Below, piece after piece: positions 1-57,352 of a stretch of DNA of 57,352 nt (its first letter is position 1; every line of letters starts with the position of its first letter). Made by a program: the position numbers and the translations under genes. This DNA comes from Odoribacter sp. (GTDB lineage: Bacteria > Bacteroidota > Bacteroidia > Bacteroidales > Prolixibacteraceae), in contig PNOH01000030.1 of assembly GCA_013824715.1 (NCBI GenBank), positions 1 through 57,352 on the forward strand, in the 5' to 3' direction. The notes beneath the pieces were generated by a model. That model did no database searches and was not told the origin of the DNA. It was given only the letters and a program-made list of their open reading frames with translations.

Positions 1-209
1 ATATGAGTATCCGGTTGAGTACCTAAACAGTTTCATATTGACCGATTATCCTTTGCCGTTGACTTCAGTCAACGGTTGAAGGGGAAATGTGATATCTGGG
101 CTTTAGCCCAATAAGCTGTGGCTAAAGCCTTTCATTGTTGTTTCCAATCTGTCCGTCAGCTTAAGCTGACGGCAAAGGATAGCTTGGGTAAACATGCGGA
201 TACTCATAT
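1..209. repeat. MITE-like nested palindromic element with 13-bp terminal inverted repeats
   Basis: The ends ATATGAGTATCCG (1-13) and CGGATACTCATAT (197-209) are perfect inverted repeats. Nested inside is a second perfect 12-bp pair, ATCCTTTGCCGT (48-59) and ACGGCAAAGGAT (169-180). Local hairpins fill the interior (about 57-74, 98-109 with GGGCTTTAGCCC, and 155-170). There is no coding capacity. The right end stops 4 bases before the stop codon of the minus-strand transporter, so the element may also end that transcript. Related hairpins recur at the far end of the window. A non-autonomous mobile element or structured-RNA repeat is inferred; its mobility is not shown. Confidence 0.6.
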
Positions 210-213
210 AAAG

Positions 214-1764
214 TTATTTACCTGGTGGTATCGCCCACACAGGAAATTCCCCTGGATTAATCTTAAAGATTTCCGATCCAATTAAATAGAATGCAGCCGT
301 AATGATCACAGCTCCAATCAGATTTAACAAGAATCCGGTTTTAGCCATTTCCAGAATTGTTACGCGCCTTGTTCCGAAAATAATCGCATTAGGAGGGGTT
401 GCGGCAGGTAACATGAACGCCATCGATGCAGATAAAGTAGCAGGAACCATCAAGAATAACGGATGGATATGTGTGGCCATTGCCATGCCCGCTAATACTG
501 GCAGAATCATTTCAGTAACTGCGGTATTGGAGGTCAATTCGGTCAAAAAGGTTACGAGAAGGCAAATAATCAGTATGATGACAATTGGGTGTAAGACAGA
601 AAGACCCTGCAATTGACTTCCTACCCAAAGCGATAATCCTGAATCCCTGAATCCATTGGCCAGAGCAAATCCGCCACCGAACAGTAAAACTATATCCCAC
701 GGCAGATGACTGGCTGTTTCCCAATCCATGATCCGTGCTCCGGGGTTGTTTTTTGAAGGTATCATGAAAAGTGGCAGTGATAATGCGATGGCAACAGTTC
801 CATCATTGATAAATGCAGGTTTCCCGAATAATGATGCCCATCCCTTTATGGTAGTTGTTCCGATTTCAATATCAGAACGGGTAATCCATAAAATAGCCAT
901 CAGTAGAAAACTGATCAGTACAATTTTTTCTTCACGGCTCATGGGGCCAAGGTCTTTTTTCATCTGCCTGATGGGCAAATCTTTTACCGACATCGTTTTG
1001 CTTCCTTTGGCGTACTTCAGGTACAATAAAATATAGGCAGCAATAAGCAAAAAAATCCCAACTGGAACAGCAAACAACATCCATTGCAGAAAAGTGATTG
1101 CCGGAGCCTGGGGAAACATCACCTGGTAAATCCGCAGAAACGAAAGATTTGGCGGTGTGCCAACCAGCGTCATAATTCCTCCGATTGATGCACTATACGC
1201 CACACCAAGCAACAAACTGGTCGAAAAGGACTTCTTTTTCGAAGGTTCTGGTTCAATTTCCATCAACACTGAAATCAGGATTGGAACTACCATCATTGCC
1301 GTTGCGGTATTCGACATCCACATGCTCAGCAAGGCTGTCGCAAGCATAAAGCCTAACAATAACCTTGATTTACCCGTGCCTGTTATGCTGAGAATACCCA
1401 GGGCAATCCGTTTGTGAAGGTTCCATCGCTGCATGGCGAGCGCCATCAGAAATCCTCCGATAAAAAGGAAAATAACGTAATTGAAATAGGCAGCAGAAAC
1501 GGTTTGACCATCCATAACGCCAAGAAGTGGAAAAAGCGCTACCGGGAGCAGCGAAGTGATGGCCAGCGGTACTGCTTCGGATATCCACCATATAGCCATC
1601 CATGCCGCTATGGCCAGTGTATATCCTATCTCCGGATGTGTGCGATCGGGATGGTAAAAGAAAATAATCCCAAAAGCAACAACCGGACCGGCCCAAAGAG
1701 CTATGCTTTTACTGCCAGAGGCTGGAATGAGTGGGGAAAGCCAATCAGGAGTGATTCGTTTCAT
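214..1764 (-). CDS. DASS/SLC13 family anion (dicarboxylate) sodium symporter
   Basis: This 516-residue polytopic membrane protein belongs to the divalent anion:Na+ symporter family, whose members import dicarboxylates, citrate or sulfate with sodium. The two diagnostic SNT motifs are both visible, SNTATAMMVVP near residue 151 and SNTAVTEMILP near residue 412. They lie in the paired re-entrant hairpin regions that bind sodium and substrate. The protein is almost entirely hydrophobic helices with short charged loops, and the length is normal for the family. The substrate cannot be told from sequence; C4-dicarboxylate is the most common. It stands alone, divergent from the SOD gene at 1957, and its 3' end abuts the palindromic element at 1-209. 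Confidence 0.85.
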   Translation of the reverse strand: MKRITPDWLSPLIPASGSKSIALWAGPVVAFGIIFFYHPDRTHPEIGYTLAIAAWMAIWWISEAVPLAITSLLPVALFPLLGVMDGQTVSAAYFNYVIFLFIGGFLMALAMQRWNLHKRIALGILSITGTGKSRLLLGFMLATALLSMWMSNTATAMMVVPILISVLMEIEPEPSKKKSFSTSLLLGVAYSASIGGIMTLVGTPPNLSFLRIYQVMFPQAPAITFLQWMLFAVPVGIFLLIAAYILLYLKYAKGSKTMSVKDLPIRQMKKDLGPMSREEKIVLISFLLMAILWITRSDIEIGTTTIKGWASLFGKPAFINDGTVAIALSLPLFMIPSKNNPGARIMDWETASHLPWDIVLLFGGGFALANGFRDSGLSLWVGSQLQGLSVLHPIVIILIICLLVTFLTELTSNTAVTEMILPVLAGMAMATHIHPLFLMVPATLSASMAFMLPAATPPNAIIFGTRRVTILEMAKTGFLLNLIGAVIITAAFYLIGSEIFKINPGEFPVWAIPPGK

Positions 1765-1956
1765 AGTATTTCTGGTTAAAATTCATGCAATTTCAGTTTT
1801 GTCAAGCAAACTTATTTATAAAAATCATTATTCCTGATTGACCTCGATATCAGATCAAAAAAAAAATAAAAAAAATCATCTTGTTTGGAAACAATTTGAA
1901 CAGGTACCTTGTTGAATAGAGGACAAGCGAGTCTTTTATTTCTAAAACAACAAAAT

Positions 1957-2556
1957 ATGGCCTTCGAATTACAAAAGCTTTCCTATTCATACAATGCACT
2001 CGAGCCTTACATAGATGCACAAACGATGGAAATCCATCATGGTAAACATCATGCGGCATACACGAATAACCTGAATGCTGCTATTCAGGGAACAGCCCTG
2101 GAAGGGAAAACAATTGAAGAAATTTTGACCAATATATCGGCTCATCCGGTTGCAGTCCGCAACAATGGCGGTGGCTTTTACAATCACAATCTGTTTTGGG
2201 AAATGATGGCTCCGGGTGGGGCAAAAAGTCCTGAAGGAGATTTGTTAAAAGCAATAGATACAGCGTTTGGGTCGTATCAGAATTTTAAAGAAGCATTTAC
2301 CAAAGCTGCGCTCACCCGGTTTGGGTCTGGTTGGGCATGGCTGGTAAAGCAGGGTGATAGTCTGGTGATTTCGTCCACACCTAATCAGGATAACCCGTTA
2401 ATGGATCTGGCTGAAGTAAAAGGAATACCGGTACTTGGAGTTGATGTGTGGGAACACGCGTATTATCTGAAGTATCAAAACCGGCGGCCCGATTATGTCG
2501 ATGCCTTTTTCAACGTGGTTAATTGGGACGAAGTTGCCCGACGGTTTAAAGGTTAG
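1957..2556 (+). CDS. sodA: Superoxide dismutase, Mn-type (possibly cambialistic)
   Basis: This 199-residue Fe/Mn-family SOD dismutates superoxide to O2 and H2O2 in the cytoplasm. The four metal ligands are visible as His27 (in HHGKHH), His77 (NHNLFW), Asp163 and His167 (DVWEHAYY). The second-sphere residues are of the Mn kind: Gly in GGGFYNH, and the outer-sphere glutamine supplied from the C-terminal domain (NQD, Gln144), as in E. coli SodA. An in-frame TTG at 1909 would add 16 residues with no SOD similarity, so ATG 1957 (MAFELQKL) is chosen. A strong hairpin terminator follows. An Fe-type paralogue lies 1.3 kb downstream. Confidence 0.93.
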
Positions 2557-2574
2557 TTGATTTTTGGTTTTTTT

Positions 2575-2604
2575 CCGCCCGGAACAGAGGTTCCGGGCGG
2601 TTTT
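2575..2604 (+). terminator. Rho-independent terminator after the Mn-type SOD
   Basis: CCGCCCGGAAC-AGAG-GTTCCGGGCGG forms an 11-bp GC-rich stem with a 4-base loop followed by TTTTG. It lies between the convergent SOD gene and the outer-membrane barrel gene. The T-run is on the plus side, and the preceding TTTTTT could serve the opposite strand too. Confidence 0.85.
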
Positions 2605-2662
2605 GTTTCTATAGGTATTGACGAAATGTTTGTTAAAATTAGTGATTTGTAAAAATCATCCT

Positions 2663-3352
2663 CTATTTTCCACCAAACATATACCCAAGAGAAAAGCCAA
2701 TAACTCTGTTTTTCGTATCAAAATCGCTATCACTATCCGGGTCTAAATTGTTTAGTCCCAATCCATATTGAGCTCTTATTTGCAAGTTTTTGATTTCAAA
2801 GCCGGCGCCAATATTTAATCCAAAATCAGTCGCTTTTATATCGCTATCGTCAGAGGTTCCGAATTTGATATCTTCCGATGTATTCTCAAATCCAAACGAA
2901 CCAAGAGTTACACCAGAAGGTAAGCCTGATGCAGTGAATTCCGATTTTATTTTGCCTGCAATACCATATCCAAAATAAGGTCCAGCAAACAAAAGTATTT
3001 TGCCATTTTCAAGATTGTACTTATACATTGCATTGACAGGAATTTCCAGATAAAGCGGTGATGCTGAACCTTTAGCGCTCACTGTTATGCCCATTTCCGA
3101 TTCTGTGGATTCATATTTGACACCTTTCTCACTTAATAGAAGGCCTGCCTCGATACCAATACTTTCAACAAGGCTGTATTCGACAATGCCGCCAATGTGG
3201 AAACCAGTGCGCATCTTGTTGTCGTCAAAATCTTTTACAGCCATGTTGGCCAGATTAAGACCTGCACGGACACCAAATTTGACCTGTGCCAAAGATTGTG
3301 TTGTTACAGATAACAACAGAATCAAAAAAAACAAACTAATTCCTTTTTTCAT
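2663..3352 (-). CDS. Outer-membrane beta-barrel protein (porin-like, OMP_b-brl_2 type)
   Basis: This 229-residue protein starts with a Sec signal peptide (basic MKKG, a hydrophobic stretch, then TQSLAQ at a likely signal peptidase I site near residue 23). The mature part begins VKFGVRAGLNLANM and alternates amphipathic strands rich in Gly and aromatic residues (for example GFHIGGIVEYSLVES, FAGPYFGYGIAG, IRAQYGLGLNNL). It ends FSLGYMFGGK, with a penultimate-strand aromatic as in Bacteroidota outer-membrane barrels of the PF13568 kind. These proteins are common and mostly of unknown cargo. It is single, and it converges on the Mn-SOD terminator. A link to oxidative stress would rest only on position between two SOD genes. 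Confidence 0.8.
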   Translation of the reverse strand: MKKGISLFFLILLLSVTTQSLAQVKFGVRAGLNLANMAVKDFDDNKMRTGFHIGGIVEYSLVESIGIEAGLLLSEKGVKYESTESEMGITVSAKGSASPLYLEIPVNAMYKYNLENGKILLFAGPYFGYGIAGKIKSEFTASGLPSGVTLGSFGFENTSEDIKFGTSDDSDIKATDFGLNIGAGFEIKNLQIRAQYGLGLNNLDPDSDSDFDTKNRVIGFSLGYMFGGK

Positions 3353-3867
3353 CTTGATAGATTTTTTAATGTTTAAAATAGCTGATTCTTTATCCTTAAA
3401 ATTAATTTCTAAGTAGTTTGTATTAGTTCATTTTTATATGGTATAAAAGGTAGTCAAAAAAAATGTCTTATGCAATAGTGGATATTAATAAATAGTCAGA
3501 TAATCAATATGTTGGAAATTGAAGATACTTACATGTGGAAAATATTTCAGCAAATTTTTATTACCTAAATTTGAATTCTAATTTTTACTATTTGGCAATT
3601 AGAAGAGTAGAATTAATAATTTCTAAATTTGCCATTATAAAATTATGTATCAATCAGTTGTATGTTTTTTTGGAATAAAATTGCTACAGGTTATGCTAAT
3701 TTCTGTAAAAGCCAAGCCAGATTTGGATTTCAGAAATAAAGGTCTTCCCTTATTCAGAATCAGTTTAAATTACTTCAGAATCACAGTTTTCCCAAACTTT
3801 TTAATTCCCGTTTCTGTTATCTAATCAAAAATCAAACAATCATTGTTTAACCAAAAAGATAACGAAA
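3353..3867. other. AT-rich intergenic region between divergent genes
   Basis: These 515 bases separate the start of the minus-strand barrel gene from the start of the plus-strand Fe-type SOD. They are very AT-rich with no open frame worth calling, and I see no palindrome or tRNA-like structure. The region should contain the two divergent promoters, but no match to TTTG-N19-TAnnTTTG was convincing enough to mark. Confidence 0.5.
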
Positions 3868-4449
3868 ATGAGTTTTACATTACCCAAATTGCCCTGTGCC
3901 ATTGATGCGCTTGAACCTTTTATCAGTGCCCGGACACTGGAGTTTCATCATGGCAAACACCATCAGGCTTATGTCACTAATCTGAATAACCTGATTGTTG
4001 GAACAGAATTCGAAAATGCCGATCTGGAAACCATCATCAAAAAAGCTGAAGGTGGAATTTTCAACAACGGCGCACAGGTTTTTAACCACACTTTTTACTT
4101 CGAACAATTTTCGGCCACTCCCGCTACTGAACCTTCAGGCAAACTGAAAGCCGCGATAGAAAGCACTTTTAGCTCGCTTGATGCTTTTAAGGAAGCTTTC
4201 AACAAAGCCGCGGTTACCCAGTTTGGATCTGGTTGGGCCTGGCTGGTAATAGATACTTCCGGAAAACTGAGCATTGTTCAAACCAGCAATGCCGGCTGCC
4301 CCATTCGCGATGAATTGACCCCTCTTTTGACCTGCGACGTTTGGGAACATGCTTATTATCTCGACAAGCAAAATCTTCGCCCGGCTTACATCGCCGATTT
4401 CTGGAAAGTAATGGATTGGAAAGTGGTTGAAGGCCGGATGAATTATTGA
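3868..4449 (+). CDS. sodB: Superoxide dismutase, Fe-type
   Basis: This 193-residue Fe/Mn-family SOD has metal ligands His27 (HHGKHH), His74 (NHTFYF), Asp157 and His161 (DVWEHAYY). Unlike the enzyme at 1957, the outer-sphere glutamine comes from the N-terminal domain (GAQVFNH, Gln70), and the C-terminal segment reads TSNAGCPIRD, as in E. coli SodB. Both are classical Fe-SOD marks. The usual FeSOD tryptophan before Asn-His is Phe here. ATG 3868 is the only sensible start, and it gives the normal FeSOD length. A small winged-helix gene follows downstream after a palindromic spacer. Confidence 0.93.
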   Translation: MSFTLPKLPCAIDALEPFISARTLEFHHGKHHQAYVTNLNNLIVGTEFENADLETIIKKAEGGIFNNGAQVFNHTFYFEQFSATPATEPSGKLKAAIESTFSSLDAFKEAFNKAAVTQFGSGWAWLVIDTSGKLSIVQTSNAGCPIRDELTPLLTCDVWEHAYYLDKQNLRPAYIADFWKVMDWKVVEGRMNY

Positions 4450-4545
4450 CCATTGAACTATTGACTATTTACTATTTACCCCACTTACGTTGGTCAATTG
4501 GTTTAATAGTCAAATGCTTGCCCTCCTTGGCAAATAGTAAATAAA
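4446..4545. repeat. Dispersed intergenic inverted-repeat element (ATTTACTATTT type)
   Basis: ATTTACTATTT (4467-4477) is the exact reverse complement of AAATAGTAAAT (4532-4542). TTGACTATT (4461-4469) likewise pairs with AATAGTCAA (4505-4513), and TTGACCA with TGGTCAA. The whole region can fold into a long hairpin just after the Fe-SOD stop. CRISPR spacer 26 in this window contains the same AAATAGTAAAT core, which is why this element is marked. Confidence 0.6.
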
Positions 4546-4575
4546 TAAATTGTAAATCATTTAATCTTTTATTTT

Positions 4576-4752
4576 ATGAGCGTAGAAAAAGTATTGGCAG
4601 TGATGTCTGCTTCAGACAAACCTTTGACAGCCGGTAAAATTGCAGAACTTGCCGGATTGGATAAAAAAGTAGTAGAAAAAAGCATGAATGAATTAAAGAA
4701 GGCAGATAAAATTGTTTCACCGGTTCGATGTGCCTGGGAAATCAAGAAATAA
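4576..4752 (+). CDS. Small winged-helix-like protein, 58 residues
   Basis: An ATG at 4576 opens a 58-codon frame ending TAA at 4752. The protein begins MSVEKVLAVMSASDKPLTAG and continues as three short helices and a hairpin-like end (KIAELAGLDKK, VVEKSMNELKKADKIVS, then CAWEIKK). This is the pattern of a minimal winged helix: helix, helix-turn-helix, then a wing with a conserved aromatic. Similar tiny orphan proteins are frequent in Bacteroidales and are annotated as transcriptional regulators; DNA binding has not been shown as far as I know. A clear terminator follows at once, so it is its own unit or the last gene after sodB. Confidence 0.75.
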   Translation: MSVEKVLAVMSASDKPLTAGKIAELAGLDKKVVEKSMNELKKADKIVSPVRCAWEIKK

Positions 4753-4771
4753 TCCTTCCTTAAAATGTTAG

Positions 4772-4807
4772 AAAAGGCCGCTGATTCTGTCGATCAATGG
4801 CCTTTTT
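4772..4807 (+). terminator. Rho-independent terminator after the 58-residue winged-helix gene
   Basis: AAAAGGCC and GGCCTTTTTG pair around a loop of about 18 bases, followed by a T-run. It starts 20 bases after the stop codon. Confidence 0.75.
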
Positions 4808-4915
4808 GTTTTCAGGCTATACATATTTTATAAGTTATAATTGAATTTTAAGGTGTTGTTTGTAGCTATCAGATTCAATAACTTCGCAAATCAAACCAAC
4901 CAAATTTACCCAGTC

Positions 4916-6277
4916 ATGAAGACTTTTAAAATTTTGACAATACTTTCAATTATTTTTTTTCCTTTTTGGTCGTTCGCTCAGTTTGTAACCGTAAGTGGCA
5001 ACAAATTTCTTGTTGACGGAAAGGAAATTTTCATGAATGGCGCAAACACTCCCTGGAATAGTTGGAACGATTTTGGCGGAAATTACAATAGCTCATGGTG
5101 GGATACCGAATTTCAAAAGATTAAGGCCGCTGGTGGAAATTCAACCCGTATCTGGATCACCTGCAGCGGCACAGTTGGTGTCAATATTTCGGCTGATGGA
5201 ACAGTTACCGGGGCGACCTCAACTTTCTGGGCCCACCTCGACGACATGTTTCAGCTTGCCCGGAAGAACAAAATCTACATTAAAGCTACCCTCATCTCAT
5301 TCGACCATTTCAAAAGCAGCAATTCGAAATACCAGAGTTGGCGCAACATGATACTCAGCAACGATAAAGTGGCATCGTTTGTCACTAATTATGCAGTACC
5401 ATTTGTGAACCGGTATAAAGATAATCCCTATTTGTGGGCCGTTGATATCTGCAACGAAATTGAGTGGGTGAACCAGGAAGCCGACAAAGGAAATATTCCG
5501 TGGAGCCGGCTTCAGTATTTTGTGGCCAGCGTCGCTTCGGGTATTCACGATAACAGCCAGGTGTTGGTTACGCTTGGCAGTGCGGCAGTGAAATGGAACA
5601 GCACAAAGTATGAAGGTAATTTCTGGAGCGATGCAAACCTGAAAGCCCAATTTAACAAGGAGAATGCTAAACTCGATTTTTACTCGCCACATTTTTATGG
5701 ATGGACGGTAAAGTGGTTCGGAAACTTCGCACTTGATAAAACCCCGGCCGATTATGGCCTGAACGACCGGCCTTGTGTGATTGGTGAGAACCCGGCCAAA
5801 GGAGTTTTTAACGATGGCGCGAGCCCAACGTTGGTGGTACCTGCTTCGGAAATGTTTTTAGGCGCTTACAACAAAGGCTGGAAAGGACTGATGCCCTGGA
5901 CTTCGAATGGTGTGGATTCGAATGGAAACCTGAAGGATTTTGCAAATGGCCTCCTAAATTTTCAAAAAGCTCACCCCGAACTGGTTGATCCAACTTTCAC
6001 AACTGGTATGATTCCGGAAATGAAACGAAATAAAAATCGGTCAATTTTGGAGAATGTCTTTCCAAATCCAAACGGTTCTGGAGTTTTTCATATTGTATTG
6101 TCCGAATATCAGGATGTTATTCTTCGGCTTACCGATTATCGGGGTTCACTTATTTTCGATAAAAAAGCGGAAAGTACGGAAACAAGCTTTTCTTCAAATG
6201 GATTTCTAAAAGGAACGTATATTCTATCGGCCATAAAAGGCGATTTGGTTGAAAGCCGTAAGTTAGTCCTGAATTAA
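4916..6277 (+). CDS. Secreted GH5-like glycoside hydrolase with T9SS sorting tail
   Basis: This 453-residue protein has a Sec signal peptide (MKTFKILTILSIIFFPFWSF then AQF). The TIM-barrel body resembles GH5 beta-mannanases and cellulases: an N-terminal strand NKFLVDGKEIFMNGANTPW, a putative acid/base Glu in AVDICNEIEW and a putative nucleophile Glu in PCVIGENPAK. The last 70 or so residues, starting FPNPNGSGVFHIVLS and ending with a short beta sandwich, look like a type IX secretion C-terminal sorting domain, so the enzyme should be exported and surface-attached or released. A TTG at 4841 would add 25 residues in front of the signal peptide, so ATG 4916 is used. Substrate is uncertain; beta-mannan is a reasonable guess. 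Confidence 0.75.
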   Translation: MKTFKILTILSIIFFPFWSFAQFVTVSGNKFLVDGKEIFMNGANTPWNSWNDFGGNYNSSWWDTEFQKIKAAGGNSTRIWITCSGTVGVNISADGTVTGATSTFWAHLDDMFQLARKNKIYIKATLISFDHFKSSNSKYQSWRNMILSNDKVASFVTNYAVPFVNRYKDNPYLWAVDICNEIEWVNQEADKGNIPWSRLQYFVASVASGIHDNSQVLVTLGSAAVKWNSTKYEGNFWSDANLKAQFNKENAKLDFYSPHFYGWTVKWFGNFALDKTPADYGLNDRPCVIGENPAKGVFNDGASPTLVVPASEMFLGAYNKGWKGLMPWTSNGVDSNGNLKDFANGLLNFQKAHPELVDPTFTTGMIPEMKRNKNRSILENVFPNPNGSGVFHIVLSEYQDVILRLTDYRGSLIFDKKAESTETSFSSNGFLKGTYILSAIKGDLVESRKLVLN

Positions 6278-6362
6278 CAGGTGAGTTCAAATTTTGTTTT
6301 TATCCTCGTTTTAGCTAAGTTTGAATGACCTCACCCAATCTTATTATCAAAAATTGAATCCC

Positions 6363-7445
6363 ATGGACTTTGGCCAAAACAGAGCAAAAATCTATTCATC
6401 CCTTCTGGAACTAATTAATCATGGAATTCCATGTTCACTAACCATTGTTACAGGCACTTACGGTTCGACTCCACAGAAGCCCGGGAGTGCGGCCATTATA
6501 GGTGAGGCCGGCTTGATTTCCGGAACGATTGGCGGCGGTGCAACAGAAAATAAGGTCATACAATGCGCAAAAGGGAACATCAGTATTCATCAGTCACAAT
6601 TATTCAATTTTGATCTCCACAACGACATTTCGGCTGTTAATGCCTCCATTTGTGGCGGAGGTATGCAAATTCTGCTTGATGCCCAGCCCGAAAAATCCAT
6701 CTGCGTTTTTCAGGAAATAGAAAGTTCGAATCGTGCCCGGATTCCAGGAGTTCTGATAACCGGATCAATCGCTACGGGTTCAGGTACTGTTGATATCGAA
6801 AGGTACTGGATTACTTCGCTTCAATCGGCCGTTTATGGTACATTAAAACCTGAAATTGCTTCGGTTGTAAGCGAATTATTAAGCGTTTCAGGTTCTGAGA
6901 ACTGCAGGCAACTTAAACCGGAAAAATCGGAAGATGAACCGGTTCAGACTTATTTTCTTGAACGTATAGATCCTTTGCCTATGTTGATTATTGCAGGAGC
7001 AGGTCATATTGGCAAAGCGCTTTCCCACCTGGGTAAATTGCTCGGTTTCGAGGTTATTGTGTGGGACGACCGCCCGGAATATGCCAATCCCGAAAATCTT
7101 CCCGAAGCCGATCAAATACTTTCAGGAAGTATTGAAGAAAGCTTTTCGGAAATTGAACTGGATGCAAATTCGTATCTGGTGACCGTAACCCGCGGGCATA
7201 ATCAGGATGCACTTGTTCTGAGACATTTCATCGGCTCTGCTGCCCGGTACATTGGCATGATTGGCAGCAAACGGAAAATCATTCAGGTGCGTGATAAATT
7301 TCTTGGTGAAGGCTGGGCAACCCGCGAACAATGGGATAAAATTTATACGCCAGTCGGATTGAAAATCAACTCCACATCGGTACAGGAAATTGCGGTAAGT
7401 ATTGCTGCACAACTTATTTTGGTCAGGAGTACACCGAATGCATAG
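6363..7445 (+). CDS. xdhC: XdhC/CoxI family molybdenum-hydroxylase maturation factor
   Basis: This protein of about 360 residues has the two-part XdhC layout. The N-terminal XdhC_CoxI domain reads GTYGSTPQKPGSAAII and SGTIGGGATE, then ICGGGMQI. The C-terminal Rossmann domain reads PMLIIAGAGHIGKAL, VIVWDDRPEYANP and later YIGMIGSKRKI. The family binds molybdenum cofactor, promotes its sulfuration and inserts it into xanthine dehydrogenase-type enzymes in the cytoplasm. It lies 36 bases ahead of the 2Fe-2S subunit gene, which fits this role. A TTG at 6321 is in frame and would add 14 residues; ATG 6363 is preferred because the extension has no family similarity. Confidence 0.88.
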   Translation: MDFGQNRAKIYSSLLELINHGIPCSLTIVTGTYGSTPQKPGSAAIIGEAGLISGTIGGGATENKVIQCAKGNISIHQSQLFNFDLHNDISAVNASICGGGMQILLDAQPEKSICVFQEIESSNRARIPGVLITGSIATGSGTVDIERYWITSLQSAVYGTLKPEIASVVSELLSVSGSENCRQLKPEKSEDEPVQTYFLERIDPLPMLIIAGAGHIGKALSHLGKLLGFEVIVWDDRPEYANPENLPEADQILSGSIEESFSEIELDANSYLVTVTRGHNQDALVLRHFIGSAARYIGMIGSKRKIIQVRDKFLGEGWATREQWDKIYTPVGLKINSTSVQEIAVSIAAQLILVRSTPNA

Positions 7446-7481
7446 GGTATATGAAAGTGCAATTAAATTAAACCAAAAGTC

Positions 7482-7964
7482 ATGGAAGAAAAAACAAAAT
7501 TTGAACTCAATGGGAATGAAGTGGAGGTTCTGTTTGAAAAAAATCAGACCTTACTTTGGACACTCAGAACCAATTTTAACCTCACCGGCACCAAATACGG
7601 ATGCGGCGAAGGCGTGTGTGGTGCATGTACAGTGCTGATGGACAACGAACCAATAAGATCGTGTGGAATTACAATGCCTGAAGTTACCGGAAAAAAAGTG
7701 GTTACCATCGAAGGACTTGAGCAAAACGGACACTTACATCAGGTACAAAAAGCTTTTATTGAGCACGATGCCCTTCAGTGCGGTTTTTGTACACCGGGCA
7801 TGATTATGAATGCAGTTGGATTGCTCATGAAAAATCCTGAACCCAGCCGTCAGGAAATAATTGACGGAATGGAAGATAACCTTTGCCGGTGTGGGGCTCA
7901 TACGCGAATCATCCGGGCTATTGAAACCGCATCAATTGAAATGAAAGGAGGATCCAAATCATGA
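7482..7964 (+). CDS. 2Fe-2S subunit of a xanthine dehydrogenase-family (IorA-like) oxidoreductase
   Basis: This 160-residue small subunit carries two [2Fe-2S] clusters that pass electrons away from the molybdenum centre. The N-terminal plant-ferredoxin-like cluster motif is visible (CGEGVCGACTVLMDNEPIRSC), as is the C-terminal four-helix cluster motif (ALQCGFCTPGMIM followed by NLCRCGAH). No signal peptide is present, while its partner has a twin-arginine signal, so it would have to be exported in complex with the partner. The stop overlaps the next start (ATGA at 7961-7964), meaning tight translational coupling. The end of this gene contains AAAGGAGG, a strong Shine-Dalgarno sequence for the next gene. 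Confidence 0.93.
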   Translation: MEEKTKFELNGNEVEVLFEKNQTLLWTLRTNFNLTGTKYGCGEGVCGACTVLMDNEPIRSCGITMPEVTGKKVVTIEGLEQNGHLHQVQKAFIEHDALQCGFCTPGMIMNAVGLLMKNPEPSRQEIIDGMEDNLCRCGAHTRIIRAIETASIEMKGGSKS

Positions 7965-10090
7965 AAGCTGAAAGAATAAACCAGTATTATTTTCACGATG
8001 TGAACACGGCTCCCGGAAAATTAGGGCGGCGCAGTTTCCTGAAAAACCTTGGCGGTGGCATTTTCGTTGTTTTCGCTCTTGGTGGGTATGGATGCAAGCC
8101 CCGGAAGGAAGGGGACATTCCTGAGTTTAATGCCTATCTCAGGGTGCGCGAAGATGGCCAAATTGATTGCCTGTCAGGAAAAATTGAAATGGGGCAGGGA
8201 GCCAATACTTCCATTCCCCAGGTATTGGCCGAGGAACTTGAAGTTGCTATCAGTCAGGTGAACATGATCATGGGCGACACCGAACTCAGTCCGTATGACG
8301 AAGGCACCTGGGGTTCGATGACCACTCGTTTTCACGACCCCATCATCCGAATGGCCGCTGCCGAAGCACGTGAAGTTCTTATCCTGCTCGCTTCCGAAGA
8401 AATGAAACTTCCGGTTAGCCAGTTGAAAGCCTTGAATGGAAAAATTGTGGATATTAACGATCAGAACAACAGCCTGACTTATGCCGAACTGACCAAGGGA
8501 AAGAAAATCATCCGGTCGGTTACCGAAAAACCTGTGTTGAAGAAACCCGGTGAATATAAAATCATCGGAAAATCGCAACTTCGGACCGATTCATTGCAAA
8601 AAGTTACCGGAAAGGCCTTGTATTCGGCCGACATTCATTTGCCAGGCCTCCTGTACGCACGCATTTTAAGACCTCCTGCACATGGAGCTAAACTGGTTTC
8701 GTGCGACACTTCAGCAGCCGTGGCAATGAGTGGTGTAAGGGTTATTCAGGACAATGACCTGATTGTTGTTCTTCACGCTTCGTACGAAAAAGCAGAAGAA
8801 GCCCTCAAAATGATCAATGCTAAATGGGATATTCCTCCATCAAAAGCCGATAACGAGACCATTTTCGGTTATCTGGTAAAAAATGCCACCGAAAGTAATG
8901 TTCTGTATAAGGGCGGATCGTTGGAAACAGGGAAAAAAGAATCGGCCTTTTTGTTCGAAAATGAATATCATGATGGCTATAAAGCACATGCCACAATCGA
9001 AACACATACCGCAACTGCAGTCTTCGAAAAAGGTAAACTCACTATGTGGGCATCTTCGCAAACTCCTTTTGGAACCCGGCAGGAAGTGGCTGAAAAACTT
9101 GGATTAGCCAAAGAAAATGTCCACCTGAAACAAATATTTTTAGGTGGAGGTTTTGGCGGTAAAATATACAACCGTCAGGCTACTGAAGCAGCCCGCATAG
9201 CCAAACTCGTTGAAGGTACGCCAATACAACTGATGTGGAGCCGGCAGGAAGAGTTTATGTACGACATGTTCCGCCCGGCAGCAGTAATGAAATTTCATTC
9301 AGGAATTACCAAAGACGGGAAAATTAAATTCTGGGATTTCAACATTTACTGTGCGGGCGACCGTGGCACACAGCTCTTCTACGAAGTTCCCAACCATTTA
9401 ACAACTACCTGGGATAAAAGTGATCTTCACCCGTTTGGAACAGGCGCCTGGCGCGCTCCAGGCAACTATTCAACTACTTTTGCCCGTGAATCGCAAATAG
9501 ACATCATGGCTCATAAAATTGGCATGGATCCGCTCGAATTCAGGATTCAAAATATGAAGGAAGGCCGGGCGCTCAACTCCTTACGTTTGGCTGCCGATAA
9601 GTTTGGCTGGACAAAGACAAAACAACCAGTTGGTATTGGACGGGGTATTGCCGTAGGCGAAGATGCCGGAACTCTGGTTACCGTAATTGCCGAAGTGGAA
9701 GTGGATAAAACTTCAGGAAAAGTAAAGGTAAAACGCGTTGTGGTAGGGCAGGATATGGGCCAGGTAATTAATCCTGAAGGGGTCATTATTCAGGCTGAGG
9801 GTTGCGTAAACATGGGACTTGGATATACCCTGACTGAAGATGTCGCATTTAACTGGGGCGAAGTGAAGTCATCCAGTTTCAGCGATTACCAGATTCCCCT
9901 GTTTTCGATGATTCCTGAAACGATCGAAACATCGCTTGCCGATGCCATGGACCAACCACCTCAGGGAGGCGGCGAACCAGCCATTATCTGCATGGGGGCA
10001 GCCGTGGCTAATGCTATTTTCGAAGCCTGCGGCGCCCGGCTTTTCCGAATGCCGTTTACACCCGAGCGAGTATTGAAAGCGATGAAGTGA
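7961..10090 (+). CDS. Tat-exported molybdopterin-binding subunit of an aldehyde oxidase/IorB-like enzyme
   Basis: This 709-residue catalytic subunit belongs to the molybdenum hydroxylase family (the isoquinoline 1-oxidoreductase beta/aldehyde dehydrogenase type, which has no separate FAD subunit). A twin-arginine signal, RRSFLKNLGGG, begins near residue 23 and is followed by a hydrophobic stretch and GYGCKP, which could also be lipidated at Cys. Further on come the cofactor-binding motif GGGFGGKIYNR and the C-terminal QGGGEPAI with the catalytic Glu. The AAAGGAGGATCC just upstream is an unusually good ribosome site for this phylum. The substrate (aldehyde, N-heterocycle or purine) cannot be decided. 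With the XdhC-like factor and 2Fe-2S subunit it forms a three-gene operon ending at a hairpin. Confidence 0.9.
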   Translation: MKAERINQYYFHDVNTAPGKLGRRSFLKNLGGGIFVVFALGGYGCKPRKEGDIPEFNAYLRVREDGQIDCLSGKIEMGQGANTSIPQVLAEELEVAISQVNMIMGDTELSPYDEGTWGSMTTRFHDPIIRMAAAEAREVLILLASEEMKLPVSQLKALNGKIVDINDQNNSLTYAELTKGKKIIRSVTEKPVLKKPGEYKIIGKSQLRTDSLQKVTGKALYSADIHLPGLLYARILRPPAHGAKLVSCDTSAAVAMSGVRVIQDNDLIVVLHASYEKAEEALKMINAKWDIPPSKADNETIFGYLVKNATESNVLYKGGSLETGKKESAFLFENEYHDGYKAHATIETHTATAVFEKGKLTMWASSQTPFGTRQEVAEKLGLAKENVHLKQIFLGGGFGGKIYNRQATEAARIAKLVEGTPIQLMWSRQEEFMYDMFRPAAVMKFHSGITKDGKIKFWDFNIYCAGDRGTQLFYEVPNHLTTTWDKSDLHPFGTGAWRAPGNYSTTFARESQIDIMAHKIGMDPLEFRIQNMKEGRALNSLRLAADKFGWTKTKQPVGIGRGIAVGEDAGTLVTVIAEVEVDKTSGKVKVKRVVVGQDMGQVINPEGVIIQAEGCVNMGLGYTLTEDVAFNWGEVKSSSFSDYQIPLFSMIPETIETSLADAMDQPPQGGGEPAIICMGAAVANAIFEACGARLFRMPFTPERVLKAMK

Positions 10091-10116
10091 TTCATTGATC
10101 CAAACATCTGAAAATC

Positions 10117-10152
10117 AAAAAAGCCGCTCTTCAATAGAAGAAGCGGCTTTTT
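10117..10152. terminator. Bidirectional hairpin terminator between convergent operons
   Basis: AAAAAGCCGCT and AGCGGCTTTTT pair across about 13 bases, flanked by A-runs on the left and T-runs on the right. It can end both the Mo-hydroxylase operon on the plus strand and the xylose operon on the minus strand. Confidence 0.85.
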
Positions 10153-10173
10153 GAGATTATTACTGAAAAGTGA

Positions 10174-11553
10174 TTACTTTTTCCAGAGTTTTTCCATTTC
10201 CTCCAAGGTTTTGCCTTTGGTTTCAGGTACCATTTTCCAGACAAATACGAAAGAAACCAGACTCATCAGCCCGTAAAAACTGTAGGTTAAACCACCGCTG
10301 AACTCCATCATGGCCGGATAGGTTGACGAAATGAAGTAGTTGGCAGCCCACTGTGCAGCAACCGCAATCGCTATTGCACGGCCTCTGATCTTATTTGGAA
10401 AAATTTCAGAAATCAATACCCAGCAAATCGGTCCCCACGACATCATGAACGAAGCGGTGTAGATGATGATGAATACCAGCGTGCTGATGCCGATTACCTT
10501 CATAAAAGCCAGTCCGCCAATCGCGAACATACCGACTGCCATCCCAATTGAGCCAATCATCAGCAAAATTTTGCGTCCGTATTTGTCAACGGTAAGAATG
10601 GCAACAACCGTAAATATTACATTTATCAATCCCATTACCACCGTTTGAAGCATCGAAGAATCTTTTGCGGCCCCCATACTTTCGAAAATGCGTGGTGCAT
10701 AATACAGTGCAACATTGATTCCGACAAATTGCTGGAAAACAGAAAGCAGTATTCCGATAATGATTACCACTTTGCCGTAGGCGAATATTTTTTCAGATGC
10801 AGCTTCAACCGACTTTTTAATATCGGCCATAATAAGTTTTGCCTGTTGTACCCCGTTGATCCTGGTCAGGATTTGCAGCGCTTTCTCATCTTTGTTGGTC
10901 AATGCAAGGTAACGGGGGGTTTCAGGAACAAAAAACAATAATATCCCAAAAATCCCTGCCGGAATTGCTTCTGAAACGAACATCCACCTCCAACCGGTTT
11001 CGTTTATGAATTCGATTGTCTTGCCGTGTGCAATAAAATAATTGACAAAATAGACGACCAACATGCCAAAAATGATGGCGAACTGATTGATCGAAACCAA
11101 ACGGCCCCGAATATCGGCCGGAGATATTTCACCTATATACATCGGACTGACAGCCGATGCAAGTCCAACTCCAATTCCACCAATAATCCGGTAAAAATTA
11201 AACATATATAATAAACCCATCGTTGGTTCGCCTTTGTGGAAGAATAAAAATTCAGGAAAACCTGAGCCAAGCGCCGAAATAAAGAACAACACTGCCGCTA
11301 GCATGAGGGTCTTTTTGCGGCCCATTGCCTTGGCGAGTAATCCTGAAATTACGCCACCAATAATACATCCGATCAATGCGCTCGAAATAGTGGCGCCATG
11401 CGCGAGTGATCCAAGTCCCAAACTGGTTATCAGGTATGCCTGAACAGATTTTTCGGCGCCCGAAATTACGGCAGTGTCATATCCAAACAAAAGGCCACCC
11501 AGCGTTGCGACTAAGGTGATCCCGGCGATGTATAACGTGTTACGGTCTTTCAT
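10174..11553 (-). CDS. xylE: Xylose/H+ symporter, MFS sugar porter family
   Basis: This 459-residue 12-helix major facilitator takes up a pentose or hexose with protons. Sugar-porter signatures are present: GLLFGYDTAVISGA in helix 1, the RxGRR-like loop AKAMGRKKTLM, PETPRYLALTNKDEKA after helix 6, VDKYGRKILLM after helix 8 and VPETKGKTLEEME after helix 12. It starts 4 bases after the xylose isomerase stop on the same strand, which makes xylose the most likely substrate. It is the last gene of the operon, and the terminator at 10117-10152 follows. Confidence 0.88.
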   Translation of the reverse strand: MKDRNTLYIAGITLVATLGGLLFGYDTAVISGAEKSVQAYLITSLGLGSLAHGATISSALIGCIIGGVISGLLAKAMGRKKTLMLAAVLFFISALGSGFPEFLFFHKGEPTMGLLYMFNFYRIIGGIGVGLASAVSPMYIGEISPADIRGRLVSINQFAIIFGMLVVYFVNYFIAHGKTIEFINETGWRWMFVSEAIPAGIFGILLFFVPETPRYLALTNKDEKALQILTRINGVQQAKLIMADIKKSVEAASEKIFAYGKVVIIIGILLSVFQQFVGINVALYYAPRIFESMGAAKDSSMLQTVVMGLINVIFTVVAILTVDKYGRKILLMIGSIGMAVGMFAIGGLAFMKVIGISTLVFIIIYTASFMMSWGPICWVLISEIFPNKIRGRAIAIAVAAQWAANYFISSTYPAMMEFSGGLTYSFYGLMSLVSFVFVWKMVPETKGKTLEEMEKLWKK

Positions 11554-11557
11554 AGTT

Positions 11558-12883
11558 TTAGATGTAGCAGTTAATCAATTGTTCCAGCATTTCCTGTTTG
11601 CCGCTGATCTGTTTTGGTTCGCCAACTTCTTTGGCAACATTGTAAAGATCAACCAGATTTAGTCTGCCGGCTTCGTATTCTTTGCCTTTTCCTGAATCGT
11701 AAGAAGCATAACGGTTTGCCTTCAGTTTCAGGTAATCCGAATCTTTCAGCAATTTGTCGGCAATTACAAGAGAACGTGCAAATACATCCATTCCTGAAAC
11801 ATGGGCGATGAAAATATCTTCCAGATCGGTTGAATTACGACGGGTCTTGGCATCGAAATTTACACCACCGGTGGTAAATCCGCCAGCCTGAATAATTTCA
11901 ATCATGGCTTCGGTTACTTCATAGATATTGGTTGGGAATTCGTCGGTATCCCATCCGTTCTGGTAGTCGCCCTTGTTGGCGTCAATCGAACCGAACATTC
12001 CATTGTCGCGGGCTACTCGCAATTCGTGGGCAAAAGTATGTCCGGCCAGAGTAGCGTGGTTTACTTCAATATTCATCTTGAAATCGTTTTCCAAACCATG
12101 AGCTTTCAGGAAACCAATCACAGTCTGGGTATCGAAATCGTACTGGTGTTTCATCGGTTCCATTGGTTTTGGCTCGATCAGGAAAGTGCCCTTGAAACCC
12201 TGTGCACGTGCATGATCACGGGCTGCCGCGAGGAATCTGCCCATGTGGTCCAGTTCGCGTTTGGTATCGGTGTTGTGCAGGCTCATGTAACCTTCGCGTC
12301 CGCCCCAGAAAACGTAGTTGGTTCCACCTAAAGCAATGGTAGCTTCCATGGCATTTTTAACCTGAACGGCGGCATTGGCCAACACGTTGAAATCAGGATT
12401 GGTTGAAGCGCCGTTCATATAGCGTGGATCGCTGAATACATTGGCAGTTCCCCAAAGCAATTTAATGCCGGTAGCAGCCTGACGTTCTTTGGCGAAATCA
12501 ATCATGTTGGCCAGTTTCTTTTCAATTTCGAAAACTGATCCGCCGCCAACTACGTCGGTATCGTGGAAACAGTAGAAAGGAGCGCCAATTTTGCTGATGA
12601 ATTCGAAAGCGGCGTCCATTTTTTCTTTGGCTGCGGTCATCGGGTCGGCAGCGCCAACCCACGGGAAAATCTGGGTGCCAGGACCGAACGGGTCGCCGCC
12701 ATCGCCACAGAATGTATGCCAGTAGGCAACTGCAAAACGCAGGTATTCTTTCATGGTTTTGCCTAAAACTACCTGATTGGCATCGTAATATTTAAATGCC
12801 AATGGATTTTTTGAGCCCGGTCCCTCGTATTTGATCTGATCAATTCCCGGGAAATACTCTTTGTTACCTTTAAAAGCTGTCAT
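11558..12883 (-). CDS. xylA: Xylose isomerase
   Basis: This 441-residue enzyme isomerises D-xylose to D-xylulose in the cytoplasm and needs two divalent metals. The class II N-terminus ([19 protein letters not shown]) is followed by the catalytic His region FYCFHDTD, the metal-site segments [27 protein letters not shown] and [14 protein letters not shown], and the late metal site GSIDANKGD. Length matches the family. It lies between xylulokinase and the symporter on the same strand. About 95 bases separate it from the upstream kinase gene and contain two GC-rich palindromes. Confidence 0.97.
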
Positions 12884-12904
12884 TTTAGTAAATTTTGGAG
12901 CCCC

Positions 12905-13005
12905 CTCTAACTCCCCCGGAGGGGGAGAACCGAAAAGGCAGGTTATTAATTTAGTGAATTATTTTGCACCATTGCGCCTTACTCCCCTCCTTCGGAGGGG
13001 TTGGG
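12905..13005. repeat. Pair of C/G-rich dispersed palindromes between xylA and xylB
   Basis: CTCCCCCGGAGGGGGAG (12911-12927) and CCCCTCCTTCGGAGGGG (12984-13000) are separate hairpins. The two flanking sequences are also roughly inverted copies of each other. The right copy overlaps the last codons of xylB. Short C/G hairpins of this kind are a common intergenic repeat in Bacteroidota. Confidence 0.7.
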
Positions 13006-14487
13006 GGAGGCTTTTTCCAATTGCTTTTTCCACTTCTGGTAGGCTTCTTCGTATTCTGCTTTTTTACTCAAATCCGGAGAGACGGTATCCAGTTTTTTCA
13101 GGCTGGCAAAAGCTTCTTTGGCCGTAGCATAATAACCCGAGCCAATTCCTGCACCACGTGCAGCGCCAACCGATCCGTCAGTATTGTACAATTCGATAGT
13201 TGCTCCGGAAATTCCGGCCAGCGTTTCGCGGAAAACCGGGCTGAGGAACATATTGGCTTTTCCGGCGCGGATCACCTGCGCTTTAATACCAATTTCTTCC
13301 ATGATATCCATGCCGTATTTGAACGAGAAAACAATCCCTTCCTGCGCTGCGCGGAAAAGATGTGCATCGGTATGCGTGTTGAAACCCAATCCTGAAATTT
13401 GCGCGCCAATATTTTTATTCCGCAGAACGCGTTCGGCGCCATTTCCGAATGGCAGAATACTCAAACCATCAGAACCGATGGCGACTCCGGAAGCTTTCCG
13501 GTTCATTTCTTCGTACGAAAATGCTTTGTTGCCAACATACTTATTCAGCCACGAATTCAAAATCCCGGTTCCGTTGATGCATAGTAAAACGCCCAAACGA
13601 TTGGCTTCGGAAGTATGATTGACGTGCGCGAAAGTATTAACGCGAGAATACTGATCATATTTTATTTCGCCGCTCACGCCGTAAACAACTCCTGAAGTTC
13701 CGGCTGTGGTGGCAATTTCTCCGGGATTCAATACATTCAGCGAAAGAGCATTGTTCGGTTGGTCGCCGGCCCGGTAGCTGATTTTGGTTCCTTCAGCCAA
13801 ACCCAATTCGGCAGCGGCTTTTGCATTCACCACGCTTTGAACCGAGAAAGTCGGAACGATTTCAGGAATAAACGATTTTTCGAATCCATAATAATCAAGC
13901 AACATATCTGCCACCGCATTTTCCCTGAAATTCCAGAGAATTCCTTCGGACAAACCGCTGGCTGTGGTTTTAACTTCTCCCGAAAGCTTCATGGCAATGT
14001 AATCGCCGGGAAGCATGATCTTATCTATTTTGGCATACAATTCAGGCTCATTGTCTTTCACCCATTTCAATTTAGAGGCAGTGAAATTTCCCGGAGAGTT
14101 GAGCAGGTTGGCCAGACATTTTTCTTCACCAATTTCGGCAAAAGCCTTGTTGCCCAATTCAGCAGCACGACTATCGCACCATATAATGGAATGGCGCAAA
14201 ACCTGCTGGTTTTTGTCAACAACCACCAATCCGTGCATCTGATAAGAAATACCAATGGAATCAATGCTTTTCGGGTCAACTTTTGATTGCACCAGAACAT
14301 CGGCCAGCGCCAGTTTCAGGTTTGCCCACCATTGTTCGGGTTCCTGCTCCGCCCATCCTGCCTGAACGGCTGTGATTTTCATTTCCGCTTTCGGGTAAAA
14401 GGCAGAAGCCAGACAATCTCCGGATTCTCCGTTGATTAATGAAGCTTTCACTGAAGAACTACCTATGTCGAATCCAAGTAAATACAT
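12979..14487 (-). CDS. xylB: Xylulokinase
   Basis: This 502-residue FGGY-family kinase phosphorylates D-xylulose to xylulose 5-phosphate. The N-terminal ATPase phosphate loop MYLLGFDIGSSSVKASLI, the SYQMHGLV substrate-side segment and the second-domain motifs PGEIATTAGTSGVVYGV and GAARGAGIGSGYY are visible. The last residues (about ASPNPSEGGE) are encoded by a dispersed C/G palindrome rather than by family-conserved sequence, so the original C-terminus has probably been extended or replaced. It is the first enzyme gene of the xyl block, and a promoter with a candidate operator lies about 110-150 bases upstream. Confidence 0.93.
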   Translation of the reverse strand: MYLLGFDIGSSSVKASLINGESGDCLASAFYPKAEMKITAVQAGWAEQEPEQWWANLKLALADVLVQSKVDPKSIDSIGISYQMHGLVVVDKNQQVLRHSIIWCDSRAAELGNKAFAEIGEEKCLANLLNSPGNFTASKLKWVKDNEPELYAKIDKIMLPGDYIAMKLSGEVKTTASGLSEGILWNFRENAVADMLLDYYGFEKSFIPEIVPTFSVQSVVNAKAAAELGLAEGTKISYRAGDQPNNALSLNVLNPGEIATTAGTSGVVYGVSGEIKYDQYSRVNTFAHVNHTSEANRLGVLLCINGTGILNSWLNKYVGNKAFSYEEMNRKASGVAIGSDGLSILPFGNGAERVLRNKNIGAQISGLGFNTHTDAHLFRAAQEGIVFSFKYGMDIMEEIGIKAQVIRAGKANMFLSPVFRETLAGISGATIELYNTDGSVGAARGAGIGSGYYATAKEAFASLKKLDTVSPDLSKKAEYEEAYQKWKKQLEKASPNPSEGGE

Positions 14488-14593
14488 ATTTTCAAGTTAA
14501 GAAGTTGAGATTAATAGTTGCGGGTTGCGGGATACGAGTTGTGGGCTAACTCGAAACGTGCAACTCGAAACCCGTAACATTTTTGCAAACCGT

Positions 14594-14608
14594 TCTGTTC
14601 TGGTATGC
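14594..14608 (-). promoter_or_regulatory. Candidate GntR/XylR operator upstream of xylB
   Basis: TCTGTTCTGGTATGC at this position is identical, base for base, to the sequence at 15690-15704 upstream of the gntR gene. Here it lies immediately downstream of the -7 element of the xylB promoter, where a repressor would overlap the transcription start. Confidence 0.6.
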
Positions 14609-14612
14609 CCAA

Positions 14613-14643
14613 CAAAACTAGGGGTTGCAAATCCATTCACAAA
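14613..14643 (-). promoter_or_regulatory. Bacteroidota-type promoter for the xylB-xylA-xylE operon
   Basis: Read on the minus strand, TTTG (14643-14640), then exactly 19 bases, then TAGTTTTG (14620-14613). This matches the -33 TTTG / -7 TAnnTTTG consensus. The start would fall near 14607, inside the operator candidate. Confidence 0.65.
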
Positions 14644-14670
14644 ATAAGTCCTGCTGTTTTAGAACACTTA

Positions 14671-15669
14671 TCACAGCGATTTTCGGACAGTCAACTTTGA
14701 AGGGATAATCAGACTGGTCTTTTCTCCGGTAATAACAAATTCGGCGATCTTTTGTCCCATCAGTTCAAAGTCGGTTGAAATTACGGTAATCCCGTCTTTT
14801 ACATACTTTTTCATTGGTGTTTCGTTGTACGAAATCACACCAACATCATGTCCCGGAACTAATTTTTTCAGCTCGCATTGATCCAGAAATTTGGCCAATG
14901 TACGGTCGCTCACCAGCAAATACAGTTCGCCTTTCTGAATGTCGAATTTTTTGAAATCGTATAAAGTTCTAAAACTGATATGATGATCGGTGCAAAATTT
15001 CTCGAAATACGGTATGGAAACCTTTGGATGATAAGTAAACGATGGGTACAGGTAAATAAACTTGTCGTATTTGCGAATCAGTTCGATGCCACTTTCGAGC
15101 GAATCGTACAAAGCCTGCCCGAAATCCTGATGAATGGACGATGTTCCTTCTTGTGCATTCACATTCCAGTCGATCACCAGTAATTTATTGGCCGGAATCT
15201 GGCTGGTTATTTCAGGAACCCGTTCGTGATCGAAATTCATGATGATGTACTTCGTGTATTTTCCCAGGCTTTCTTTGATAATTTTCTCGAAATCGTCAAT
15301 GTTGTAATGGTGAAAATGAATGTCGATGGCAATCGTTTCAGGCAGATTATCCAGAAATGCACCATACAAAACCTCCTTATATGCTTTGAAAGTATCGAGA
15401 AACAGAAAAACTTTGGTTACCGCTTTGGCCACAAAATAGCCACGGTTAGGAACCGATTCAATCACGCCTCGATTTTTAAGTTCGGCATACGCTTTAAAAA
15501 CCGTATCGCGCGACAAGGAACTTTCCTTACACAACTGGTTCACCGAAGGTAACATATCGCCAACCTGAAGTAAATTCCGGCTGACTGCCTCGTTGACCGA
15601 ATCAATCAGTTGCTGGAATTTCAATAAATTCGATTGAGGATTAATTTCAAAATGAAACTTACTTTCCAT
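14671..15669 (-). CDS. GntR-family transcriptional regulator with sugar-binding-like domain, probable xylose regulator
   Basis: This 332-residue protein has an N-terminal GntR winged helix (about residues 15-80: LIDSVNEAVSRNLLQVGDMLPSVNQLC..., then LSRDTVFKAYAELKNRGVIESVPNRGYFV). The C-terminal domain of about 240 residues resembles periplasmic-binding/LacI-type ligand domains (KYIIMNFDHERVPE, LLVIDWNV, GHDVGVISYNETPM). GntR proteins of this architecture regulate sugar catabolism in Bacteroidota. It is transcribed toward xylB, and the same 15-base candidate operator lies at its own promoter and at the xylB promoter, so autoregulation and control of xylBAE are inferred. The ligand is presumably xylose or xylulose. 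Confidence 0.85.
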   Translation of the reverse strand: MESKFHFEINPQSNLLKFQQLIDSVNEAVSRNLLQVGDMLPSVNQLCKESSLSRDTVFKAYAELKNRGVIESVPNRGYFVAKAVTKVFLFLDTFKAYKEVLYGAFLDNLPETIAIDIHFHHYNIDDFEKIIKESLGKYTKYIIMNFDHERVPEITSQIPANKLLVIDWNVNAQEGTSSIHQDFGQALYDSLESGIELIRKYDKFIYLYPSFTYHPKVSIPYFEKFCTDHHISFRTLYDFKKFDIQKGELYLLVSDRTLAKFLDQCELKKLVPGHDVGVISYNETPMKKYVKDGITVISTDFELMGQKIAEFVITGEKTSLIIPSKLTVRKSL

Positions 15670-15689
15670 GCAATACTATTAATAAGTGG

Positions 15690-15734
15690 TCTGTTCTGGT
15701 ATGCAAACATACAAATTAGACAGGAAAAGGCAAA
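15690..15734 (-). promoter_or_regulatory. Promoter and candidate operator of the gntR gene
   Basis: On the minus strand, TTTG (15734-15731), 19 bases, then TATGTTTG (15711-15704) fit the Bacteroidota promoter consensus. The 15-base candidate operator TCTGTTCTGGTATGC occupies 15690-15704, touching the -7 element. The arrangement is nearly the same as at xylB. Confidence 0.65.
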
Positions 15735-15759
15735 GAGAAAAATGGAAAGGCTCAGGCGA

Positions 15760-15792
15760 AGTCCGAGCGCGACTTTGAGTCGCACCCGGACT
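15760..15792. repeat. REP palindrome, left border copy of the CRISPR-Cas island
   Basis: This 33-base imperfect palindrome begins AGTCCGAGCGCGACT and ends AGTCGCACCCGGACT, around a 3-base TTG loop. It is the exact reverse complement of the copy at 27738-27770, on the far side of the CRISPR array. Related copies surround and enter the RAYT gene at 22306-23031. Confidence 0.85.
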
Positions 15793-15899
15793 AGACTGTA
15801 CATATTTCTAATTATTTTCTGGTCAAATCGTTTATTTTCCGGTTTGCTTTTGTTAACTTGGATGAAATTTGAATTCACAAAAACCTGATTAATTATCCT

Positions 15900-16048
15900 A
15901 TGTATATTGGTCATATAAAAATCAATGATAGTGGTGATTTTGAACTTCAAGAGCTTGATGATCATTTAGAAGGAACCGCCCGATTGGCATTTTCTTTTGC
16001 ATCAGAGTTTCAAAATAAAGAGTGGAGAAGGCTGCTTGGTTTAGAAAA
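15900..16048 (+). pseudogene. Relic of a Cas3 N-terminal HD region
   Basis: A frame opening at ATG 15900 reads MYIGHIKINDSG, then LDDHLEGTARLAFSFASEFQ and EWRRLLGL. This closely follows the usual start of type I Cas3 HD nucleases (EHLxGxAxLAxxFAxxF...EWxxLAGLWHDxGKYS), but the similarity stops exactly where the catalytic HD should follow. The frame then runs on to 16142 in unrelated sequence, overlapping the start of the intact cas3 in another frame. The intact cas3 has its own different HD N-terminus. The relic is therefore best read as the leftover 5' end of an earlier cas3 that was replaced. It might still be translated as a short peptide. Confidence 0.6.
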
Positions 16049-16101
16049 AGTGATTGAAAAATGGGTGCATATTTTATTAATGAATAGAACTTTTACATCG
16101 T

Positions 16102-18564
16102 ATGAAACCAGTAGCGCACATTCGAAAACCAGATGGAATTAATTTAATCCAAAAGGAACAAACTTTAGATGAGCACTTAAAGAATGTCTCTTTCATTTCT
16201 GCATTAAATGCTTCCAAAATCGGTCTGACCAAAGCAGGCGAACTAATTGGTCAATTGCATGACTTCGGAAAATACAGCGATGTATTTCAGAATTACATTA
16301 GATCCGCTTCGGGGTTAATAAATCAAGACGAGGATGAATATGTTGATTCGCAAGGATTAAAAGGCAAGATTGATCACTCCACTGCCGGAGCCAAATACAT
16401 TTGGAATTTTGCTAAGGGTAAAAAGCTAAAGGAACAAATAGCAGCTCAGTTGTTGTCACTTTGTGTAGCTTCCCACCATTCTGGATTAATTGATTGTCTT
16501 ACCATTGATGGCGAAAATGACTTCACCAGACGAATGGGAAAAGCAGACAATAAAACACATTTGGTAGAAGCATTAAGTAAGGCAGAGCCTGAAATTATTG
16601 AAAAAGTTAAAATTTTACTGGACGACACGGAATGTTTCGGAGGAGTCCTGCAAGTATTGAAGAAGATTGCTCAGACTGAAAAGAATGAGACTATCATTCG
16701 TTTTCAGTCTGGTTTAATGATACGTATGCTATATAGTTGCCTGATAGATGCCGACAGGCTTGACACTGCAAATTTTGAAAATCCCAAATACGTCAAAAAA
16801 AGACAGAATGGGAAGTACATAAACTGGGAATTACTTATCGATAGGCTTGAAAAAAAACTGAAGGAATTTGAGGACAAACCCGGAAAAAACAAGGTTGATA
16901 TTCTTCGAAAATTAATATCAGATGCATGTTTTGAGCGGTCAGCGGACAATACAGGCATTTTTACACTTACAGTTCCAACAGGTGGAGGTAAGACACTTGC
17001 CAGTTTGCGGTTTGCGCTTCACCATGCAAAAAAACATATGCTCGACAGGATAATTTATGTTATTCCTTTTACATCTATCATTGACCAAAACGCACAAGTT
17101 GTCCGCGAAATTCTTGAAGTTGAGAAACATGAAGAAGGGCGAATTGTTTTGGAGCATCATTCGAACCTGATGCCTGAAATACAGAATTGGAAAAACAAAA
17201 TACTTACCGAAAACTGGGATGCCCCGATTATTTACACAACCAGTGTCCAATTGCTTGAAACACTATTTGGTGGAGGAACTCGCAGTGCCCGCCGAATGCA
17301 CCAATTAGCCAATTCGATAATTGTTTTTGATGAAATTCAGACCTTACCAATAAAAACGGTTCACATGTTTTGCAATGCCATAAACTACCTTACGCGGCAT
17401 TGCAATAGTAGCGTGGTTTTATGCACGGCAACCCAACCTTTATTGAATAAGGTTGACGAAAACAAAGGCAGGATAAACTTTGACAAATCAAATGAAATTA
17501 TGCCCGATATTGAAACTCTTTTTGCTGATTTAAAACGGGTTGAAGTCGAAAATAAGATCAAACCTCAGGGATGGGAAACCGATGAGATTGCCTCATTGTC
17601 TATTGAACAAACCAATGATAGCGGAAGCTGTCTGGTAATTGTCAACACAAAAAAAAATGCACAAGCAGTTTACGATGCCTGCTCAAAAATGACCGATTAT
17701 CCGGTTTACCATCTGAGTACAAGTATGTGTCCCGCACATCGAATGGAGAAACTTACTGAAATTAGGAAAAAATTAGGGAAAGAACCTTTGATTTGCGTTA
17801 GTACCCAACTTATTGAGGCTGGCGTTGATGTTGACTTTGGCTCGGTAATCCGTTTTGTTGCCGGGCTTGATTCGATTGCACAGGCAGCCGGAAGATGCAA
17901 CCGGAATGGTTTAAGAGATATCGGAAAGGTGTTTGTTATTAATCCAGCAAATGAAACTATTGATTCTCTTGAAGATATTAAAGTTGGGAAAGAAATTACA
18001 TCGGAAAGAATCCTTTATTATTTTAATCAAAAACTGAAAGATAACTCAGATGATTTACTTAGTCCGGAATGGATGAATCAATATTTTGAATACTATTTTT
18101 TTAGAAGGGCTAGCGAAATGAGTTATCCTGTTGAGGTAGGCCGAGATGATAGTTTACTGGAACTTTTAAGTACAAACGGGTTTTCAGTAGGGATTTACAA
18201 TAGGGTAAATTCGAAGCCCCTTGATATTTATTTTCGTCAATCATTTAAAACTGCTTCTGATGCTTTTAAAGCTATTGATGCCCCAACCCAAGGCATCGTG
18301 GTACCTTATTCCGATAAAGGAAAAAAAATAGTAGCCGATTTATTTTCAAAGTTTGCAGTAGAGCAACAGTTTAAATTGCTAAAAAAAGCACAGCGCTACA
18401 CAGTCAATGTATTTCCGAATTTTATTAAAAAACTCCAGGAAGAAAGGGCTATTCGGGAAGTCCCCGAAATAGGTGTGTTGGTGCTGATTGACCCTCGTTA
18501 TTACCATCCTGAATTTGGTTTAAGCACCGAAATAGTAAAAGAATATGATCCACTAATACAGTAA
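16102..18564 (+). CDS. cas3: CRISPR-associated helicase-nuclease Cas3 (type I-C)
   Basis: This 820-residue protein carries an N-terminal HD nuclease and an SF2 helicase. It is recruited to a target-bound Cascade and unwinds and degrades the DNA. HD-domain residues are visible: the first His in DEHLKN, the HD pair at residues 53-54 (LHDFGKYSD), DHSTAGAKY and SHHSGLID. Helicase motifs follow: Walker A TVPTGGGKT near 291, motif II FDEIQTLP near 410, CTATQP, and motif VI in AAGRCNRNG. The length is normal for a fused Cas3. It starts the cas operon, 4 bases before cas5c (stop at 18564, ATG at 18568). A relic of another Cas3 N-terminus lies just upstream. Confidence 0.95.
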   Translation: MKPVAHIRKPDGINLIQKEQTLDEHLKNVSFISALNASKIGLTKAGELIGQLHDFGKYSDVFQNYIRSASGLINQDEDEYVDSQGLKGKIDHSTAGAKYIWNFAKGKKLKEQIAAQLLSLCVASHHSGLIDCLTIDGENDFTRRMGKADNKTHLVEALSKAEPEIIEKVKILLDDTECFGGVLQVLKKIAQTEKNETIIRFQSGLMIRMLYSCLIDADRLDTANFENPKYVKKRQNGKYINWELLIDRLEKKLKEFEDKPGKNKVDILRKLISDACFERSADNTGIFTLTVPTGGGKTLASLRFALHHAKKHMLDRIIYVIPFTSIIDQNAQVVREILEVEKHEEGRIVLEHHSNLMPEIQNWKNKILTENWDAPIIYTTSVQLLETLFGGGTRSARRMHQLANSIIVFDEIQTLPIKTVHMFCNAINYLTRHCNSSVVLCTATQPLLNKVDENKGRINFDKSNEIMPDIETLFADLKRVEVENKIKPQGWETDEIASLSIEQTNDSGSCLVIVNTKKNAQAVYDACSKMTDYPVYHLSTSMCPAHRMEKLTEIRKKLGKEPLICVSTQLIEAGVDVDFGSVIRFVAGLDSIAQAAGRCNRNGLRDIGKVFVINPANETIDSLEDIKVGKEITSERILYYFNQKLKDNSDDLLSPEWMNQYFEYYFFRRASEMSYPVEVGRDDSLLELLSTNGFSVGIYNRVNSKPLDIYFRQSFKTASDAFKAIDAPTQGIVVPYSDKGKKIVADLFSKFAVEQQFKLLKKAQRYTVNVFPNFIKKLQEERAIREVPEIGVLVLIDPRYYHPEFGLSTEIVKEYDPLIQ

Positions 18565-18567
18565 AAT

Positions 18568-19314
18568 ATGGAAACACTCAAAAACAGTATTCAGTTTAAA
18601 GTTTGGGGACGGTATGCCCTTTTCACCGACCCTATTACCAAACTCGGAGGCGAACGATGTTCATACCACATTCCAACCTACGAAGCATTGAAAGGGGTTG
18701 CCAAATCAATTTATTGGAAGCCAACACTTATTTGGTATATCGACAAGGTGCGGATAATGAAAACTGTCCGCACACAAACCAAAGGAACTAAACCATTGAA
18801 AATGAGCGGAGGGAACGACTTGTCAATTTACACTTATCTTGTTGATATTGAATACCAGGTATTAGCGCATTTTGAATGGAATATACATCGTCCTGAATTG
18901 GCAAAAGACCGAATTGATGGAAAACACTTCCAAATTACTCAACGAATGCTCGAACGGGGAGGACGGCAGGATATTTTCCTTGGAACCCGGGACTGTCAGG
19001 GATATGTTGAACCCTGCAATTTTGGTGAAGGGATTGGCGCTTATGATGATATAGACGAACTTAGCTATGGCTTAATGTTTCATGGTTTTGATTATCCTGA
19101 TGAAACAGGCAAGGATGAAATGGTAACACGTTTTTGGCGGCCTGTGATGAAACATGGCATAATTGTTTTTGAGCATCCGGAACAATGTTCAGTACGGAAA
19201 TTCGTGAGGACAATGCAAGCTAAAACCTTTGATGAAGGACAGAATTTCAAGAATGTTGAAATAGAATTTGAAGAACTTATTCTTCAACCCGGCATGGAGG
19301 ACGGCAAAATATGA
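18568..19314 (+). CDS. cas5c: Cas5c (Cas5d), pre-crRNA endonuclease and Cascade subunit
   Basis: This 248-residue RAMP protein, in type I-C systems, replaces Cas6: it cuts the array transcript at the repeat and keeps the 5' handle of the crRNA. The N-terminal RAMP fold (FKVWGRYALFTDPITKLGGERCSYHIPTYEALKGVAKSIYW) carries the typical I-C stretch with a Tyr/Lys-rich putative active site, followed by the Gly-rich LGTRDCQGYVEPC. There is no cas6 in the locus, in keeping with this role. It overlaps cas8c by the 4 bases ATGA at 19311-19314. Confidence 0.95.
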   Translation: METLKNSIQFKVWGRYALFTDPITKLGGERCSYHIPTYEALKGVAKSIYWKPTLIWYIDKVRIMKTVRTQTKGTKPLKMSGGNDLSIYTYLVDIEYQVLAHFEWNIHRPELAKDRIDGKHFQITQRMLERGGRQDIFLGTRDCQGYVEPCNFGEGIGAYDDIDELSYGLMFHGFDYPDETGKDEMVTRFWRPVMKHGIIVFEHPEQCSVRKFVRTMQAKTFDEGQNFKNVEIEFEELILQPGMEDGKI

Positions 19315-21233
19315 GCTGGATTGAGGAACTATATAACACTTATGAGAATTGTTATGGACAAGAAGAAATACCTTCAATTGATGGGAAAAGGGCTAAGAAG
19401 CCACTATTACCTCTCTTTCATAAATTACAAAACTCGCATATTGAGATAAGAATTGATGGAGAAGGAAATTTTATTGATGCCAGTTTAATTGAAAGTAAAA
19501 ATGATCAGGAAATAATTATTCCGTGTACAGAGAAATCATCATCCAGAACAAGCGGGGAAGAACCCCATCCTCTTTGTGATAAAATTCAATATTGTGCTGA
19601 GGATTATACTGGCAATAAAAAATCATATTTTATCTCTTATAGCAGACAACTTGAAAAATGGGCTAATTCCGATTTTAGCCATCCTATGGTTAAGGTTATC
19701 AGCAAATATGCGAAAAAGGGAACTCTTTATACTGATATTATTGGAACAGGCAAACAATTCGGTAAACCCGGTGATGACTTAGCTGATTTACTCGTTCGTT
19801 GGAAGGTTGAAATATATGGCGAGAATGAAACAAGATGTTGGAAAAATAGAACACTCTTTAAAAGTTGGCAACTATTCTCAGAAAGTCAAGAATCTGTTGA
19901 AGATATTTGCATGGTAACCGGATACAAAAAGTCGATAGCATTAAATCATCCGAACCGGATAAGAAATAGTGGAGATAGTGCCAGACTAATTTCATCAAAT
20001 GATAAGTCTGGGTTTACTTTTTTGGGTAGGTTTAAATTGAATGACGTGATACTCAATGGTAAAAAAGAAGAGATTGCCGTTCAATCTGCTTCAATTAGTG
20101 TTGAAGTATCTCAAAAAGCCCATAGTGCCCTTCTATGGTTAATTGACAGACAAAGCTTTCGAAATGGTGATCAGGTAATAGTATCATGGGCTATATCCGG
20201 GCAAGAAACGCCAGATTTGTTAGCAGACAGCCTTTCCCTTTTTGATGAAACGGACGAAGAAAAGATAAACGAGGTAACCCAATTATCATACACTGATGCA
20301 GGGCAGACATTTGCCCGAAAACTTACCAAAAAGATAGCCGGATATAAAGCTGAACTAAAAGATGCTACAAAAATAGTTGTAATGGGTCTTGATTCGGCTG
20401 GCCCTGGAAGGCTGTCTATTATTTATTATCGGGAGCTTTCTAATTCTGAGTTTTTGGAAAGAATCGAAAAATGGCACGCTCAAATGGCTTGGTTTTTTTT
20501 AGAGTTTTTCCAGGACACTACTGATAAAAAGAAAAAGCACTCAGGATATATGGTGATTGCCCCAGCTCCCCGAACTATTGCCGAAGCATGTTACGGGAAA
20601 CGGCTTGATGATAAATTAAAAAAATCTACAGTCGAAAGACTTTTACCATGTATTGTCGATGGTAGGCAAGTTCCAATAGATTTGGTCGATTCTGCTGTTA
20701 AACGGGCATCAAACAAAATTGGCATGGAACATTGGGAATGGGAACGAACACTAAGTGTTGCATGTGCTCTTTATCGCTGTCATTCAATAAGAAATTCAAA
20801 TAATTTAACTAAAAAAGAATACACTATGGCTTTAGAAACCGAACGCACCGACAGAGATTACCTGTATGGTCGCCTGCTTGCCGTGGCAGAACACATTGAA
20901 GAAGCGGCACTGCATATTGCAAAAGAAAATAGAGATACTATGGCATCCCGACTTATGCAGCGTTTTGCAGATTATCCATATTCAACATGGAGAAATATTG
21001 AGCTTTCACTTAAACCTTATGAGTCAAGGATTCTTGCAAAATGGCCAGGTTTCTTGATGAATAAACGACGATTAATTGATGAAATTCATACAAAATTTGA
21101 AACCGGCGAATACGAGAAAGATACTCGATTGTCAGGAGCTTACTTGCTAGGTTATCATTGTCAGCGTCTTGACCTCTCACCAAAAAAATCAAACAACGAA
21201 TTAGAAATGGAAACTGAAAACAACAATTTATAA
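19311..21233 (+). CDS. cas8c: Cas8c, large subunit of the type I-C Cascade
   Basis: This 640-residue Csd1-family protein recognises the PAM and anchors target binding. It is recognisable by position between cas5c and cas7c, by length and by family segments such as NHPNRIRNSGDSARLISSNDKSGFTFLGRF, SVEVSQKAHSALLWLIDRQ and VIAPAPRTIAEACYGK. The C-terminal 135 residues (from Met506, MALETERTDRDYLYGRLLAV) have the composition of the small subunit Cas11c, which in type I-C is translated from an internal start. The gap to cas7c is 12 bases. Confidence 0.93.
   Translation: MSWIEELYNTYENCYGQEEIPSIDGKRAKKPLLPLFHKLQNSHIEIRIDGEGNFIDASLIESKNDQEIIIPCTEKSSSRTSGEEPHPLCDKIQYCAEDYTGNKKSYFISYSRQLEKWANSDFSHPMVKVISKYAKKGTLYTDIIGTGKQFGKPGDDLADLLVRWKVEIYGENETRCWKNRTLFKSWQLFSESQESVEDICMVTGYKKSIALNHPNRIRNSGDSARLISSNDKSGFTFLGRFKLNDVILNGKKEEIAVQSASISVEVSQKAHSALLWLIDRQSFRNGDQVIVSWAISGQETPDLLADSLSLFDETDEEKINEVTQLSYTDAGQTFARKLTKKIAGYKAELKDATKIVVMGLDSAGPGRLSIIYYRELSNSEFLERIEKWHAQMAWFFLEFFQDTTDKKKKHSGYMVIAPAPRTIAEACYGKRLDDKLKKSTVERLLPCIVDGRQVPIDLVDSAVKRASNKIGMEHWEWERTLSVACALYRCHSIRNSNNLTKKEYTMALETERTDRDYLYGRLLAVAEHIEEAALHIAKENRDTMASRLMQRFADYPYSTWRNIELSLKPYESRILAKWPGFLMNKRRLIDEIHTKFETGEYEKDTRLSGAYLLGYHCQRLDLSPKKSNNELEMETENNNL
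20826..21233 (+). CDS. cas11c: Cas11c small subunit from an internal start inside cas8c (predicted)
   Basis: An in-frame ATG at 20826 would give 135 residues that begin MALETERTDRDYLYGRLLAV and form an all-helical protein (HIEEAALHIAKE, RLMQRFADYPYSTWRNI, FLMNKRRLIDEI). Independent translation of Cas11c from the 3' end of cas8c is established for type I-C Cascades, and the RDYLYGRLLA segment is where it starts in related systems. Upstream there is only a weak purine stretch (AAAAAAGAA) as ribosome site, as is common in Bacteroidota. It would fill the belly of Cascade. The exact start codon is inferred. Confidence 0.65.
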   Translation: MALETERTDRDYLYGRLLAVAEHIEEAALHIAKENRDTMASRLMQRFADYPYSTWRNIELSLKPYESRILAKWPGFLMNKRRLIDEIHTKFETGEYEKDTRLSGAYLLGYHCQRLDLSPKKSNNELEMETENNNL

Positions 21234-21245
21234 ATTTTAATAATT

Positions 21246-22115
21246 ATGACAACTTTAGAAAACAAAATTGATTTTGCAGTGATAATCCGTGCTACAAAAG
21301 CCAATCCTAACGGCGATCCTTTAAATGGTAACCGACCACGAATGGATTATGACGGATTTGGTGAAATTAGCGATGTATGTATTAAAAGGAAAATACGTGA
21401 TCGCTTGATGGAAGCCAAGGATGAACAGGGTAATTATAAACACTCTGTTTTTGTACAATGCGATGAAAGAAAAGTTGACGATGCAAAAAGTTTAAAGGAC
21501 AGGGCAGACAAAGCATTAAAGGACAAGTTGACATTAGAAACTGCTTGTAAACAATGGTTTGACGTTAGGGCATTTGGTCAAGTGTTTGCTTTTAAATCAG
21601 CAAATTCAAAAAAGAAAAAAGGTGAAGAAACGAGTGAGGAAGGTGGCGATACTGGCATTTCAATTCCTGTTAGAGGTCCTGTAACTGTTCACTCTGCATT
21701 TAGTATAGAACCGATAAGACCTGAGAGCATTCAGATTACTAAGAGTGTTAACAGTGAAACAACCTCCGATGGCAAGAAGAGTTCGGACACTATGGGGATG
21801 AAACATCGCATTGACAAAGGTGTTTATGTCTTTTATGGAAGTATTAATCCTCAACTGGCCGAAAGAACAGGTTTCAGTAATGAGGATGCAGAAGTAATAA
21901 AATCAATATTGCCCAAATTGTTCGAAAACGATGAATCATCTGCACGTCCTGCCGGAAGTATGGAAGTGGTTAAAGTTATTTGGTGGAACCACGGCTGCAA
22001 AGCAGGAAAATTTTCATCAGCAAAAGTACACCAAAGCTTGAAAGTAAACCCTGATGGTTCCTACTCTATATCAGATTTAAAGGATTTGAAACCGGAACCA
22101 ATTGATGGATTTTAG
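21246..22115 (+). CDS. cas7c: Cas7c, backbone subunit of the type I-C Cascade
   Basis: This 289-residue Csd2/Cas7-family RAMP protein forms the helical filament along the crRNA. Family marks are visible at the N-terminus (IDFAVIIRATKANPNGDPLNGNRPRMD, then ISDVCIKRKIRDRL), in the middle (WFDVRAFGQVFAF and ISIPVRGPVTVHSAFSIEPI) and in MGMKHRIDKGVYVFYGSI. It is the last effector gene; the adaptation genes follow only after a REP cluster and the transposase gene. Confidence 0.95.
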   Translation: MTTLENKIDFAVIIRATKANPNGDPLNGNRPRMDYDGFGEISDVCIKRKIRDRLMEAKDEQGNYKHSVFVQCDERKVDDAKSLKDRADKALKDKLTLETACKQWFDVRAFGQVFAFKSANSKKKKGEETSEEGGDTGISIPVRGPVTVHSAFSIEPIRPESIQITKSVNSETTSDGKKSSDTMGMKHRIDKGVYVFYGSINPQLAERTGFSNEDAEVIKSILPKLFENDESSARPAGSMEVVKVIWWNHGCKAGKFSSAKVHQSLKVNPDGSYSISDLKDLKPEPIDGF

Positions 22116-22135
22116 AATTTTTTTAGTGCGGTAGC

Positions 22136-22276
22136 TTTATTCCGGGTGCGACTCTAAGTCGCGCTCGGAATAATTACTAGCTATAGTAATTCCGGAACCG
22201 TTACCAAGTCGCGGTCGTATTACCAATCACGTTACTGCCATTCCGGGCCCAACTCCAAGTCTGACCCGGAATAATT
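22136..22276. repeat. Cluster of three REP palindromes between cas7c and the RAYT gene
   Basis: Copies lie at 22137-22173 (TTATTCCGGGTGCGACTC, then the matching arm), at about 22189-22220 (degenerate: TTCCGGAACC... AAGTCGCGGTC) and at 22240-22274 (ATTCCGGGCCCAACTC, then the matching arm). They are variants of the palindrome at 15760 and 27738. Such clusters beside a RAYT gene are the expected REPtron layout. Confidence 0.8.
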
Positions 22277-22305
22277 AGAGAAATTATAACTACAAATTGC
22301 ACCTT

Positions 22306-23031
22306 ATGCAATTCGATTCAGGTCATTTGTATCACATCTATAATCAAGGTAATAACCGGCAGAAGATATTTCTTGACCGGGAGAATTATCTCTTTTTCCT
22401 TCGAAAAATCCACAAGCATGTAATACCATTTGCTGATATTCTGGCATGGTGTTTAATGCCCAACCACTTTCATCTGATGGTGCATGTTAACCAGGTTGAG
22501 ATTGACGAACGAACCTTTACTCCGAGCGCGACTCAAAGTCGCACCCGGAGTAAGTTGGAAGTAATTCCGAACCCGACTTTTATTCCGAGTCCGACTCTAA
22601 GTCGGGCCCGGAATAAAATGAGTTTCAACAAGTCTATTGGCATTATGCTGGCCTCATACACCCGTGCTGTTAATAAGCAACAGAATTGGAGCGGATCGAT
22701 TTTTCGCTCCGAAACGAAAGCTGTTTGCCTGACTGAAATTGATGGAATATCGCCCGGTTGGATTACAAACATAGGAATTACGGAATTTACTGACAATGAT
22801 CCCGACATTCAATATCCGAATGTATGCTTTAACTATATCCATAATAATCCGGTGAAAGATGGATTAGTTAACAGCCCGGAAGATTGGGAGTTTTCTTCCT
22901 ATTCCGATTTTATTGGAATCAGAAAAGGAAATCTGATAAACAGGAAAAGAATTCAGGAATTTGGGCTTTGTTTGAACAAGTCCGAGTGCGACTTTGAGTC
23001 GCGCCCGGACTATAAAAACCAATCAAAATGA
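22306..23031 (+). CDS. REP-associated tyrosine transposase (RAYT, Y1_Tnp family) inside the cas operon
   Basis: This Y1 HUH transposase-like protein of about 241 residues has the family start HLYHIYNQGNNRQKIFLDREN, the HUH motif MPNHFHLMVHV near residue 60, and the catalytic Tyr in MLASYTRAVNKQ, followed by IFRSETKAVCLTEI and CFNYIHNNPVKDGLV. RAYTs cut and join single-stranded REP hairpins. All the catalytic residues are present. Two and a half REP palindromes (22519-22551, 22564-22579 half, 22582-22614) are inserted in frame between the HUH and Tyr regions and encode the repeated peptide PSxTxSRxRxK. A third REP (22979-23011) encodes most of the C-terminus. ATG 22306 is preferred over an in-frame TTG at 22297. 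The stop overlaps the cas4 start (ATGA). Confidence 0.88.
   Translation: MQFDSGHLYHIYNQGNNRQKIFLDRENYLFFLRKIHKHVIPFADILAWCLMPNHFHLMVHVNQVEIDERTFTPSATQSRTRSKLEVIPNPTFIPSPTLSRARNKMSFNKSIGIMLASYTRAVNKQQNWSGSIFRSETKAVCLTEIDGISPGWITNIGITEFTDNDPDIQYPNVCFNYIHNNPVKDGLVNSPEDWEFSSYSDFIGIRKGNLINRKRIQEFGLCLNKSECDFESRPDYKNQSK
22519..22614. repeat. REP palindromes inserted in frame within the RAYT coding sequence
   Basis: Full copies occupy 22519-22551 (starts ACTCCGAGCGCGACTC) and 22582-22614 (starts ATTCCGAGTCCGACTC), with a half copy ATTCCGAACCCGACTT at 22564-22579. Both full copies are read in the same frame (TPSATQSRTRSK and IPSPTLSRARNK), so the open frame is kept. Confidence 0.85.
22979..23011. repeat. 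REP palindrome at the 3' end of the RAYT gene
   Basis: AGTCCGAGTGCGACTT and the matching arm ending CGCCCGGACT form one 33-base REP. It is read in another frame than the internal copies (KSECDFESRPD) and ends 17 bases before the cas4 start codon. Confidence 0.85.
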
Positions 23032-23723
23032 ATCAAACACTATACTCCGACGACGATCTTTTAATGCTCTCGGGCATTCAGCATTTTGCTTTTTGTGAGC
23101 GGCAATGGGCTCTGATCCATATCGAACAACAATGGGCCGAAAATATGCGCACGGTTGAAGGAAACCACATGCACGAGCGGGTTGACGATCCTTTTGCAAG
23201 CGAAGTTCGTGGGAGTGTTATCACACTGCGTTCTGTTTCAATGGTTTCGAACCGCTTAGGATTGTATGGCGTAGCCGATGTGGTAGAGTTTAATCGGTCT
23301 GAAAGAGGCGAAGGGGTTGCAATGGAAGGCTATCCGGGCAAATGGCAACCCGTACCTGTTGAATACAAACGGGGAAAGCCCAAACCTGACGAACGCGACG
23401 AGGTTCAACTTTGTGCCCAGGCCATTTGCCTTGAAGAAATGTACAATTCTAAAAATGATTTCAATCTGATTTTAAACACTGGTTATTTGTTTTATGGAGA
23501 AACCCGTCATCGCCATGAAGTAATTTTCAGTCAGGAACTGAGAAATAAGGTTGAAAACTATGCAAAACGGATGCACGAACTTTTTGAAAATGGGATTACC
23601 CCTTTGGCCGTTTATAAAACGCATTGCAAAGCTTGTTCGCTGGTCGAACTCTGTAATCCAAAGGCTTTTTGTAACCCTCGCAAGGTAAACGATTATTTGA
23701 AAAATGTACTTGAAACCGACTGA
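23028..23723 (+). CDS. cas4: Cas4 exonuclease of the adaptation module
   Basis: This 231-residue RecB-like nuclease with an iron-sulfur cluster trims prespacers and sets their PAM and orientation together with Cas1-Cas2. Visible are the first cluster Cys (HFAFCERQWALIHIE), the His of the nuclease core (NHMHERVDDPF), the QxxxY-like KRGKPKPDERDEVQLCAQAICLEE and the C-terminal Cys triplet (HCKACSLVELCNPKAFC). The start overlaps the RAYT stop by the sequence ATGA, so cas4 is now translationally coupled to the transposase gene instead of to cas7c. Confidence 0.94.
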   Translation: MNQTLYSDDDLLMLSGIQHFAFCERQWALIHIEQQWAENMRTVEGNHMHERVDDPFASEVRGSVITLRSVSMVSNRLGLYGVADVVEFNRSERGEGVAMEGYPGKWQPVPVEYKRGKPKPDERDEVQLCAQAICLEEMYNSKNDFNLILNTGYLFYGETRHRHEVIFSQELRNKVENYAKRMHELFENGITPLAVYKTHCKACSLVELCNPKAFCNPRKVNDYLKNVLETD

Positions 23724-23727
23724 TTCA

Positions 23728-24759
23728 ATGAGAAAACTTTTAAATACACTGTATGTGACAACTCCGGAATCGTATCTGGCGAAAGATGGTGAAAATGTGG
23801 TGATTCGGCTTGACGACAAAGAAAAATTCCGGATGCCCATCCACAATATCGAAGGAATTGTTTGTTTTGGATATATGGGGGCAAGTCCGGGTTTAATGCA
23901 TTTGTGCGCCGAACGTAATGTGGCGCTTAGCTTCCTGACCGAGCATGGCCGGTTTTTATGCAGGGTTGAGGGGGCTGTTTCAGGAAATGTTTTGTTGAGG
24001 CGCAAACAATACCGGATGGCCGACAATGAAGAACAATCAGTTAGTCTGGCAAAGCTGTTCGTTGCCGGTAAACTTGCCAATTGCCGAACAGTCTTGCAGC
24101 GTTCATTTCGGGAACAAAATCCCGGGAAAAACCTGCCTGAACTGGAATCAGCCATTCATTTACTTGCATTGAAGCAAAAGCAGGTCCTGCGAACATCTTC
24201 GGCTGATGTTTTACGTGGTGTTGAAGGCGAAGCAGCACAAGGCTATTTCGGAGTATTTGATCAATTGATTCTTGCTCAGAAGGAAGATTTTTTCATGAAC
24301 GGACGAAACCGGCGACCTCCAAAAGACAACGTCAATGCACTGCTCTCCTTTGTTTATACCCTTTTAATGCACGAAGTACGGGCCGCATTGGAAAGTGTTG
24401 GCCTCGATCCTTGCGTTGGGTTTTTCCATACCGACCGCCCCGGTCGTTCAAGCCTGGCACTCGATATGATGGAAGAATTCCGTCCTTACCTGGCCGACAG
24501 GCTCGTATTATCATTAATCAACCGGAAGCAGGTAAACAAGCGTGGTTTTAAAGGAAATGAGGCGGGTGGCATCCTGATGACTGACGATACACGCAAAGAG
24601 GTAATAACCGCATGGCAGAAACGGAAACAGGAAGAAATACAACATCCGTATTTACAAACCTCTATTCCGGTTGGGTTATTGCCTTATGCACAAGCTTTGC
24701 TGATGGCGCGGTTTATAAGAGGAGACATCGATAATTATCCGGTTTTTGTAAACAAATAG
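23728..24759 (+). CDS. cas1: Cas1 spacer-acquisition integrase (type I-C)
   Basis: This 343-residue integrase subunit inserts spacers at the leader end together with Cas2. It begins MRKLLNTLYVTTPESYLAKDG as in I-C Cas1, then has the N-terminal beta domain (IHNIEGIVCFGYMGASPGLM). The metal-binding acidic/His residues lie in the helical domain: Glu in VEGEAAQGYFGVFDQLI, His in VGFFHTDRPGRSSLALDMMEEFRP and the following Asp/Glu. A start at ATG 23704 would add eight residues and overlap cas4 by 20 bases; ATG 23728 gives the usual I-C length and a 4-base gap. Confidence 0.96.
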   Translation: MRKLLNTLYVTTPESYLAKDGENVVIRLDDKEKFRMPIHNIEGIVCFGYMGASPGLMHLCAERNVALSFLTEHGRFLCRVEGAVSGNVLLRRKQYRMADNEEQSVSLAKLFVAGKLANCRTVLQRSFREQNPGKNLPELESAIHLLALKQKQVLRTSSADVLRGVEGEAAQGYFGVFDQLILAQKEDFFMNGRNRRPPKDNVNALLSFVYTLLMHEVRAALESVGLDPCVGFFHTDRPGRSSLALDMMEEFRPYLADRLVLSLINRKQVNKRGFKGNEAGGILMTDDTRKEVITAWQKRKQEEIQHPYLQTSIPVGLLPYAQALLMARFIRGDIDNYPVFVNK

Positions 24760-24773
24760 ATCATTCGAAGCTT

Positions 24774-25064
24774 ATGATGGTACTAATAACATACGATGTG
24801 GAGACAATAACTCCGGCAGGTCGCAAAAGACTGAGGCAGATTGCCAAACAATGTGTTAACTTTGGCCAGCGGGTACAAAATTCAGTATTTGAATGTTTAA
24901 TAGATCCTGCCATATTCACTGAATTGCGGTTTAAACTTGAATCAATTATTGATCCTGAGGCAGACAGTTTAAGGTATTACTTTTTGGGCAACAATTATAA
25001 AAACAGGATAGAGCATGTGGGCCATAAAGAAACCTACGATCCGGAAGGAACCCTAATCATTTAG
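24774..25064 (+). CDS. cas2: Cas2 (type I-C)
   Basis: This 96-residue ferredoxin-fold protein dimerises as the scaffold of the Cas1-Cas2 integrase. It reads MMVLITYDVETITPAGRKRLRQIAKQC with the conserved Asp after the first strand, then GQRVQNSVFECLIDPA and DSLRYYFLGNNYKNRIEHVG. The length and the C-terminal tail are those of I-C Cas2. It starts 14 bases after cas1 and is the last cas gene before the leader. Confidence 0.96.
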   Translation: MMVLITYDVETITPAGRKRLRQIAKQCVNFGQRVQNSVFECLIDPAIFTELRFKLESIIDPEADSLRYYFLGNNYKNRIEHVGHKETYDPEGTLII

Positions 25065-25233
25065 TTCCGCGTACCATAAGCTCTCATGAGAATGCAGGGA
25101 GATCGGCGAATACTGAAAATAAAGGATTTAGAACATATTAACTGAATATTTAGGATTTATCTTGAATTGTATTTGAAGGATCGCGGATTAGGCTTTGTAT
25201 CTAACTGAAAAACAATACTTCATATACTATACA
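25065..25233 (+). promoter_or_regulatory. CRISPR leader
   Basis: These 169 bases between cas2 and the first repeat form the leader. The array reads 5'-GTCGC...ATTGAAAC-3' on the plus strand, so transcription and new spacer insertion should start here. A possible promoter is TTG (25167-25169), 19 bases, then TAGGCTTTG (25189-25197), which is one base longer than the consensus. It would start the transcript about 30 bases before the first repeat. Confidence 0.6.
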
Positions 25234-27724
25234 GTCGCGCCTCGCAAGGGGCGCGTGGATTGAAACTGCCAGAACGAAAGCTGGGATAGCTGATTAAAGG
25301 TCGCGCCTCGCAAGGGGCGCGTGGATTGAAACGATGACATTTGATGCAGAAGGGATGCGGGTTATAGTCGCGCCTCGCAAGGGGCGCGTGGATTGAAACT
25401 CACTTGGACTACTTTTACGATACCTGACAAAATGTCGCGCCTCGCAAGGGGCGCGTGGATTGAAACTGGCAGAAAAAAGGATATATCAAAGCTCACAAAG
25501 TCGCGCCTCGCAAGGGGCGCGTGGATTGAAACATAATAAACGGTAAAAGATTGTGAAGCGGTGTAGGTCGCGCCTCGCAAGGGGCGCGTGGATTGAAACT
25601 CACTTGGACTACTTTTACGATACCTGACAAAATGTCGCGCCTCGCAAGGGGCGCGTGGATTGAAACTGGCTAAATCCCTGAAAACTTCTGTAGGCAAATC
25701 AGGTCGCGCCTCGCAAGGGGCGCGTGGATTGAAACAAACACAATTAAATGCTAAGGCTGCATTGAATGGTCGCGCCTCGCAAGGGGCGCGTGGATTGAAA
25801 CGTTTGTCGGTATCCACCCCGATTCTGAATTGTAAAGTCGCGCCTCGCAAGGGGCGCGTGGATTGAAACCGTCCTCTTTACAGAACCATGCGTAATGGTT
25901 TGGTCGCGCCTCGCAAGGGGCGCGTGGATTGAAACGTAATGTTGTCTAAAAACCACAAATCGAAACCTGTCGCGCCTCGCAAGGGGCGCGTGGATTGAAA
26001 CAGTTTTTTTACAACCGAATCGGCAAACTCAATAGTCGCGCCTCGCAAGGGGCGCGTGGATTGAAACCATCATTGCAAACCATTTGGCACAGGTAGTAGG
26101 TCGCGCCTCGCAAGGGGCGCGTGGATTGAAACTTTTTGAAGAGTGCCTTTAATTTTTGAACCTAGTCGCGCCTCGCAAGGGGCGCGTGGATTGAAACCCA
26201 TCCGCTCGAGTGTCCGGCAAAATACCGTTGTCGCGCCTCGCAAGGGGCGCGTGGATTGAAACGTGCTGGGTAATGGTTGTTTCGGGGGGCAAAAGGTCGC
26301 GCCTCGCAAGGGGCGCGTGGATTGAAACCGGCGATAAACCAGCCAATGATATTATAGGTTGGGTCGCGCCTCGCAAGGGGCGCGTGGATTGAAACATGAT
26401 ATTTTGTTTTTGTTTGTTTGACCTGTACAAGTCGCGCCTCGCAAGGGGCGCGTGGATTGAAACTTTGCTCCTGAATAGTTAAGCCAACCCGGGGCAGTCG
26501 CGCCTCGCAAGGGGCGCGTGGATTGAAACCCGAATAGGATCAACAATTGCTTTATCTAAAGTTGTCGCGCCTCGCAAGGGGCGCGTGGATTGAAACCGGG
26601 CAATGGTCGCCCACGAGTGCCGCGCCCAATGTCGCGCCTCGCAAGGGGCGCGTGGATTGAAACGGGCCAAACCGGCAATGTACTAAGGAGAGACAAGTCG
26701 CGCCTCGCAAGGGGCGCGTGGATTGAAACCCGATAACTGGGGTGAAATATCGGCCAAACACCTGTCGCGCCTCGCAAGGGGCGCGTGGATTGAAACCTCC
26801 GGAACCGGTTTGCGAACTAATGGCACGGGTCGCGCCTCGCAAGGGGCGCGTGGATTGAAACGCCCCCGTAACCCGTAACCCGAAACACGCAACCCGTCGC
26901 GCCTCGCAAGGGGCGCGTGGATTGAAACAAGGCAATGGGGTTAAATAGTAAATCGTAAATAAGTCGCGCCTCGCAAGGGGCGCGTGGATTGAAACATCAA
27001 ACAGCGGCATTAATGCTTTAACCGGCAAGTCGCGCCTCGCAAGGGGCGCGTGGATTGAAACATTGTGCAGACATCAAGCTTTAAATTGGTGAAAGTCGCG
27101 CCTCGCAAGGGGCGCGTGGATTGAAACATTTAGTGGTTTAACAAGAAAACCTAGATACAAGGTCGCGCCTCGCAAGGGGCGCGTGGATTGAAACTTTCTG
27201 TTTCTAAAGTGCGGATAACTAACTAAAGGTCGCGCCTCGCAAGGGGCGCGTGGATTGAAACCCAACTGAAGCAAGCGCAAGCCTATACACCAGGGTCGCG
27301 CCTCGCAAGGGGCGCGTGGATTGAAACCCATAATGGCGGTCACTCCTGCGGCTTGTGATTGTCGCGCCTCGCAAGGGGCGCGTGGATTGAAACAATAAGC
27401 AAACAGGTAATATTGTTGGCGGTCATGTCGCGCCTCGCAAGGGGCGCGTGGATTGAAACTTCATAAATATTATTTTTTAGTTATTTGACACTGTCGCGCC
27501 TCGCAAGGGGCGCGTGGATTGAAACAGACAGAAGGTTGAAACAAAACATTAAGCTGCTGTCGCGCCTCGCAAGGGGCGCGTGGATTGAAACCTGTCAGCT
27601 AAGATTTACAAGCGATAAGATGAAGTCGCGCCTCGCAAGGGGCGCGTGGATTGAAACTGTGTTGGGTGTATTTTACCCTTGTAATCTCCTTGTCGCGCCT
27701 CGCAAGGGGCGCGTGGATTGAAAC
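25234..27724 (+). CRISPR. Type I-C CRISPR array, 38 repeats and 37 spacers
   Basis: The repeat is 33 bases, GTCGCGCCTCGCAAG then GGGCGCGTGGATTGAAAC. It has a CGCGCC/GGCGCG hairpin stem and the ATTGAAAC end typical of type I-C. All 38 copies that I read are identical, including the leader-distal one (27692-27724). Spacers are 32-36 bases (period 65-69). Spacer 3 (25400-25433) and spacer 6 (25600-25633) are identical; the remainder look distinct. The apparent long protein frames across this region are translations of the repeat (RAPCEAR, SRLARGAWIET) and are not genes. Confidence 0.98.
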
Positions 27725-27737
27725 CGGTGGTGCAATT

Positions 27738-27770
27738 AGTCCGGGTGCGACTCAAAGTCGCGCTCGGACT
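27738..27770. repeat. REP palindrome, right border copy of the CRISPR-Cas island
   Basis: This 33-base copy begins AGTCCGGGTGCGACTC and ends GTCGCGCTCGGACT. It is the exact reverse complement of the copy at 15760-15792 and starts 13 bases after the last CRISPR repeat. Confidence 0.85.
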
Positions 27771-27881
27771 AACTAATCTGAACTGGCACTTTTCCATCGC
27801 AAGCGTTCGAGGAATTAAGCAAAACGAGATAAAACTTCAAGTTTTCTTCCTAAATTTACCCGACCTAAACCTGATGAACCA

Positions 27882-29609
27882 ATGAAAAAACTTTCCCTTT
27901 TCCTTTTTACCTTTTATCTTGCTGTTCAGGCTTTTCCGCAGAAATACGTAAAAGTATGGGGCGATGAGTTTAACACTCCCGGCCTGCCCGACAGTACCAA
28001 ATGGGACTATGAAATGGGCAAAGTGCGCAACGATGAACTTCAGTATTACACCTTTAAACGCTCGGAGAATGCACGTATTCAGGATACCGTTCTGATTATT
28101 GAGACCCGGAAAGAAGCCTATAAGGGCGCCAGCTATACTTCGGCAAGTTTGATATCAAGGTACAAAGGCGACTGGCTTTACGGAAAGTTCGAGATTCGGG
28201 CCAAAGTTCCGACAGGAAAAGGCACCTGGCCTGCAATCTGGATGATGCCTACTGATGATGAATATGGCGGCTGGCCAAAAAGTGGCGAAATAGATATCAT
28301 GGAATATGTAGGCATGAATCCGTCGAACCTGTATTTTACAGCCCATTTTGGATCAGATTCGGGTGCTGGCCATAAAAGCTCCGGGAATTATACAACAGCA
28401 ATTAGTCAACCATACAACAAGTTTATCACTTTCAGCCTGATTTGGACACCCACCAAAATGGAATGGTTTGCCGATGGGGTAAAATATCACACTTACACAA
28501 AAACATCTGACGATCCGAAAGTTTGGCCGTTCAATAAAATGTTCTATTTCATCCTGAATCTGGCCTATGGCGGAAGTTGGGGCGCCCAGCAGGGAATAGA
28601 CGATACGAAACTTCCGCATAAATTCTTTATTGATTACGTTCGGGTGTATCAGTTACAGGAATCTGCCGGTCCGTTTTCATTGAAAATAGAACCTGCTACT
28701 GGTGGTACGGTTGAAATCTCGCCACAACTATCCGTTTATCCTGAAGGAACCAAGGTAACCCTCACCGCCAAGCCTGATGCGAATTTCGAATTCGATAAAT
28801 GGCTGCATACAGGTTCGGCCAACCCGATTCAAATAGAAGTTTCGAAAGACCTGAACATGACTCCGGTTTTCAAAAAAAAAAATGAACTGATTGTAAATGG
28901 CGATTTCAGTTTGGGAATAAAATACTGGGGCAATTTTTATTTTTACAGTGCACAACAGAAAGCCACTGCATCGGTAATTGATGGAGTTTATGTTGTTAAT
29001 GTTACCAGTCCGGGAACCGCCAACTGGCACATTGTTGATCAGTATTTAAATATTCCGCTGGTACAGGGAACAACCTACAAAATAAGCTTTGATGCCTGGT
29101 CCGAAAACCCAAATCAAATGGATGTTTTTCTGGCTGAAAACCATGACAATTATGTGACCTATTATTCTACGATCAAAAACATTTCCAATACCAGACAGAG
29201 TTATACCTGGACCGTTACCATGAGCAAAGCCAGTGATCCCAATTGCCGCTTTGGCTTTGGATTTGGGCGTTTTACCGGAAAAGTATTTCTGGATAATGTA
29301 AGCATCGAAAAAGTAACTGCTACCAATGCTGTAATCTGGCCTGAAAAGTCGGCCGATATACAAATTTTCCCCAATCCAAATTCCGGTATATTTGAAATGA
29401 TCAGTCATTCGTCAAAAGGATTACCCGCAACCGTTAAACTGTATAATCTTCAGGGTCAGTTAATCTCGACTTTATTACAAAAAAGAGTACTTCCATCTGG
29501 TCAATCGGTTTATTTTAACCTTGATGACCTTAAGCTTGACAAGGGAATCTATTTCTTAGCTGTTTCAACTTTGGAAAGCTCAACAACCCAAAAAATTGTT
29601 ATAAACTAA
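27882..29609 (+). CDS. Secreted GH16 beta-glucanase (laminarinase-like) with carbohydrate-binding module and T9SS tail
   Basis: This 575-residue protein has a signal peptide (MKKLSLFLFTFYLAVQAFPQ). The GH16 domain (about residues 24-260) shows VWGDEFNTPGLPDSTKW, the glucan-binding GTWPAIWMMP and the catalytic GEIDIMEYVG near residue 140, with a nucleophile and an acid/base Glu. There follow an InlB-repeat-like beta domain (GGTVEISPQLSVYPEGTKVTLTAKP), a CBM4/9-like beta sandwich (NELIVNGDFSLGIKYWGNF) and a type IX sorting domain (IFPNPNSGIFEM to the end). Such enzymes cut beta-1,3/1,4-glucans outside the cell. It is the first gene past the CRISPR island. Confidence 0.9.
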   Translation: MKKLSLFLFTFYLAVQAFPQKYVKVWGDEFNTPGLPDSTKWDYEMGKVRNDELQYYTFKRSENARIQDTVLIIETRKEAYKGASYTSASLISRYKGDWLYGKFEIRAKVPTGKGTWPAIWMMPTDDEYGGWPKSGEIDIMEYVGMNPSNLYFTAHFGSDSGAGHKSSGNYTTAISQPYNKFITFSLIWTPTKMEWFADGVKYHTYTKTSDDPKVWPFNKMFYFILNLAYGGSWGAQQGIDDTKLPHKFFIDYVRVYQLQESAGPFSLKIEPATGGTVEISPQLSVYPEGTKVTLTAKPDANFEFDKWLHTGSANPIQIEVSKDLNMTPVFKKKNELIVNGDFSLGIKYWGNFYFYSAQQKATASVIDGVYVVNVTSPGTANWHIVDQYLNIPLVQGTTYKISFDAWSENPNQMDVFLAENHDNYVTYYSTIKNISNTRQSYTWTVTMSKASDPNCRFGFGFGRFTGKVFLDNVSIEKVTATNAVIWPEKSADIQIFPNPNSGIFEMISHSSKGLPATVKLYNLQGQLISTLLQKRVLPSGQSVYFNLDDLKLDKGIYFLAVSTLESSTTQKIVIN

Positions 29610-29659
29610 AGTATTTCTGACATTAATATTTTCTCAACTTACCTAAATTATATCCGAAT

Positions 29660-31048
29660 ATGAAACGAAATTCTATTTTTTTGACAGGGATTATTGCAGG
29701 TATTTTTACATTTTCAACACTTTCAGCCCAAAAATCCTATCAGCCAACCTGGGAGTCGCTCGATTCTCACAAAATGCCGGAATGGTACGACGATGCCAAA
29801 ATCGGATTGAGTATGCACTGGGGCGTATATTCCGTACCGGCCTGGGCCCCCCGCGAGAAGGATATTTCGTATGCCGAATGGTATGGAAAACGGATGACCG
29901 AAAAAGACAATCCAACTTTTTTGTACCACCGCCAAAAATACGGAAACGAATTCACCTACGACCAGTTTATCCGGCAGTGGAAAGCCGAAGCCTATAACCC
30001 AACCGATTGGGCCAGGTTTGCCAAAAAGATGGGCGCCAAATACATGTTCATAACCTCGAAGCATCACGATGGTTTTTGCCTGTGGCCAACCAAATATACC
30101 GACCGTAATGCGATGAAAATGGGCCCTGAAAAGGACATTCTTGGTGAATACTTTGCTGCCGCCCGCAAAGAAGGGTTGAAAGTTGGCTTGTATTATTCGT
30201 TGTACGAATGGTTTAATCCACTTTATACGGGCAAAGACATTCCTTATGCCGGCCTGAAAAAAGTGAACAATTATGTTGACGATTTTATGATACCGCAAAT
30301 CAAGGAATTGATTGAACTTTATCATCCTGATTTTTTCTATTTCGACGGAGAATGGGATCATTCGGAACCGTTCTGGAAAATGAAAGAAGTGGTTGCATAT
30401 TATTACAACCAGGCAGCTAAACGAAATCAGGAAGTATTTGTAAACGACCGGTTCGGATCGGAAGACCGGGGCAAACACGGCGATTTGTACAATGTTGAAT
30501 ACAGTTACAACGATGCCAGTTTGGGAATTTTAACCCACAAATGGTCGTTCTGGCAGGGTATCGCAAAAACTTTTGGCTACAACCAGGATACCGATATGGA
30601 AGATTGCTTGTCGCCCAAAGAGTTTATAGACAAAACGATTGACGGCATTGCCCGGAATGGAAATTTCGACATCAATGTGGGGCCGACTGCAGCCGGAATC
30701 ATTCCTGAATACGAACAATATCCTCTCCTGAAATTGGGCGAATGGCTGGCTACCAATGGCGAGGCTATTTATGGAACACGCCCGTGGATAACGCAAGTTG
30801 AAGGAGATGCACGGTTTACGTCGAAAGGCGAATTTGTTTATGCTACGTTCCTGAAATGGCAAGGCGAAGAATTTAAAGTAAAAGCAGTTAAACCTGTTCC
30901 CGGATCAAAGATTTCGATGCTTGGTGTTCCGGGAAATCTGGAATGGACCTGGGATGCCACAAACGGTTTGACTATTCAATATCCACGCGAGAAAGCTCGG
31001 CCAACATCATGCAGCTATGCCTGGGCGTTTAAAATTCAAGTTAAATAG
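29660..31048 (+). CDS. Alpha-L-fucosidase, GH29
   Basis: This 462-residue enzyme removes alpha-L-fucose from glycans. It has a Sec signal (IFLTGIIAGIFTFSTLSAQ), so it is periplasmic or exported. GH29 marks are PEWYDDAKIGLSMHWGVYSVPAWAP, FITSKHHDGFCLWPTKYT, VGLYYSLYEW and the nucleophile Asp in PDFFYFDGEWDHSE near residue 230. A putative partner Glu lies further on. It lies 50 bases after the GH16 gene and shares its orientation. The C-terminus is a short beta domain without a sorting tail. Confidence 0.93.
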   Translation: MKRNSIFLTGIIAGIFTFSTLSAQKSYQPTWESLDSHKMPEWYDDAKIGLSMHWGVYSVPAWAPREKDISYAEWYGKRMTEKDNPTFLYHRQKYGNEFTYDQFIRQWKAEAYNPTDWARFAKKMGAKYMFITSKHHDGFCLWPTKYTDRNAMKMGPEKDILGEYFAAARKEGLKVGLYYSLYEWFNPLYTGKDIPYAGLKKVNNYVDDFMIPQIKELIELYHPDFFYFDGEWDHSEPFWKMKEVVAYYYNQAAKRNQEVFVNDRFGSEDRGKHGDLYNVEYSYNDASLGILTHKWSFWQGIAKTFGYNQDTDMEDCLSPKEFIDKTIDGIARNGNFDINVGPTAAGIIPEYEQYPLLKLGEWLATNGEAIYGTRPWITQVEGDARFTSKGEFVYATFLKWQGEEFKVKAVKPVPGSKISMLGVPGNLEWTWDATNGLTIQYPREKARPTSCSYAWAFKIQVK

Positions 31049-31133
31049 GAGTAAAATCGAAATTGTTCCATCTTTGCGTTCACCATCAATTGGAAATTTA
31101 TTACGAACGATACCATCGAAAAAAGGAATTCAA

Positions 31134-33362
31134 ATGATTAAATTTAAGGTTGTAAAGGTATTTCTCTTTGTGTTATTAATCAATTTTTCACCGAAACAAG
31201 TTCAGGCACAGCAAAACAGGGTCAATCATTGGGAATCGGTGGTGCTGGCCAATGATACCTGGAAATATTGGGTGGCAACCTCCAGCGGACCATCTGCAAA
31301 TTGGAATAAAGCCGATTTTCAGGATTCGGACTGGAGCAGCGGACCTGGCGGAATTGGATACGCTGATAATGATGACGGCACTGTTATTTCTTCAACTCCA
31401 ACACCTTTGGCGGTATTTATTCGCAGGGCCTTTGAAATTAAAGATACTTCGAAGATTGTTTCGGCAATTCTGCACATGGATTATGACGATGGTTTTGTTG
31501 CATACCTCAATGGAATTGAAATTGCCCGGGCCAATCTTGGAACTGAAGGTGTTCCGACACCATTTAATTCATTCGCCACCGACCATGAAGCGTTGAATAA
31601 TATTTCCTTGCAGCCCGAATCATTTTTGCTCCTGAAGTCTAAATTAAATACTTGTCTGGTAAACGGCGCCAATATATTGGCTATACAGGTTAATAATGCA
31701 ACGGCAACCTCCAGTGATTTAAGTTCGAATGCCTGGTTTTCGGTGGGCTTAACTTCATCCGAAAGTGTTTACCGAAATGTTCCTTCATGGTTTGTCAATC
31801 CTTTTAAAGATATCCCGGGTTCAAAACTGCCTCTCATCATGATCCGGACGAATAATCAGCAAATTAAGGCAGACATTAAAGTTACCGTTGATATGGGTAT
31901 AATAGATAATGGTCAGGGGAATCTGAATTACCCAACCGATGTCTGGAATAATTACAGTGGAAAAATCGGAATTGAATACCGTGGATCGTCATCAATGATG
32001 TTTCCAAAGAAGAATATGGGTTTTGAAACCCGCAATGCTGATGGAACGAATGCCAATGTGGCGCTTCTCGGATTACCTGAGGAAAATGATTGGGTATTGC
32101 ATGGCCCGTATTCAGATAAAACACTGATTCGGAATTATCTGGCTTATAACCTGGCATTGTCGATGGGAAAATACGCCCCTGGGACTAAAATGTGCGAAGT
32201 GTATATTAATGAGGTTTATCAGGGCTTCTATATTCTGGTTGAAAAAATTAAGCGCGATAAGAACCGGGTGGATCTTGCCAAATTAGAGGCGAAAGATGTT
32301 TCAGGAATTGGCCTCACCGGTGGATATATTGTAAAAATTGACCGGTCGGCTGACGGTTCATACACTGACGGGTTCTTTTCGGAGTATGACGGAACAGGAA
32401 CTGGTGGTGGGCCCAGGAATAAAAAAGTATTTTATGCCTGGTCGTATCCCGACCGTGCTGATATATTACCAGCTCAGAAAGATTATATTACCCAAAAGAT
32501 TCGCGATTTTGAAAATGTAATGGTAAGCTGGTTTTATAACGATCCGAAAATGGGCTATACCAATGTTATTGACGTATCTTCTTTTATAGATTACTGGATC
32601 ATGGTCGAGATCAGTAAGAATACGGATGGATACCGGCTCAGTGCGTTTTTGCATAAAGATCGTGATGACAGGAATCCGCTGATACGCATGGGGCCTATTT
32701 GGGATTACGATCTGGCTTTCGGGAATGCCAATTATTTGGAAGCGGCCAATACCTGGGGCTGGAATTACCTGGTTCCGGCTGATGGATGGGGAAATCCGAT
32801 TTGGTGGAACAAATTAATGAATGACAATGATTTCAAGAATAAGCTGAAATGCAGGTGGCTCGAATTGAGAAGTACAGTTCTTTCCAATACCTCAATTTCG
32901 GCGACTATTGATCAGGCCACAACACAGGTTGGCGATGCGGCAACCCGGAATTTTGCCAAATGGCCGATTCATGGAGTTTACATTTGGCCCAATCCGTATG
33001 TTGGGAAAACCTATGCTGAAGATGTGAATTACATGAAAGACTGGACGATTCGGAGATTATCCTGGATTGATGCCTATCTGGGGGGAGTATGCAGTACAAC
33101 GGGAACCGAACGAATCATCAGCCGGATTCAAGCAAGAGCCTTTCCGCAGCCAGCCGATGGTATGGTTACTCTTGAAGTCCAAAACAACTCTCAGGAGAAG
33201 GTAAGCATCGAAGTTTTTGGAGTGAATGGCCAAAAAGTATTTTCGCAACTATTTTCGAACAATCCGCTGGTTTCTGTTCAGCTACAGCTTCGGGCAGGAG
33301 TTTATCTGGCTAAAATTTCAGGCGCTAAAGAAACGCAAACCCTGAAACTGGTTTTCAGGTAA
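31134..33362 (+). CDS. Secreted CotH-kinase-like protein with T9SS tail
   Basis: This 742-residue protein carries a signal peptide (MIKFKVVKVFLFVLLINFSP then QVQAQQ). It has an N-terminal lectin-like beta domain of about 200 residues, then a CotH domain (from about 245). The CotH marks are IEYRGSSSMMFPKKNMGFETR, NDWVLHGPYSDKTLIRNYLA, the VEKIKRDKNRVDLAKL segment and MGPIWDYDLAFGNANY, with the metal-binding Asp residues of this atypical kinase family. It ends with a type IX sorting domain (RAFPQPADGMVTLEV to KLVFR). An upstream in-frame ATG inside the fucosidase 3' end would add 39 residues ahead of the signal peptide and is rejected. CotH proteins phosphorylate spore-coat protein in Bacillus; the role here is unknown. 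Confidence 0.85.
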   Translation: MIKFKVVKVFLFVLLINFSPKQVQAQQNRVNHWESVVLANDTWKYWVATSSGPSANWNKADFQDSDWSSGPGGIGYADNDDGTVISSTPTPLAVFIRRAFEIKDTSKIVSAILHMDYDDGFVAYLNGIEIARANLGTEGVPTPFNSFATDHEALNNISLQPESFLLLKSKLNTCLVNGANILAIQVNNATATSSDLSSNAWFSVGLTSSESVYRNVPSWFVNPFKDIPGSKLPLIMIRTNNQQIKADIKVTVDMGIIDNGQGNLNYPTDVWNNYSGKIGIEYRGSSSMMFPKKNMGFETRNADGTNANVALLGLPEENDWVLHGPYSDKTLIRNYLAYNLALSMGKYAPGTKMCEVYINEVYQGFYILVEKIKRDKNRVDLAKLEAKDVSGIGLTGGYIVKIDRSADGSYTDGFFSEYDGTGTGGGPRNKKVFYAWSYPDRADILPAQKDYITQKIRDFENVMVSWFYNDPKMGYTNVIDVSSFIDYWIMVEISKNTDGYRLSAFLHKDRDDRNPLIRMGPIWDYDLAFGNANYLEAANTWGWNYLVPADGWGNPIWWNKLMNDNDFKNKLKCRWLELRSTVLSNTSISATIDQATTQVGDAATRNFAKWPIHGVYIWPNPYVGKTYAEDVNYMKDWTIRRLSWIDAYLGGVCSTTGTERIISRIQARAFPQPADGMVTLEVQNNSQEKVSIEVFGVNGQKVFSQLFSNNPLVSVQLQLRAGVYLAKISGAKETQTLKLVFR

Positions 33363-33502
33363 TTAAACTTTTCTTTGGAGGGTAATAGGCTTCCATTTCC
33401 TGAAAAACTGTTAAAATCGTCAACGTAATGACTAAATTACTGGTAAATTAGTCAATTCACATGTATATGATCAACAGATACATGGATTTGGACTAATTTC
33501 CG

Positions 33503-33533
33503 ATTGCATCCAAGTTGCAAATTTCTATCTTTA
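33503..33533 (+). promoter_or_regulatory. Bacteroidota-type promoter for the GntP permease operon
   Basis: ATTG ends at 33506, followed by exactly 19 bases and TATCTTTA (33526-33533), one mismatch from TAnnTTTG. The start would lie near 33540, about 19 bases before the permease ATG. Confidence 0.5.
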
Positions 33534-33558
33534 TTGCAAACTAATACACTAAACGTTC

Positions 33559-34980
33559 ATGCCTCTACTCATAGTCGGAATCGGAATCCTGATTCTTCTC
33601 GTCCTCGTCAGCAAATTCAAGATTAACGCCTTTCTGGCGCTACTCATCACTTCCTTCGCAGTTGGCTTATTGAGCAGTATGAATCCAATGGATATTCTCG
33701 ATTCCATTTTGAAAGGTGTTGGCGACACCATGGGGAAAATCGTACTTATCCTGGCATTTGGCGCTATGCTCGGAAAAATTCTGGAGGAAAGCGGCGCTGC
33801 CCACACTATTACATTCCGTATGACTGAATTCATGGGACTTAAGAACATTCAGTACGCACTACTGATAACCGGATTTCTGGTTGGCTTGCCCATGATGTAT
33901 AATGCCAGCTTTCTGGTGCTGATACCATTGATCTTCACATTTGCTTATACCACCAAACTGCCAACTATCTGGCTGGCTTTGCCGCTTCTTTCAGCTTTGT
34001 CGGTGGCACATTGTTTTTTACCGCCTCACCCGGCTCCAACCTACGTATCGTTTATTTACGAAGCCGATGTAAACAAAGTGTTGCTGTACGGACTAATCCC
34101 GATGATACCAGCTTGCCTGATTGGTGGTGTGTGGTTATCGCGCTTCTTTAAAAAAATTGATGTTACGCCACCTGAAGGGCTTTTTACTGAGAGGAAGTTC
34201 GAAAAAAGCGAACTGCCCGGATTGGGAATCAGTATTCTTAGCGCCGTTACCCCAATAATCCTGATGCTGATCGGAGCATTAGTTGATTTATCTTTTGGTC
34301 CGCCACCTGCAAAAGCAGAACTTACCAAAATGGGCATTGAAAATATCACCGGATTTTATCAGCATATTTTTACTGAAAAGGGTTTTAGTACTGAATCAGT
34401 GAATATTTTCTCCGGAATACTGACCTTCTTCAAATTTTTAAGCGACGCGAACATTGCACTATTTTCAGCAGTGATTGTTGCTATTTTCGCGCTTGGACTG
34501 CGAAAAGGACGAAGTATGGACGATGTGATGAACAGTTCGGCCAAATCAATTGGCGCTATCTCGATGATCGTCCTGATTATTGCCGGTGGAGGTGCATTCT
34601 CACAGGTATTAAAAGACAGTCATGTCATTGAGTACATCCGTTCAATTTCGGATAACATCCACATGAACCCATTACTGATGGCCTTCCTGATTGCTTCTGT
34701 TTTCAGGCTGGCGGTTGGTTCGGCTACGGTTGCTACCCTCACTACAGCTCCCATCATGCTGCCATTGGCCCAACAGGCCGGCACTTCGCCCGAATTGATG
34801 GTACTGGCCACCGGCGCCGGAAGTGTGATGTGGTCACATTTCAACGACTCCGGGTTCTGGATGTTCAAGGAATATTTTGGACTAAGCGTGAAACAAACTT
34901 TTCAGACCTGGACGGTGATGGAGTCAATAGTTGGGATTGTCGGAATAATCACTGTTCTGATTATGAGTGTCTTTATGTAA
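33559..34980 (+). CDS. gntP: GntP-family gluconate/H+ symporter-like permease
   Basis: This 473-residue integral membrane protein has some 12-14 hydrophobic segments. GntP-family marks include KINAFLALLITSFAVGLLSSM at the N-terminus, GFLVGLPMMYNASFLVLIPLIF, HCFLPPHPAPTYVSFIYEADVNK and late SATVATLTTAPIMLPL and VMWSHFNDSGFWMFKEYF. The family takes up gluconate and related sugar acids or hydroxy acids with protons. The gene starts a unit with a sugar isomerase-like gene 20 bases downstream, which supports a sugar-acid substrate such as a uronate or galactonate; this is inference. Confidence 0.9.
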   Translation: MPLLIVGIGILILLVLVSKFKINAFLALLITSFAVGLLSSMNPMDILDSILKGVGDTMGKIVLILAFGAMLGKILEESGAAHTITFRMTEFMGLKNIQYALLITGFLVGLPMMYNASFLVLIPLIFTFAYTTKLPTIWLALPLLSALSVAHCFLPPHPAPTYVSFIYEADVNKVLLYGLIPMIPACLIGGVWLSRFFKKIDVTPPEGLFTERKFEKSELPGLGISILSAVTPIILMLIGALVDLSFGPPPAKAELTKMGIENITGFYQHIFTEKGFSTESVNIFSGILTFFKFLSDANIALFSAVIVAIFALGLRKGRSMDDVMNSSAKSIGAISMIVLIIAGGGAFSQVLKDSHVIEYIRSISDNIHMNPLLMAFLIASVFRLAVGSATVATLTTAPIMLPLAQQAGTSPELMVLATGAGSVMWSHFNDSGFWMFKEYFGLSVKQTFQTWTVMESIVGIVGIITVLIMSVFM

Positions 34981-34999
34981 AAAATAAATTTGATATATC

Positions 35000-35896
35000 A
35001 TGAAACGAATTTCTTTTCCCTTTCTCCTTTTCTTTCTTTTTCCCTTTCTCCTGACTTTACAATTACATGGCAAACCGTATGAGAAACTTCGGGCAAAACT
35101 CAGGACCAGTCTGAACGCTTATTCCTTCAATGGTCCGTTAATGAAAGGCGAAATGAACCTGGACGAATTACTTGAATTTTGTGCTGCTTACCAGATTGAC
35201 GCGGTTGACATTACGGCTTATTATTTCCCCGGATATCCTGAAGTTCCTTCGGATGAATATTTATATCATATCAAACAAAAAGCTTTCCTGCTTGGCGTTG
35301 AAATCAGCGGAACCGGTGTGCGTAACGATTTTTCCGATCCTGATCCGGTGAAGCGAAAAGCCAGTGTGGAGTTGGTTAAAAAATGGATTATTGCCGCTGA
35401 AAAACTGGGAGCTCCGGTCATTCGGGTTTTTTCCGGAACGGTTGATGTGAAAGATATTCCGCGCGAAAAAGTAGTTGATTACATGGTCGCCGACCTGAAA
35501 GAATGTGTTGAATTTGGAAAGGCGCACGGAGTAGTGGTGGGCATCCAGAACCACAACGATTTTATCAAAACAGCCGATCAGGCCATCGAAATCATCAAAC
35601 GGGTTAACTCCGACTGGTTTGGTTTGATTCTGGATGTGGGCAGTTACCGCACAGGCGATCCATACCAGGAAATTGCCCAGTCCATTCCTTATACGGTGAA
35701 CTGGCAGCTTAAAGAAAATCTTTTTGTGAACGGCGTTGAGCAAAAAACCGATCTGGACCGGATCATGAAAATTATTCAGGAGATAGGATACAGGGGTTAT
35801 ATTCCATTGGAAACTCTCGGAGAAGGTGACCCGAAAGTGAAAGTTCCGCTGTTCCTGAAAGAGATTAAAGATGCCATACTCCAAATAAAAGAATAG
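35000..35896 (+). CDS. Exported sugar isomerase/epimerase-like TIM-barrel protein
   Basis: This 298-residue protein begins with a strongly hydrophobic signal (FPFLLFFLFPFLLTLQLHG). The rest is an AP-endonuclease-2/xylose-isomerase-like TIM barrel: RTSLNAYSFNGPLMKGEMNLDELLEFCAAYQIDAVDITAYYFPGYP, then VIRVFSGTVD, VVVGIQNHNDF with His/Asp metal ligands, FGLILDVGSY, and GYIPLETLGEGDP near the C-terminus with the last Glu ligand. The fold binds divalent metal and isomerises or cleaves sugar substrates. Export to the periplasm is unusual for metabolic isomerases but common for this family in Bacteroidota. It lies 20 bases after gntP. Confidence 0.8.
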   Translation: MKRISFPFLLFFLFPFLLTLQLHGKPYEKLRAKLRTSLNAYSFNGPLMKGEMNLDELLEFCAAYQIDAVDITAYYFPGYPEVPSDEYLYHIKQKAFLLGVEISGTGVRNDFSDPDPVKRKASVELVKKWIIAAEKLGAPVIRVFSGTVDVKDIPREKVVDYMVADLKECVEFGKAHGVVVGIQNHNDFIKTADQAIEIIKRVNSDWFGLILDVGSYRTGDPYQEIAQSIPYTVNWQLKENLFVNGVEQKTDLDRIMKIIQEIGYRGYIPLETLGEGDPKVKVPLFLKEIKDAILQIKE

Positions 35897-35976
35897 TTGA
35901 AATTGACAATTCTGAAAACAAATCTTTCTCAACCCCATATTCGTACAAACTTCAGATTTAATTAATAACCACATAA

Positions 35977-37026
35977 ATGAAAACTTCACCAATCAGAAAT
36001 CTTATTTTGTTCCTTTCTGTCATCATGCTGACAGGATGCAGCAAAGACGGAACATCCCAAAACCTGCCAGCTACAAATTTTGCAAAGGGGGCCGATATAA
36101 GCTGGCTGCCACAAATGGAGGCTACCGGATACAAATTTTACAACGATAAAGGCGATGAAGAAGATTGCTTTAAAATTTTGAAGGATCACGGAATTAATTC
36201 CATCCGGCTAAGGACATTCGTGAATCCTTCGGACGATAAGGCCAGCGGTCATTGCAGCAAGGACGAAACGGTTGAAATGGCAGTCCGGGCTCAAAAATGG
36301 GGGATGAGGGTGATGATTAACTTTCATTACAGCGACAGTTGGGCCGACCCGGGCAAACAACGGAAGCCAAAAGCATGGGAAGGCCACGATTTCCCGACTT
36401 TGCTGGACGACCTGTACAATTATACTTTTGATGTGATGACTGCGCTTAAAACTGCCGGGGTAACGCCCGAATGGGTTCAGATCGGGAATGAAACTCCCGG
36501 AGGAATGATCTATCCCGAAGGAAGTGTTTCGAACTGGCCGCAGTTGGCACAATTATTCAACAAGGGTTACGATGCGATCAAGGCAGTAAGTCCGCAGTCC
36601 AAAGTTATTCTCCATGTTGATCAGGGAAATAACAACAGTCGGTTCCGTTGGTGGTTCGATGCCGCGAAGGCCAATGGGGTTAACTACGATATGATTGGAT
36701 TATCCTATTATCCATACTGGCTCGAAGGAAAGCCGGATTATACCCTGTCTATTGATGATCTGGGAGCTAATTTGAAAGACATGGCTTCACGCTATGGAAA
36801 AGAAGTGATGGTGGTTGAGGTGGGAGGTGAAGACACCAAAGTACAGAACACCTACGATATGTTGTTGGCGGTCCTGAAAAAAGTGAAGGAAGTTCCTGAA
36901 AGAAAAGGCATGGGCGTATTTTACTGGGAACCCGAAGGAGCCAGAAGCTGGAGCCGTTATGCGCTCAGCGCATGGGGAGACGATGGCAGGCCAACGAAAG
37001 CGATGGATGCGTTTTTAGAAGAATAA
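35977..37026 (+). CDS. GH53 arabinogalactan endo-beta-1,4-galactanase, lipoprotein
   Basis: This 349-residue protein has a lipoprotein signal (ILFLSVIMLTGCSKDG, lipidated Cys near residue 21). The GH53 barrel begins FAKGADISWLPQMEATGYKFYNDKG, then GINSIRLRTFVNPSD, MRVMINFHYSDSWADPGKQ and the acid/base Glu in WVQIGNETPGGMIYPEGS near residue 170. The nucleophile is in VMVVEVGGED near residue 280, and GVFYWEPEG follows. It cuts beta-1,4-galactan side chains of pectin. It is followed after 180 bases by a GH2 gene, so galactan breakdown is likely a shared job. Confidence 0.93.
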   Translation: MKTSPIRNLILFLSVIMLTGCSKDGTSQNLPATNFAKGADISWLPQMEATGYKFYNDKGDEEDCFKILKDHGINSIRLRTFVNPSDDKASGHCSKDETVEMAVRAQKWGMRVMINFHYSDSWADPGKQRKPKAWEGHDFPTLLDDLYNYTFDVMTALKTAGVTPEWVQIGNETPGGMIYPEGSVSNWPQLAQLFNKGYDAIKAVSPQSKVILHVDQGNNNSRFRWWFDAAKANGVNYDMIGLSYYPYWLEGKPDYTLSIDDLGANLKDMASRYGKEVMVVEVGGEDTKVQNTYDMLLAVLKKVKEVPERKGMGVFYWEPEGARSWSRYALSAWGDDGRPTKAMDAFLEE

Positions 37027-37076
37027 ATTCCGAATAATGTCAGGATTATAGCAAGAACCAAGATGATGTCAACATA

Positions 37077-37142
37077 ATCCCGAAGGGATAACATGATTAT
37101 AGATTGAAAGCCGGGATAATCGCACCAAAACCCCGAAGGGGT
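37077..37142. repeat. Two copies of the CCCGAAGGG-type dispersed hairpin repeat
   Basis: ATCCCGAAGGGAT (37077-37089) and ACCCCGAAGGGGT (37130-37142) are short perfect palindromes around a GAA centre. They are followed by AACATGATTATAG and GACATTGC respectively. An ATTATAG also occurs at about 37046. The stems differ by paired changes. This kind of repeat is widely dispersed between Bacteroidota genes. Confidence 0.65.
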
Positions 37143-37203
37143 GACATTGCAAAGCGAAAAGAATCAATAAAACAAAAATAATAAATCTCTAAAGACCATT
37201 TAA

Positions 37204-39570
37204 ATGACCCTTCGAAAAACTTTGTTCTTTATTGTACTAACTATTATTTTATCGTCATGCAGCATTTCTGCTCCCATCCTTTTCTCAACAGAATCCGGTA
37301 ATTTTAATTCCGGTTGGGAATTCATCAAAGACCCGTTGGACAGTATTTCTTCTGAACTTTTCCTGAAGGATGAAAAGCAATCATCTACCTGGCAGAAAGT
37401 TACTTTGCCGCATACTGCCAACATTGAAGCGGTTGATTCGCCTGAAAAACAATGGCAGGGAATTGCCCGCTACCGCAAGTTTTTTACCGTTCCGGAGCAG
37501 TTTGATGGCAAATCGGTTTCGATTCATTTCGGGGCAGCCATGCAGATTGCCAAAGTTTACCAGAATGGAGAATTGGTTCAAACTCACTTGGGTGGGTATC
37601 TTCCTTTTCAGATAAAACTGGACGGCAAAATCAAATTTGGCAAAGAAAACTGTATTTTGGTTGAACTTGACAACCGCGACAATCCGCTGGTACCTCCCGG
37701 CAAACCACTTGCTACGCTCGATTTCAATTATTATAGTGGTTTGTACCGTAATGTCACTATCGAAATAAAAGACAAGCTCCATATATCTGATCCGATTACA
37801 GCCAATCGTGTTGCCGGAGGTGGATTACTTGTGACTTACAGTGATGTAACCGCGCAATCAGCCCAAATTAATGTTCAGGTTGATGTTGAAAATGAATCGG
37901 CAACGGCAAAACTTATCAGTTTACAAATTAGCCTGAAAGATGCGGAAGGAAAATCTGTTCTGTCTGAGACAATTACTGAACAATCGGTCTCGGCTTCAGG
38001 TTTTATTCAGTTCAAACAGCAATTCAAACTCGATAATCCACGTTTGTGGTCGCCCGATAGCCCAGCTCTTTATCAACTAAATGTAAAAGTGATCAGCGAT
38101 AAAGTGGCAGTTGATTCGTTATCTGAAAAAATCGGTATCCGAACCTTTTCGTTTTCAGCAAAAGAGGGTTTTGTGCTGAACGGACAAAAACTAAAAATTC
38201 GCGGAACCAACCGTCATCAGGAATATCCATACATCGGAAACGCACTTTCCGACAATGCCCAATTCCGCGATGCCTTCAAAATTAAACAAGCCGGATTTAA
38301 TTTCGTGCGTTGCTCGCATTATTCGCAATCACCGGCTTTTCTGGCTGTCTGCGACGAACTGGGAATTATGGTGATGGATGCCATTCCCGGCTGGCAATTT
38401 GTTGGTGGCGATGAATTTCAAAATAACAGCATTCGTGATGCCCGTGAAATGGTTCGCCGCGACCGAAATCATCCTTCCATCATTTTGTGGGAAGCATCGC
38501 TCAACGAATCTGATATGCCCAAATCGTATATGGAACGGGCGCATCAGGCGGTGCATGAAGAGTTGCCGGTTGCTGATGTTTATACCTGCGGCTGGATTGA
38601 CAGTGTTTACGATGTGTTTATTCCGGCGCGTCAACATTCCAAACCTCCGTATTACTGGAACAAATATGCCAAAGACAAACCCCTCCTGATTGCCGAATAT
38701 GGCGATTGGGAATATTATGCACAGAATGCAGGTTTCAACCAGACTGCATATAAAGACCTGCAAACCGAAGAACGGAACTCGCGCCAATTGCGTGGATTCG
38801 GTCAGAAACGTCTGGCACAGCAGGCGCTCAATTACCAGGAATCGCACAACGATAACCGGAACGGTCCGGCAGTGGGGGATGCCAACTGGCTGATGTTCGA
38901 TTACAAACGTGGATACGCGCCGGATATCGAATCTTCTGGTATTATGGATATTTTCAGGCTACCAAAATTCGCGTTTTACTTTTATGCGAGCCAGGCAGAA
39001 AATGCTGCGCCGATGATTTGCATAGCTAATTTTTGGAACGATCCGAAATTCAAAGATGTTAAGGTTTACAGCAATTGCAATGAAGTTGAATTGTCGCTTA
39101 ACGGAAAAGTAATTGCCCGCCAGAAACCCGATCAGGACCGGAATTCGACCAACCTGAAACATCCCCCATTTACTTTTGTGATGACTGAATTTATAGCCGG
39201 AAAGCTGGAAGCCAAAGGATTTATTTTCGGAAAAGAAGTTGCTAAAACTGAGGCACAAACACCTGGAGTACCGGCGAAAATTTCTTTAAGTATTGATTTG
39301 AGTGGCAAGGAACTTCAGGCTGGAAAAAATGATGTTGTTTTCGTGTATGCTTCGGTTACTGATGCTGCTGGAACTATAATTACGGATGATATTCGTCCGG
39401 TAACTTTCACCACTGAAGGTGATGCTGAATTAGTTGGCGACAATCCACGGAAAGCCGAAGCTGGTATTTCTACCATTTTGCTGATGGCTGGCAAAACTTC
39501 GGGAGTAGTAAAAATCAAAGCAAGTGCAGAAGGATTGGCTTCCGCAGAATTGGAGATTGGAATGCATTAG
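37204..39570 (+). CDS. GH2-family beta-galactosidase-like enzyme, lipoprotein
   Basis: This 788-residue protein has a lipoprotein signal (TLFFIVLTIILSSCSIS). The domain order is that of GH2: a jelly-roll sugar-binding domain (FNSGWEFIKDP ... LPHTANIEA ... YRKFFTVPEQFDG), an Ig-like domain, then the TIM barrel from about residue 315 (EGFVLNGQKLKIRGTNRHQEYP). The acid/base Glu lies in DRNHPSIILWEASLNESD near 434 and the nucleophile in PLLIAEYGDWEYY near 497. C-terminal Ig-like domains follow. The acid/base motif is SLNES rather than the usual GNE, but the Asn-Glu pair is kept. It sits after GH53, in keeping with galactan side-chain degradation. Confidence 0.9.
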   Translation: MTLRKTLFFIVLTIILSSCSISAPILFSTESGNFNSGWEFIKDPLDSISSELFLKDEKQSSTWQKVTLPHTANIEAVDSPEKQWQGIARYRKFFTVPEQFDGKSVSIHFGAAMQIAKVYQNGELVQTHLGGYLPFQIKLDGKIKFGKENCILVELDNRDNPLVPPGKPLATLDFNYYSGLYRNVTIEIKDKLHISDPITANRVAGGGLLVTYSDVTAQSAQINVQVDVENESATAKLISLQISLKDAEGKSVLSETITEQSVSASGFIQFKQQFKLDNPRLWSPDSPALYQLNVKVISDKVAVDSLSEKIGIRTFSFSAKEGFVLNGQKLKIRGTNRHQEYPYIGNALSDNAQFRDAFKIKQAGFNFVRCSHYSQSPAFLAVCDELGIMVMDAIPGWQFVGGDEFQNNSIRDAREMVRRDRNHPSIILWEASLNESDMPKSYMERAHQAVHEELPVADVYTCGWIDSVYDVFIPARQHSKPPYYWNKYAKDKPLLIAEYGDWEYYAQNAGFNQTAYKDLQTEERNSRQLRGFGQKRLAQQALNYQESHNDNRNGPAVGDANWLMFDYKRGYAPDIESSGIMDIFRLPKFAFYFYASQAENAAPMICIANFWNDPKFKDVKVYSNCNEVELSLNGKVIARQKPDQDRNSTNLKHPPFTFVMTEFIAGKLEAKGFIFGKEVAKTEAQTPGVPAKISLSIDLSGKELQAGKNDVVFVYASVTDAAGTIITDDIRPVTFTTEGDAELVGDNPRKAEAGISTILLMAGKTSGVVKIKASAEGLASAELEIGMH

Positions 39571-39589
39571 CGGGAAATTTTCACCACAA

Positions 39590-39628
39590 AAATACCCGGT
39601 CAGATTTTTTGTTTGACTGGGTATTTAT
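39590..39628 (+). terminator. Terminator-like hairpin after the GH2 gene
   Basis: AAATACCCGGTCA and TGACTGGGTATTT pair (one G-U pair) around an 11-base T-rich loop. It starts about 20 bases after the stop and is followed by an AT-rich stretch. Confidence 0.65.
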
Positions 39629-39634
39629 TAGTCT

Positions 39635-39728
39635 AATCCCAAATTCAAGTCAAATTATGGGATCATAATCCCAAATTCAAGTCTAAAAATGGGATTATAA
39701 TCCCAAATTCAAGTCTAAATTTGGGATT
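39635..39728 (+). repeat. Three tandem 32-bp palindromic units upstream of the AAA ATPase gene
   Basis: Units begin at 39635, 39667 and 39699, exactly 32 bases apart, each starting AATCCCAAATTCAAGTC. Each unit is itself a palindrome (AATCCCA...TGGGATT), and the third is best (AATCCCAAATT...AATTTGGGATT). The -33 element of the promoter lies in the right arm of the third unit. Confidence 0.85.
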
Positions 39729-39750
39729 TCAAAAATAATCCCTATTTTTG
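39720..39750 (+). promoter_or_regulatory. Promoter of the AAA/DUF4143 ATPase gene
   Basis: TTTG (39720-39723), exactly 19 bases, then TATTTTTG (39743-39750) match the Bacteroidota consensus. The -33 box is part of the third palindromic unit, so a protein bound to the tandem units would compete with RNA polymerase. Confidence 0.65.
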
Positions 39751-39765
39751 TGCAAAAAATCAGAC

Positions 39766-40908
39766 ATGATATCCCGAATAATTTTGAAACAATTGACCGA
39801 TCGCATGGGAAAAGGAAAAGCCATCCTATTGGTCGGGCCCCGTCAGGTTGGTAAGTCAACATTATTAAAGAGTTTACAAAAAGAACGGGAGCACGAAACG
39901 CTTTTATTAAACTGCGATGAACCCGACATTCGTCAAATGCTTGAAAATGTAAGTTCAGACCAATTAAAAGCAATGATTGGCAGGAATACCTTGCTCCTGA
40001 TTGATGAAGCACAAAAGGTTGAAAACATTGGTTTGACAATCAAATTAATCGTTGACAATATCGAACAGGTACAGGTGATTGCAACCGGATCGTCGGCCTT
40101 TGAGCTGCGGAACAAAACGAACGAACCACTTACCGGACGTAAATATGAATTCAATCTGTTCCCATTGTCAGTGGCCGAAATGGTCGCACATCATGGCCAA
40201 TTAACTGAAAACAGGATGCTGGAACGGCGTATGATTTACGGTCTGTATCCTGAAATAGTCAGTGATTTGGGCAATGAACAGGAAAACCTGCTTGAACTGA
40301 TTAACAGCTATTTATATAAAGATATTCTGTCGTTCCAGAATATCAGAAAACCCGATGTGCTGGATAAGTTGTTGACCGGACTTGCATTGCAAATGGGGCA
40401 GGAGGTTTCGTACAATGAACTGGGACAATTAATCAGTGTTGATAAAGCTACGATCGAAAAGTACATCGAACTGCTCGAGAAGTGTTTTGTTGTATTTCGC
40501 CTGGGCTCGTTTAACCGGAATCTGCGCAGCGAATTGAAAAAAAGCCGAAAAATATATTTTTACGACAATGGTGTCAGGAATGCTATCCTGAATAATTTTT
40601 CACCATTAGCTTTAAGACAGGATACAGGGGCATTGTGGGAGAATTTTATGGTAAGCGAACGTATCAAACAGAATTCGTACAACCGGGATTACCGGAAATC
40701 TTTCTTTTGGCGAACTCAAACACAGCAAGAGATTGATCTGTTGGAAGAAAAGGATGGTATTTTCTACGCTTTTGAGTTTAAATGGAACGACAAAAAGCTG
40801 GCACGGATTCCAAAATCATTTGCCGAAACTTATCCTGAACATCGGTTCGAGGTAATTACACCGGCAAACTACCTGGATTTTCTTTCAACTCCAACATGTA
40901 GGTCTTAA
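39766..40908 (+). CDS. AAA ATPase with DUF4143 and nuclease-like C-terminus
   Basis: This 380-residue protein has an N-terminal AAA_14 domain: Walker A LLVGPRQVGKSTLLKSL, Walker B NTLLLIDEAQKVENIG and sensor VIATGSSAFELRN. The DUF4143 region follows (YLYKDILSFQNIRKPDVLDKLLTGLA..., a winged-helix-like segment SVDKATIEKYIELLEKCFVVFRL). The end reads TQQEIDLLEEKDGIFYAFEFKWND, which fits a PD-(D/E)xK nuclease core (Asp, then E-x-K). A TTG at 39748 is in frame; ATG 39766 is preferred because it leaves room for the promoter. The function is unknown. The tandem palindromes upstream suggest autoregulation. The gene at 49839 is a distant paralogue. Confidence 0.85.
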   Translation: MISRIILKQLTDRMGKGKAILLVGPRQVGKSTLLKSLQKEREHETLLLNCDEPDIRQMLENVSSDQLKAMIGRNTLLLIDEAQKVENIGLTIKLIVDNIEQVQVIATGSSAFELRNKTNEPLTGRKYEFNLFPLSVAEMVAHHGQLTENRMLERRMIYGLYPEIVSDLGNEQENLLELINSYLYKDILSFQNIRKPDVLDKLLTGLALQMGQEVSYNELGQLISVDKATIEKYIELLEKCFVVFRLGSFNRNLRSELKKSRKIYFYDNGVRNAILNNFSPLALRQDTGALWENFMVSERIKQNSYNRDYRKSFFWRTQTQQEIDLLEEKDGIFYAFEFKWNDKKLARIPKSFAETYPEHRFEVITPANYLDFLSTPTCRS

Positions 40909-41481
40909 TTATTTCGAGTTCAGGATAATCTCATCCAGCGGCCGTTTTGGAACGTGGTGAACCTGGTTTTCGTCGCGCCAGTATTTCACGTCTCCGTTTT
41001 CCATTTCATCCAGAACCACTGTTTCGTTCGGCTTTCCGAGTGCCAGAACATAAAGTATTTCGTATTGATCCGAAAGGTGAATGATTTCGCGAAGTTTATT
41101 GCGGTTCACCGAATAGATGATGCAACCGCCAAAACCAGCTTCAGTTGCCCCAAGCAAAATACTTTGCATGGCGATTCCATCATCACAAAAATAATTTTCT
41201 GAAATGAGAGTATCATGAAGTAAGATGATGTATGCAGAAGGTCGTTCACCTTCTTCCGGCCCGGGCCATGTGGTGAGATAACCTGCCCATGCCAATTGCT
41301 CGAAGATTTTAGCATTCAGTGATTCTTCAGTACTCAGAATATATTTTAAGGACTGTGAGTTACGGGCTGATGCAGAATTGCGCGCCAAATCAACCCATTC
41401 GCGTAACTGGATTGTGCTGATTCTTTCAGACTGATAAAAACGGCGGTAGCTTCGGTTTTTCAGGATTAGTTCCTTTAGCAT
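40909..41481 (-). CDS. Nitroreductase-family flavoprotein
   Basis: This 190-residue FMN-dependent oxidoreductase has the family's N-terminal LILKNRSYRRFYQSERIS (a phosphate-binding Arg cluster), the middle segment AYIILLHD, then DDGIAMQSILLGATEAGFGGCII and the C-terminal EILYVLALGKPNETVVLDE. The family reduces quinones, flavins or nitro compounds with NAD(P)H. The gene is convergent with the ATPase gene, whose stop codon ends one base before this gene's last base. The substrate is unknown. Confidence 0.9.
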   Translation of the reverse strand: MLKELILKNRSYRRFYQSERISTIQLREWVDLARNSASARNSQSLKYILSTEESLNAKIFEQLAWAGYLTTWPGPEEGERPSAYIILLHDTLISENYFCDDGIAMQSILLGATEAGFGGCIIYSVNRNKLREIIHLSDQYEILYVLALGKPNETVVLDEMENGDVKYWRDENQVHHVPKRPLDEIILNSK

Positions 41482-41664
41482 GATCTTTAAGTTTTAAATT
41501 CAGCATAAAAATAAACAATTGCTTCAATTGGTTGAAGCCTCAAGGTGAATGATTTTTTTTGACTTATTCAATGGCGCTGTCAAAGGATAAATATTCCAGC
41601 CAATTTTTCAGGAATTGAAATAGAATGTTCTAATTTTAGAACTGATTGAAAAAACCAAATTCTT

Positions 41665-43107
41665 ATGAGCAACAAAAGTGTAAAACGAAGAGACTTTTTT
41701 CGATATGTTGGAATTGGTACCGTTGGTATTGGTTTATCTGGGGCTGTCCCTACTGGTTCAGGAATTCAGGAAAAGAAGCCGGGAAATCTCCGGAAAACAA
41801 TTACCGAAAAGGTTTTCAGCACTCCTTTAATTGACACCCATGAACACCTGATAGACGAAAAAGATCGTTTGGGCAACCGGACATTGATTGGAACCAAAAG
41901 CAACGACTGGACCTATCTGTTCAGCCATTACCTCGATTCGGATATGCTTTCGGCAGGTATGCCGGCAGACGATTACAAACGGTTCTTTTCTGCTGATGTT
42001 GACCCAATTAAAAAATGGAAAATCCTTGAACCCGTTTGGCCAAAGGTCAAACATACCGGATATGCGCAGGCTGTGCGGATTTCCATCAAAGAACTGTATG
42101 GCATCGAAGAGCTTTCCGAAGAATCCATTCCCCGCTTGCAAAAAGCTTATCAGGAAATGGTCGCGCCTGGATTTTATAAGAAGATACTTCAGGAAAAAGG
42201 CAACATTGAATCGTGTCAGGTCAATTCCTATCCAATACTAAAGTCGGAAATGCCTGATTTTTTGATGTCAGACTTGTGGGCCGACTCCCTGATGACTTAT
42301 GTTGGGAACAATGATTACGCAAAAGCGGCCAACATCGATCCGAAAACGTTGAAGGACTGGCACAGGGTGATCGAATGGTGGTTTGAAAAATACGGAAAGT
42401 ATGTTGTTGCGATCAAAATTGGACAAGCTTATTCGCGTGGAATTAATTTTGACAGAATTCCTTATGAGGAAGCTGAACCGGTTTATAATCAGGTAATCCA
42501 AGGAAAACAGGTAACTCCGGAAGAAAAGAAAAAACTCGAGGATCATCTTTTCTGGCATGTCGTCGGACAGGCTACAAAGTGGGATTTGCCGGTAAAAATG
42601 CATTTGGGATATCATGCGCAATGGGCTGGAAAAACCAACCAGATGGATTTGGCAATGGTTCGGAATAATCCGGCTGATGCAGGTCGTTTATGCGATGAAT
42701 CAAAAGATACCCGGTTTATTTTCTTTCATATCAGCTATCCGTATTACGAGGAGATGCTGGCTGTTGCCAAACAATTTGCCAATGCCACAATTGATATGTG
42801 CTGGGCGTGGATCATCAATCCGGTGGCAGCCAAAGATTTCCTTAAGAAATTTATAGTAACTGTTCCGTGCAATAAAATCCTGATTTTTGGCGGCGATTAT
42901 ACTCCGGTTGAACCTGTTCTGGGCCATTCGATTATCGCACGCAATGGCATTGCATTGGCTTTGTCGGAGCTGGTGGAAGAAAATCACATCAGCCTGAATG
43001 AAGCTATGACGCTTGTTGACCCTCTTCTAAACGGAAATGCACGGGAAATTTTCAGGCTTGAGAAAAAGCAAAAAGTACTGAAAAATCTGAATTGGAATAC
43101 ATTGTAA
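41665..43107 (+). CDS. Tat-exported amidohydrolase-family protein
   Basis: This 480-residue protein begins with a twin-arginine-like signal (KRRDFFRYVGIGTVGIGLSGAVP). The amidohydrolase barrel carries PLIDTHEHLIDEKDR (metal His-x-His), then LPVKMHLGYHAQW with further His ligands, IFFHISYPYYEE and, near the end, LIFGGDYTPVEPVLGH with the final Asp. The family hydrolyses C-N, C-O or C-C bonds with one or two metal ions. I cannot assign the substrate. An ATG at 41646 lies in another frame and is not relevant. It is monocistronic and converges on the GH50-like gene across a 400-base gap. Confidence 0.82.
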   Translation: MSNKSVKRRDFFRYVGIGTVGIGLSGAVPTGSGIQEKKPGNLRKTITEKVFSTPLIDTHEHLIDEKDRLGNRTLIGTKSNDWTYLFSHYLDSDMLSAGMPADDYKRFFSADVDPIKKWKILEPVWPKVKHTGYAQAVRISIKELYGIEELSEESIPRLQKAYQEMVAPGFYKKILQEKGNIESCQVNSYPILKSEMPDFLMSDLWADSLMTYVGNNDYAKAANIDPKTLKDWHRVIEWWFEKYGKYVVAIKIGQAYSRGINFDRIPYEEAEPVYNQVIQGKQVTPEEKKKLEDHLFWHVVGQATKWDLPVKMHLGYHAQWAGKTNQMDLAMVRNNPADAGRLCDESKDTRFIFFHISYPYYEEMLAVAKQFANATIDMCWAWIINPVAAKDFLKKFIVTVPCNKILIFGGDYTPVEPVLGHSIIARNGIALALSELVEENHISLNEAMTLVDPLLNGNAREIFRLEKKQKVLKNLNWNTL

Positions 43108-43510
43108 AAACTAAATTCAGGAATTGAGGTGTTGATGAAGAATAGTTTTACCTACAAGTAAAACTTTTTCCAATTTCATCAGATGTTTTACCCATACGAA
43201 AAACTAATCAGGCATAACAAAAAAATCCCTTTTATTTTCTTCAACTCGTTTGAAAACGAATACGGAAAATCTTTTTCATCGATTCCCCTGTCCTAGTTGG
43301 GAATTGCAGCCATTTTGAAATCAATGACCGCACCTTTCATCAGCTTGGGTTAGCTCAGTCGGTTTTTTGTAGTTTTTCAAGTTAAGCGTTGCAGTTTCCA
43401 CTGACACCTTGCTATGCTACTGACGGGGTGACTCCCGATTATCACCTCTAGCTACCCTAAATGGCAGTTATGTTGATAAAAAAGTCACCCCGTCAGTGCA
43501 CTTCATCTAT
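43108..43510. other. Intergenic region between convergent genes with a tRNA-like scrap
   Basis: These 403 bases have no gene. At 43343-43364 GCTTGGGTTAGCTCAGTCGG and the following TT resemble the acceptor-D-arm part of a bacterial tRNA, but no anticodon arm or T-arm follows, so it is at most a relic. Near the right end is a 15-bp inverted repeat, listed separately. Confidence 0.5.
43419..43497. repeat. 15-bp perfect inverted repeat with a 49-base loop
   Basis: ACTGACGGGGTGACT (43419-43433) is the exact reverse complement of AGTCACCCCGTCAGT (43483-43497). It lies just past the 3' end of the minus-strand GH50-like gene and could be a terminator or the ends of a small mobile element. Confidence 0.7.
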
Positions 43511-45445
43511 CTATTTATTCCACAAATTTGGCATTCCGCCATGTCCGCGAGGCTTTACTGGCGCCTGTTCAATGGGTTGGATTTTGCCGGTATGAATTTC
43601 AAATAACCGTTTGGCGGTTTCCATCATGGCTTCAACCTGGTATTTGTAAGGGCGGTCGGTAACATCAACCAGTCCGCAGTTGTAGTTTTCACCATCGCGG
43701 CGTCCGGTCAAATCCTGGTCACACCACTGGAAATATGCTGTCCCTATTAATCCTGGATGTTGATAAGCCCTTTCTGTATAGTACCGGTAAGCAACTCCGC
43801 GTTCCTGTTGCGAATTGACCTGCCAAAGCGATTGGGCCAAGCCCCGGTCAACAGTTCCGAAGTGATATTCGCCAATGATCATCGGTAGTCCGGTCATTTC
43901 CATGGCCCGGTCCATCATTTCCTTTTTAGGATAAAGGTCGTAGCAATTGAAGCTGAACACGTCGAAAACCTCTTTGCAAATCTCCAGTATTTCGCGGTCA
44001 ATTCCCATTACGTTTCCGAACCTGATCCCCAGATTGAGGTGGTTGGGATCATATTTCGTGATGGCATTGTCAACCGTTTTCAGGAAAGTGCGGAAGGTTT
44101 GAAAAATGAACTGTTTGCGGCGTAAAGGTGAATCTCCTTTAGCCAGCCAGGCAGTCAATTCTGTTTTTATCGGGCGGTCAGCTCCTTCCAATATCATGGT
44201 GCAAAGCCGTTCTTCCTGTTCAAGCCACGAAGGTTCGTTGCCGGTAAAATATCCGATCAGCCATGGATTATCTTTATTAGGCCCTACCGACGATTTGCAG
44301 GCTGCATCAATTTTATCAGCAAATCCGGGAGCATAAACATCGGGCAAACCCATTATGCCATCTTCAATTCCAACCCCGCGTAACTGCAACATGAAAGCTT
44401 TCCGGTTCATTTGCATAACTTCCGGGTTCGACCAGTTGCCAATGGTGTTCAGTCCCCATTTATCCATTCGGTTGATGATCATTTCTTTTGATTTGGCCTG
44501 ATAGTCTTCACCATACCTGCGGAATAAATTCCATGTTCCAAAGGAAACCGAACCGGGCCTGGCCGGGTTTGTGATCAGGCTGGAAGGAGGTAATTCTTTG
44601 TAAAGATTCCGGCGTTTATCCAGGTTCATCACATTTCCACCTCCGCCCGGACTGACACAATCAACTCCGACTGAAAGGAACAAATATCCTTCCGGATCGA
44701 CAAACCACCAGCGGCCATCCATTTTTTCGGTCCTGAAAAATCCGGTTGCATTGGTTTTTGCTTGAAGGTAACCGCCAAATCTGGAATAGTTATAGGCTTG
44801 AGTTGAGACCACTTCTTTTTCTTCGGCTTCCCATTCTTTTCTCAACTGTTCGACCGTGTTGACTTTTCCCTCAAAATTGCCCAGGTCCCATTGTCCAAAT
44901 TCATTGAAAACTGGTTTTTCTCCCAGATATTGATCGCCAGGATCTTCAACAGACAGCGCAATCGAGCGAAGTTCGAACGTTGGATTATTGATTGGTGCAT
45001 TCATGCGGATGCCGATTGAATCAACGCCCTGAAGCGGGCCGCGTTTTCCGCCCAGATTTATCCATCCGGTATAGCGGGCCTGGTTGTAGGTCGCGGCCAA
45101 ATCGAGCGCCGCATCGGGCAAACGGCGGTAAAATTTCAGGGGAATGGCAAGTTTGTTCCATCCATTGGCAGTGTAGCTCATTATGCGCAATTCATTATAG
45201 CCTGTTTCTGTTGTAAATCCTACATGAAAACGCTGAGGAGTGGAGATTTTGAATTCGAGGACGACAAAATTATAATCGTCCCAATTGGCAGTGAGTCCGG
45301 GACTTAAGTCCCGAATCGCGAATTTTTGCCCTGAAACTTCTTTGCTGCTGTCGAACTGAATTTGGATTGTTTTTTGAGCATGACAGGTTAGGAAAGAAAA
45401 CAGGAGGAAAATTGTGAAAATAGCTTGGTTAGAGTTAGGTTTCAT
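43511..45445 (-). CDS. GH50-like (agarase-type) secreted glycoside hydrolase
   Basis: This 644-residue protein has a Sec signal (AIFTIFLLFSFLTCHAQ). An N-terminal beta sandwich of about 170 residues (carbohydrate-binding-like) precedes the barrel, which starts SRFGGYLQAKTNATGFFRTEKMDGRWWFVDPEGYLFLSVGVDCV as in GH50 beta-agarases and relatives. The putative acid/base Glu is in WLIGYFTGNEPSW near residue 402 and the nucleophile in LPMIIGEYHFG near 525. No sorting tail is seen. True agarose activity is not certain, because related enzymes act on other galactans. It stands alone on the minus strand. Confidence 0.75.
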   Translation of the reverse strand: MKPNSNQAIFTIFLLFSFLTCHAQKTIQIQFDSSKEVSGQKFAIRDLSPGLTANWDDYNFVVLEFKISTPQRFHVGFTTETGYNELRIMSYTANGWNKLAIPLKFYRRLPDAALDLAATYNQARYTGWINLGGKRGPLQGVDSIGIRMNAPINNPTFELRSIALSVEDPGDQYLGEKPVFNEFGQWDLGNFEGKVNTVEQLRKEWEAEEKEVVSTQAYNYSRFGGYLQAKTNATGFFRTEKMDGRWWFVDPEGYLFLSVGVDCVSPGGGGNVMNLDKRRNLYKELPPSSLITNPARPGSVSFGTWNLFRRYGEDYQAKSKEMIINRMDKWGLNTIGNWSNPEVMQMNRKAFMLQLRGVGIEDGIMGLPDVYAPGFADKIDAACKSSVGPNKDNPWLIGYFTGNEPSWLEQEERLCTMILEGADRPIKTELTAWLAKGDSPLRRKQFIFQTFRTFLKTVDNAITKYDPNHLNLGIRFGNVMGIDREILEICKEVFDVFSFNCYDLYPKKEMMDRAMEMTGLPMIIGEYHFGTVDRGLAQSLWQVNSQQERGVAYRYYTERAYQHPGLIGTAYFQWCDQDLTGRRDGENYNCGLVDVTDRPYKYQVEAMMETAKRLFEIHTGKIQPIEQAPVKPRGHGGMPNLWNK

Positions 45446-45639
45446 AGCTTGGTTTTATTAGGATTTCATTTACAAAGGAAAACGAAATTTTTATCGCATC
45501 TGCATAAAAACCATCATGAATTTCATAAAAATCGAATAAGGATAAGATATTTCAATGACTTTTCTTTTTTATAGCAATTGGGGTTCAACAATCAGTCGTT
45601 TCAACTGTTAAGAAGTGACCAACAATAAAATTTATAAAA

Positions 45640-47043
45640 ATGAAAGTTTACTTTTTTGCATCATTTCTAATGATTCTGATTACCGGATTTATAATTTTTC
45701 CAGGTACTTCTGATCACTCTGTATCTCCCGTTAGTCAGCCTTCTGCCAAAGACAATTTCCTGAAATATTGCGCTGGTTGTCATGGAACCAAAATGGAGCG
45801 TTTTGCAGGTAATACCTGGGAAGCCTTTAAAGCTGGTGGCGATCTGACTGGAGTTATCCGAAGCGGTTTGCCTGTTTTGGGGATGCCATCGTTCGAAAAA
45901 GCATTTACCCAAGCTGAGATGAAAGCTATTTCGGATTATATACTGGAGATGAAAGACAAAAAGGAAGCTACAGTAGCAGTTAAATTTCCGGCAGTGGTCC
46001 GTTCCAAACATCAGTCATTTCGAATCGATACTGTTGCCAAAGGGCTCGATGTGCCGTGGGGAATAGCTTTTTTGCCTGACGGGGATATGCTGGTGACTGA
46101 GCGAAGCGGACAATTGTTCCGTTTCGGCGGCGGCAAATTAAAAGCAATCATTTCAGGAGTTCCTGAAGTTTTGGCATTGGGTCAGGGTGGATTAATGGAT
46201 GTCGTTCTGCATCCGAAATACAAAGAAAACGGTTGGATATACATTTCTTATTCAAAGAAAGCTCCCGACGGGGTAGGAGGGAACACTGCTATTTTCAGGG
46301 CTAAACTGAAAAATAACCAGTTGGTTGAACAGCAGGAATTATTTAAAGCCATGCCAAATACAACGAGCGGGGTACATTTTGGGTGCCGGATGGTATTCGA
46401 CGATCAGGGTTATTTGTTCTTTTCGGTTGGCGAACGCGGCGAGAAGACGAATGCTCAAACTTTGACCAATCATTGTGGTAAAATACACCGCATTTTTGAT
46501 GATGGCCGGATACCACCCGACAATCCGTTTGTAAACACTGCCGGAGCTATGCCTACCATTTATTCGTATGGGCACCGCAATCCGCAGGGAATCGATATTA
46601 ATCCGGTAACCCGCCGCATATATAACAACGAACATGGCCCGCGCGGCGGAGACGAAATTAACCTGGTGGGCAAGGGCAACAATTACGGATGGCCGGTGAT
46701 TACTTTTGGAATTAATTACGACGGAACCATAATTACCAAAGAAACAGCCAAAGCAGGAATGGAACAGCCTGTTTTTCAATGGACCCCATCCATTGGCCCG
46801 AGCAGCATGAAATTTGTTGCCGGCGACCGATATCCGGGATGGAAAGGCGATATCCTGAGCGGTTCGCTTAGCTTTAAATACCTCGAACGTGTCCATCTGG
46901 AAGGTGGTAAAGTAACCGAACAGGAAAAATTGCTCGAAAATGTAGGTCGGGTGCGGAATGTTACAGTGAGTCCTGACGGCTATATTTATGTAGCGGTTGA
47001 AAGCCCGGGTATCGTTGTAAAATTGGTTCCGGTTACCAATTAA
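45640..47043 (+). CDS. Cytochrome c - PQQ-type sugar dehydrogenase fusion
   Basis: This 467-residue periplasmic protein has a signal (YFFASFLMILITGFIIFPG). A cytochrome c domain comes next: CAGCH near residue 45 and the distal Met in LGMPSFEKAFTQAEM. It is followed by a six-bladed propeller of the soluble glucose dehydrogenase/YliI type (VAKGLDVPWGIAFLPDGDMLVTERSG, LGQGGLMDVVLHP, SGVHFGCRMVFDD, YGHRNPQGID, NEHGPRGGDEIN). It should oxidise sugars and pass electrons through its own haem. The haem-first order lets electrons leave at the N-terminal domain. Its TAA stop overlaps that of the convergent helicase gene within TTAA. Confidence 0.87.
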   Translation: MKVYFFASFLMILITGFIIFPGTSDHSVSPVSQPSAKDNFLKYCAGCHGTKMERFAGNTWEAFKAGGDLTGVIRSGLPVLGMPSFEKAFTQAEMKAISDYILEMKDKKEATVAVKFPAVVRSKHQSFRIDTVAKGLDVPWGIAFLPDGDMLVTERSGQLFRFGGGKLKAIISGVPEVLALGQGGLMDVVLHPKYKENGWIYISYSKKAPDGVGGNTAIFRAKLKNNQLVEQQELFKAMPNTTSGVHFGCRMVFDDQGYLFFSVGERGEKTNAQTLTNHCGKIHRIFDDGRIPPDNPFVNTAGAMPTIYSYGHRNPQGIDINPVTRRIYNNEHGPRGGDEINLVGKGNNYGWPVITFGINYDGTIITKETAKAGMEQPVFQWTPSIGPSSMKFVAGDRYPGWKGDILSGSLSFKYLERVHLEGGKVTEQEKLLENVGRVRNVTVSPDGYIYVAVESPGIVVKLVPVTN

Positions 47044-49694
47044 ACCGGCAGCTTAAATTTCATTATCACCTCGCCGGTTTCTTTATTGATTTCGATAGAT
47101 TGACCGCTCAAACCGAGGTCTTTCCCGGTTGACATTTTAAACAAACCGGCAAGGAATTGCATGCCATTGTTCATTACTTGCTCAATTTCATGCGCTTTTT
47201 CTTCAGCAACCGTTTGCGGAGATGGGTTTTGATTTTCCCGAATTGTTTCAGGTTCTGATTCAGACTGTTCTTCGGAAAGGTCAAGCTCATCCGGTTGAAG
47301 CAATACTTGAGATAAATTTTCAGGAATATTTTCAGAAGCAATTACCTTTTCAATATCATCTTCCAATGCCACTTTTTCCGTTTCAGTAATAAATTCTTCA
47401 AGCTGCTGGATGAACTGCGAACGTCCTTTGCTCGAGAAATCAACATAATTGGTAGTACTTGAACTGTCGAGTACTCCATCGAAAAGGCTTTGTTTGATCA
47501 ACAACCCTGATGCAATTTGCTGTTCGATCGAATTTCGGGTAATGAAATTGAAGATGGTGAGTTTGTTGCTTTTCTGGCCCAACCGATCTATCCGGCCAAT
47601 ACGCTGGTTCTTTTTGGCCGGGTTCCACGGAAGTTCAAAGTTGATCAGCGTATCAGCTACCTGAAGGTTTAATCCTGAACCACCGGCTTCGGTCGAAAGG
47701 AAAATCTTGCAATGAGGGTTAGTTTCAAATTTTTTGATCAGTTCGCCCCGGAGTTTCACAGGAACAGAACCGTTCAGTTCGGCAAACCCAATGTCATTGT
47801 CGCGCAACATCTTGCCTATCAGTTTGTGGACTTTCACCCATTCCGAAAAAATGATGATTTTCCGCTCAGAATTCGGGACATCCAGTTTTTCAAGCAAAAT
47901 GTATTTCAGTTCATCCAACTTGGGCGACTCGTTGGTTTCTTCGTCAATCAGATAGGTTGAGTCGCAAACCATTCGCATGCTTGCCAGTAACAATTGCAGG
48001 CGTTGTAAGTCGTAGGGTGTCAGGAATTTTTTTCGGATGATGTTGGCAATTCCCTGGGCGTATCCTGCATGGTAATCGGCTTGCAATGGCGAAAGGTTGA
48101 CCGGAATATTGGTTTGTTGCACATTGGGCAACTGATCGAGTACCTTTCGTTTCTCGCGCCTGATCAGGATTTGTTCTAATTTACGGTTGAGTTTTTGCAG
48201 GTCGTAGTAACCGTTTATTTTGTCGGGCCGCTCAGGGTCGAAAAGGCAATGTTGGTATGAAAACTCCCAAAGCGGGCCGAAAAATTGGGGATCGAGGATG
48301 CTTACAATCGAAAAAATGTCGATCAGACGGTTTTCAATTGGCGTACCGGTAATGATTAACACATGCTTGGAATCGAGCCGTTTGATTGATGAAGCCGTTT
48401 TGGTTTCGTAGTTTTTTGCCCGTTGTGCTTCATCCAGAATAAGCAGGTCAATCCCGGCTTTGTTGATAGCCATTTGATCGCGCAGGATGGTTTCGTAGTT
48501 GACGATGAAAAACAGATGCTCCGTATCGAGGTACTGTTTTACCCGATCACTGGGAAGGCCTTCCACAATTAACGCTTTTTCGCTGCTGAATTTTTCGATT
48601 TCTTTTTTCCACTGGCTTTTGAGCGAAGCCGGGCAAACTATCAATACTTTTTTGAACCCGAATACTTGTTTTTTTAGCAGGGCAGTACCAATGGCCTGAA
48701 CTGTTTTACCCAGCCCCATTTCATCGGCAATGATGGCTGCTTTGCGGAACAGGGCGAATTCTATCCCTTCTTTTTGATAGGGAAACAGATCAAGTTTGAT
48801 TCCGGAGAAGTCAGGGTTCCAATCCTTCCGCAGCTCATCCAGCATGTCTTGTTCATAAACTTTTTCCACTTTTTCACGAACTTCAGGCCGGATATGGATC
48901 ATTGGGAAATCAGCCGATTCTTCCAAAAAGTTCAGGAGATTTTTCAGGTCGTTATCCTCAATATAAGTTGCCTTTTTGAAATATCTTGAAATCAGTAATT
49001 GTTCGTCGATTGGTAGCGTATGCGGGTAGAACCAGCTTATTTTGTAGTCGTTCACAGGGTCACAATAAATTTCGATAAACGGGCAGGTTTTGTCCAGTTG
49101 GCCAAAAAGAGCCTTGTTTTCTTTCAGTTGCTGAAAGGTAAACATGATATGTTTGGTGGTGCCCAGCTTGTTGAGGCGCGAATCCATACTGTCGCTGTAC
49201 CCTGTTTCGTTTTCGAAGTCGCGCAGAAAGATTTTATACTTTACACCATTTTCGTTGGTCAGGATGTGGTCACCGTATAGGTTTGATGCCCATTTAATGC
49301 GGTATTTTGCTTTATCCGATTTTTGTCTTCGTTCCAGCAAAACACGTTTGATCATCCCTTCGCGGGAGTATTTTTTATGCTCAACCGGTTCTTTGGGGTC
49401 GAGGAATTTCAGTTCATTTTCGACTTCGAGCAGGCAGGCATACGAAACCCGTTCCCATCCCGAACGCTCTCCATTTATCGAAGGAATAACATCCTGGTCT
49501 TCAATGTTAAGCGAACATTCCTTCGGAGACTTCGAATCAGCAGAATCTACAAATAACTCAAAACGGACAGCAGATTGCGACAACACCTGGCAATCGTTGT
49601 TGTTGAACATGATTTCGCCCAAAGCCAGTTCAGGCTTATTTAGGGATTTTTGAAGTTTCGTTTTTTGCTTTTTGATCAGTTCATGAAGTTCCAT
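47040..49694 (-). CDS. SNF2-family DEAD/DEAH-box helicase
   Basis: This 884-residue protein has an uncharacterised N-terminal part of about 300 residues, then a Swi2/Snf2 ATPase: IIADEMGLGKTVQAIG (motif I), LLILDEAQRAKNY (motif II, DEAQ) and LIITGTPIENRLIDIFSI (motif III). The helicase C lobe reads IFLSTEAGGSGLNLQVADTLINFELPWNP and QRIGRIDRLGQ (motif VI). A tail rich in Glu/Ser (DELDLSEEQSESEPET) precedes a short C-terminal domain. Such proteins remodel protein-DNA complexes; some belong to defence systems, but none of those partners lies here. It is divergent from the ATPase at 49839. Confidence 0.9.
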   Translation of the reverse strand: MELHELIKKQKTKLQKSLNKPELALGEIMFNNNDCQVLSQSAVRFELFVDSADSKSPKECSLNIEDQDVIPSINGERSGWERVSYACLLEVENELKFLDPKEPVEHKKYSREGMIKRVLLERRQKSDKAKYRIKWASNLYGDHILTNENGVKYKIFLRDFENETGYSDSMDSRLNKLGTTKHIMFTFQQLKENKALFGQLDKTCPFIEIYCDPVNDYKISWFYPHTLPIDEQLLISRYFKKATYIEDNDLKNLLNFLEESADFPMIHIRPEVREKVEKVYEQDMLDELRKDWNPDFSGIKLDLFPYQKEGIEFALFRKAAIIADEMGLGKTVQAIGTALLKKQVFGFKKVLIVCPASLKSQWKKEIEKFSSEKALIVEGLPSDRVKQYLDTEHLFFIVNYETILRDQMAINKAGIDLLILDEAQRAKNYETKTASSIKRLDSKHVLIITGTPIENRLIDIFSIVSILDPQFFGPLWEFSYQHCLFDPERPDKINGYYDLQKLNRKLEQILIRREKRKVLDQLPNVQQTNIPVNLSPLQADYHAGYAQGIANIIRKKFLTPYDLQRLQLLLASMRMVCDSTYLIDEETNESPKLDELKYILLEKLDVPNSERKIIIFSEWVKVHKLIGKMLRDNDIGFAELNGSVPVKLRGELIKKFETNPHCKIFLSTEAGGSGLNLQVADTLINFELPWNPAKKNQRIGRIDRLGQKSNKLTIFNFITRNSIEQQIASGLLIKQSLFDGVLDSSSTTNYVDFSSKGRSQFIQQLEEFITETEKVALEDDIEKVIASENIPENLSQVLLQPDELDLSEEQSESEPETIRENQNPSPQTVAEEKAHEIEQVMNNGMQFLAGLFKMSTGKDLGLSGQSIEINKETGEVIMKFKLPV

Positions 49695-49798
49695 GATTTT
49701 TGGGTTTTTGGATTATTTTCGGGAGATAAAAATAGAAAAAATAGGGTGCAGGTTATGGGTTTGCTGAAAGAAAATAGTTTGATTTGTTTTTCTCAACT

Positions 49799-49833
49799 TA
49801 TTGAGTAATTTTACTCAGTGTATTGAGTAATTT
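49799..49833 (+). repeat. Direct and inverted repeats upstream of the second AAA/DUF4143 gene
   Basis: TATTGAGTAATTT occurs at 49799-49811 and again at 49821-49833, 22 bases apart. TGAGTAA-TT-TTACTCA (49802-49817) is a perfect palindrome. The second copy ends 5 bases before the start codon. The sequence is unrelated to the 32-bp units at 39635, but the position relative to a paralogous gene is the same. Confidence 0.75.
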
Positions 49834-49838
49834 GTAAT

Positions 49839-51029
49839 ATGAATTTTGAAAGAAGTCATAAGGGTTTGCTGTTGAATCGTTTAGTGGACGAAAAACGGCA
49901 ATTTGTCCAGGTAGTATTTGGACCACGGCAGGTTGGAAAGACGACCATGATTGGTCAGGTTTTAAAGGAAGCAGACATGCCATCACATTATGTATCAGCC
50001 GATGGCGTATCTTCTGATCAACAAATCTGGATAAGTCAGCAATGGGAAATTGGCCGTTTGCTACTCAAACAATCGGGCAGAAATGATGGTTTGTTGGTTT
50101 TTGATGAGATTCAGAAGCTCGAAAACTGGAGTGAGGCAGTCAAGCGGGAATGGGATTTAGATACATTGAATGGAACAGGTTTGAAAGTTGTTCTGTTAGG
50201 TTCATCCCGTATTTTGCTTCAACAAGGCCTTACAGAATCTCTTGCCGGCAGGTATGAAACTACCTACATGGGACATTGGTCATACTCTGAGATGCAGGAA
50301 GCCTTTGGATATAATGAAGACCAGTTTGTTTGGTTTGGAGGATATCCCGGAGCTGCTTCCCTTATTCAGGATGAAAGGAGATGGAAGCAGTACATTTTGG
50401 ACTCGTTAATCGAAGCAAGTATTTCGCGCGATATTTTGATGCTGACCAGAGTTGATAAACCTGCATTGATGCGTCGGCTTTTTGTGTTGGGGTGTCAGTA
50501 TTCCGGCCAAATTCTATCGTTTAACAAAATTCTTGGACAACTTTTGGATGCTGGTAATACAACAACTTTATCCAATTATTTGAATTTACTGGATACTGCG
50601 GGTTTATTAAGCGGAATCGAAAAATATAGTCCTGATTTTATCAGGCAACGATCATCCAGCCCTAAATTTCAGGTATATAACACCGCATTGATGTCGGCTC
50701 AGAATGACTTAACTTTTCAGGAGGTAAAAATGAAACCTGATCTATGGGAACGATGGGTTGAATCGGCTATAGGCGCTCATCTGATTAACAGTTCACGTGC
50801 CGACGAATTCACCGTCCACTATTGGCGCGAACGCAATGATGAAGTTGATTTTATTCTGAATTATCGTGGGAAGGTCATTGCCATCGAAGTAAAAAGCGGA
50901 ACACGAATTAAGATTTCAGGAATGGAGGCATATAAAAGGAAATTTCCGCACTGCAAAGTTTATCTGATTGGTGCAAGTGGCTTGCCTGTGTCACAATTTT
51001 TGCAAACCTGCCCGGTTGATTTGTTTTAA
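49839..51029 (+). CDS. AAA ATPase with DUF4143 and PD-(D/E)xK-like C-terminus
   Basis: This 396-residue protein has Walker A VVFGPRQVGKTTMIGQV, Walker B DGLLVFDEIQKLENW and sensor VVLLGSSRILLQ. The middle DUF4143 segment reads YILDSLIEASISRDILML, then a winged-helix-like LLDAGNTTTLSNYLNLLDTAGLLSGI. The end, RNDEVDFILNYRGKVIAIEVKSGT, is a good match to a PD-(D/E)xK nuclease core (Asp, E-V-K). It resembles the gene at 39766 in architecture but only distantly in sequence. The role is unknown. The TATTGAGTAATTT repeats sit directly before its start. Confidence 0.85.
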   Translation: MNFERSHKGLLLNRLVDEKRQFVQVVFGPRQVGKTTMIGQVLKEADMPSHYVSADGVSSDQQIWISQQWEIGRLLLKQSGRNDGLLVFDEIQKLENWSEAVKREWDLDTLNGTGLKVVLLGSSRILLQQGLTESLAGRYETTYMGHWSYSEMQEAFGYNEDQFVWFGGYPGAASLIQDERRWKQYILDSLIEASISRDILMLTRVDKPALMRRLFVLGCQYSGQILSFNKILGQLLDAGNTTTLSNYLNLLDTAGLLSGIEKYSPDFIRQRSSSPKFQVYNTALMSAQNDLTFQEVKMKPDLWERWVESAIGAHLINSSRADEFTVHYWRERNDEVDFILNYRGKVIAIEVKSGTRIKISGMEAYKRKFPHCKVYLIGASGLPVSQFLQTCPVDLF

Positions 51030-51186
51030 ATTGAATTGAAACAAAAAACGATTCTCAAATGATCCGATTCCGATTTCTTTTTTTGACCGTAAATGCCGAA
51101 ACCTATTGTCAAACAGTCAATTTTACGCAACCCTAACCATAAATATTCTGTACATGCTGTAAAATCAAAAACGAAAGGAGACCATT

Positions 51187-51402
51187 ATGCCCGACAGTGT
51201 TTATAAAATTATCGAATTAGTTGGTTCAAGTACCGAATCATGGGAAAAAGCTGCTCAAAACGCTATTTCCAGAGCTTCCGAAACTCTTCACGAACTCCGT
51301 ATTGGTGAAGTTTGCTCAATGGATTTGACTATTAAAGATGGCAAAATTGAAACCTACAGGACAAAGCTAAAGGTATCGTTTAAACTTGAAGGCCACCACT
51401 AA
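51187..51402 (+). CDS. Dodecin-family protein lacking the usual flavin-contact residues
   Basis: This 71-residue protein, MPDSVYKIIELVGSSTESW then AAQNAISRASETLHELRIGE and GKIETYRTKLKVSFKLE, has the beta-alpha-beta-beta layout of dodecins, which form hollow dodecamers and in the best-studied cases store riboflavin or FMN. The conserved Trp of the flavin sandwich (normally in R-W-F-E-V) is Ile here (RIGEV), and the Gln that contacts the isoalloxazine (YQVTLKV) is Arg (YRTKLKV). It may bind another ligand. The start has a fair ribosome site (AAAGGAG, 11 bases upstream). It ends before a long perfect hairpin. Confidence 0.9.
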   Translation: MPDSVYKIIELVGSSTESWEKAAQNAISRASETLHELRIGEVCSMDLTIKDGKIETYRTKLKVSFKLEGHH

Positions 51403-51423
51403 AAAGGAATTCTGAATGGAAGC

Positions 51424-51467
51424 AAGCAAACAGGACGAACCCGAAAACGGGTTCGTCCTGTTTGCTT
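51424..51467. terminator. 20-bp perfect-stem terminator between dodecin and GH2 genes
   Basis: AAGCAAACAGGACGAACCCG (51424-51443) pairs without mismatch with 51448-51467 around the loop AAAA. The genes on both sides converge on it, so it can end both transcripts. Confidence 0.85.
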
Positions 51468-51470
51468 TGC

Positions 51471-53957
51471 TTATTTCGTCATTACAACGACCTCAGCGTT
51501 TTCCAGCCCTGATGATGCAGCTTTCAATTTAATTTCTCCGGAAGTTCCGTTCGGCCTAAGAATTACCAGGCATCGGCCCTTGAAACTGTTGACTTGCGGT
51601 GTGCTGAAGCTTTTCATATCCTTCGGATTTCCATTTTCAACGGCAGCCAGTTCTCCGGCTCCTTCGACTTTAAATTGAACCGGAAGGTCGGCATCGGGAA
51701 CCAAAATTCCAGCTTCGTCGGTTATTTCAACAGTTACATACGATAAGTCGTTGCGACTGGCTTTCAGCTCTGAACGGTCGGCTGTTAACCGGATTTTGGA
51801 TGGTTTGCCAGTCGTTTTCAGCACTTTGGTTTCAACTTCTTTGCCATCTTTCAGAGCAATGGCTTTCAATTCTCCGGCTTCGTATGGAACTTCAAAGGTG
51901 GCCGTCAGCTTTGTTTCGGCAGAAACTGGTTTGGTTGCAATCGCCTTTCCGTTTAGCTCTAATCTTACTTCAGGATAATTGGAATAAACATTCACCTGAA
52001 GCTTTTGGCCTTCATCACCCGCCCAGTTCCAGCTTTGCTGTTCGTCGGGCCATCCCCAGAAACTCACGATTTCTTTCATTCCTGAAGGAATTGGGGCATG
52101 AACGGCCATTTCCAGGTTTTTGATTTTCCAGACCACATCGCGGTAGTACGACTGTGGTTTTTTGAAGCCGCAAATGTCAATATCGCCGCAATAGCCGTTG
52201 TACCACGGCCAGCCCGGCGAAAATTGGTCTTTGCCATCTTTACTGACAAGCGTATGTCCGATTCCGGATTCACCCAGATAATCCATTGAAGTCCACACAA
52301 AATCGCCCAGAACAAACGGATATTTTTCAACCAGTTGCCAGTTTTCGAAGGCTTCTTTGGGTACCGATTCTGTGCCAATCATTATGCGTTGCGGAAACAA
52401 GACATGATCGCTTTCGTAGTGTTTCCACTGATAATTGTATCCGCCAATATCCAATAAAGCAAAAGGAGGAATAGTGGCTTCCCATGTTTTTCCTTTGTTA
52501 TCCCAGAACTCACAAATAGCTGCTGTGACCGGGCGTGTCTGGTCTATATTTTTAATGATTGCACTTAATTTTTTCGTGATTTCAAGGCCGGTAGAATCGG
52601 CCCTTTCAGGAATTTCGTTGCCAATGCTCCAGATGATGACTGAAGGATGGTTTCGGTCGCGCAAAACCATTGCTTCCACATCGCGCTGGTGCCACTCGTC
52701 GAAATAGAGGTTGTAATCTTCGGGATTTTTAGGACGCTTCCACTGGTCGAACGATTCGTCAATGACCAAAACACCGAGCCGGTCACAGGCATCCAGAAAC
52801 TGGCGCGAAGGCGGGTTGTGGCTGGTGCGGATGGCGTTGAAACCGAATTTTTTCATCAGTTCAACCCGGCGTTCTTCAGCCCGGTCAATGGTTGCCGAAC
52901 CCAGCGGACCATTGTCGTGGTGCATGCAACCGCCCTTCAAAAGCACTTTTTCACCATTCAGCAAAAAACCCTTTTCGGCGCTGAATTCAATGGAACGGAT
53001 TCCGAAAGTGGTAGTTTGCTGATCAACTACTTTTCCATCAAAGCTAACTTCAGTAACCGCCTGATAGAGTTTCGGGGAATCAACTGACCAAAGTGCTGGG
53101 TTTTTCAGTTCAAATTTCTGTTCTGCGTCAAATTTTGATTCTTTAAACGGCTGAACAGTAGTTTTTGCTTCACTTTCCGATTTTCCATCCGGAGAAATAA
53201 TACGGGTAGTAACAATCAATTTACCGCTTTCGGCAGTTTCGTTACTGATACGGATATTTAATTTGACCAATGCTTTTTCAGTGTTCACTTCCGGAGTTGA
53301 AACAAAAGTTCCCCAAACCGGAATATGTACTTTCCCGGTTATAATCAGGTTTACATGGCGGTAAATGCCTGAACCACTGTACCAGCGACTGTTTTTGCCG
53401 TTGTTGTTCACTTTCACGGCCAGGATGTTTGGTTCTCCCGTTGGTTTCAAATGCGGAGTCAGGTCGTAAAAGAAAGGTGTATAGCCGTATGGATGAACGC
53501 CCAGCGATTGGCCGTTAATCCAGACTTCCGAATTCATATAAACACCATCGAACAGGATTTGCACTTTTTTACCTTCTGATGATTGATCGAGCGTAAATGT
53601 TTTGCGGTACCAGCCGGTTCCACCCAAAACATGGCCAGTTGCACCTTTGCCAGGACTGTCTTCCGAAAATGGCCCGATTTGCTTTTTGCCTTCAGTTGCC
53701 GGTAAATCTTCGATACTCCAGTCGTGTGGAAGGTCGAGTGTCCGCCATTGCGAATCGTCGAAGCTTGCCGATTCCGCACCCGGAACCTCGCCCAGGATAA
53801 ATTTCCATCCGGAGTCAAAATCCTGTTCACGCTGACTGAAATCAGGTTTTTGTGTGCTGCACGAAACGAATAATATCAAAGCAAACAGAATCAGAAATCC
53901 GGTATTAAATTGATTCTGTTTTTGGTAGGTTTTGTTGAAAATCATCAGGTTTTTCAT
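51471..53957 (-). CDS. GH2-family beta-galactosidase/beta-glycosidase, lipoprotein
   Basis: This 828-residue protein has a lipoprotein signal (GFLILFALILFVSCSTQ). GH2 layout: jelly-roll DFDSGWKFILGEVPGAESASFDDSQWRTLDLPHDWSI, then ILFDGVYMNSEVWINGQSLGVHPYGYTPFFYDLTP; an Ig domain; and the barrel from about residue 320 (EKGFLLNGEKVLLKGGCMHHDNGPLG). The acid/base Glu lies in VIIWSIGNEIPERAD near 446, and the nucleophile in RIMIGTESVP near 529. C-terminal Ig-like domains end the protein. It starts 12 bases after the stop of the beta-helix gene, on the same strand, so they share an operon. Confidence 0.93.
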   Translation of the reverse strand: MKNLMIFNKTYQKQNQFNTGFLILFALILFVSCSTQKPDFSQREQDFDSGWKFILGEVPGAESASFDDSQWRTLDLPHDWSIEDLPATEGKKQIGPFSEDSPGKGATGHVLGGTGWYRKTFTLDQSSEGKKVQILFDGVYMNSEVWINGQSLGVHPYGYTPFFYDLTPHLKPTGEPNILAVKVNNNGKNSRWYSGSGIYRHVNLIITGKVHIPVWGTFVSTPEVNTEKALVKLNIRISNETAESGKLIVTTRIISPDGKSESEAKTTVQPFKESKFDAEQKFELKNPALWSVDSPKLYQAVTEVSFDGKVVDQQTTTFGIRSIEFSAEKGFLLNGEKVLLKGGCMHHDNGPLGSATIDRAEERRVELMKKFGFNAIRTSHNPPSRQFLDACDRLGVLVIDESFDQWKRPKNPEDYNLYFDEWHQRDVEAMVLRDRNHPSVIIWSIGNEIPERADSTGLEITKKLSAIIKNIDQTRPVTAAICEFWDNKGKTWEATIPPFALLDIGGYNYQWKHYESDHVLFPQRIMIGTESVPKEAFENWQLVEKYPFVLGDFVWTSMDYLGESGIGHTLVSKDGKDQFSPGWPWYNGYCGDIDICGFKKPQSYYRDVVWKIKNLEMAVHAPIPSGMKEIVSFWGWPDEQQSWNWAGDEGQKLQVNVYSNYPEVRLELNGKAIATKPVSAETKLTATFEVPYEAGELKAIALKDGKEVETKVLKTTGKPSKIRLTADRSELKASRNDLSYVTVEITDEAGILVPDADLPVQFKVEGAGELAAVENGNPKDMKSFSTPQVNSFKGRCLVILRPNGTSGEIKLKAASSGLENAEVVVMTK

Positions 53958-53968
53958 GTATTGTAAGT

Positions 53969-55336
53969 TTAGTTATGAGGTTTCTCTGTTGCTGGAATGT
54001 TTATTCCCAGATCAGACGGAATGATTTGTCTGACTTCAGGAAAAGCAAATGGAAATTTCTGACTGGTTGACCAGGCTTGATTGTTTTCAAATGTTGCTCC
54101 TGAGTAATTTCCATTAACTATTGAAGCAAATTTACCGGTAATCATGAAAATGTTGTTCCTGAAGTTGAATCCCGGATAATCGCCAGGCTCAAAACTCACT
54201 GCATGACCGTAAACGTTCACAACCGTGTTTTCATAAATTTCGCAATTCGACATGAGTTCGGGCGAACCGTTTGCAATCCACATCAGGAATCCGGCCTGTC
54301 CGTTTTTGCGTCCATCGTTGTAACTGATGTTGTTGCGAATAATGTTGTTTTTCCATACCGATGCGCCATAATATTGAAATAGGCCATATCCGGCGCCTTC
54401 GTTGTTGGCTGATAAATTAAATTGCATGACCGAGTTGGTAACTCCGCCATCGAAATCGAATCCACCGCCGTCTTTTCCTGTTGCTGAAGTTTTATTGTCG
54501 TGGGAATAACAGTATTGAATGGTGATGCTATCGCTCTGGTAGGCCCAGATTCCCACCGGCCCGTTTCCTTCGCGGGGCATGTCCCAACCGTTGTTCATGG
54601 CCTCACAATATTCAATGGTTCCATTGGTTACCCCTCCGATAAGAATACCGTTTCCTGAGTGGTTTTCTTTAACTTCCGGACAACCCGGATTATTTTCAGC
54701 CACACAGTTGGCAATGTAAAGGTTCCGGAATGTTTTTCTTCCTGAACCTTCCAACCCTCCGGAATCCTGCCCGTCAGACTCTACATTGATGCCCGAAAAG
54801 CCATTGTCGTGGGCATAAACATGGGTTATCCGCAGGTTCTGACCACCTACCACTTTTACGCCTGACCAAAAAAAACCTTTGGCTTCGATGCTGTCGATCC
54901 GGCAATTTTGACCATGACGTAATTCCACCCCACTGCCTCTGTTTTTTGAAAGCCGTCCGTTTCCGGTTAAAATCAGGTTTTTAATCTGAAGCCATGAACA
55001 ACTGTCAGCCTGGATCGCCGTCTCGCTTCCACCGTTCAGGATCGAACGTCCATTGCCAAACGAACCAATGAAGATAGACTGGTCTTTGGTACCAGTCAGA
55101 CATTTTAACCGGAGTGTTCCGTTAAATGCTTGTCCACCGGCGAAGTAAACCGAATCACCCGGCTGAAGTTTCAGCGAATTTACCTTTTCGATGGTCTGAA
55201 AAGGCTGTTCCCGAGTTCCAGGATTGGAATCGTTGCCTGATTGTGAATCAACGTAAAAGGCGGAAGCGGTTAACCGGAAGTTCGTAAGCATAATTAAGAG
55301 GAATGCAGAAAAAAATAGTGTAATTATTGGCCGCAT
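53969..55336 (-). CDS. Secreted right-handed parallel beta-helix protein
   Basis: This 455-residue protein has a Sec signal (IITLFFSAFLLIMLTNFRLTASA). The mature part starts FYVDSQSGNDSNPGTREQPFQTIEKVNSLKLQPGDSVYFAGG, a typical pectate-lyase-like N-cap. Repeated coils follow, of the kind GxxNxIxxNxxxxN (SWLQIKNLILTGNGRL, NLRITHVYAHDNGFSGINVE, NGTIEYCEAMNNGWD, SITIQYCYSHDNKTS, VMQFNLSANNEGAG). The fold is used by polysaccharide lyases, glycosidases and epimerases; no catalytic residues can be assigned, so the activity is open. It lies upstream of the GH2 gene in the same operon. Confidence 0.82.
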   Translation of the reverse strand: MRPIITLFFSAFLLIMLTNFRLTASAFYVDSQSGNDSNPGTREQPFQTIEKVNSLKLQPGDSVYFAGGQAFNGTLRLKCLTGTKDQSIFIGSFGNGRSILNGGSETAIQADSCSWLQIKNLILTGNGRLSKNRGSGVELRHGQNCRIDSIEAKGFFWSGVKVVGGQNLRITHVYAHDNGFSGINVESDGQDSGGLEGSGRKTFRNLYIANCVAENNPGCPEVKENHSGNGILIGGVTNGTIEYCEAMNNGWDMPREGNGPVGIWAYQSDSITIQYCYSHDNKTSATGKDGGGFDFDGGVTNSVMQFNLSANNEGAGYGLFQYYGASVWKNNIIRNNISYNDGRKNGQAGFLMWIANGSPELMSNCEIYENTVVNVYGHAVSFEPGDYPGFNFRNNIFMITGKFASIVNGNYSGATFENNQAWSTSQKFPFAFPEVRQIIPSDLGINIPATEKPHN

Positions 55337-55654
55337 AGCTTTAGATTCAAGATATTAGAGTGATTATTTTGTAGTTGCTCCGCCGACCCATCCTCCGCAT
55401 GTGAAATAGACAATAGCGGGCAAAGCCGTTTCTGATTTGATTTGGAAATAATGATCAGGAAAAGAAAAAGAATTTTTTTTCATTTTTTAGAAATTGGTTC
55501 AATAAATTGCGCCTTAATAATTTCAAGAAAACAGAGATTGTCTATTTCGTCCGAAATAAGAGTTGGCCTTTAATCAATTTGCCAATAGCAAGTTGCCAGA
55601 AGCTTTTTTCAACTTTAGGCACTCCAAACTCTAGCTCACTTTAGGCACTTCTTC
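55337..55654. other. Intergenic region with paired repeats
   Basis: These 318 bases have no gene. GAAATAGACAAT (55403-55414) and ATTGTCTATTTC (55537-55548) are exact reverse complements about 120 bases apart. ACTTTAGGCACT occurs at 55612-55623 and 55638-55649, close to the stop of the esterase gene. No promoter was clear. Confidence 0.5.
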
Positions 55655-57043
55655 CTACCACTTATCAGTCCTGAACGGAGCCAGTGGCAAGCCTTCTGCG
55701 CTGAATACATCGGGCATGGAAGTGTCGTCGAAGCAGAAACGGACTGCGACCGGAGTATTTACCATTTTGGATGAAAGTACAACTGTGCTTCCTTCAATTT
55801 TGGCAGTCGCAGGTACAAATTTTTGATCGTCACCGGCAATCAGGAATTTGACAGGAGTTTTTCCTGTTGATTTCAATCCTGTTGTAGCATTGCTGAAACT
55901 AATACGAAGTTTGTCTTTTTCAACTTGCATGGTTTGAAATGACGGGCTTTTATAGGCGCCCATGTTTTGTTTGTAGGTTTCGGCAAGGGCGTAATTGGCC
56001 AGTCGTTTACCAACATCCAGTTTATTCTGCGGGTGTATGTCTTTGATGTTGTCAACCAAATCGGACACTACGACCATCCCGGTGTTGGGAACGGTTTTGG
56101 TAATCAACTCCTGCTGTTCGCGGAGGTATTCCGAAGTTCCTTTGTCACCGTAATCGTAAGGCGCGATTTGAACCAGATAAAATGGAAACTCTTTTTTGAA
56201 ATCGGCCCGCCAGTTTTCGATCAGGGTTTTCATCAATTGTGAATATATCTGATGGTTACCGCAGTTTGATTCGCCCTGATACCAGATTGCCCCAGCAATA
56301 CCATAAGGAATAACAGGAAAGATCATGGAATTATAAAGAGCTCCTGGAGTTTCAGGCCACCAGTCAAAGTGTTGGTTATATTTATGTCTGTTCAAAACCG
56401 GATCTTTTTCAATACGGCTTTTTTCTATCCATACTTCGGCGGGAGTTCCACCCCATGCCGAAACGATGATACCAACCGGAACATTTAGTTTTTGCTGCAA
56501 TTCGCGGGCGAAGAAATAACCAATCGCACTGGTAGCGCGCATGGTTTCAGGAGAACAAACTGACCAGGTTGCGTTGCAGGTTTGCTGCGGAAATTCTGCT
56601 CCAATCTTCTGCACATGGAAAATCCGGATATTCGGATTGGTGGCCTTCGCTGCTTCTTCCTCACCGTTCATAATTTTGCTGTTTACACTCCATTCCATGT
56701 TCGATTGACCGCTGCAAATCCAGACTTCGCCCAGCATCACATTTTTTAGTTCAACTTTGCTGCTTCCCAGAATCCGGATGGAGTAGGGACCACCGGCAGC
56801 AATGGTTTTGATAGTGGTTTTCCATGCCGAAGTATTGTCGGCTTTCACTTTTACGGTGTCTTTGCTGTTCCAACTGGCCACAATTTTGACTGTTTCGCCC
56901 GGATCGGACCAGCCCCAGATGGCAACATCAGTGTTTTGTTGCAAAACCATGTTGTCGGCGAATACTGATGGAAGGATGATTTTTCCGAACATGCTTGTTG
57001 TGAAAGCAAGCAGAATGATAAATGTTGAAAGAATGTGTTTCAT
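55655..57043 (-). CDS. Sialate O-acetylesterase-like SGNH hydrolase
   Basis: This 462-residue protein has a Sec signal (ILSTFIILLAFTTSMFG). An N-terminal beta sandwich (LPSVFADNMVLQQNTDVAIWGWSDPGETV) precedes the SGNH domain with the nucleophile Ser in GEVWICSGQSNMEW near residue 110, GAIWYQGESNC and the late catalytic VSDLVDNIKDIHPQNK. The family removes acetyl groups from sialic acids or, in Bacteroidota, from xylan, pectin and other polysaccharides. It is on the same strand as the beta-helix and GH2 genes but 318 bases upstream of them. It fits the polysaccharide theme of this end of the window. Confidence 0.9.
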   Translation of the reverse strand: MKHILSTFIILLAFTTSMFGKIILPSVFADNMVLQQNTDVAIWGWSDPGETVKIVASWNSKDTVKVKADNTSAWKTTIKTIAAGGPYSIRILGSSKVELKNVMLGEVWICSGQSNMEWSVNSKIMNGEEEAAKATNPNIRIFHVQKIGAEFPQQTCNATWSVCSPETMRATSAIGYFFARELQQKLNVPVGIIVSAWGGTPAEVWIEKSRIEKDPVLNRHKYNQHFDWWPETPGALYNSMIFPVIPYGIAGAIWYQGESNCGNHQIYSQLMKTLIENWRADFKKEFPFYLVQIAPYDYGDKGTSEYLREQQELITKTVPNTGMVVVSDLVDNIKDIHPQNKLDVGKRLANYALAETYKQNMGAYKSPSFQTMQVEKDKLRISFSNATTGLKSTGKTPVKFLIAGDDQKFVPATAKIEGSTVVLSSKMVNTPVAVRFCFDDTSMPDVFSAEGLPLAPFRTDKW

Positions 57044-57079
57044 TGTTGTTTATTTTTAGTTTGTTTTGAGTTTTCATGT

Positions 57080-57352
57080 CCGTTGCCTAAAGGCAAACGG
57101 CAAAGGATAATGCATTTCCTAGTGTTTATTCCATTCCGTCCGAAACAATGTTTTTGCTTTTTTTAGCTTCCTTTTCTCGGACGGAAAAATCGTTTTCAAT
57201 GTTGTTTTCTATAAATATTTCGCACCTCTGGTGCTATCCTCGACACAATAATACATTGTTCAATTTTTCAAACTATAGATCGTCGCAATATCCTTTGCCG
57301 TCACATTCATGTGACGGATTGTTGACTGTTTTATTTTTGGGCTTTAGCCCTG
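57080..57352. repeat. Cluster of palindromes related to the element at 1-209
   Basis: CCGTTGCC-TAAA-GGCAAACGG followed by CAAAGGAT lies at 57080-57108. TTCCGTCCGA (57134-57143) and TCGGACGGAA (57177-57186) are a perfect inverted pair. GCACCTCTGGTGC is at about 57222. ATCCTTTGCCGT then CACATTCATGTGACGG runs 57290-57317, and GGGCTTTAGCCC is at 57339-57350. The last two repeat the order of bases 48-109 of the first element, and the copy runs off the end of the window. Confidence 0.65.

Follow-up and report, generated by a model that had tools for sequence, protein, structure and literature searches.

A RAYT gene with REP palindromes at the joint of effector and adaptation modules in Bacteroidales CRISPR-Cas loci

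In this study, we have analysed a type I-C CRISPR-Cas island of about 12 kb, carried by a 57,352-nt stretch of Odoribacter sp. DNA (hereafter the window), together with related loci in other genomes. Our results suggest that RAYT (REP-associated tyrosine transposase) genes and their REP palindromes have repeatedly settled at the joint between the modules of CRISPR-Cas loci, that the REPs at the ends of the island are local copies, and that modules are exchanged by ordinary recombination, a reading to which we give a probability of roughly 0.58. We propose that the chromosomal type I-C locus is built of two modules, the effector cassette cas3-cas5-cas8-cas7 and, together with the array, the adaptation module cas4-cas1-cas2-repeats, which are joined by a REPtron, that is, a RAYT gene with its own REPs. 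The outer REPs would have been copied locally by the RAYT, into the small number of non-coding gaps that the island offers, and exchange, together with the occasional clean loss of the locus, would occur through ordinary recombination, with the REPs, the RAYT gene and the common flanks as possible sources of homology for the crossovers. The RAYT would not transpose the 12-kb island. In type II-C loci, RAYTs of at least two lineages would have settled repeatedly at the joint, probably because an insertion is tolerated in this co-oriented gap and the operon around it is itself mobile between genomes.

The type I-C island and its REPs

The effector cassette of the window, which we call A type, comprises cas3 (HD and helicase; 16102..18564), cas5c (18568..19314), cas8c/csd1 (19311..21233) and, as its last gene, cas7/csd2 (21246..22115). 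It is followed by the RAYT gene (22297..23031, likely start 22306), cas4 (23028..23723), cas1 (23704..24759), cas2 (24774..25064) and an array of 38 repeats, GTCGCGCCTCGCAAGGGGCGCGTGGATTGAAAC (25234..27725), all on the forward strand. The locus is of type I-C, with TIGR01587 (cas3, which also matches TIGR01596), TIGR01876 (cas5c), TIGR01863 (cas8c) and TIGR02589 (cas7) above cut-off; cas4 (PF01930), cas1 (PF01867) and cas2 (PF09827) are likewise above their Pfam cut-offs, and the array repeat is presumably in the I-C style. On the left lies a GntR-type regulator (14671..15669, reverse strand), with a match of at least 79% in 23 of the 23 genus genomes searched, and on the right a family-16-like glycoside hydrolase, named by eye (27882..29609, forward strand).

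As the initial annotation had reported, the left-end REP (15760..15793, forward) is the exact reverse complement of the right-end REP (27737..27770, reverse, about 12 bp past the last repeat), here over 34 nt, and the window holds no copy outside the island: a pattern allowing up to three mismatches found six copies, all of them inside, against a mean of 0.00 across 100 shuffles. The source genome (G000; 4,602,615 bp, 85 contigs) contains nine REPs, six in the island and three elsewhere (C2:40372, C34:34786 and C68:8904), so that the even scatter which could have made two flanking copies unremarkable does not describe the map (uniform probability of at least six of the nine falling in these 12 kb, 2.6e-14). 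The REP is itself near-palindromic, the two end copies also matching directly at 26 of 33 positions, and 'inverted' is therefore a weak distinction for them. Exact inverted identity was dropped as proof of paired ends, since the REPs at 22981 and C68:8904 are equally identical to each other (33/33), and in the related genome G005 a second REP pair matches just as closely as the one at the ends.

The remaining REPs of the island are found at the joint: one 21 bp past cas7 (22137..22173, reverse), two degenerate ones (22187..22226 and 22238..22277, 65% and 75% to the reference copy), two in frame within the RAYT gene (22517..22553, a low-confidence loop in the structural model, and 22580..22616, both forward) and one after the RAYT (22977..23013, forward). 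Thus six good and two degenerate REPs accompany the RAYT gene in the island. The tetranucleotide GT[AG]G was found at the hairpin foot in none of the nine genomic copies, which are not of the canonical GTRG type; two of the nine have a more distant GT[AG]G, at -10 and -13.

The RAYT gene overlaps cas4 by 4 bp. Its product has the HUH and tyrosine motifs of these enzymes, MPNHFH and the S-Y of SYTRA being invariant in a 15-row alignment, and carries NPVKDG, whose N and P are invariant in the same rows; PMC2817692 gives NP(L/V)(R/K)xG near the C-terminus as a RAYT mark. 4er8 is the closest structural match of the AlphaFold model (E 1.4e-6), whose mean pLDDT is only 75.7. The protein falls below the curated cut-offs (53.7 against 80 bits for NF047646, 17.1 against 23 bits for PF01797), the in-frame REPs being the probable reason, as they would interrupt the profile match. 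Since all three joint RAYT genes scored against NCBIfam were under the family cut-off, annotation may pass over such genes. The RAYT is under purifying selection (dN/dS 0.11-0.38 in nine pairs), and in a simple motif check 26 of 33 joint RAYT frames had both catalytic motifs, while seven did not.

Exchange of effector cassettes among relatives

Nearly all the genomes compared are drafts or metagenome assemblies. In the sister genome G004 the flanks, the two end REPs and cas4-cas1-cas2 are those of the window, but the type I-C effector set (B type) is unrelated and there is no RAYT; G005, whose locus was pieced together across two contigs (C16, C56), has a third set (C type). The effectors of G000 and G004 share 24-39% amino acid identity and are unrelated at the nucleotide level, whereas their cas4, cas1 and cas2 differ at 0.39-0.47 of fourfold sites, host genes giving 0.19-0.46. 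Because the adaptation genes diverge about as host genes do while the effectors are unrelated, the part that moved is, on these comparisons, demonstrably the effector cassette and not the whole island. The window retains a scar of such an exchange. The statement that nothing else but the RAYT gene lies with the CRISPR-Cas locus between the REPs overlooked a remnant of a different cas3 (about 15900..16047, forward), approximately the first 48 codons of a C-type gene, which precedes the present A-type cas3. It shares 64.6% amino acid identity over 48 residues with the cas3 of G005, and the region aligns at 73% nucleotide identity with G005 15501-16025. Effector cassettes are thus shown to have been replaced in situ, the adaptation module and the site being kept.

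What, then, is the part of the REPs in these exchanges? The edges of swapped cassettes lie on REPs or within about 20 bp of them in three of the four cases examined. The homology of the window with G005 and G019 starts at the REP at 22136-22137, the identity to G117 falls from 79% to 66% at the REP at 22981, and the B cassette common to G004 and G019 (G004 4121-9892) begins 17 bp past the left REP and stops where the joint REP ends. In the window's own swap the left edge falls within the old cas3, some 230 bp away from the REP. Effectors are closer than adaptation genes in three of four cross-genome pairs; in the fourth, G004-G063 (cas7 only), the effector (73% amino acid identity) is less alike than the adaptation genes (77-93%). 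Module exchange is also seen in loci without RAYT or REP (G067 and G063).

It is possible, if not what we would favour, that the REPs play no part in rearrangement and are just passengers, or hairpins with a regulatory function, end REPs being expected from any local spread; the hairpins behind cas7 and behind the array may then be terminators or RNA stabilisers. The gene layout fits this, as REPs occupy three of the four sizeable non-coding gaps of the island (left end, joint, leader and right end), and so does the conservation between G000 and G004, where the orthologously placed end REPs (30/34 and 29/34 identical) are only somewhat better kept than their flanks (60/82 and 69/88). The right REP of G019 runs into a T tract, and in type II-C loci the rate of effector swapping, given below, is independent of the RAYT. 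Against a passenger role stand the three edges out of four at REPs, a single-REP junction in G019 described in the next section, and the REPs at the tight cas4/cas1 junction of G005 and G019, which are therefore not confined to wide gaps.

Ends of the island and empty sites

The orientation of the end REPs differs among relatives: they are exactly inverted in G000, 29/33 direct and 27/33 inverted in G004, and 32/33 direct in G005, where 44-bp direct repeats (one mismatch) containing a REP stand on either side of the island, again as pieced together from two contigs. The predicted empty site with a single REP was seen in one genome, and five others have the site empty with no REP found. G019 has a single REP upstream of GntR, between it and a nitroreductase (the latter named by eye), with no CRISPR there; in the stretches fetched, no REP was found in the empty sites of G007 and G013, where GntR adjoins GH16 (by eye), or of G011, G017 and G008, where it lies beside or near the nitroreductase. 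The own locus of G019, which lies elsewhere and carries the B cassette, lacks a REP on the cas3 side, and none was found around the G067 locus (30 kb) or on the 3.5-kb G063 contig. Flanking genes read as GH92, gltA and hicBA were likewise named by eye.

These sites bear on whether the island as a whole is delivered or lost by homologous recombination between REPs, in which a fragment, circular or linear, with the locus and one REP would enter at the chromosomal REP upstream of GntR. Such delivery would leave REPs at both ends, and the reverse event a single one, in agreement with the direct repeats of G005 and with the one related copy of G019 between GntR and the nitroreductase. The end REPs rank with the closest-matching pairs of their genomes (33/33 in G000 and 32/33 in G005, each tied with one other pair), and the island occupies the same spot in two clades. 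We nevertheless consider whole-island delivery doubtful: five empty sites are without REP, the G019 locus lacks the left one, the adaptation module has diverged about as host genes have, which points to old vertical inheritance and not to recent delivery, and a second-site loss in G008 appears, by eye, to be an internal deletion, of which a stub of the repeats and the first part of cas4 are left, and not recombination between REPs.

The idea of a REP-bounded unit moved by its own RAYT, also raised in the initial annotation, survives in part, in that the end REPs are kept in G004, REP repeats stand at the ends of G005 and G019 has the single-REP junction; it does not hold for the orientation of the ends, for the loci where end REPs are missing, or for the piece that moved, which is the effector cassette. 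The conserved ends of a mobile CRISPR-Cas transposon were not found, the REPs being inverted in G000, direct in G005, absent on the left in G019 and not found in the 30 kb around the G067 locus. A transposase recognising the end REPs and carrying the 12-kb island as cargo would agree with the catalytic motifs, the purifying selection and the REPs of a single family that surround the gene and mark the two ends. Nothing in our data shows a RAYT moving 12 kb, however, and related RAYTs with many REPs have no cas match nearby (G019:C81 and G018:C1046). The island at another site in G019 has a B cassette and no left REP, and REP hairpins in single-stranded form are the substrate of the known enzyme, whose dissemination route is described as unknown (PMC8266576). 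With REP-free empty sites, unconserved orientation and missing end REPs, the RAYT as mover of the island was rejected as the main reading, and we regard it as very improbable.

RAYT genes at the joint of type II-C loci

The same arrangement occurs in type II-C loci of the order, where a RAYT is found at the effector/adaptation joint in 32 of the 110 loci read, in all 32 upstream of cas1 and on its strand; the other 78 have none. These loci come from a cas1-anchored search giving 146 matches in 141 genomes, of which ranks 1-20 and 31-110 were read with long stretches (RAYT in 31/100) and ranks 21-30 over flanks of 1.5 kb (1/10), the weakest 36 being left out; this sample and the RAYT-anchored one have loci in common and are not independent. 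The 31 long-stretch positives span 23 family codes. Any frame of more than 600 aa was taken as cas9 in this reading, and cas9 homology precedes the RAYT in 30 of the 31, the remaining locus having 48 bp upstream; in L385 the cas9 is broken into short frames. In other orders of the phylum, 3 of 57 II-C loci have a RAYT before cas1. REP-like hairpins accompany 26 of 31 RAYT joints, against 5 of 65 RAYT-less joints and 2 of 91 random cas9 windows, and a search of ten wide RAYT-less cas9-cas1 gaps found no RAYT even at E 10, these holding other frames or nothing.

Two groups of RAYT occur at the joint, with a median identity of 28%, to which a long-branch warning applies. A single origin of the II-C association was not supported, the 83-row tree, in which many branches are weak, giving 14 label changes. 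Co-inheritance with cas1 or cas9 was also dropped, as RAYT identity tracks neither (rho 0.03 and 0.06; 300 pairs, 25 loci); this absence of correlation fits repeated settling and weakens a functional partnership. Among 25 RAYT-positive and 65 RAYT-negative loci in which cas1 and cas9 were both of sufficient length, in pairs with cas1 at least 68% identical, cas9 was exchanged (identity under 35%, or an alignment covering less than half) in 16 of 23 pairs with RAYT and 110 of 168 without (Fisher p 0.82). Since exchange is equally common without it, RAYT/REP is not needed for swapping, and its role as a necessary cause was not upheld.

The RAYT at the joint could instead take part in spacer acquisition, as an HUH nuclease for single strands that provides Cas1-Cas2 with DNA ends or trims them. 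Its place on the cas1 strand, upstream of cas1 in II-C and of cas4 in I-C, with the 4-bp overlap seen in the window, the recurrence of two lineages at this position and the low dN/dS would suit such a role. Its absence from most II-C loci and from G004, the lack of co-evolution with cas1 and the absence of a nearby cas gene from 55 of the 80 related RAYTs listed (the best of 495) speak against it, and we find it quite improbable. Slightly less so, and still unlikely, is the broader view of the RAYT as an unrecognised accessory component of Bacteroidales CRISPR-Cas, kept at the I-C and II-C seam, through its REPs and HUH nuclease, as a recombination hinge for effector swaps or as a feeder of DNA ends to Cas1-Cas2. 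We retain repeated settling at the joint, with exchange by ordinary recombination, as our preferred reading.

Comparison with known systems

Effector swapping on a fixed adaptation module was already known, and our literature search found nothing on the contents of the seam, which in two CRISPR types can hold a transposase-derived gene with palindromes. The joint is a recurrent genomic address for RAYTs, whose cellular benefit is unsettled, and it is now testable whether a tamed transposase lineage survives in immune loci, shuffles them or aids spacer uptake.

CRISPR-associated Tn7-like transposons are transposons that use CRISPR for targeting. The window resembles them in having a transposase and CRISPR genes in one locus; unlike them, it is an immune locus with adaptation genes and a Y1 RAYT, and transposon ends are not shown for it. 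Its gene order, cas3-cas5c-cas8c-cas7-cas4-cas1-cas2, is that of type I-C, except for the RAYT between cas7 and cas4.

By its marks, and not by a tree, the window RAYT is most like subclass 2.4 of the REPtrons (TnpA-REP) of Quentin et al. 2018 (PMC6006769), which according to that paper is marked by in-gene REPs and is abundant in Cyanobacteria and Bacteroidetes. It shares with REPtrons the HUH and tyrosine motifs, NP(V)(K)xG, the palindromes around and inside the gene and the 4er8 fold, and differs from them in lying inside a CRISPR-Cas operon, at its joint, and in palindromes without the canonical GTRG foot. The word CRISPR is absent from the main text of PMC6006769, and our literature search, with the RAYT-family data of Bertels 2017 outside its scope, found no report of a RAYT at a CRISPR effector/adaptation joint. 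The type II-C loci of Bacteroidota have cas9, cas1, cas2 and an array, and those described here differ by the RAYT in front of cas1 in 32 of 110; in Riemerella only 12 bp separate cas9 and cas1, according to PMC5006608. Finally, exchange of effector modules in situ, in which the adaptation module and array stay and the effectors are replaced, has been described by Koonin and Makarova 2019 (PMC6452270); unlike the exchange described there, the locus studied here has a RAYT/REP block at its joint, REPs at its outer ends and the scar of a replaced cas3.

Results

An inverted-repeat search bore out the initial annotation's description of exact inverted REPs (small palindromes) at the island ends, with arms at 15760-15793 and 27737-27770 (34 nt, 100% complementary). 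It was also right that no REP of the window lies outside the island: the six window matches of the REP pattern (≤3 mismatches) are all inside, and shuffling of the window predicts none. The whole genome (G000) has nine matches, the other three being on contigs C2, C34 and C68, so the even scatter that was named as contrary evidence was not found (6/9 in 12 kb, p 2.6e-14). The REP approximates its own reverse complement, and an equally identical second pair exists in the genome. Further REPs lie in the cas7|RAYT gap, within the frame of the RAYT (REP-associated tyrosine transposase) and behind it. A separate small repeat, with three tandem 32-bp units (TAATCCCAAATTCAAGTC...), occupies 39634-39729.

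The island genes are, in order, cas3, cas5c, cas8c, cas7, RAYT, cas4, cas1, cas2 and a 38-repeat array, in which two repeat-spacer-repeat stretches 200 bp apart (25367-25470 and 25567-25670) are 100% identical, a duplicated spacer. The claim that the island holds nothing else failed at 15900-16047, a cas3 remnant that resembles the N-terminal 48 residues of cas3 from a relative, G005 (65%), and differs from the cas3 downstream of it. The RAYT protein scores below the cut-offs of PF01797 (17.1 vs 23 bits) and NF047646 (53.7 vs 80 bits), probably because two in-frame REPs split the match. In its predicted model (mean pLDDT 75.7), the REP-encoded residues 73-100 form a low-confidence loop from the HUH strand to the tyrosine helix, and the best structural match is 4er8, a REP-bound RAYT. 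The RAYT motifs are kept in aligned relatives, and dN/dS is 0.11-0.38 in nine RAYT pairs.

Each of the 23 congeneric genomes searched has a match of at least 79% to the left-flank GntR gene, and four of them (G000, G004, G005 and G019) carry a cas1 of the window kind. In the sister genome G004, GntR and a GH16-like gene bracket 8.6 kb with a REP at both ends; its cas4-cas1-cas2 share 85% nucleotide identity with the window, its array has three repeats, and its cas3-cas5-cas8-cas7 has no nucleotide match to the window, the effector proteins being type I-C by family models with ~20-33% identity in local alignments. G005 has a cas3 behind a REP, adjoining GntR, on contig C16, and the remaining locus, closing with array, REP and nitroreductase, on contig C56; we infer that the two are one locus. 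Its effector set is a third one, and we call the sets A (window), B (G004, G019) and C (G005). The window's stub of a C-type cas3 reveals what was replaced. In G004 and G019 the stretch from the RAYT region to cas4 holds a toxin-antitoxin pair, hicBA-like by eye, either whole or as remnants, and in G008 it persists next to a CRISPR deletion scar (L066:9893-10263; L119, about 8430-8800; L197, about 3100-3550).

Between G000 and G004, fourfold-degenerate differences are 0.39-0.47 in cas4/cas1/cas2 vs 0.19-0.46 in three host genes, and effectors share 24-39% protein identity. With adaptation genes diverging about as host genes do, inheritance seems likely for the site and the adaptation module; the effector cassette was exchanged after the split of these genomes. 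Same-type effectors are closer than the neighbouring adaptation genes in three of four cross-genome pairs: G000-G117 (0.38-0.51 vs 0.55-0.67), G005-G067 (0.48-0.56 vs 0.63-0.73) and, with a small contrast, G004-G019 (0.37-0.44 vs 0.48-0.56). The opposite holds, in protein, for G004-G063 (cas7, the only effector on the contig, 73% vs adaptation 77-93%).

Window homology with G005 and G019 begins at the REP at 22136-22137, directly 3' of cas7; homology with G117 falls from 79% across the RAYT to 66% from the REP at 22981; and the B cassette common to G004 and G019 (G004 4121-9892) starts 17 bp past the left REP and stops where the joint REP ends. The exception is the left edge of the window's own swap, within the old cas3. 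Three of four swap edges on or near REPs are suggestive of REP involvement, not decisive, because the REP sites are also the widest gaps.

An empty junction with a single REP, as the initial annotation predicted, was present in one genome, G019 (GntR, one REP, nitroreductase); five other empty sites had no REP in the stretches fetched (GntR then GH16 in G007 and G013; GntR then nitroreductase in G011, G017 and G008). The G019 REP lies within the counterpart of a 44-bp direct repeat flanking the G005 island on both sides, and this junction may be either a pre-insertion or a post-deletion state. The CRISPR locus of G019 is elsewhere, between gltA-like and GH92-like genes; its array end has a REP and its cas3 end lacks one. 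This second site is empty in G018 and G017, with no REP in the stretches shown; what remains in G008 is a REP, part of the last repeat as a stub, the initial bases of cas4 and the hicBA-like pair, by eye an internal deletion.

In a RAYT-alignment scan of GTDB contigs, 24 of the best 80 of 495 confirmed relatives lie at a CRISPR module joint, three in type I-C loci and 21 before a type II cas1, cas9 being detected on the fetched stretch for 19 of these 21; one further RAYT (L294) is near a cas9 locus, not at the joint. The order is cas9-RAYT-cas1-cas2-array in Perlabentimonas gracilis and, with one more gene ahead of cas1, in Alkaliflexus imshenetskii. The RAYT anchor was removed by searching P. 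gracilis cas1 against 393 genomes of the order (146 matches, 141 genomes). Among the 100 loci of ranks 1-20 and 31-110, 31 carry a RAYT, the same 31 in a second-profile rescan, always upstream of cas1 on its strand; the distance is 0-200 bp except at one locus, where it is 782 bp. These 31 loci represent 23 family codes; cas9 homology precedes the RAYT in 30, the remaining stretch having 48 bp upstream. Ranks 21-30 gave one RAYT in ten, arranged alike, and other orders of the phylum 3/57 (two of the 57 with <500 bp upstream). The joint RAYTs form two groups (median identity 28%), and group B includes a RAYT, distant from that of the island, which occupies the cas9|cas1 joint of a second CRISPR locus in G000, type II by cas1 (L395, G000:C12:19400-27000; oriented, cas9-length frame 947-5344, RAYT 5355-6056, cas1 6056-6943).

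REP-like hairpins were found in or beside 26/31 joint RAYTs, vs 5/65 RAYT-less joints and 2/91 random cas9 windows. The P. gracilis cas9-RAYT palindrome (L221:9885-9917) equals a G000 REP (C34:34784-34816) at 33/33 positions. REP-like stretches also occur within type II cas1 genes (L221:10685-11617, that of P. gracilis; L275:2557; L285:5696), and by eye the P. gracilis frame is open through one (TSPGETLSRTRTD).

Discussion

Our results lead us to conclude that the CRISPR joint is a recurrent landing place of RAYT. RAYT-less cas9-cas1 gaps sometimes carry ATPase-like, BRO-like and nucleotidyltransferase-like frames, named by eye (L332, L347, L352, L391, L417, L423, L424), so the joint is generally open to insertions. 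The 46-nt repeat consensus is identical in P. gracilis and Bacteroidales UBA5349, with cas1 at 73% and cas9 at 24%, a sequence contrast that reads as an in-place cas9 swap. Since cas9 exchange is equally frequent with a RAYT (16/23 pairs) and without (110/168), and RAYT similarity tracks neither neighbour (cas1, cas9), RAYT and REP may assist effector swapping and are not required for it.

In the open-access literature searched, as far as the texts were accessible, we found no report of RAYT at CRISPR joints. Published work describes in situ effector exchange (PMC6452270) and, for RAYT subclass 2.4, REPs within RAYT genes (PMC6006769).
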